Positions 1 to 23,649 of a stretch of 23,649 bases of DNA are shown piece after piece (within the stretch, counting starts at the first letter, position 1; every line of letters begins with the position of its first letter). This stretch comes from a virus, in the IMG/VR virus record IMGVR_UViG_3300020220_000341, positions 1-23,649 of that record. One strand, given 5' to 3'. The translations under genes were made by a program, and so were the position numbers. Below the pieces are notes generated by a model. It made no database searches, was not told where the DNA came from, and worked only from the letters and a program-made list of their open reading frames with translations.

Positions 1-1
1 C

Positions 2-3000
2 TCAATGATTGCTATATCAAATAGACCAAAATTTATTGATCCTACTGGTAAAAATCCTGGTGCAAATTTCAGTGAATTTGAAATGGCTGTTGCATCAATT
101 GTTAAAGATAAATATTCGAATGTTGATTCAACAATAAGCGCAAAACTCACAAAAGTTACTGATGGTTTATTAAGAAGATACGAAGCTAAGAAAAATACCA
201 CATATGGTGGTTTTATACCTAATTTTGCTTCACCTATAATGAAGGGTTATGCTTTTCAAGATGGTAGAATATATAATGCTTTATACCATTCAGATGCTTG
301 GGATGAAATTGAAGGTTCTACTAAAGGCGCAATAAAATATGCTATTCATAATAATAAATTATTATTACAAACTAGACAACCAATATCGGATACTTTAAAA
401 CGAGCATTTATATCAAAAGGTGTGCCTGAATCAGCTTTTTCTCCAGTTGAAGATGTAGCAGGTACTATGGCGGGTACAAATATTGCTGAAACAGAAAAGA
501 TGATAAATAATTTAGACCTCGTTGATATTGGAGGTGGTTATAAAGCTCAATTAAGAAAGGGAATTTATACAGCAATTTATAATCTAAAAAATCAATCTTA
601 TGCTCCATTTGGCGGCGTAAGCCCAAAAGAATTACAAATGTATGGAGGTATTGAAAACTTTCTTAAGCGTGAATTAAAGTTGGGAAGAGCTAAATCAGAT
701 TTTTCTCTTAATTCTTCAAAAGGTTTTATTCCTAATTTTGGTGTTGATCGAAACTATGTATTAGAAACTTTAGGAAGAATAAAGGAAGGCACAAGCGGTT
801 TTTCTAAACTAGAGATAGAAGAATTCCTTAAAAAATTTGGCGCAGAATCATCAGTTCCTGATAAGATTTTTTCTAAAAACTCAATAATATCTACTGGAGA
901 AATAATGGGAAAAAAACTTCCCAAATCAGTCATTGATTATATCAAAGGTAAATCTGTAAAAGAATTGAATGATTGGTTACAGAATCCAATTAAAAGAGCA
1001 ATGTTTGATGGAATATTTGGTTTTAATTTCAGCAATTTTATAGGCAAAAATTCTAGATTTACAGATAGTAAAGGTTTTATTCCTAATTTTAACTATAATG
1101 ATGGTGCATTGGATAAAATGACCACAGAATTAGGAAAAAGAGGAGCAATATCATCAGATCTAATACAATTCGTAATCGATTTAAAAAATGAAAGATATGC
1201 AACGGGAGAAGATAAATTTCATCGCGAAATTGTAGCCAAACACTTTGGAGAAAACTTAACTCATGAAGAGTTATTACACCCTAAATATGCAAATACTTAT
1301 TTGAAAGGCAGTTATGATAAAAATAGTGGAAAAATTATATTTTATAAATCATTTCTGCAATCAATATTGCCGGATAATCTTTTTGAAAACAAGCATCCAT
1401 ATATAAGAACAGTAAAAAATGAATTAAAATCAAGATTTGCTAATCGACAAAAAAACCGCCCAGTTATACCAAAAACATTTTCTGCTTATAGAACATTTCA
1501 CGAACAACATCCTGGACCTTTCCCTGTAAATGATTTTAATAAAGGTTTTATTCCTAATTTTGCATATAAACAAGCAGTAATGAGTTTAGAAGAAAACATG
1601 AGTGGCAATAAAGCCATATTTGATACTAAACCTTTTCCTCATATTAGAAACAGCAGTCAGCCAACATTTAGTTCCGCGATTGCCGATCATGGTGGATTAG
1701 CAAATGCGATGAGCGATTCAATGAGAGGACAGAAAGCTGCGGGGTTGATGAGTAAAGGGTTTGTGCCTAATTTCGGAAAAAAAGGAAAAAGTAGAAAAAG
1801 GAGAGGATCCTCTGCAGCTAGTTCTTCTGTGCCTCCAACAGGACCAGCATCAAATCCATCTCCTCCAACACCAGCATTTAGTAATGACGATATAGACCGA
1901 GCTATTTCTGATTTTATAAATGCAGTTCAAGCAGCAGAAGAAAATTTAAGCTTTTTTGAATCTGCGTTTGGAAGAAATAAATTGATAAAATCAGAAATGT
2001 TAAAATTAGAAAACGCTTTAAAAGCAGGTGGTCTTTCTGGCGCTGAATTGAGTAAGGCGATGACTGCTGCCAGTAATCAGATAAAGCAACAACAAGGTAA
2101 GTTTGCAAAAGGTTTATCATCTGCTAGCACAGCTATATCTATTGCTGGACCAATGATTGCTGGATTTGTAGAACAAGCCGTTTTTGGTAATAAAAAACGT
2201 ACAGAAATGACATCTGGTGAACGTCAAGGTCAAGCCCTTATAAGCACTGGATTGAGTGCTGTAACAACTGGCGCGGGTATTGGTGCAGCTTTTGGTCCTC
2301 AAGGAGCATTGATAGGTGGTGCTATTGGAGGTTTGGTTGGTTTAGTTAGCGCAATAGATGCAGCTAGTTTATCGTTATCTGAATTAGCGGAAATTGATCA
2401 AGAATTTTTAAAAAAACAACAAGCTAATTCTCAAGCTGCTTCTGGTTATGTTGATAGTCAGAAAAAATTAAATGATTTAATAGCTAGTGGAGCTTCAAGT
2501 AAAGATATTGAAGATGCAACTAGAAATTTAGCACTTAGTTTTAATGAAATTAAAGATGTTAATCTAGCTCAAATTTTTGCTAGCACTGGCGGTAATGTAA
2601 ATAAACTACAAGATGAACTGAAGAAATATAATGATCAATTGAGTAGAACAGCAGCCGGTAAATCTGCTTTGAGTAATTTACAACAAGGCGGTGGATTTTT
2701 TGCTACAACTTTTGCGGGTGGAAAAACAACTGCTGAATTAGGTGTTAAAGAACCTTCAGAGGTGGCTGCTGAGTTATTCAAATCATCTTCGCTATTTAAA
2801 GATCCGCAAGTGATTGAACTTATGAAAGCTGGCACTAATGAAGATTTAATTGCAAGTGTAAAAAGATTCAAAAGTAGCAGAGTAAAACTCAATGTTCCAG
2901 GTCTCAGAGAGAATGCCGCTCAAATAGCTATTGCTCAACAAAATTTTGCTAAAAAATTTACTGATGAATTATTTCCAGATCTAAAAGAGAATGATTTTGC

Positions 3001-6000
3001 AAGATATCAGCAAGAAGTTCAAAGAGCAGTAGATTTACTATTCGGTAAAAGTGGAGAAGCAATCGGAAGAGGTCTTGAAAAAATGGGTAAATTAGAGGCT
3101 TCTAACAATGCTATTCAAAAAGTTAGAAACGCCGCTTTACAAGGATTTGCTGAAATTTTTGGAAAAATAGAAAATTCTATCAAAACTTTATCATTGCAAG
3201 CGGCAATAGCTTTAGAAAAAGATTCACAAATTAACAGGGTAAATTCGGCAATAAATGAATTTACTACTAATTTTTCTGAATCGATTGAAAGTTTTGTAAT
3301 GAATTCTTTACCAGAAGGTCCAAAAAAATTAGGCTTTACTCAATTTGCCGCACAAAGAAAATATGATGATGCTATTGCAAAACAGCAAATTTCTGCTGAA
3401 AATTTCAGATTGAGTCAACAAAAAGAACGAAATGATTTTCAAAAAACAAGAGAAGAAAATATAACAAAATTATTTAAAGAAGTAAGCTTGCAATCCGAAC
3501 AGTCTGCTAAATTTTATCAATCAGATATATATGATAAAGTAAAATCGGGAGATTTGTCAGGTTTATCAAGTGACGAAGTAAGTAGAGCTTTGACGGGAAA
3601 ATTAATTGAACGAACTAAAACATCAGGATTAACAGCTGAAAGTCAAGCAGTAAGTTTAAGAAGAGGTTTAAAAGAAAAAAATATTGATCTTTCAAACTTT
3701 GATTTTTCAGATAAAGATAAAGTTGGTAGCTTAATCGAAACTGTAGGCGCAGTTCAAAATGAAATAGCTGCTACAGGTGGAGCAGGGAGCGATCAAACTT
3801 ATTTAAAAAGAATAGTCGCTAAATTTCAAAATTCTTTAAGTGATCTTTACAACACTCAAGAATTTTTTACAAATAAAGCTAAGAAACAAGAATATGATGC
3901 AGCTATTGAGTTGGCTAGATTAGAAGGAGATCAGTTCAATCAGAGAATGATTAATGCTGAAAAATTATTTCAAGTAAATCAAATTTTAGAAAAAGCTCAA
4001 TTAGAAGCAACAAAAACTTTATCAGTAGAAAGAGCTAAAGTAGATAATGCAAATTTCATGCGCATGGAAAGCATGAAAAACATGTCCGCAAGTATAGCTA
4101 ATAATTTAGATGTAAGTAAGGCCGAAGGAACAAGAGACATAAATCGCCTTAAAAGAACTTTACAAGATCCTGCTAAAGTTGCTGGTCTCGGTGTATCAGA
4201 AAGATCCGAAAGACAGTTTAAAATACAAGAACAAATATTGAAAAAAGAAAGAGCTATGGAAGATGCAAACATAAATGCTGAAATTCAACAAAGAATGTTG
4301 GAATTAGCCGCTGAACGTGAAAATACAACAGCTTTATATAATTTATCAGAAGTCATTGAAAGATTTGCGGCAAAAACTTTGTTAGATGATTTAGGTGGAG
4401 AAGAGGTTTTTAAAGAAATGCAAAATAATCCTTATATAGGAAAAAGCAAGGACGAATTAGACGTTATGATTACGAGCGGATCTTATATGCAGCAAGAAGT
4501 AAATCCTGGTGTTAACGTTTTAGAGCAAATACGAAAAGCTCAATCTTATTCTCCAGAACAATTAACTAAATTCGAAGCGTATAAAAGAACTCAAGCATCT
4601 ATTGCTGCTTATAGATCAGGCAACACTTCAACAGCTACAGTAGACGCTTTTGCTGATAGAATGTCTAAGGCAAATTTTAATAAGATGGACAGAGATAAAC
4701 AAATGGCATTCTTAACAGAAGAGCGACAGAAAGCTGATGAAGCAGGAGCAATAGCATTATCAAATACTATTAGTCGTTTTCAAGAACAGATTAAATTAAG
4801 AAAAGAAGCTCTAGATATTAGCAGAGCCGATGTAAATGAACAAGTAGAATTCGATAAAAAAATTATTAGAACCAATAATTCTTTTGCAGGAAGATTTAAA
4901 ACTAGTTTTCGTAACCTTAAATACGAAGGAGAAGAAATTTTATTAAAACTAGGTGGAGATCTGCCAAGAATGTTTGCTGATGGTCTTGTAAATGGCATAA
5001 AAGCAGCAATAAGAGAAAGCGATAATTTAGGTGAAGCTTTAATGGGTATAGCTGGTAACTTTTTAGATGCTATAAGTACCGCTATGATGCAATCGGCGGT
5101 TTATTCAATGTTGGGATCGATGGGATTCAATATGGCTGGTGCCGCTGGATCAGTGCCAGTTAAAACTCAAAAAGGTGGAGTGATTCGCGCTCAATCTGGT
5201 ATGTATATTTCTGGAACAGGTTCTGGAGATAAATATCCAGCATTACTTGAGAACGGCGAATATGTATTGAATAGAAAAGCAGTAATGGCTATGGGTGGCC
5301 CAAGCGAATTAGATAAATTGAATTTTTCAATGGCTCCTCGTTTTGCTTCTGGAGGTTCTTTTGCAACAGAGTTGACTGATTTAAAATCTATGGAAGAAGG
5401 TATGACAACTTTTGGTTTAGAAAATAGTAAGTTATACAATGAATTAAGAGATGAACAAAGAGCTAAACAAGCAGAAAAAAGACGCAAAGCCGCTGAAAGA
5501 AGAAAAATGATTGCTGGTATTGTGGGGTCAATAGTTGGAATGGCGGCTTCATTTGGGCTAATGAAAGCTGCTGGTAAATTTAATACTGATACTGGTATGG
5601 GCGGAAGTGCCGCGCCAAAAGGCCCTGGAGTTGATAAACCTGATTATTTAGGATATGGAGTTGGATCTTCTAGAAATACATCTCTAGCTATAGGAACAGG
5701 AGGTCAAACAGGAGGATTATTTACTGGTAAAAGTTTTCAAAAAAGCAGTAACTCATCATCGTATGGTTCTCGTTTATCAGACATAATTCCAGCTTATGCA
5801 GAAGGTGGATTATATAGCTCACCAATTATTAAAAAATATGGTGTTGGTATGCAAAATGGAGGAATGTACGGTGGTTCTTCTAACAATTCTAATACAGTAA
5901 ATAATAACAATGCAACTAATTCATTCAATTTTAATACAACAGTAAATAGAGACGGTACTATACAAATGGGAGCAGATTCAACAAGTTATAAACAACAAGA

Positions 6001-6112
6001 TGTAGAATTATCTAATAATTTGAATTCTAAAGTATATGAAACAGTATTAGATGTGATAAAACAACAACAAAGATTTGGCGGCGTATTAGCTGGAACTCGT
6101 AGACCTGTTTAA
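2..6112 (+). CDS. Tail tape measure protein (5'-partial, at least 2036 aa)
   Basis: This protein sets tail length and occupies the tube lumen before DNA ejection. The frame is open to the left edge: the first ATG at 5 is preceded by an in-frame Ser codon, so the true start probably lies upstream. Counting from that ATG, residues 1-600 hold five GFIPNF-type motifs. A basic and Ser/Pro-rich linker follows at about 597-630. A glycine-zipper hydrophobic stretch lies at about 708-785, then a long charged, helix-rich, coiled-coil-like body to about 1650. Residues 1657-1708 match the usual tape-measure pattern (FADGLVNGIKAAI, then an amphipathic helix). A Gly-rich segment with ALLENGEYVLNRKAV at about 1746-1760 and an end in IKQQQRFGGVLAG are both classic for the family. 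A second hydrophobic helix is at 1835-1857. Lambda gpH has 853 residues, so this one is very long. The stop overlaps the next ATG by one base. The family call is firm; the role of the N-terminal 600 residues is unknown. Confidence 0.93.
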   Translation, partial: SMIAISNRPKFIDPTGKNPGANFSEFEMAVASIVKDKYSNVDSTISAKLTKVTDGLLRRYEAKKNTTYGGFIPNFASPIMKGYAFQDGRIYNALYHSDAWDEIEGSTKGAIKYAIHNNKLLLQTRQPISDTLKRAFISKGVPESAFSPVEDVAGTMAGTNIAETEKMINNLDLVDIGGGYKAQLRKGIYTAIYNLKNQSYAPFGGVSPKELQMYGGIENFLKRELKLGRAKSDFSLNSSKGFIPNFGVDRNYVLETLGRIKEGTSGFSKLEIEEFLKKFGAESSVPDKIFSKNSIISTGEIMGKKLPKSVIDYIKGKSVKELNDWLQNPIKRAMFDGIFGFNFSNFIGKNSRFTDSKGFIPNFNYNDGALDKMTTELGKRGAISSDLIQFVIDLKNERYATGEDKFHREIVAKHFGENLTHEELLHPKYANTYLKGSYDKNSGKIIFYKSFLQSILPDNLFENKHPYIRTVKNELKSRFANRQKNRPVIPKTFSAYRTFHEQHPGPFPVNDFNKGFIPNFAYKQAVMSLEENMSGNKAIFDTKPFPHIRNSSQPTFSSAIADHGGLANAMSDSMRGQKAAGLMSKGFVPNFGKKGKSRKRRGSSAASSSVPPTGPASNPSPPTPAFSNDDIDRAISDFINAVQAAEENLSFFESAFGRNKLIKSEMLKLENALKAGGLSGAELSKAMTAASNQIKQQQGKFAKGLSSASTAISIAGPMIAGFVEQAVFGNKKRTEMTSGERQGQALISTGLSAVTTGAGIGAAFGPQGALIGGAIGGLVGLVSAIDAASLSLSELAEIDQEFLKKQQANSQAASGYVDSQKKLNDLIASGASSKDIEDATRNLALSFNEIKDVNLAQIFASTGGNVNKLQDELKKYNDQLSRTAAGKSALSNLQQGGGFFATTFAGGKTTAELGVKEPSEVAAELFKSSSLFKDPQVIELMKAGTNEDLIASVKRFKSSRVKLNVPGLRENAAQIAIAQQNFAKKFTDELFPDLKENDFARYQQEVQRAVDLLFGKSGEAIGRGLEKMGKLEASNNAIQKVRNAALQGFAEIFGKIENSIKTLSLQAAIALEKDSQINRVNSAINEFTTNFSESIESFVMNSLPEGPKKLGFTQFAAQRKYDDAIAKQQISAENFRLSQQKERNDFQKTREENITKLFKEVSLQSEQSAKFYQSDIYDKVKSGDLSGLSSDEVSRALTGKLIERTKTSGLTAESQAVSLRRGLKEKNIDLSNFDFSDKDKVGSLIETVGAVQNEIAATGGAGSDQTYLKRIVAKFQNSLSDLYNTQEFFTNKAKKQEYDAAIELARLEGDQFNQRMINAEKLFQVNQILEKAQLEATKTLSVERAKVDNANFMRMESMKNMSASIANNLDVSKAEGTRDINRLKRTLQDPAKVAGLGVSERSERQFKIQEQILKKERAMEDANINAEIQQRMLELAAERENTTALYNLSEVIERFAAKTLLDDLGGEEVFKEMQNNPYIGKSKDELDVMITSGSYMQQEVNPGVNVLEQIRKAQSYSPEQLTKFEAYKRTQASIAAYRSGNTSTATVDAFADRMSKANFNKMDRDKQMAFLTEERQKADEAGAIALSNTISRFQEQIKLRKEALDISRADVNEQVEFDKKIIRTNNSFAGRFKTSFRNLKYEGEEILLKLGGDLPRMFADGLVNGIKAAIRESDNLGEALMGIAGNFLDAISTAMMQSAVYSMLGSMGFNMAGAAGSVPVKTQKGGVIRAQSGMYISGTGSGDKYPALLENGEYVLNRKAVMAMGGPSELDKLNFSMAPRFASGGSFATELTDLKSMEEGMTTFGLENSKLYNELRDEQRAKQAEKRRKAAERRKMIAGIVGSIVGMAASFGLMKAAGKFNTDTGMGGSAAPKGPGVDKPDYLGYGVGSSRNTSLAIGTGGQTGGLFTGKSFQKSSNSSSYGSRLSDIIPAYAEGGLYSSPIIKKYGVGMQNGGMYGGSSNNSNTVNNNNATNSFNFNTTVNRDGTIQMGADSTSYKQQDVELSNNLNSKVYETVLDVIKQQQRFGGVLAGTRRPV
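206..1774 (+). repeat. Five dispersed GFIPNF motif repeats in the tape measure gene
   Basis: Five copies of a heptad-like motif occur in one frame: GGFIPNF at 206-226, KGFIPNF at 719-739, 1070-1090 and 1541-1561, and KGFVPNF at 1754-1774. Spacings are 171, 117, 157 and 71 codons, so this is not a tandem repeat. Codon use differs between copies (ATA/ATT/GTG for Ile/Val, TTT/TTC for the last Phe), so the peptide rather than the DNA seems to be conserved. The stretches between motifs do not resemble each other. Similar motifs are familiar to me from other aquatic phage tape measure proteins, but I know of no established function. They may be domain-boundary tags, protease sites or docking peptides. 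Confidence 0.85.
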
Positions 6113-7062
6113 TGAAAAATTCAACACTAAATTACGAAAATAGATTTTACTTAAATAGTAATGCTATTTCTGGTATATTATCTATACAAGGTAATTATTC
6201 GATAAATTATGGTCCTATTAATACGATAGGTGTTGGTTATAATAAACAAGTAATGGCAGAAGTTCCAAGTGCTTCTTTTAGCATAAATAAATATTTATTA
6301 TACAACGAACCTTTTTTAAGATTCACTGGTGAAAGACCAGATAAACAAGCTCAAAGGTTCGCTGGAAGTATTGATTATTTTGGTAAATCTTTTGGATTTA
6401 AAACTGGTTGTGTTAATAGTATAAGTTTAGATTGTTCTGTAGGCGAAGTTCCTCAAACTTCTATTGATATACAAGTTTTTGGTGATATAGGTAAAACTAT
6501 CTCAGCTTCAGGTAATATAGGCGCTCCTTATATAAGTGTGCCGCAAGTAAAAGATATTATTTTAACATGTAGCGGCTCACCTACTAATAGAATAACTCAA
6601 TTTAATTATAATATAAATTGTCCTAAAAAACCAATTTATTTATTGCAACCATCTGGATTTGCTTCTAGTGGGCCATCTGGACCTTCTGGTCCTATACCCA
6701 ATTTTGCATATGTTCCTTATGAAATATTATTAGAATTACCTATTGAAATAGATGCTTCTTTTAATTTAGAAGTAGATGATTATGAAGCTAAAAAATTATA
6801 TGATCAATTGAATAATGATAATGATGCTAGTTTTTCTATATCTATAAATGGAACAGTTTTTGAAGATGATTTCTTATCTGTAGGTAATTCACCTTTAATT
6901 GTAAACGACAATGAAGTGCTATTTGTTATCAGAAAAAGTGTTGGAATAAATATGTTCAATCAATCATTTAATGATTTTAAACTTGTATCTCAAGAATTTA
7001 ATTCAAGTGCTGACGACGTTTTAAGTGTAAAACTTAGTTATAAAGGTTATTTAAACAATTAA
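6112..7062 (+). CDS. Putative tail-tube-like distal tail protein (316 aa)
   Basis: The product is a beta-rich structural protein directly after the tape measure gene, where siphophages encode distal tail or tip components. No catalytic motif, signal peptide or membrane segment is visible. Its pattern parallels the 269-residue product at 8857-9666. Both start Y-E-N, both have a SI-x(n)-G segment followed by a P-x-x-SxxxxxxL block, and both have a C-xxx-SIS stretch (CVNSISLDCS here, CYLKSISFQAS there) leading into a beta hairpin that ends near a Gly-rich turn. A short GPSGPSGP stretch followed by IPNFAY (residues about 187-200) echoes the tape measure motif. The start ATG overlaps the tape measure stop (TAATG), implying coupling. 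The tail-tube-like fold is inferred from pattern and position only; it could be another tip ring protein. Confidence 0.6.
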   Translation: MKNSTLNYENRFYLNSNAISGILSIQGNYSINYGPINTIGVGYNKQVMAEVPSASFSINKYLLYNEPFLRFTGERPDKQAQRFAGSIDYFGKSFGFKTGCVNSISLDCSVGEVPQTSIDIQVFGDIGKTISASGNIGAPYISVPQVKDIILTCSGSPTNRITQFNYNINCPKKPIYLLQPSGFASSGPSGPSGPIPNFAYVPYEILLELPIEIDASFNLEVDDYEAKKLYDQLNNDNDASFSISINGTVFEDDFLSVGNSPLIVNDNEVLFVIRKSVGINMFNQSFNDFKLVSQEFNSSADDVLSVKLSYKGYLNN

Positions 7063-7063
7063 T

Positions 7064-8857
7064 ATGGGAGTATCTCTTTCATCTTTAACAGAAAAACCAA
7101 ACACAAGTGTTGAGTCGAGTGATATTTTCCTAATATCAAATTCAACCTCCACACAAAATAATAAAATAACCAGAGATGAATTGTCTCAATCTTTTACAGG
7201 CTTTACGGCTCAAACTAACGATGGTTTTACGATTTTTGAATCTGCTGGAGCTATCGGTCTCTCAGTAAGTGGATCAAATGGTTTTGTGGGAATAAACGAT
7301 AGAACTCCAGGAGTTTCATTAGATGTTGTTGATGTTCCAGGCGCAACTTTAGGTTTAGGTCAAATAAGAATTAGTGGCGCTGCTGCTAGAAAAATTGGAA
7401 TATCTATTACAGATCCCAGTGTTTATTATCAATTTTCTAAAAAACCAAACGATACAAAATTATATTTAGAATCTTCAATAAATGCTGGCGCTAGTTTTAC
7501 TAATTTAATGGCGATTGATCAAAGCGGTAATTTTGCAATTCATGGTACTACTGGAGCTTTAACTAATAAATTTTTAGTTAGTGGTGAATTTATTGAATTT
7601 CAAAATTCAGGAAACGCTTTGGTTTTTGATCCATACAATACAGAAATAAAAACAAGCGCAAACGATGAAACTTTATTTTTAAATTTTAATAACATAGGCG
7701 ATCTTAATTTAGGTAAAAATGCAATATATATAGATAATGATTCAGTTGCTCCTAAAATAGGTATAGGTCATATTATTCCTGCTTATACAATGCATGTAAG
7801 CGGTACTGTTGCTCAAGTTAGTAGATTTCAAACAAATAAACCAAATACATTTTTAAGTTTAAGAAATGCTACAAATATAAATTACTTTGGTCTTTCTGTA
7901 AATAAAACATTTATTGGTCCACATCCCGTTTTATCGACTAACAATGCAATCATAGATGCTGTAGGAAATTTTGGTTTAGGTACTACTGGTCCTCAATTTC
8001 AATTAGATGTTGTTACTGATGGAATCTCTGAAAATACTGTAGCATCATTTCAAAGCACAAATATACAAGGAACTACTCAAATAGTTATTGCAGCAAATAA
8101 AGATGCATCTTTAGATCCGACGCCTACTAGAAATAGTTTACTTACTTTTTCGCGTTATGATGCCGCTATAAACACTCCAAAATGGTCAATCGGTAATTTA
8201 TATAATGATGGCGCATTAGGAATAAATGATAATGATTGTTTTGTTTTTGTGAAAAATGGTTATTTTGGAGCAAGTCCAGATGTTGTTGCTAAATTGACTA
8301 GCGCTGGAAATTTAGATATCGATGGCAGTTATACTACAAATGGAGGTTATTCCAAGGGTAAATTTATTCAAACATATCAAACAAGAGTAACTGGTACTGA
8401 TATTTATTTTAGTCCGATTGTTCCTGATTCTGATTCTATTCCAAGCGGAAATAATTCTGATCATGCTCCATTTACTATTACTCCATACGATGGATCTATT
8501 GAAAGAATTGCTTTATTTACATCTGATCAAAATGCATTATCAGCCGATTATCGATTTGAAATATCAGTAATCACTCCGACATACAACCCAGCAGTTCCAA
8601 CAAAATTCGTAACTGGATTTTTCGTTAGTCCTCCATCTGATCCAGTATCTTATCCTGTAAGTGGAATAATCGGTGCGACATATTTTAATACTATAAATCC
8701 AAATATTATACAAATAAAAAACAAATCTAATATAAGCGGATCAACAGCATTTTCTTCAGGTCGATTAATTCAATATAGATTGTGTGAAGGAAATGGCACA
8801 AAACCAGATTCTGTTGATTTTACAATTATATCTACGATTGCATATACTATAAATTGA
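7064..8857 (+). CDS. Putative tail fibre protein (597 aa)
   Basis: The N-terminal part (SLSSLTEKPNTSVESSDIFL) resembles the attachment region of many phage fibres. The shaft then carries recurring beta-structure signatures of the G-I-G-x-x-x-P-x-x-x-L-x-V type: GFVGINDRTPGVSLDVV at about 72-88, KIGIGHIIPAYTMHVSG at about 231-247 and NFGLGTTGPQFQLDVV at about 302-317. A looser copy ends in GNLDIDGSYTTNGGYSKG near 415. These signatures are common in fibres of aquatic phages, often with an S74 intramolecular chaperone at the C-terminus. I see no chaperone motif here; instead the last 170 or so residues look like a compact beta domain. It starts one base after the previous stop and overlaps the next start by one base (TGATG). 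A receptor-binding role is likely but unproven. Confidence 0.65.
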   Translation: MGVSLSSLTEKPNTSVESSDIFLISNSTSTQNNKITRDELSQSFTGFTAQTNDGFTIFESAGAIGLSVSGSNGFVGINDRTPGVSLDVVDVPGATLGLGQIRISGAAARKIGISITDPSVYYQFSKKPNDTKLYLESSINAGASFTNLMAIDQSGNFAIHGTTGALTNKFLVSGEFIEFQNSGNALVFDPYNTEIKTSANDETLFLNFNNIGDLNLGKNAIYIDNDSVAPKIGIGHIIPAYTMHVSGTVAQVSRFQTNKPNTFLSLRNATNINYFGLSVNKTFIGPHPVLSTNNAIIDAVGNFGLGTTGPQFQLDVVTDGISENTVASFQSTNIQGTTQIVIAANKDASLDPTPTRNSLLTFSRYDAAINTPKWSIGNLYNDGALGINDNDCFVFVKNGYFGASPDVVAKLTSAGNLDIDGSYTTNGGYSKGKFIQTYQTRVTGTDIYFSPIVPDSDSIPSGNNSDHAPFTITPYDGSIERIALFTSDQNALSADYRFEISVITPTYNPAVPTKFVTGFFVSPPSDPVSYPVSGIIGATYFNTINPNIIQIKNKSNISGSTAFSSGRLIQYRLCEGNGTKPDSVDFTIISTIAYTIN

Positions 8858-9666
8858 TGAGTAAATTCATTAAATATGAGAATTTAGATTTTAGAATAAA
8901 CAATGATGTTTTTTATTCTACATCAGTAGAAATTTCTTTGCAATCAAGTATAGAGCCAGTTTTATTATCAGATGGATCTTTATTGCGATACGCTCCTCAA
9001 GGAACTGTGGTTGGTAGTTTGAATACAGAATTTTTTTTGACAGGCGCTTTTCCTAATTATTTAAGCCCGACAACAGTCTCAGAGTCTCCTATAAACGCTG
9101 TGTTTGCTGGAGTAAATATACAAAACTGTTACTTAAAAAGTATATCTTTTCAAGCTTCTCAATTTTCTCCTATTTCTATAAATGCTGAATTCGAATGGTA
9201 TGGACAAATAAACGCAGAAGACAGCACTAATGATTTAAAAGCATTTAGAACAAATATAAGAAATAGCGCCTTGGATAATATTTCTCATTCAAATAGAACT
9301 TATATATCTGATATAACAAATGTCTTTGGATTTTCAGAAATATTCAGTTTTCAATATTCAGAACAATGCAATCGCGCTCCTTTTTTTAAAAACGATGAGA
9401 TCGTACCATTCAGAGTAGCAAAAACTAATAAAACAAAAAATGTAACAGTAGATGGTAACTTTTTTAAACAAGTAAATGTTTGCGATATAGAAGGCAAAGA
9501 TTCTGTTTGCGAATTATTTTTGAAAGATTATAATAATAATATATTAAATACTTTTTATGTTACTGGTAAAATAGAATCAAGAGGTTTATCGGCTACTAAT
9601 AATGGCATTTTACAAAGCAAATTATCTATCATGCAACGTTTAGCGCCACTTAGGAGTACATTATGA
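8857..9666 (+). CDS. Putative tail-tube-like protein, likely paralogue of the 316-aa product (269 aa)
   Basis: I place the start at ATG 8857, which overlaps the upstream stop as TGATG. The TTG at 8854 would add a single residue and is less likely. The product begins MSKFIKYENLDF. It is beta-rich without membrane segments, with SIEPVLLSDGSLLRYAPQG near 30-50, a SxxxEFFLTGAFPNYL block, and CYLKSISFQAS followed by ISINAEFEWYG at about 90-120. The order and spacing of these blocks follow the 316-residue protein two genes upstream. Both are therefore plausibly tube-fold proteins stacked as rings between tube and tip. A good Shine-Dalgarno for the next gene lies within its 3' end. Alternatively it is an unrelated tip scaffold protein. 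Confidence 0.55.
   Translation: MSKFIKYENLDFRINNDVFYSTSVEISLQSSIEPVLLSDGSLLRYAPQGTVVGSLNTEFFLTGAFPNYLSPTTVSESPINAVFAGVNIQNCYLKSISFQASQFSPISINAEFEWYGQINAEDSTNDLKAFRTNIRNSALDNISHSNRTYISDITNVFGFSEIFSFQYSEQCNRAPFFKNDEIVPFRVAKTNKTKNVTVDGNFFKQVNVCDIEGKDSVCELFLKDYNNNILNTFYVTGKIESRGLSATNNGILQSKLSIMQRLAPLRSTL
9652..9656 (+). promoter_or_regulatory. Shine-Dalgarno AGGAG for the gene at 9663
   Basis: AGGAG lies six bases upstream of the ATG at 9663 and inside the end of the previous gene. It is the only clear Shine-Dalgarno sequence in front of any start in the window, and it supports that start together with the ATGA overlap. Confidence 0.55.
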
Positions 9667-11666
9667 GTAAATTTTTAGACACTCAATTTTCAGTAACAGG
9701 TATAAAAAATTTTGAAACCACCAATTCTTATTTAAAATATGATTTGGTTGATTTTGAATATTATACTGGAGACAGCGCATCTCCAATAAATTTGTCAGGA
9801 TTGTTTGCGTGGTTCAATTTAAATGATTTGAATAATTTAGAGTTTGATTCTAGTGGTAAAATTTATAAATGGTATAATTCTGCTCCTGGTCATGAGATTG
9901 CTCAAGATTTAAATAATACTAGTACAAGTCAATATTATCCTTCTTACAATCAAAATAAAAATTGTATTACTTTTAAAGCTGATTTAGAAAATTTTGAATT
10001 TAATAATTTATTTACTACTGGTAATGGTTTTGTTGGTTTTTTGACTGGAGATCGTTGTTGGTTTGTTGTTTACGAGTTTGACAATTTAAGGCGAGGCGAT
10101 TACGGTTATCCAATAAAACCTAATATAGCAAGTATAATTGATACAGATTTATACTCCGCTTCAAGATACCCCACAAATTGTGCAAGCAGTGGATTCTTAG
10201 GAGTTTCAGGTAATACTAATATATACAAATGGGATTCAAATACTTCTCTTGGCTCTCAGCAATTTATAATCAATGCAACAGGAAGCGCAGAAAATAATCC
10301 ATTAAATGTAAATTCAGCTTTTTCCGCTTCTAAGGTACTAAATAATAAGAATATTGTTTCTATTATAAAAAATGATACGACAAATAATTTAAGATTAAGA
10401 AATAATGGATACGAATTATTAAACATCAATAGTACAAATCATTTCAATTCTGGATGCAGTGGTTTAATGATAGGTGCCGCAAATAACAATCATCCTTCTG
10501 AAAATGCTTCCTTTAATTATGATAGCTCAGATATTTCTTATTATGAAATATTAGGTTTTGCCAAAGTTCCAACTGACCATGATATATTAGCCATAGAAAA
10601 ATATCTTTTTGAAAAACATTTTACAAATGATGATGGTTTATATATTTCAACATCTAATTTTACTGCTTCTGATTATCGTTATGCTCCTATAAATATAACA
10701 GGATCAGAATATTTAACTAAGAATATAGATTCTATTTTTAATAAAACATATGGTTGTTCTGTTAATTTTAGCACCAAATCTCAAAGAATTGAATACGGAG
10801 ATAATTATGTAATAAATGTTATTCCAAATATTAATAATTTACAATCTCAATTTGATTTATCTTATGATGGATTAACAGATAAAGAGGCAAAAGCTTTGAT
10901 AGGATTTTTTCAAAATACTTTTGAATATACACCAAAAACTATATTGGATTCTTATGAAAATGTAAAAATAGATTTATTCTATCCTTACACAAATAACGCA
11001 AAAATATATTTTTCTGATTTACAGTATAATTCAGTAGAAGCCAATTTAAATAAAATAAATATAAAATGCGTTTCGAGTTATGATTCTAATTTAAATTATA
11101 AAGGTTTTTTCATTACTGGTGAAAATGTGTTAAAACCGTTTGTGGAAAATTCGCGTTATTTTTATAATGATGTTGTTTATTACGATTCAACTGTGTCTAG
11201 TGTAAAAGGATTTTATTGGTTTACTGGATCTAATAATACATTTACAGATCATACTAAAAGCCCAACTGGTGTAAATTCTTTATTTACTAGAAAATTTTAT
11301 TTTAAACCTGACTTGAATTTTGAAATGCCGATGTCTCCAAAGTTTACAAAAACAGAATTTGAAACTTCAGCGGCGGCTTATGAAAATTACGGTATCAATA
11401 AAACTTTATTAGATTTTTCATTTAGTTTTAATAACAGAGACGATAAAGAAGCGTTGGCGATATTAAAATTCCTTGATTCAAACGCTGGTTTTAAAATTTT
11501 TGAAACGACATTGCCAGAACCTTATAATAAATTAATAGATGTTTATTGTCCAGAATGGAATCATACTTATAAATTCAAAAACAATCATGATATATCGGTA
11601 AAATTTATAGAATTCAAAGGTAAAACAGATTCTGATATATATTTTAATACTCTATTACAATTATGA
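9663..11666 (+). CDS. Tip protein with two gpM-like minor tail domains and a LamG-like insert (667 aa)
   Basis: Two regions match the lambda gpM (Phage_min_tail) pattern of a beta strand, then an L-T-D-x-E-A helix, then a target-like strand region. The first is at about 361-475 (DLSYDGLTDKEAKALIGFF followed by YTP). The second is at about 558-655 (FSFNNRDDKEALAILKFL followed by CPEWNHTYKF). An N-terminal insert at about 38-325 reads as a LamG/ConA-like lectin: AWFNLNDLNNLEFDSSGKI-YKWYN near the start, a WFVVYEF strand, and the closing helix SYYEILGFAKVPTDHDILAI then EKYLFEK. Segments at about 20-35 and 485-550 (NSYLKYDLV and SRYFYNDVVYY) resemble CBM5/12-type aromatic patches. Lambda gpM has 109 residues and one domain. 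In lambda, gpM sits between tape measure and gpL; here the gene has the same relative position. It overlaps both neighbours by four bases (ATGA). Binding to host glycans is inferred. Confidence 0.7.
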   Translation: MSKFLDTQFSVTGIKNFETTNSYLKYDLVDFEYYTGDSASPINLSGLFAWFNLNDLNNLEFDSSGKIYKWYNSAPGHEIAQDLNNTSTSQYYPSYNQNKNCITFKADLENFEFNNLFTTGNGFVGFLTGDRCWFVVYEFDNLRRGDYGYPIKPNIASIIDTDLYSASRYPTNCASSGFLGVSGNTNIYKWDSNTSLGSQQFIINATGSAENNPLNVNSAFSASKVLNNKNIVSIIKNDTTNNLRLRNNGYELLNINSTNHFNSGCSGLMIGAANNNHPSENASFNYDSSDISYYEILGFAKVPTDHDILAIEKYLFEKHFTNDDGLYISTSNFTASDYRYAPINITGSEYLTKNIDSIFNKTYGCSVNFSTKSQRIEYGDNYVINVIPNINNLQSQFDLSYDGLTDKEAKALIGFFQNTFEYTPKTILDSYENVKIDLFYPYTNNAKIYFSDLQYNSVEANLNKINIKCVSSYDSNLNYKGFFITGENVLKPFVENSRYFYNDVVYYDSTVSSVKGFYWFTGSNNTFTDHTKSPTGVNSLFTRKFYFKPDLNFEMPMSPKFTKTEFETSAAAYENYGINKTLLDFSFSFNNRDDKEALAILKFLDSNAGFKIFETTLPEPYNKLIDVYCPEWNHTYKFKNNHDISVKFIEFKGKTDSDIYFNTLLQL

Positions 11667-14365
11667 CTTATGTCAATCTAACTGGGAAAAATATTGGAGA
11701 ATGTCTTACTGGTTTTGGCATTAATTATCCAATTACTATATTTAATAGTGGTAACTCTGATGTTGCATATCAATTTGAAATTGAAAATGATGCCAACAAT
11801 TTCTTTTCTCTTTCAACTTCAAATCTTCTTTTAAATAATGGTCAGAGTGGAAGTATTGATGTTTTATATTGTCCACCACAAACCTCTCCAGCAGGGAATA
11901 ATGATTGTGACATTATTATATCAAGCGAGTCTATTGAAGACGGAAGTGTAGATCCAAGTGGAAATATAACAATTGAAATAACAGGATCAAAAATAGTAAA
12001 CACTACTGGAGGTCATATTAGAAATTTTGTAGCATTGAAGAATTACGACGCTAAAAATGGTCTAAATTATGATTTTAGATGGTTCGCTCCAACAGGCACA
12101 GGAAATTTAAAAAATTATTTTTTTACTGGTTATAGATTAGATATAGCTACAAATACTGATTTTTCGAGCCTTGTTCATAGAGAAGATATAAGTATAGCTC
12201 AAAACACAAATGATAAACCTAGATTTTCTACGTTTTATGGCTACGAAGAAAACGATTTGATTATAAAAAATATAAATGAATTTAATTATCCAACTACTAA
12301 TCCTATAAAATTAGATACTGATTACTACGCTCGTTTATATACAAATAGTTGTGGCAATAGTGGTATAAGTATTTATGCATCTGGTATTGATACTTTGAAT
12401 GATACTGTATCAAACGAAGTGTTTGTGGGTTATTCAGGCGCGACAAGACCAAATATAAAATTCAATAAAAAAACTTTAGAAGTCATAATTCCACAAAGCG
12501 CACAATATGAAAATTTTGATTTATTCAAAAAAATAAAAGAGTATAATAACGGATCTGATAATCTAAGTTTTTATTCTGGTATTAATGTTTATTTAAGTGA
12601 GGGTTCTCGTTTTTATTCTTCGGCTAGTGATAAATATGCAATAAATTTGCTTGGCCTATTCGAAAATTTTACTGGTAATAATACAGATGGTACAGTTGTT
12701 AATTTATATGTACCTCAAAATGTTTTTATTTTTGGTAATCAAGGAAAAGGTGGTGATATATCTAATATATTGCCACCAGCGTCTAGTGATGGTAATGCTT
12801 TTTCTTTAGTGGAAATGTTTGATGCGAGTAATTATGCTAAGAGTTCTACTAATGGATTAACAGATAGTCAGCCTGGTGGAAATGTTTTTGATTTATCTTT
12901 AACAACTTTTGCAAATAATTTGTTAAGACAAGATTTGATTTACAACATATACATTCAAAAAAATACTTCTATAGTATCTGGTGGAGGAGGTAATAAAGCT
13001 GGTTTTGCGTGTGTTGGACTTACTAATCAAAAGCAACTCGTTATCGGAACAGGTTCTGACTTAATAGAGAGAAAGGTGGCTTTTCCAATTGCAGGTGCAA
13101 ATAATAAAACAAATCCCTATTTTCTTTTAAAAGATCCCAGACGTTTAACTTTGGATAATTTAGCAAAACTTATATCACCATCTCCTGAATTTGGAGAAGA
13201 CGCAGTTGACAATATAGTATTATATGATTTTAAAACAAATCAATATTTTACAAATAAAAATACAATACCGTATAGTGATAAATATATTAGTTTGAACTCT
13301 CAACATAATAACTATACCAGTATTAACTATAAAAGTTTTTCATTGATACAATATACACAAACCATGTTCATCACGCTTAATGGTAATCCTCCTTCATTGT
13401 GTGGAAAACTTATTAATAAATTATCAAATTCTACTGTAAAATTAAATTTTTATAATGATAATATATCTACAGATTATGTATTTAGATTAAATAATGCAGA
13501 TTTAAATACTGGTCCTGTATCATGGTTAGGTAAAAATAGTGCTGGTGCAACAATAATAACTTTAAACACATCAGTTGCTGCGCCAGAAATGGTGGCGAAT
13601 TTCAGATCATTAGGATATAAATCTTTGAAATTGCAATCGGGCCGTTCATTAAAAGGAGAATTTTCTTCAGATATTTTTGCAACAGATTTTGATTTATTTA
13701 TTGTAGGTGCTGTAGAAGGTGCAACTGAAAATACATTTAATCCAAATACCTCTTCATTTTTTAACTGGTATAAGAATAGCGCTACTGGATATGATAAGAT
13801 TACAAATATAATATTAGAACTTTTTAGAACAAGTGTTTATAAATCTTTTTCTAAAGAACCGAATGTTTTTACATTTTTTTTCCCTTTGTTGTACAATGAA
13901 ACTTTAAGCTCTGCTACCGCAATAAATTTTTATGACGCAAGAAATGAGACTACTGCTAAAGCTTTACAAGTATCTAAACAATTAAACTCGTCAATTTTGG
14001 GTGGTAGTTATTATCCTTTTATTCTTAATATACAAAGAGAGGGTCAATATTATTCTATATACATAAATGGAAATTTAGTTTCTAGTTATTCGTTACCAGT
14101 TTTACAAAGTTATTTAACAAATTTAAAGAATACATGTTTTGATTTATCAAATATTCCATTAACTGGCGGCACTTCAAGTATAAATAATTTATATTTTGAT
14201 GCTATTTTTTACAATAGAGTTTTATTTAATACTGAAAGAGTTCAAATGCTTAATGCATTGTCAAAAACTTATCTTAAGCTTTTTAGTGGATATACTGATT
14301 CTTCTTTACTATTAAACAACAGAATACAATTGCCTAATAATTTTAATATCGCGGGTAGAATATAA
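11663..14365 (+). CDS. Multidomain tip adhesin with ASH-like Ig, FN3-like, glycine-rich and LamG-like parts (900 aa)
   Basis: There is no single family match by eye; the domains can be read in order. Residues 1-112 look like an ASH/Hydin-type Ig domain: conserved YPITIFNSGNSDVAYQFEI, then NNGQSGSIDVLYCPP. Residues 115-262 resemble an FN3 unit (DFRWFAPTGTGNLKNYFFTG, later TDYYARLYTN). Residues about 340-450 have two strand-plus-glycine turns (YVPQNVFIFGNQGKGGD; IYIQKNTSIVSGGGGN) like those in glycine-rich phage adhesin tips. Residues about 641-874 end as a LamG-like unit, with YYSIYINGNLVSSYSLP and a closing segment YFDAIFYNRVLFNTERVQML. No enzyme motif or membrane helix is seen. It lies between the gpM-like and gpL-like genes, where lambda has nothing, so it is an addition to the tip. 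The start overlaps the previous stop by four bases. Receptor recognition is the likely role. Confidence 0.5.
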   Translation: MTYVNLTGKNIGECLTGFGINYPITIFNSGNSDVAYQFEIENDANNFFSLSTSNLLLNNGQSGSIDVLYCPPQTSPAGNNDCDIIISSESIEDGSVDPSGNITIEITGSKIVNTTGGHIRNFVALKNYDAKNGLNYDFRWFAPTGTGNLKNYFFTGYRLDIATNTDFSSLVHREDISIAQNTNDKPRFSTFYGYEENDLIIKNINEFNYPTTNPIKLDTDYYARLYTNSCGNSGISIYASGIDTLNDTVSNEVFVGYSGATRPNIKFNKKTLEVIIPQSAQYENFDLFKKIKEYNNGSDNLSFYSGINVYLSEGSRFYSSASDKYAINLLGLFENFTGNNTDGTVVNLYVPQNVFIFGNQGKGGDISNILPPASSDGNAFSLVEMFDASNYAKSSTNGLTDSQPGGNVFDLSLTTFANNLLRQDLIYNIYIQKNTSIVSGGGGNKAGFACVGLTNQKQLVIGTGSDLIERKVAFPIAGANNKTNPYFLLKDPRRLTLDNLAKLISPSPEFGEDAVDNIVLYDFKTNQYFTNKNTIPYSDKYISLNSQHNNYTSINYKSFSLIQYTQTMFITLNGNPPSLCGKLINKLSNSTVKLNFYNDNISTDYVFRLNNADLNTGPVSWLGKNSAGATIITLNTSVAAPEMVANFRSLGYKSLKLQSGRSLKGEFSSDIFATDFDLFIVGAVEGATENTFNPNTSSFFNWYKNSATGYDKITNIILELFRTSVYKSFSKEPNVFTFFFPLLYNETLSSATAINFYDARNETTAKALQVSKQLNSSILGGSYYPFILNIQREGQYYSIYINGNLVSSYSLPVLQSYLTNLKNTCFDLSNIPLTGGTSSINNLYFDAIFYNRVLFNTERVQMLNALSKTYLKLFSGYTDSSLLLNNRIQLPNNFNIAGRI

Positions 14366-14369
14366 TAGT

Positions 14370-15419
14370 ATGAATACATTATTCAAATTAAATAATTATG
14401 TAGTAATAGATTTGTTTGAAATAGAACTTGAATCAAATGAAGGATATTTAAGATTTCATGGGTCTAAAAATTTTGATAGAAACATAATATTCCAAAATAA
14501 AGAATATATTTTTATTCCGTGTGAATTCAATGATTTTCAAACCACTTCTGATGGTAGACAGGCTAGACCTAGATTAAAAGTTGGAAATATAAATAATTAT
14601 TTTTCTAGAGTTTTACAAGATCGTGGAGATTTGATAGGTAAAAATTTCAATAGAAAAAAAATATTAGCCAAGGATTTAGACGCTATAAATTTTACAGATG
14701 GTAAAAATCCGTTCGGAACTTCATTTTTTAATACTTATATATCTTTTGATAAATTAATAGTAAATGCTAAATTAGGTGAAAACTTGAATTTTGTCGAATT
14801 AGAGTTGGTAACAAAAGTTGATTTAGAAACTCTGTCTGTTCCAGCAAGAAAAGTTACTAATGATACATGTTCGTGGAATTATAGATGTTATGGTTGTAAC
14901 TACGGTAATAACAGAAAATATGAAGGGCCAACAGATATAAATGCAAAAATTTCAGCACCTTCTGGATCAGATCCTACTTTTAATAAATTCTTAGGAGTAC
15001 CAGTAGCGGACGAAAATGATAAAGTATTTATACAAAATTATAGCAGTTTTTCAAATAATGGCAACTATGAAATATCATCATTAAGATATAAAGGTGAATG
15101 GCTATCTACTGTTTCTTATTCAGTAGGTGACTTTGTTTATATAGATGCATTATCCAACACGAACTTAGAATCAGATGAATCAATTTTATCACCTTTGATT
15201 CAAAATAAAAACTATTTTGTTTGTGTAACTGCGAATTCAAATAAAAATCCTATAAAAAATACTAATGTTTGGAAGCAAGATAAATGTTCAAAAACGCTTC
15301 AAGGTTGTATGCTAAGATTCGGAAACAATACTACAAACGCATTTACAAATGGTAAACCGTTTTTACCTTTTGGCGCATTTCCAGCAACATTTCCATTCAA
15401 TAATGATACTAACGTCTGA
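14370..15419 (+). CDS. Lambda gpL-like minor tail protein with CBM5/12-like insert (349 aa)
   Basis: The family is recognised by its cysteine pattern. C167, C173 and C176 lie in TCSWNYRCYGC, and C306 and C313 in DKCSKTLQGCMLRFGN. The second block is almost identical in form to the end of lambda gpL, for which iron-sulfur cluster binding has been reported. The N-terminal half (VVIDLFEIEL, then FIPCEFNDFQTTSDGRQARP) fits the gpL hub-connector domain. Between the two cysteine blocks, residues about 235-303 form an extra module: GEWLSTVSYSVGDFVYIDA, then YFVCVTAN and a Trp before the second block. This is the W-x(n)-Y-xxGDxV-x(n)-Y-C-x(n)-P-x(n)-W arrangement of CBM5/12-type carbohydrate-binding domains. 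Lambda gpL has 232 residues. It overlaps the next gene by 17 bases. It probably bridges tube and central hub. Confidence 0.85.
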   Translation: MNTLFKLNNYVVIDLFEIELESNEGYLRFHGSKNFDRNIIFQNKEYIFIPCEFNDFQTTSDGRQARPRLKVGNINNYFSRVLQDRGDLIGKNFNRKKILAKDLDAINFTDGKNPFGTSFFNTYISFDKLIVNAKLGENLNFVELELVTKVDLETLSVPARKVTNDTCSWNYRCYGCNYGNNRKYEGPTDINAKISAPSGSDPTFNKFLGVPVADENDKVFIQNYSSFSNNGNYEISSLRYKGEWLSTVSYSVGDFVYIDALSNTNLESDESILSPLIQNKNYFVCVTANSNKNPIKNTNVWKQDKCSKTLQGCMLRFGNNTTNAFTNGKPFLPFGAFPATFPFNNDTNV

Positions 15420-15741
15420 AATACTTGATGAAATTAAAGATTACGCTTTAGAAAATAAAGATATAGAGGTTTGCGGTTTTGTTGTTAAAAATAATGAACA
15501 AATAATATTTAAGCCGATTGCAAATAATCACCCATCAAAAGAATCTTTTTTTCTTGTTTCTCCAAAAGAGTATCTTGAAATAAAGAATAAGTATGAGATA
15601 TTATATTTGTTTCATAGTCATCCGATTGGATTTGATTTTTCAGAAATAGATTTAAAATATCAAAAATATCATAATATAAATATGTTATTATTTATAGTAC
15701 CATTGCAAAAGTTTATAGAAAAGCGTGTAAATACAATATGA
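15403..15741 (+). CDS. Lambda gpK-like tail protein, JAB/MPN (JAMM) domain only (112 aa)
   Basis: This is a putative Zn-dependent JAMM peptidase-fold protein of the tail tip. E22 (IEVCGFVV), H71, H73, S80 and D83 give E...HSHP...SEID. The two histidines and the Asp are the usual Zn ligands and the Glu the catalytic base. Six residues separate H73 from S80, whereas the textbook motif has seven. I start at ATG 15403 because the domain begins there (MILTSEILDEIKDYALENK) and the overlap with gpL is then 17 bases. ATG 15349 would add 18 unlike residues. Lambda gpK carries a C-terminal NlpC/P60 peptidase domain; this protein stops right after the JAMM fold, and no NlpC/P60 Cys/His pattern appears in its neighbours. 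Whether it is active is unknown. Confidence 0.82.
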   Translation: MILTSEILDEIKDYALENKDIEVCGFVVKNNEQIIFKPIANNHPSKESFFLVSPKEYLEIKNKYEILYLFHSHPIGFDFSEIDLKYQKYHNINMLLFIVPLQKFIEKRVNTI

Positions 15742-15742
15742 T

Positions 15743-16303
15743 ATGGTAAATATTAAATTACATGGAGTTTTTGAAAGTTTTGTCAAAACAGAATGGTCGT
15801 TGAATGTTAAAACAGTTGGAGAAGCTTTTGAAGCTATTGAAGCTAATACTAATAAATTGGTAGGCGCTTTAGGAACAATTCAAGAGTATTTAAGTCATTT
15901 TATTATATATGTAGATGATAAAATTATGTCTCCTGAATATTTGAATTCTCCAATATTGAAAAAAAATTCTGTGGTTGAAGTCGTTCCATTGATTTTGGGT
16001 GCAGAACTAAGTCTATTTGCAATGTTTATTATTATGTTAATAGCTATGGGAATTCAAATGCTTATCACGCGCTTGTTAACTCCAAAAGCTCCGAAAGATA
16101 TTAAAAATAATTCAAGAATGTTTTCTGCTTATGAAAATGTAACCAAAAGAAACGTGGCGGTGCCGATTGGTTATGGAAGGTTAAAAATTGGAAGCGTGTT
16201 AGTTTCAAATGATTTGATAACAACAAGTTTAGTAAATCAGGGTTCTGGACTTTCAATTCCAATTTTTGGAGGTGGAGGTCGTGGTGTAAGAGTTGTAAAA
16301 TAA
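15743..16303 (+). CDS. Lambda gpI-like tail assembly protein (186 aa)
   Basis: Residues 1-82 form a small alpha/beta, ubiquitin-like unit (MVNIKLHGVFESF at the start; FIIYVDDKIMSPEYL, then VVEVVPLILG). A strongly hydrophobic segment follows at about 88-112 (FAMFIIMLIAMGIQMLI). The C-terminal part contains VAVPIGYGRLKIGSVLVSND at about 139-158, the signature seen in lambda gpI and its relatives just after their Gly/Ala-rich membrane-like segment. The protein ends in GGGGRGVRVVK. Gene order gpL-gpK-gpI-gpJ is exactly that of lambda. In lambda, gpI is needed for tip assembly and is not a major part of the finished virion; I assume the same here. It starts one base after the previous stop. Confidence 0.85.
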   Translation: MVNIKLHGVFESFVKTEWSLNVKTVGEAFEAIEANTNKLVGALGTIQEYLSHFIIYVDDKIMSPEYLNSPILKKNSVVEVVPLILGAELSLFAMFIIMLIAMGIQMLITRLLTPKAPKDIKNNSRMFSAYENVTKRNVAVPIGYGRLKIGSVLVSNDLITTSLVNQGSGLSIPIFGGGGRGVRVVK

Positions 16304-16317
16304 TAATTTATTTTCAT

Positions 16318-19300
16318 ATGAGTTTATCCAGAGAAAACATAGCTAGAATTTCAGAAGGCGGCGGTTTAACTAACGAACGTGAAGACTTTGGCTTAAACGT
16401 TGGTGGGAATTATGTAAGCACTGAAGTTTCTATACCAACAAATACACAAACAGCTACATCATCTACAACAACCAGTCAAGCTGCAAAAAGTGATGTATCA
16501 ATATATTTAAATACAAATAATTCAGCTATAAGTGCAGCTGGATTTGCTGGGGATAGAGCTAGAAATAACACTTTAGATACAGAAACTTCGTATTACGCTA
16601 ATGATTTATTGTGCGAAGGTCCAATAGAAGGTTTAGTAGACAGTGATGGTAGTATTTTAAATTATATAAGTGTAAGTGATACGATTTCAAATAGAGCGTC
16701 TTCTTTGTCGTATGGAATATATTATAATGATAGTCCAGTAAGAGATAAAAGAACAAGTTTTTTAAATTTTTCTTCTGTTAACTTTAATATATCTTTAGGA
16801 AATGAAGTTGAAAATACAAATTCTAAGTCAAGCGCAGTTTATAAATACGATTCTAAAATTTATGATTTAGAAAGAACTCCTAATGATATAGTTTTTAAGA
16901 ACTATCAATTCGATGAAAAAAATTTTACAGATGGCACTAATGATTCAGTTGAGCGTGGTTTGATAAGCGCTCGTCTTTTGGCAAGAAATTTTTCTCATTA
17001 TATAAAAAACAAATACGTTACTAGCGCAACTGTTAATATCAAGGTTGATAATCTTTTTTTTATTGGCGGCAAAGGTGAAACTTTTAGTAATCATTTACGA
17101 TTTGTAGTTTGCGTCTCAAACCTAAATAGTGGAATAAGATTTTATTATTTTTTTCAAGGCTATTTTGTTGTAAAAGGCAGTCCATCAATGATACCTATTG
17201 AAATACAGTTTTCTAAAAAAACCGATTCTAAAGCCGCAAATAACGAATATATTATAAATGTTTATAGTGTAGAAAAAAGATTATCAGTTACTAACGAAAA
17301 TGAGTCTAATTTCGTAAAAGAGTTCTCTGTTGATAGCGTTATAGAAAGGGTGGATTATTCTTTTTCATATCCATATTCTGTTGTTTGTGAAAATATAATT
17401 AGCGCGAAACATTTTTCTTCTGTTCCAGTAAGAAGTTTTGATTGTAAACTTCTAAAAATTAAAGTTCCTGATATTTATGACGGTGATATAAGAGAGTATA
17501 ATGGTGATTGGAGTGGTAATTTTAGTAAAACTTTAAAATGGACAGATGATCCTGCTTGGATTTTTTACGATTTATGTTCGAATGCCAGATATGGTTTGGC
17601 AAAAAGTTTCATGACTGAAAATGATTTGAATAAATGGGACATGTTGAAAATTTCTAAATTTTGCAATGAATTAGTTATTACTAACGCTTCGACAAAATAT
17701 GTAGCAAACTCTTTTGATTATAATAATAACATAAACAATACTGAAACAGATTTTAACACTATTACTTTTACATGGACTGACACTTTGCAAAAACTTCAGC
17801 AAGTTTATCCAGAAAAAAGTTTATTGTTTTTATATGATGTAAAAAACGAATTTAATGAAAATATAAAAATAAATTTTAAAAAAATAATACTTTCTACAAC
17901 TTTAGTCGGTAACAAGGCTAAATTGAAATTATGTAATGATTTCGGAGTTAGAAGTTTTATTGAATCAGATTTAAATGGTAAATTTTATAAAGCTTTACAA
18001 TCTTATGTAGGAGGCAACCCTGCGATATTAAATACTGAAGAAAAAATAAAAGAATACGCTCTCAATTATGTTTCTCAAAACATAGTTGCTGGAGTTGCGA
18101 ATGTCAATGAAGGAATATCTCAAAAAGTATCAAAAACTAAAATATTTGATTCATCTTTAAAAATTAAATCAGGAAAATGTGTAGCTCGTCATCATGGTTA
18201 TTTTGACTTTCTAGAGCCTCGTTTTTCAGCAAATATATACATAAATGATGTCACTGAAGGTTTGAAAATTCTTTCTGATATGGCATCAATTTTTAGAGGT
18301 GTTTTTTATTTTAGAAATGGTCTTCTTAATTTAACTATCGATGTAAAAAAACCAGTTGTTTATGTTTTCACAAATTCAAATGTAAAAGATGGCCTTTTTG
18401 ATTACGCTTCAGCAAATAAAGAAACTTCTTTTACAGTTGTAAAAGTATCTTATCTTGATAAAACAGATAATTTTAAAGATAAAATCATATATGTTGAAGA
18501 CGGTGAGCTTATAAGAAAATATGGTTTGATTGAAAAAGAAATTTTAGGTTTTGGAATTACTTCTAGGTATCAAGCAGAAAGAATAGGAAAATGGTTTTTA
18601 GCCACATCTAAATTAGAGTCTCAAACAGTTTCATTTGCGACGGGAATTGAAGCTACAAATTTAAAAGTAGGAGATATAGTAAGAGTAGCCGATAATTTGA
18701 AATTTAACGATCAAAAATTTGGAAGAGTAACTTCTTTGGATTTTAATAATAATTATATATATGTTGATAGAGAACTTGGAGAAGATATTCTGGGCAAAAA
18801 AATAAAATTATTTTCTATAGTAAATGAAGAACCTTTAGAAACAACTTTGACAATTTTTGAATTTAATAATGCAGAATTAAGATTGAAAGTTTTGCCGAAA
18901 TCATTTATATCTTGGAATTTAATATCCAAAACATCTTCTACTGATGATGGTTCTGTGGTTTTTGGAGACAGCAGTGGTAGTGCTAGTTGGACGAGAAAAG
19001 CTTACACAAAACAAAGTTATACAGAAAATTGTCAAATATCTTTTAAAATTTTTTATGTTGACGTTCTTTTAGCATGTGGCTTAAGTCAAATAAATGATCC
19101 TACACTTGATCAAACAGATATCGACTATGGTTTTGAAGTCGATTCAAGTAATAACTTGTATTATAGAGAAGATGATACTCAAACTTCATTTGGCAGAACA
19201 ATTACAAAAGACGATGTTCTAAAAATAACTTTTGATGGCACCAAGATTAAATATTTTTTAAATGATTTATTTTTGAGAGAAACAAGTCGTTCGATTGGTA

Positions 19301-20004
19301 ATCCTTTGTATGGAGTTGCGGCATTTAATACACCATATGCGAGAATATACGATGTAGATTTTACACCTTATCCTGAAATAAATTATGGTAATTTTGCTAA
19401 TTTAAGATCAGACGCTAATTTTTCAATTAGTTTACGAGAAGACATTAATGATGAAGATCTATACAGAATAATAACGATAACAGAGACTTCAATAAATGAA
19501 TATAATTTATCTTTGATGCGCTTCAGTAATCAAAAATTTGATTTTGTTGACGAAGATTCTTTTATTGATAAAAAACAAAATAATAAAAAACAAATAGTGT
19601 TTTCAACAGATGATTACATTAGACCAGCTTTGACTGATCTGCAAGTGCAAACAGGTTTAATTTTTTCAAATATGTCTTATGTTCAAGCTGTATCTACTGA
19701 TTTTGATTATACATTTTATATAGAAAAAGAAGTTTTCAACACAGATTTTGGCGCTTTGATTTATGAAGCTGTAGCGCTGAATTTTATACAATACTTTGAT
19801 TCTTTGTCTAATAATTCTAACGTGTTCGGTTTGTATTGCAACATAATAAAAGATGGCAAAATTTTAAAATTTAAAGTTTATAAGGATGAGGCCAGTAAAA
19901 TAACAGTATTTTTAGGAGAAAAAAGGGAAGGTGTTCAAACTTCAATTTCTTTTGATATAGATTTGTATGCTTTTGATAAAAACATGCGTTTAATAAATGT
20001 GTAA
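16318..20004 (+). CDS. Lambda gpJ-like central tail hub/tip attachment protein with lectin-like insert (1228 aa)
   Basis: The product is the hub of the tail tip and, in lambda, the host receptor binder. Family marks are LLCEGPIEGLVD at 97-108, and VPDIYDGDIREYNGDW followed by DDPAWIFYDLCSNARYGLA at about 383-427. A third is SRYQAERIGKWFLA with NLKVGDIVRVAD at about 750-793. Lambda gpJ has 1132 residues. Residues about 862-1020 look like an inserted ConA-like lectin: VVFGDSSGSASWTRKAY, LLACGLSQ, IDYGFEVDSSNNLYYRED, then VLKITFDGTKIKYFLNDLFL. The C-terminal 200 residues return to a gpJ-like mixed fold. The FN3 array found in lambda gpJ is not obvious here; an FN3-like unit occurs in the next gene instead. 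There are 14 bases before the start, with an A/T-rich tract and no Shine-Dalgarno. The family call is secure; the lectin insert is inferred. Confidence 0.9.
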   Translation: MSLSRENIARISEGGGLTNEREDFGLNVGGNYVSTEVSIPTNTQTATSSTTTSQAAKSDVSIYLNTNNSAISAAGFAGDRARNNTLDTETSYYANDLLCEGPIEGLVDSDGSILNYISVSDTISNRASSLSYGIYYNDSPVRDKRTSFLNFSSVNFNISLGNEVENTNSKSSAVYKYDSKIYDLERTPNDIVFKNYQFDEKNFTDGTNDSVERGLISARLLARNFSHYIKNKYVTSATVNIKVDNLFFIGGKGETFSNHLRFVVCVSNLNSGIRFYYFFQGYFVVKGSPSMIPIEIQFSKKTDSKAANNEYIINVYSVEKRLSVTNENESNFVKEFSVDSVIERVDYSFSYPYSVVCENIISAKHFSSVPVRSFDCKLLKIKVPDIYDGDIREYNGDWSGNFSKTLKWTDDPAWIFYDLCSNARYGLAKSFMTENDLNKWDMLKISKFCNELVITNASTKYVANSFDYNNNINNTETDFNTITFTWTDTLQKLQQVYPEKSLLFLYDVKNEFNENIKINFKKIILSTTLVGNKAKLKLCNDFGVRSFIESDLNGKFYKALQSYVGGNPAILNTEEKIKEYALNYVSQNIVAGVANVNEGISQKVSKTKIFDSSLKIKSGKCVARHHGYFDFLEPRFSANIYINDVTEGLKILSDMASIFRGVFYFRNGLLNLTIDVKKPVVYVFTNSNVKDGLFDYASANKETSFTVVKVSYLDKTDNFKDKIIYVEDGELIRKYGLIEKEILGFGITSRYQAERIGKWFLATSKLESQTVSFATGIEATNLKVGDIVRVADNLKFNDQKFGRVTSLDFNNNYIYVDRELGEDILGKKIKLFSIVNEEPLETTLTIFEFNNAELRLKVLPKSFISWNLISKTSSTDDGSVVFGDSSGSASWTRKAYTKQSYTENCQISFKIFYVDVLLACGLSQINDPTLDQTDIDYGFEVDSSNNLYYREDDTQTSFGRTITKDDVLKITFDGTKIKYFLNDLFLRETSRSIGNPLYGVAAFNTPYARIYDVDFTPYPEINYGNFANLRSDANFSISLREDINDEDLYRIITITETSINEYNLSLMRFSNQKFDFVDEDSFIDKKQNNKKQIVFSTDDYIRPALTDLQVQTGLIFSNMSYVQAVSTDFDYTFYIEKEVFNTDFGALIYEAVALNFIQYFDSLSNNSNVFGLYCNIIKDGKILKFKVYKDEASKITVFLGEKREGVQTSISFDIDLYAFDKNMRLINV

Positions 20005-20012
20005 AGAATGTT

Positions 20013-23000
20013 ATGGCGTTTATTTCAGGGCTAGCAAGTATTTATACAGATCCGTTTACGATAAAAAATATAGATTTGTCGTTGAATGGTTCTTTTTCTT
20101 CTAAAGATACAACTATAAACGCTGATGAGTTTGGTTACGACATTTCAGTGCCATTCATAAGTGGGTTTTTGGCTCAAAGTCAAATAAATTTAAGTTGGGC
20201 AGTGGAAAATCCAAAAAGTAAAAATTTAATTAATGGTTTTGTTAATGATTCTACTTTTTCAGGATTTCAAATAAATTTTTATAGTACTGGTAAAAATTTG
20301 ATTAGTTCCTTGCCTGAGAGTTTTGCTCAAACTAATTATACTATTGATTCTTCTGATTTATTTGATACTTTTGCTTTAGTAACTGGTTTTGAAAATGTTA
20401 GTAATTTAAATCAATTTTTAATAGAAATAATAAGTAAAGATTTAGAAAACAAAACAAGCACTGGCGTAGCTTTGATAAATTTTGGTGTTCCTTCGGTTAG
20501 CATAAGCGGATACAGCTTAGATACAGCTCTGGCTATTAATTTAGACTATGCAGATTCAAGAATTATAGAATCTTTAGATGTTTTTGTTACTACTGGCACC
20601 AGCTTTAATCCTGATGATGAAAATGATAATTATCTTTTATATAAAAAATATATTTCACCTTCTGTAAATCAAGTTTTTATAGAAGATTTGAATCAGTTAG
20701 GTTCAGATATAAATTTAGATAATGATGTAAGAATTCCTTATTACACTCATTTAATTCCGTATAATTATTTTACTAGTGGAATTAAAGTGGTTTCATCTGG
20801 TATAAAGCCGGGTTCATTTTCTATTTTGGATTTGCCAGAAAAAATTGTTGGTTTAACTGGATATGCTTATTTTGATTTTAATAATGTTTCTAAAGATTTA
20901 AATTTAAATAGTTTTGTAAAATGGAATTCTGTTTTAGGGCCTCAAGATTGTTCTTTTCATATCTTAGTTGAAGAAAGCGGAAAAAATAAAACGAAATATG
21001 ATTATTTTTTAAATAACAGATCTACAGAGAATATAAATGGAATATCTTTTGGAACAGGATCAGGATTAAGTATAACTGGTACTGTTTTTAGTAATTATGG
21101 TTCATCGGGCATTCAATGGTCTGGACACACTTTATATGTTGATAATTTCGGTTCTTTGCCAACAGGATTATATGATCAGTATTCTACGGGTATAAATTAT
21201 ATTACTGAAATAAGAATACCATCTGGTTTCACTGATAATAATGAAATATTTTTATGCTATGGGTATTCGGGTAATAATTGTTTTAAGTTTTTACCATCTG
21301 GTGGTTATTATAGTGGAACGATATATACGGGAACTTACTCTAATTCAAGATTTTTAACAAATACTTCATTAAATAATACAGGATTAACTTATTTAGGTGA
21401 ATATAATACTGGTATTTGCATAGCAAAAAGAATAACTGGATTTGCGGATTTTACATATTCTACAATTGATCCTAGCTTTATATTTCCAATTAACGAAGGA
21501 AATGATTATTTTGTCAAAGTTCGCGCAATAAATTCTGATGAAGTTGTTTCAGAGTTTTCTGATTTATTTTTTATATCTTCAGGGTACATTAATAATATAA
21601 TTAATCTCTCTCCGTTAAGTGGTAAAAAAGTTATTGATGGATCTGGTGTTAGTGGATATATACCAGTATTTTCTGATTCTGACACTTTAACTACAGGAAC
21701 ATTATATTATAGCGGTAGTAATAATATTGTTTTTACTGAATTGCCGACAACTACAAATACTGAAGAATTATTTAAGTTAGTAATTGAAGATAACATAATA
21801 AAAAAACAATTAGATACTGGTAGTAATGATGGAACTGCGTTAATAGATGAGTTTACTCAAAACAATCATGGATTTGCTGTTGGAGACGTTCTTAGATATG
21901 ATGGAACTACTTGGTTCAAAGCTCGGGCAGATAGTGCCGAAAATGCTGAAGTACAAGGAGTAGTAAAAACAATAGTTAATGTTAATACTTTTGAATTGGT
22001 ATACGATGGCTTGATTGATACTTTAAGCGGTTTAACTCCAGGAACAGTATATTTTTTATCAACAATTACTTCTGGAGGGGTTACTTCAGTTGAACCAAGT
22101 AATTTTGGAGAAGTTTCTAAACCTGTTTATTTTGCTTTAACACCAACTAGTGCTAATGTATTAACATTTCGTGGTGTAATAATTGAGCCTCAAAGTGGTA
22201 CTAGCGGAACAAGTGGTTCTAGCGGTACAAGTGGTTCTAGCGGTACAAGTGGTTCTAGCGGTACAAGTGGTTCTAGCGGTACAAGCGGTTCTAGCGGTAC
22301 AAGTGGTTCAAGCGGAACAAGCGGTTCTAGCGGTACAAGTGGTTCTAGCGGTACAAGTGGTTCTAGCGGTACAAGTGGTTCTAGCGGTACAAGTGGTTCA
22401 AGCGGTACAAGTGGTTCAAGCGGTACAAGCGGTTCTAGCGGTACAAGTGGTTCTAGCGGTACAAGTGGTTCTAGCGGTACAAGTGGTTCTAGCGGTACAA
22501 GTGGTTCTAGCGGTACAAGTGGTTCAAGCGGTACAAGCGGTTCTAGCGGTACAAGTGGTTCAAGCGGAACAAGCGGTTCTAGCGGAACAAGTGGTTCTAG
22601 CGGTACAAGTGGTTCTAGCGGTACAAATGGTACAAATGGTTCTAGCGGTACAAATGGTACGTCTGGAACAAGTGGTTCAAGCGGAACAAGCGGAAGTAGT
22701 GGAACAAGTGGTTCTAGCGGTACAAATGGTACAAATGGTTCTAGCGGTACAAATGGTACGTCTGGAACAAGTGGTTCAAGCGGAACAAGTGGTTCTAGCG
22801 GAACAAGCGGAAGTAGTGGAACAAGTGGTTCTAGCGGTACAAATGGCACAAATGGTACAAGTGGTTCTAACGGTGCAAATGGTACAAGTGGTACAAGTGG
22901 TTCTAGCGGTACAAATGGTACAAATGGTTCTAGCGGTGCAAATGGTACGTCTGGAACAAGTGGTTCAAGCGGAACAAGTGGTTCTAGCGGAACAAGCGGA

Positions 23001-23649
23001 AGTAGTGGAACAAGTGGTTCTAGCGGTACAAATGGCACAAATGGTACAAGTGGTTCTAACGGTGCAAATGGTACAAGTGGTACAAGTGGTTCTAGCGGTA
23101 CAAATGGTACAAATGGTTCTAGCGGTGCAAATGGTACGTCTGGAACAAGCGGTTCTAGCGGTACAAGTGGTTCTAGCGGTACAAGTGGTTCTAGCGGTAC
23201 AAATGGTACAAATGGTACAAGTGGTTCTAGCGGTATAAATGGTTCTAGCGGTACAAATGGTATAGAAGGAGGTGTTTTATTTACAGTAACTAGTTCTGGA
23301 TTTAATTATAACATTTCGAATTATGCTGGTAATTTTCCTACTATTACAGTAGTGAGAGGTCAGTTATATTATTTTAATGTTAGTGGTGTATCTACGTCAC
23401 ATCCATTTGCTTTGAGATTATCAAGTGGCAATACTAGTGCTGTACCAGGAACAACAAACAATAATCCTGTAAGTGGACTAGCATCTACAAATACTTTAAT
23501 AATTTACAGAGTTCCAGCAGATGCTCCTTCTAGTATAGTTTACCAATGTGTTCACCATTCAAGTATGATTGGAACTATAAATATAGTCAATCAAAATGGT
23601 ACAAGTGGTTCTAGCGGTACAAGTGGTTCTAGCGGTACAAATGGTACAA
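20013..23649 (+). CDS. Collagen-like tail fibre with cupredoxin domain (3'-partial, 1212 codons visible)
   Basis: The frame is open from ATG 20013 to the window end with no stop. The ATG at 20008 is in another frame and hits TAG within nine codons. Residues 1-470 are beta-rich and not recognised (MAFISGLASIYTDPF at the start). About 470-526 look FN3-like (YFVKVRAINSDEVVSEFSD). Residues 619-726 match a widespread phage fibre domain (NHGFAVGDVLRYDGTTWFKA, then TPGTVYFLS and the end TFRGVII). Residues 729-1083 are 118 Gly-X-Y triplets made of Thr, Ser, Asn and Ala without proline. Residues about 1086-1195 are a cupredoxin-like domain, after which Gly-X-Y repeats resume. It sits right after the gpJ-like gene, the usual place for a receptor-binding or side-tail fibre. 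The role as a fibre is likely; the ligand is unknown. Confidence 0.85.
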   Translation, partial: MAFISGLASIYTDPFTIKNIDLSLNGSFSSKDTTINADEFGYDISVPFISGFLAQSQINLSWAVENPKSKNLINGFVNDSTFSGFQINFYSTGKNLISSLPESFAQTNYTIDSSDLFDTFALVTGFENVSNLNQFLIEIISKDLENKTSTGVALINFGVPSVSISGYSLDTALAINLDYADSRIIESLDVFVTTGTSFNPDDENDNYLLYKKYISPSVNQVFIEDLNQLGSDINLDNDVRIPYYTHLIPYNYFTSGIKVVSSGIKPGSFSILDLPEKIVGLTGYAYFDFNNVSKDLNLNSFVKWNSVLGPQDCSFHILVEESGKNKTKYDYFLNNRSTENINGISFGTGSGLSITGTVFSNYGSSGIQWSGHTLYVDNFGSLPTGLYDQYSTGINYITEIRIPSGFTDNNEIFLCYGYSGNNCFKFLPSGGYYSGTIYTGTYSNSRFLTNTSLNNTGLTYLGEYNTGICIAKRITGFADFTYSTIDPSFIFPINEGNDYFVKVRAINSDEVVSEFSDLFFISSGYINNIINLSPLSGKKVIDGSGVSGYIPVFSDSDTLTTGTLYYSGSNNIVFTELPTTTNTEELFKLVIEDNIIKKQLDTGSNDGTALIDEFTQNNHGFAVGDVLRYDGTTWFKARADSAENAEVQGVVKTIVNVNTFELVYDGLIDTLSGLTPGTVYFLSTITSGGVTSVEPSNFGEVSKPVYFALTPTSANVLTFRGVIIEPQSGTSGTSGSSGTSGSSGTSGSSGTSGSSGTSGSSGTSGSSGTSGSSGTSGSSGTSGSSGTSGSSGTSGSSGTSGSSGTSGSSGTSGSSGTSGSSGTSGSSGTSGSSGTSGSSGTSGSSGTSGSSGTSGSSGTSGSSGTSGSSGTNGTNGSSGTNGTSGTSGSSGTSGSSGTSGSSGTNGTNGSSGTNGTSGTSGSSGTSGSSGTSGSSGTSGSSGTNGTNGTSGSNGANGTSGTSGSSGTNGTNGSSGANGTSGTSGSSGTSGSSGTSGSSGTSGSSGTNGTNGTSGSNGANGTSGTSGSSGTNGTNGSSGANGTSGTSGSSGTSGSSGTSGSSGTNGTNGTSGSSGINGSSGTNGIEGGVLFTVTSSGFNYNISNYAGNFPTITVVRGQLYYFNVSGVSTSHPFALRLSSGNTSAVPGTTNNNPVSGLASTNTLIIYRVPADAPSSIVYQCVHHSSMIGTINIVNQNGTSGSSGTSGSSGTNGT
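22197..23261 (+). repeat. Proline-free Gly-X-Y (collagen-like) repeat, 118 triplets
   Basis: Every third codon is Gly throughout, in one unbroken phase. The basic DNA unit is 18 bases, GGTTCTAGCGGTACAAGT (GSSGTS), with silent variants (GGA, TCA, AGC for AGT) and Asn or Ala variants towards the 3' half (GTN, GAN, SSN). No Pro codon occurs, which is unlike animal collagen and many phage collagen-like proteins. The repeat also creates long meaningless open frames on both strands. Its length is a multiple of nine bases, so unit gain or loss would keep the frame. Confidence 0.95.
22719..23096 (+). repeat. Two tandem copies of a 189-base higher-order unit in the collagen-like region
   Basis: The copies run 22719-22907 and 22908-23096. 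Each starts at GGTACAAATGGTACAAATGG, and they differ by very few bases (for example GGTACA versus GGTGCA near their starts). A third, truncated copy begins at 23097 and diverges after about 50 bases. A shorter 99-base relative precedes them at 22620-22718. The unit is 63 codons, or 21 triplets, so the frame is kept. Confidence 0.85.
23268..23597 (+). other. Cupredoxin-like (type 1 copper) domain within the fibre gene
   Basis: About 110 residues interrupt the Gly-X-Y repeats. Visible marks are the strand TITVVRGQLYYFNVSG, then STSHPFAL with H1130, then PSSIVYQCVHHSSMIGTINI with C1179, H1182 and M1185. The spacing C-x2-H-x2-M is that of amicyanin-type cupredoxins, and the upstream His supplies the fourth ligand. 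All four type-1 copper ligands thus appear present. A similar domain occurs in structural proteins of other aquatic phages. Copper binding itself is inferred. Confidence 0.8.
23598..23649 (+). repeat. Second Gly-X-Y segment running off the window
   Basis: After the cupredoxin-like domain the GGT-ACA-AGT-GGT-TCT-AGC pattern resumes with the same codons and continues past the window edge. The globular domain is thus a bead between two collagen-like rods. Confidence 0.85.

Follow-up and report, generated by a model that had tools for sequence, protein, structure and literature searches.

The locus described here raises the question of why the gpM-, gpL-, and gpJ-like proteins of a lambda-type tail tip carry extra sequence. 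The window, a 23,649-nucleotide stretch of viral DNA (IMG/VR record IMGVR_UViG_3300020220_000341), contains tip genes in the order H, M, X, L, K, I, J, fibre, as determined by family searches and hhalign comparisons (Table 1). Matches to PF05939, PF05100, JAB, and gpI-like and gpJ-like proteins follow one another in that order, bearing out the lambda-type assignment made in an earlier sequence-only reading of this DNA. Judged by its gene content, the tip is that of an uncultured long-tailed phage with a tail of the lambda type (M-L-K-I-J). We propose, with a probability of about 0.7, that gpM, gpL, and gpJ of this tip are decorated by separately folding beta-sandwich modules, which act as auxiliary host binders.

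Table 1. Features of the tail tip locus, with positions in the window
Feature	Position	Strand	Basis or remark
gpH-like tape measure	2..6112	+	precedes M; ORF open over 2036 aa; 5' end cut by contig
316-aa protein, weakly tail-tube-like	6112..7062	+	PF18906 E 0.012, below cut-off
597-aa fibre-like protein	7064..8857	+	repeated 'GIG/GLG...LDV' type motifs, translation read by eye
270-aa protein	8854..9666	+	kept in relatives
gpM-like distal tail protein, 667 aa	9663..11666	+	PF05939 E 9.7e-12, residues 544-650
LamG/ConA-type module of gpM, residues 38-325 (predicted)	9774..10637	+	AlphaFold and Foldseek; homology to clade-B gpL insert
First gpM-like (tail-tube-fold) domain, probable extra copy	10638..11093	+	hhalign to second copy E 8.6e-5, prob 60%
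Small variable domain that separates the gpM-like domains	11094..11297	+	residues 490-540 at pLDDT 63-77
Canonical gpM domain	11298..11642	+	PF05939; hhalign to lambda gpM E 6.9e-6
X900, adhesin-like, between M and L	11663..14365	+	HYDIN/ASH match, C-terminal motif
gpL-like hub protein, 349 aa	14370..15419	+	PF05100 E 3.7e-32, in two stretches
gpL insert, ~80 residues, between cysteine pairs, possibly CBM5/12-like	15033..15278	+	PF02839 weak
gpK-like protein, JAB domain only	15403..15741 (likely start 15403)	+	PF14464 E 8.7e-7
gpI-like tail assembly/plug protein	15743..16303	+	phrog_32 E 1.3e-16
gpJ-like hub protein, 1228 aa	16318..20004	+	hhalign to lambda J
Second gpJ insert, residues 457-628, ~170 residues	17686..18201	+	length comparison with relatives
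SPRY/ConA-type module of gpJ, residues 862-1025	18901..19392	+	located within the OB decoration of HDIV known from lambda
Separate central-fibre-type protein, 3' end cut off	20013..23649	+	PF01391 E 6e-50

The lambda tip (PDB 8iyk/8k35, PMC10721106) shares with this locus the M-L-K-I-J order, the gpM and gpL families, the four Fe-S cysteines, and the gpJ hub domains. It differs in that here modules are present on gpM, gpL, and gpJ, a gene lies between M and L, gpK consists of the JAB domain only, and a gpJ devoid of the fibre/receptor-binding part is followed by a separate collagen fibre gene. An NlpC/P60 domain was looked for in the gpK-like protein, which is ~112 aa long from its likely start, and was not found. 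The gpM gene is separated from that of the tape measure by three additional genes, and lambda has no gene for the 316-aa or the 597-aa fibre-like protein at the equivalent place. Family searches with the 597-aa protein gave no notable match, and kinship of the 316-aa and 270-aa proteins with one another or with gpM was unconvincing on comparison. In the tape measure, the ORF of which is complete in one relative (2640 aa), a motif search detected five GF(I/V)PNF motifs in the N-terminal part. The extra genes between H and M, the second gpJ insert, and the second gpM-like domain in gpM were absent from the sequence-only reading.

The gpM-like ring protein comprises 667 aa, compared to 109 in lambda, and its PF05939 region is present in all 19 aligned relatives. 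Extra sequence at about 9774-10637 had been described as LamG-like, and AlphaFold modeling followed by Foldseek agrees: with moderate confidence, the insert is predicted to adopt a LamG/ConA-type fold (pLDDT mostly 50-89; Foldseek E down to 1e-7, with lectin-type jelly rolls as the matches listed). Matches to clostridial neurotoxin binding domains (8-13% identity) stem solely from a common lectin jelly-roll fold, and a toxin reading of gpM was rejected. In the predicted gpM fold, a binding-type beta-sandwich (residues ~37-320) is added to a ring protein, the hallmark of decorated ('evolved') distal tail proteins. Outside the inserts the pLDDT of the model is below 50, so that it does not show how the module is positioned with respect to the ring. 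The insert is homologous to a ~300-aa LamG-like module found inside gpL of clade B and L203 only (hhalign E 8.7e-8 for the clade-B insert, compared to 0.13-0.36 for unrelated pairs). Neither of the two matched PF13385 (Laminin_G_3), even per record, and the likeness is one of fold and motif; PDB profile searches with the gpM, X900, and clade-B gpL inserts returned nothing useful. The small domain between the two gpM-like domains has a mean identity of 52%, compared to 68-69% in the flanking domains. Its comparison (residues 478-545) with the gpL insert was not significant, and it is therefore not called CBM5/12.

The gpL-like protein is also longer than its lambda counterpart (349 versus 232 aa). 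Its insert is flanked by two stretches matching PF05100 and TIGR01600, and the four Fe-S cysteines (Cys167, 176, 306, and 313) are invariant in 20 aligned sequences. The insert measures 83 to 91 aa in 49/49 related contigs, compared to 7 in lambda. Thus, the extra sequence reported at about 15072-15278 is real, but its identification as a CBM5/12 is weakly supported: PF02839 was matched in 2 of 20 relatives (best E 0.042), with a partial match (E 0.0017) in one contig, and did not match the window's own insert.

In gpJ, hhalign matched lambda J residues 14-517 (E 4.9e-64) and ~566-610 (E 4e-5). The hub domains HDII-HDIV are present, and lambda tip chains head the Foldseek list of the modeled gpJ fragment. 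The protein lacks the FNIII, central-fibre, and receptor-binding part of lambda gpJ and ends ~140 residues past the equivalent of lambda residue 610; judged from these alignments, it is a hub-only gpJ with a separate fibre gene next to it. The statement that gpM, gpL, and gpJ are each longer than in lambda therefore holds for gpM, gpL, and the hub part of gpJ, but not for gpJ as a whole, from which the lambda fibre part is missing. The extra sequence at about 18901-19377, read as a ConA-like lectin, was modeled at high confidence (pLDDT ~90-96) and can confidently be assigned to the SPRY/ConA-type beta-sandwiches by predicted structure, with Foldseek matches to PRY-SPRY structures (TMt 0.6-0.72) and CBM66 (TMt 0.58). 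A PDB profile search with this insert had yielded SPRYD7 as the sole match (E 0.12), with which the fold search later agreed; a sequence-level match to PF00622 was not found in the module. The SPRY fold is often protein-binding and not specific for sugars. The second gpJ insert, 157 to 256 aa long in 49/49 contigs versus 6 in lambda, had no family match in the library search.

The terminal fibre protein is composed of an N-terminal beta-rich part, a collagen-like repeat from 22197, and a domain at 23265-23594. A cupredoxin had been suggested for this protein; we found neither a Pfam match nor a meaningful PDB match for one, and the domain instead matches PHROG 677 (baseplate/fibre-connector protein; E 6.8e-20). 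Comparison with the C terminus of lambda gpJ revealed a weak FN3-like stretch only (E 0.028).

X900 occupies the M-L slot, which holds fibre-type genes in cultured phages. Its layout comprises an ASH-type Ig domain, an FN3-like region, a Gly-rich variable middle, and a LamG-like C terminus. Among the units proposed earlier, the N-terminal ASH/HYDIN-type Ig domain was matched in 22 of 27 relatives, while the LamG-like C terminus is weakly related to the other LamG-like modules (hhalign E ~1e-4 to 1e-3) and the FN3 unit was seen by eye only. The middle and C terminus are the most variable part (24-39% identity), and clade B has two genes in place of X900. A tblastn search of cultured phages with gpM, X900, the gpM insert, and the gpJ insert gave no match.

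The history of these modules was followed on a tree of 49 distinct related contigs, with three cultured outgroups. The gpM and gpL inserts are present at the same sites in 49/49 contigs, while these sites comprise 0 to 7 residues in the outgroups, which is therefore more than chance. The gpJ SPRY/ConA module is present in 36/49 contigs and missing in L111 (which branches as sister to all other clade A members), clade B, and L203, with aligned flanks in L111 and clade B; this distribution fits one gain. On this phylogenetic evidence, different tip genes gained modules on different branches and at different times. Mean identities of insert versus scaffold were 57 versus 69% in gpM, 50 versus 71% in gpL, and 42 versus 70% in gpJ, showing at the sequence level that inserts evolve faster than the scaffold. 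Together, survey and models uphold the view of the extra regions as discrete modules, gained separately and more variable than the scaffold. Two profile scans of bacterial and archaeal genome contigs, with gpL and gpM, detected no relative and thus pointed to no prophage or host.

Could the extra regions simply belong to the ordinary lambda-type tip fold in a diverged form, the case that the sequence-only reading had set against its own claim? Lambda gpJ already contains inserted FNIII-A and OB domains (PMC10721106), and library searches with the gpM and gpL inserts (Pfam, PHROGs, NCBIfam) gave nothing significant. Yet the gpJ and gpM modules fold independently in the AlphaFold and Foldseek analyses, which largely refutes this explanation for both proteins, and the clean absence of the gpJ module from L111 and clade B as well as the nearly empty gpM and gpL sites of the outgroups also speak against it; we consider it very improbable. 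A structural role in assembly or stability, in which the extra domains widen or brace the tip, for example by docking X900, the 597-aa protein, or the collagen fibres, and make no host contact, appears unlikely. ConA/Ig-type folds are generally known to serve as docking modules too, X900 and the products of several fibre-like genes must attach somewhere, and ring and hub inserts were retained throughout the contigs surveyed. The inserts are, however, less conserved than the scaffold of their own protein, and there are lineages that do without the gpJ or the gpL-LamG module while X-like genes are kept. Enzymes do enter this cassette, since the L111 equivalent of the 270-aa protein has an extra GDSL/tail-fibre domain (PF13472 E 0.025; phrog_11419 E 1e-32). 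Nevertheless, we give very little credence to the idea that some modules are enzymes, or remnants thereof, directed at host surface polysaccharide rather than binders, because family searches matched no window insert to an enzyme family and sandwiches of the SPRY/LamG/CBM66 kind normally serve in binding when no catalytic partner accompanies them.

We therefore return to decoration by auxiliary binders. The modules sit in loops of the scaffold or near its N terminus. In the lambda structure, the gpL Fe-S domain is exposed on the outside of the tip and the OB domain is an insertion or add-on in HDIV of gpJ (PMC10721106); by analogy, the insert sites in these two domains are peripheral. Modules of the lectin/LamG/SPRY class would project from the ring and hub, serving as auxiliary, low-affinity binders of host surface glycans or proteins. 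They would keep the virion in place until the central fibre has located its receptor, much as CBMs do in evolved Dits and Tals; CBMs of evolved Dits bind host cells (PMC7291167, PMC6669499). The adhesin-like X900 in the M-L slot and the collagen fibre after J would be further parts of this tip. It is tempting to speculate further that host sensing is spread over the whole tip with one binding module per ring or hub layer, that the gpL Fe-S-domain and gpJ OB modules couple contact to hub opening, and that gpM, with two tube-fold copies, forms a trimeric ring compared to the lambda hexamer, though we hold this extended scenario to be improbable.

A precedent is provided by the 'evolved Dit/Tal' siphophages that infect lactic acid bacteria and other hosts. 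Their distal-tail and hub proteins likewise contain inserted carbohydrate-binding-type modules, more than one virion protein per phage is decorated, and module 'bricks' are shared (PMC7291167, PMC6669499). Theirs are galectin-type Dits of Gram-positive phages, whereas here lambda-type M, L, and J proteins are decorated and the Fe-S domain of gpL is interrupted by an insert. In Alishewanella phage LSH1, the distal tail protein is also of the gpM type and bears a galactose-binding-like decoration at its N terminus, but the hub is a single fused chain; the gpL C terminus and gpJ N terminus are listed for LSH1 as a focus of hypervariability adjoining the cell wall, and neither LamG in gpL nor SPRY in gpJ is reported for the tips of LSH1 and Salmonella phage Jersey (PMC13243795). 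Fibre-type genes occupy the M-L slot in Burkholderia phage KS9 (602 aa, 'tail fiber protein') and Pseudomonas phage PMBT14 (~400 aa, T4 gp9/10-like N terminus), in which gpM (~112 aa) and gpL (~226 aa) are undecorated. T4-like cyanophages and other uncultured phages possess ConA/LamG modules in tail or baseplate proteins and have a C-terminal motif in common with the LamG module of clade-B gpL, but in structural proteins other than those of a lambda-type tip. The parallel insertions, described as the most system-like feature of this DNA, thus do affect several tip genes, but their special status was overstated, given that the decoration of distal-tail and hub proteins is already an established theme and that KS9 and PMBT14 have fibre genes in the M-L slot.

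To our knowledge, no function has been assigned to the gpL Fe-S domain. This lineage may offer a natural series for asking what the gpL Fe-S, ring, and OB surface sites do. It would bring lambda-type tips within the 'evolved Dit/Tal' concept and provide an order of module gains within one cassette.

The window, 23,649 bases long, comprises an entire IMG/VR virus record and has all tail genes on the same strand; the tape measure gene is truncated on the left and a gene for a collagen fibre on the right. Three conserved genes separate the tape measure from gpM, where lambda has none. Their 597-aa product is fibre-like and the 316-aa product weakly tail-tube-like; the counterpart of the 270-aa protein in the related contig L111 (8299-9993) has a GDSL-type tail-fibre domain added C-terminally (phrog_11419, E 1e-32). 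The tape measure repeats a GF(I/V)PNF motif five times, spaced across its N-terminal part, and GFIPNF gave four exact DNA-level matches in the window and none in shuffles. gpK consists of a JAB domain only (ORFs of 113-158 aa across the whole group); the NlpC/P60 peptidase domain present in lambda gpK was not found in gpK of the window.

Tail genes and inserts in the window
Feature	Position (nt)	Remark
Tape measure (gpH-like)	2-6112	5' end cut
316-aa, 597-aa and 270-aa proteins	6112-9666
gpM-like	9663-11666	M, L, K, I and J identified by Pfam, PHROGs and NCBIfam
gpM insert	9774-10637	residues 38-325
gpM putative two-domain part	10638-11642	residues 326-660
X900 (adhesin-like)	11663-14365	about 900 residues
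gpL-like	14370-15419
gpK-like	15403-15741	start likely
gpI-like	15743-16303
gpJ-like	16318-20004
gpJ second insert	17686-18201	residues 457-628
gpJ ConA-like insert	18901-19377	residues about 862-1025
Fibre	20013-23649	to window end

The curated gpM family, PF05939, matches gpM residues 544-650, and lambda gpM has 109 aa; the insert is extra relative to lambda, as the sequence-only reading had noticed. AlphaFold (19 relatives) modelled region 37-320 as a beta-rich domain with block means mostly between 50 and 89, the gpM-like parts scoring below 50. Foldseek returned 140 matches at E <= 0.001 (E down to 1e-7), and those listed are lectin-type jelly rolls of 8-13% identity, namely clostridial neurotoxin and companion binding domains and a trypanosome sialidase's lectin domain. 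The proposed LamG-like character is therefore borne out as a predicted LamG/ConA-class jelly roll, at the level of fold only because identity is so low. By profile comparison, residues 326-477 resemble the canonical gpM-like domain (hhalign E 8.6e-5, probability 60%) and may be a second copy of it, with a small variable domain (478-545) separating the two. gpM seems two-domain, and three such chains could make up its ring.

In gpL, PF05100 and TIGR01600 each match two separate stretches, which indicates a family split by an insert. Cys167, 176, 306 and 313 are invariant and correspond to the lambda Fe-S ligands 173, 182, 205 and 212, and two insertion points lie between the cysteine pairs. The second (GVPVADEN / KDKCSKTLxGC) holds 83 residues in the window and 83-91 in relatives, versus 7 in lambda, with the layout W...Y..GDFVY...W. 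Extra sequence is indeed present here, but its earlier CBM5/12-like label is weakly backed: PF02839 matched 2 of 20 relatives (best E 0.042), with a partial match in one contig (E 0.0017). The first point, after CNYG...GP, is short in the window; a module of about 300 residues occupies it in L203 and in clade B (e.g., L116, L150, L152, L196, and L200), a sister lineage. Profile comparison indicates homology between the clade-B module and the gpM insert (hhalign probability 94%, E 8.7e-8; unrelated module pairs, 0.13-0.36). Its C-terminal motif also occurs in T4-like structural proteins (hhalign E 1.4e-8, 32 columns). The highest cultured-phage identity to gpL among the matches listed was 37.7% over residues 4-163, to a 190-aa unannotated protein of Prochlorococcus phage MED4-184 (L267, JF974286.1).

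Window gpJ aligns with lambda J over residues 82-826 (lambda 14-517, E 4.9e-64) and 1044-1088 (lambda about 566-610), with two extra stretches. Residues 457-628 (172 residues versus 6 in lambda) gave no family match. The other lies inside the part equivalent to lambda residues 483-569, the OB sandwich, which in lambda is an insertion within HDIV (PMC10721106). AlphaFold modelled gpJ 630-1095 (26 relatives) with pLDDT of about 90-96 across this insert, and Foldseek matched the model to the lambda tip, to numerous SPRY domains (TMt of up to 0.72) and to CBM66 (TMt 0.58). The predicted fold class is thus ConA-like, as first proposed, or SPRY/CBM66-like to be more precise. Because the ligands of SPRY domains are often proteins, this fold does not imply a glycan ligand. 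The FNIII, central fibre and receptor-binding parts of lambda gpJ are absent from window gpJ, and a collagen fibre is encoded separately by the next gene. Rather than an extended lambda gpJ, the window protein is therefore a larger hub that lacks the fibre.

X900 begins with the expected ASH/HYDIN-type Ig domain (22 of 27 relatives). Its middle and C-terminus show 24-39% identity, the lowest among the structured parts of the cassette, and a LamG-like end motif is present at its C-terminus (hhalign E values of about 1e-4 to 1e-3). Two genes take its place in clade B and one of 1188 aa in L203. An additional gene in the M-L interval is nothing unusual: KS9 encodes a 602-aa tail fibre in that place, and one of the three genes that PMBT14 carries there has a T4 gp9/10-like N-terminus. 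The supposed cupredoxin of the terminal fibre had no Pfam and no meaningful PDB match but does match a family of baseplate/fibre connectors, PHROG 677 (E 6.8e-20).

A tree was built from 49 contigs in which M, L and J are complete, together with three cultured outgroups. Many of these contigs are near-identical, so the counts do not represent independent events. All 49 carry the gpM insert at the same position (229-292 residues), the 80-residue insert of gpL and the second insert of gpJ, which are therefore older. The ConA-like gpJ module occurs in 36 contigs and is missing from L111, which branches sister to the remaining clade-A contigs, from clade B and from L203; the simplest reading of this pattern is that it was gained once, after L111 had branched off. 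Clade B and L203 are marked by the LamG-like module in gpL. In clade A, the modules vary more than the scaffold that carries them (mean identity 57 versus 69% in gpM, 50 versus 71% in gpL, and 42 versus 70% in gpJ). Clade-B contigs L210 (G004:C1 32167-35163), L211 and L213 carry runs of small Laminin_G_3 genes upstream of the tail genes on the same strand (G004 has four, with E down to 2.7e-22). A gpL and gpM profile search of bacterial and archaeal genomes covering 84,980 species found no relative.

In lambda, gpM, gpL and gpJ stack as successive rings, with the gpL Fe-S domain on the outer surface (PMC10721106); by this structure, the loop modules would most simply point outward. Carbohydrate-binding modules of evolved Dit and Tal proteins attach to host cells, though with lower affinity than the main receptor-binding protein does (PMC7291167, PMC6669499), and by analogy the tip modules may be read as auxiliary host-binding modules. 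LSH1 has a comparable N-terminal decoration on its gpM-type protein, and its authors describe the gpL C-terminus and gpJ N-terminus as a hypervariable focus beside the cell wall (PMC13243795). Most of the sequence-only observation was correct, but several of its domain names are unproven and it mis-described gpJ. Its interpretation as a multi-ligand tip platform is plausible and partly supported. Multi-module decoration is already known in other siphophages; here it appears on a lambda-type scaffold, the gpL Fe-S domain included.
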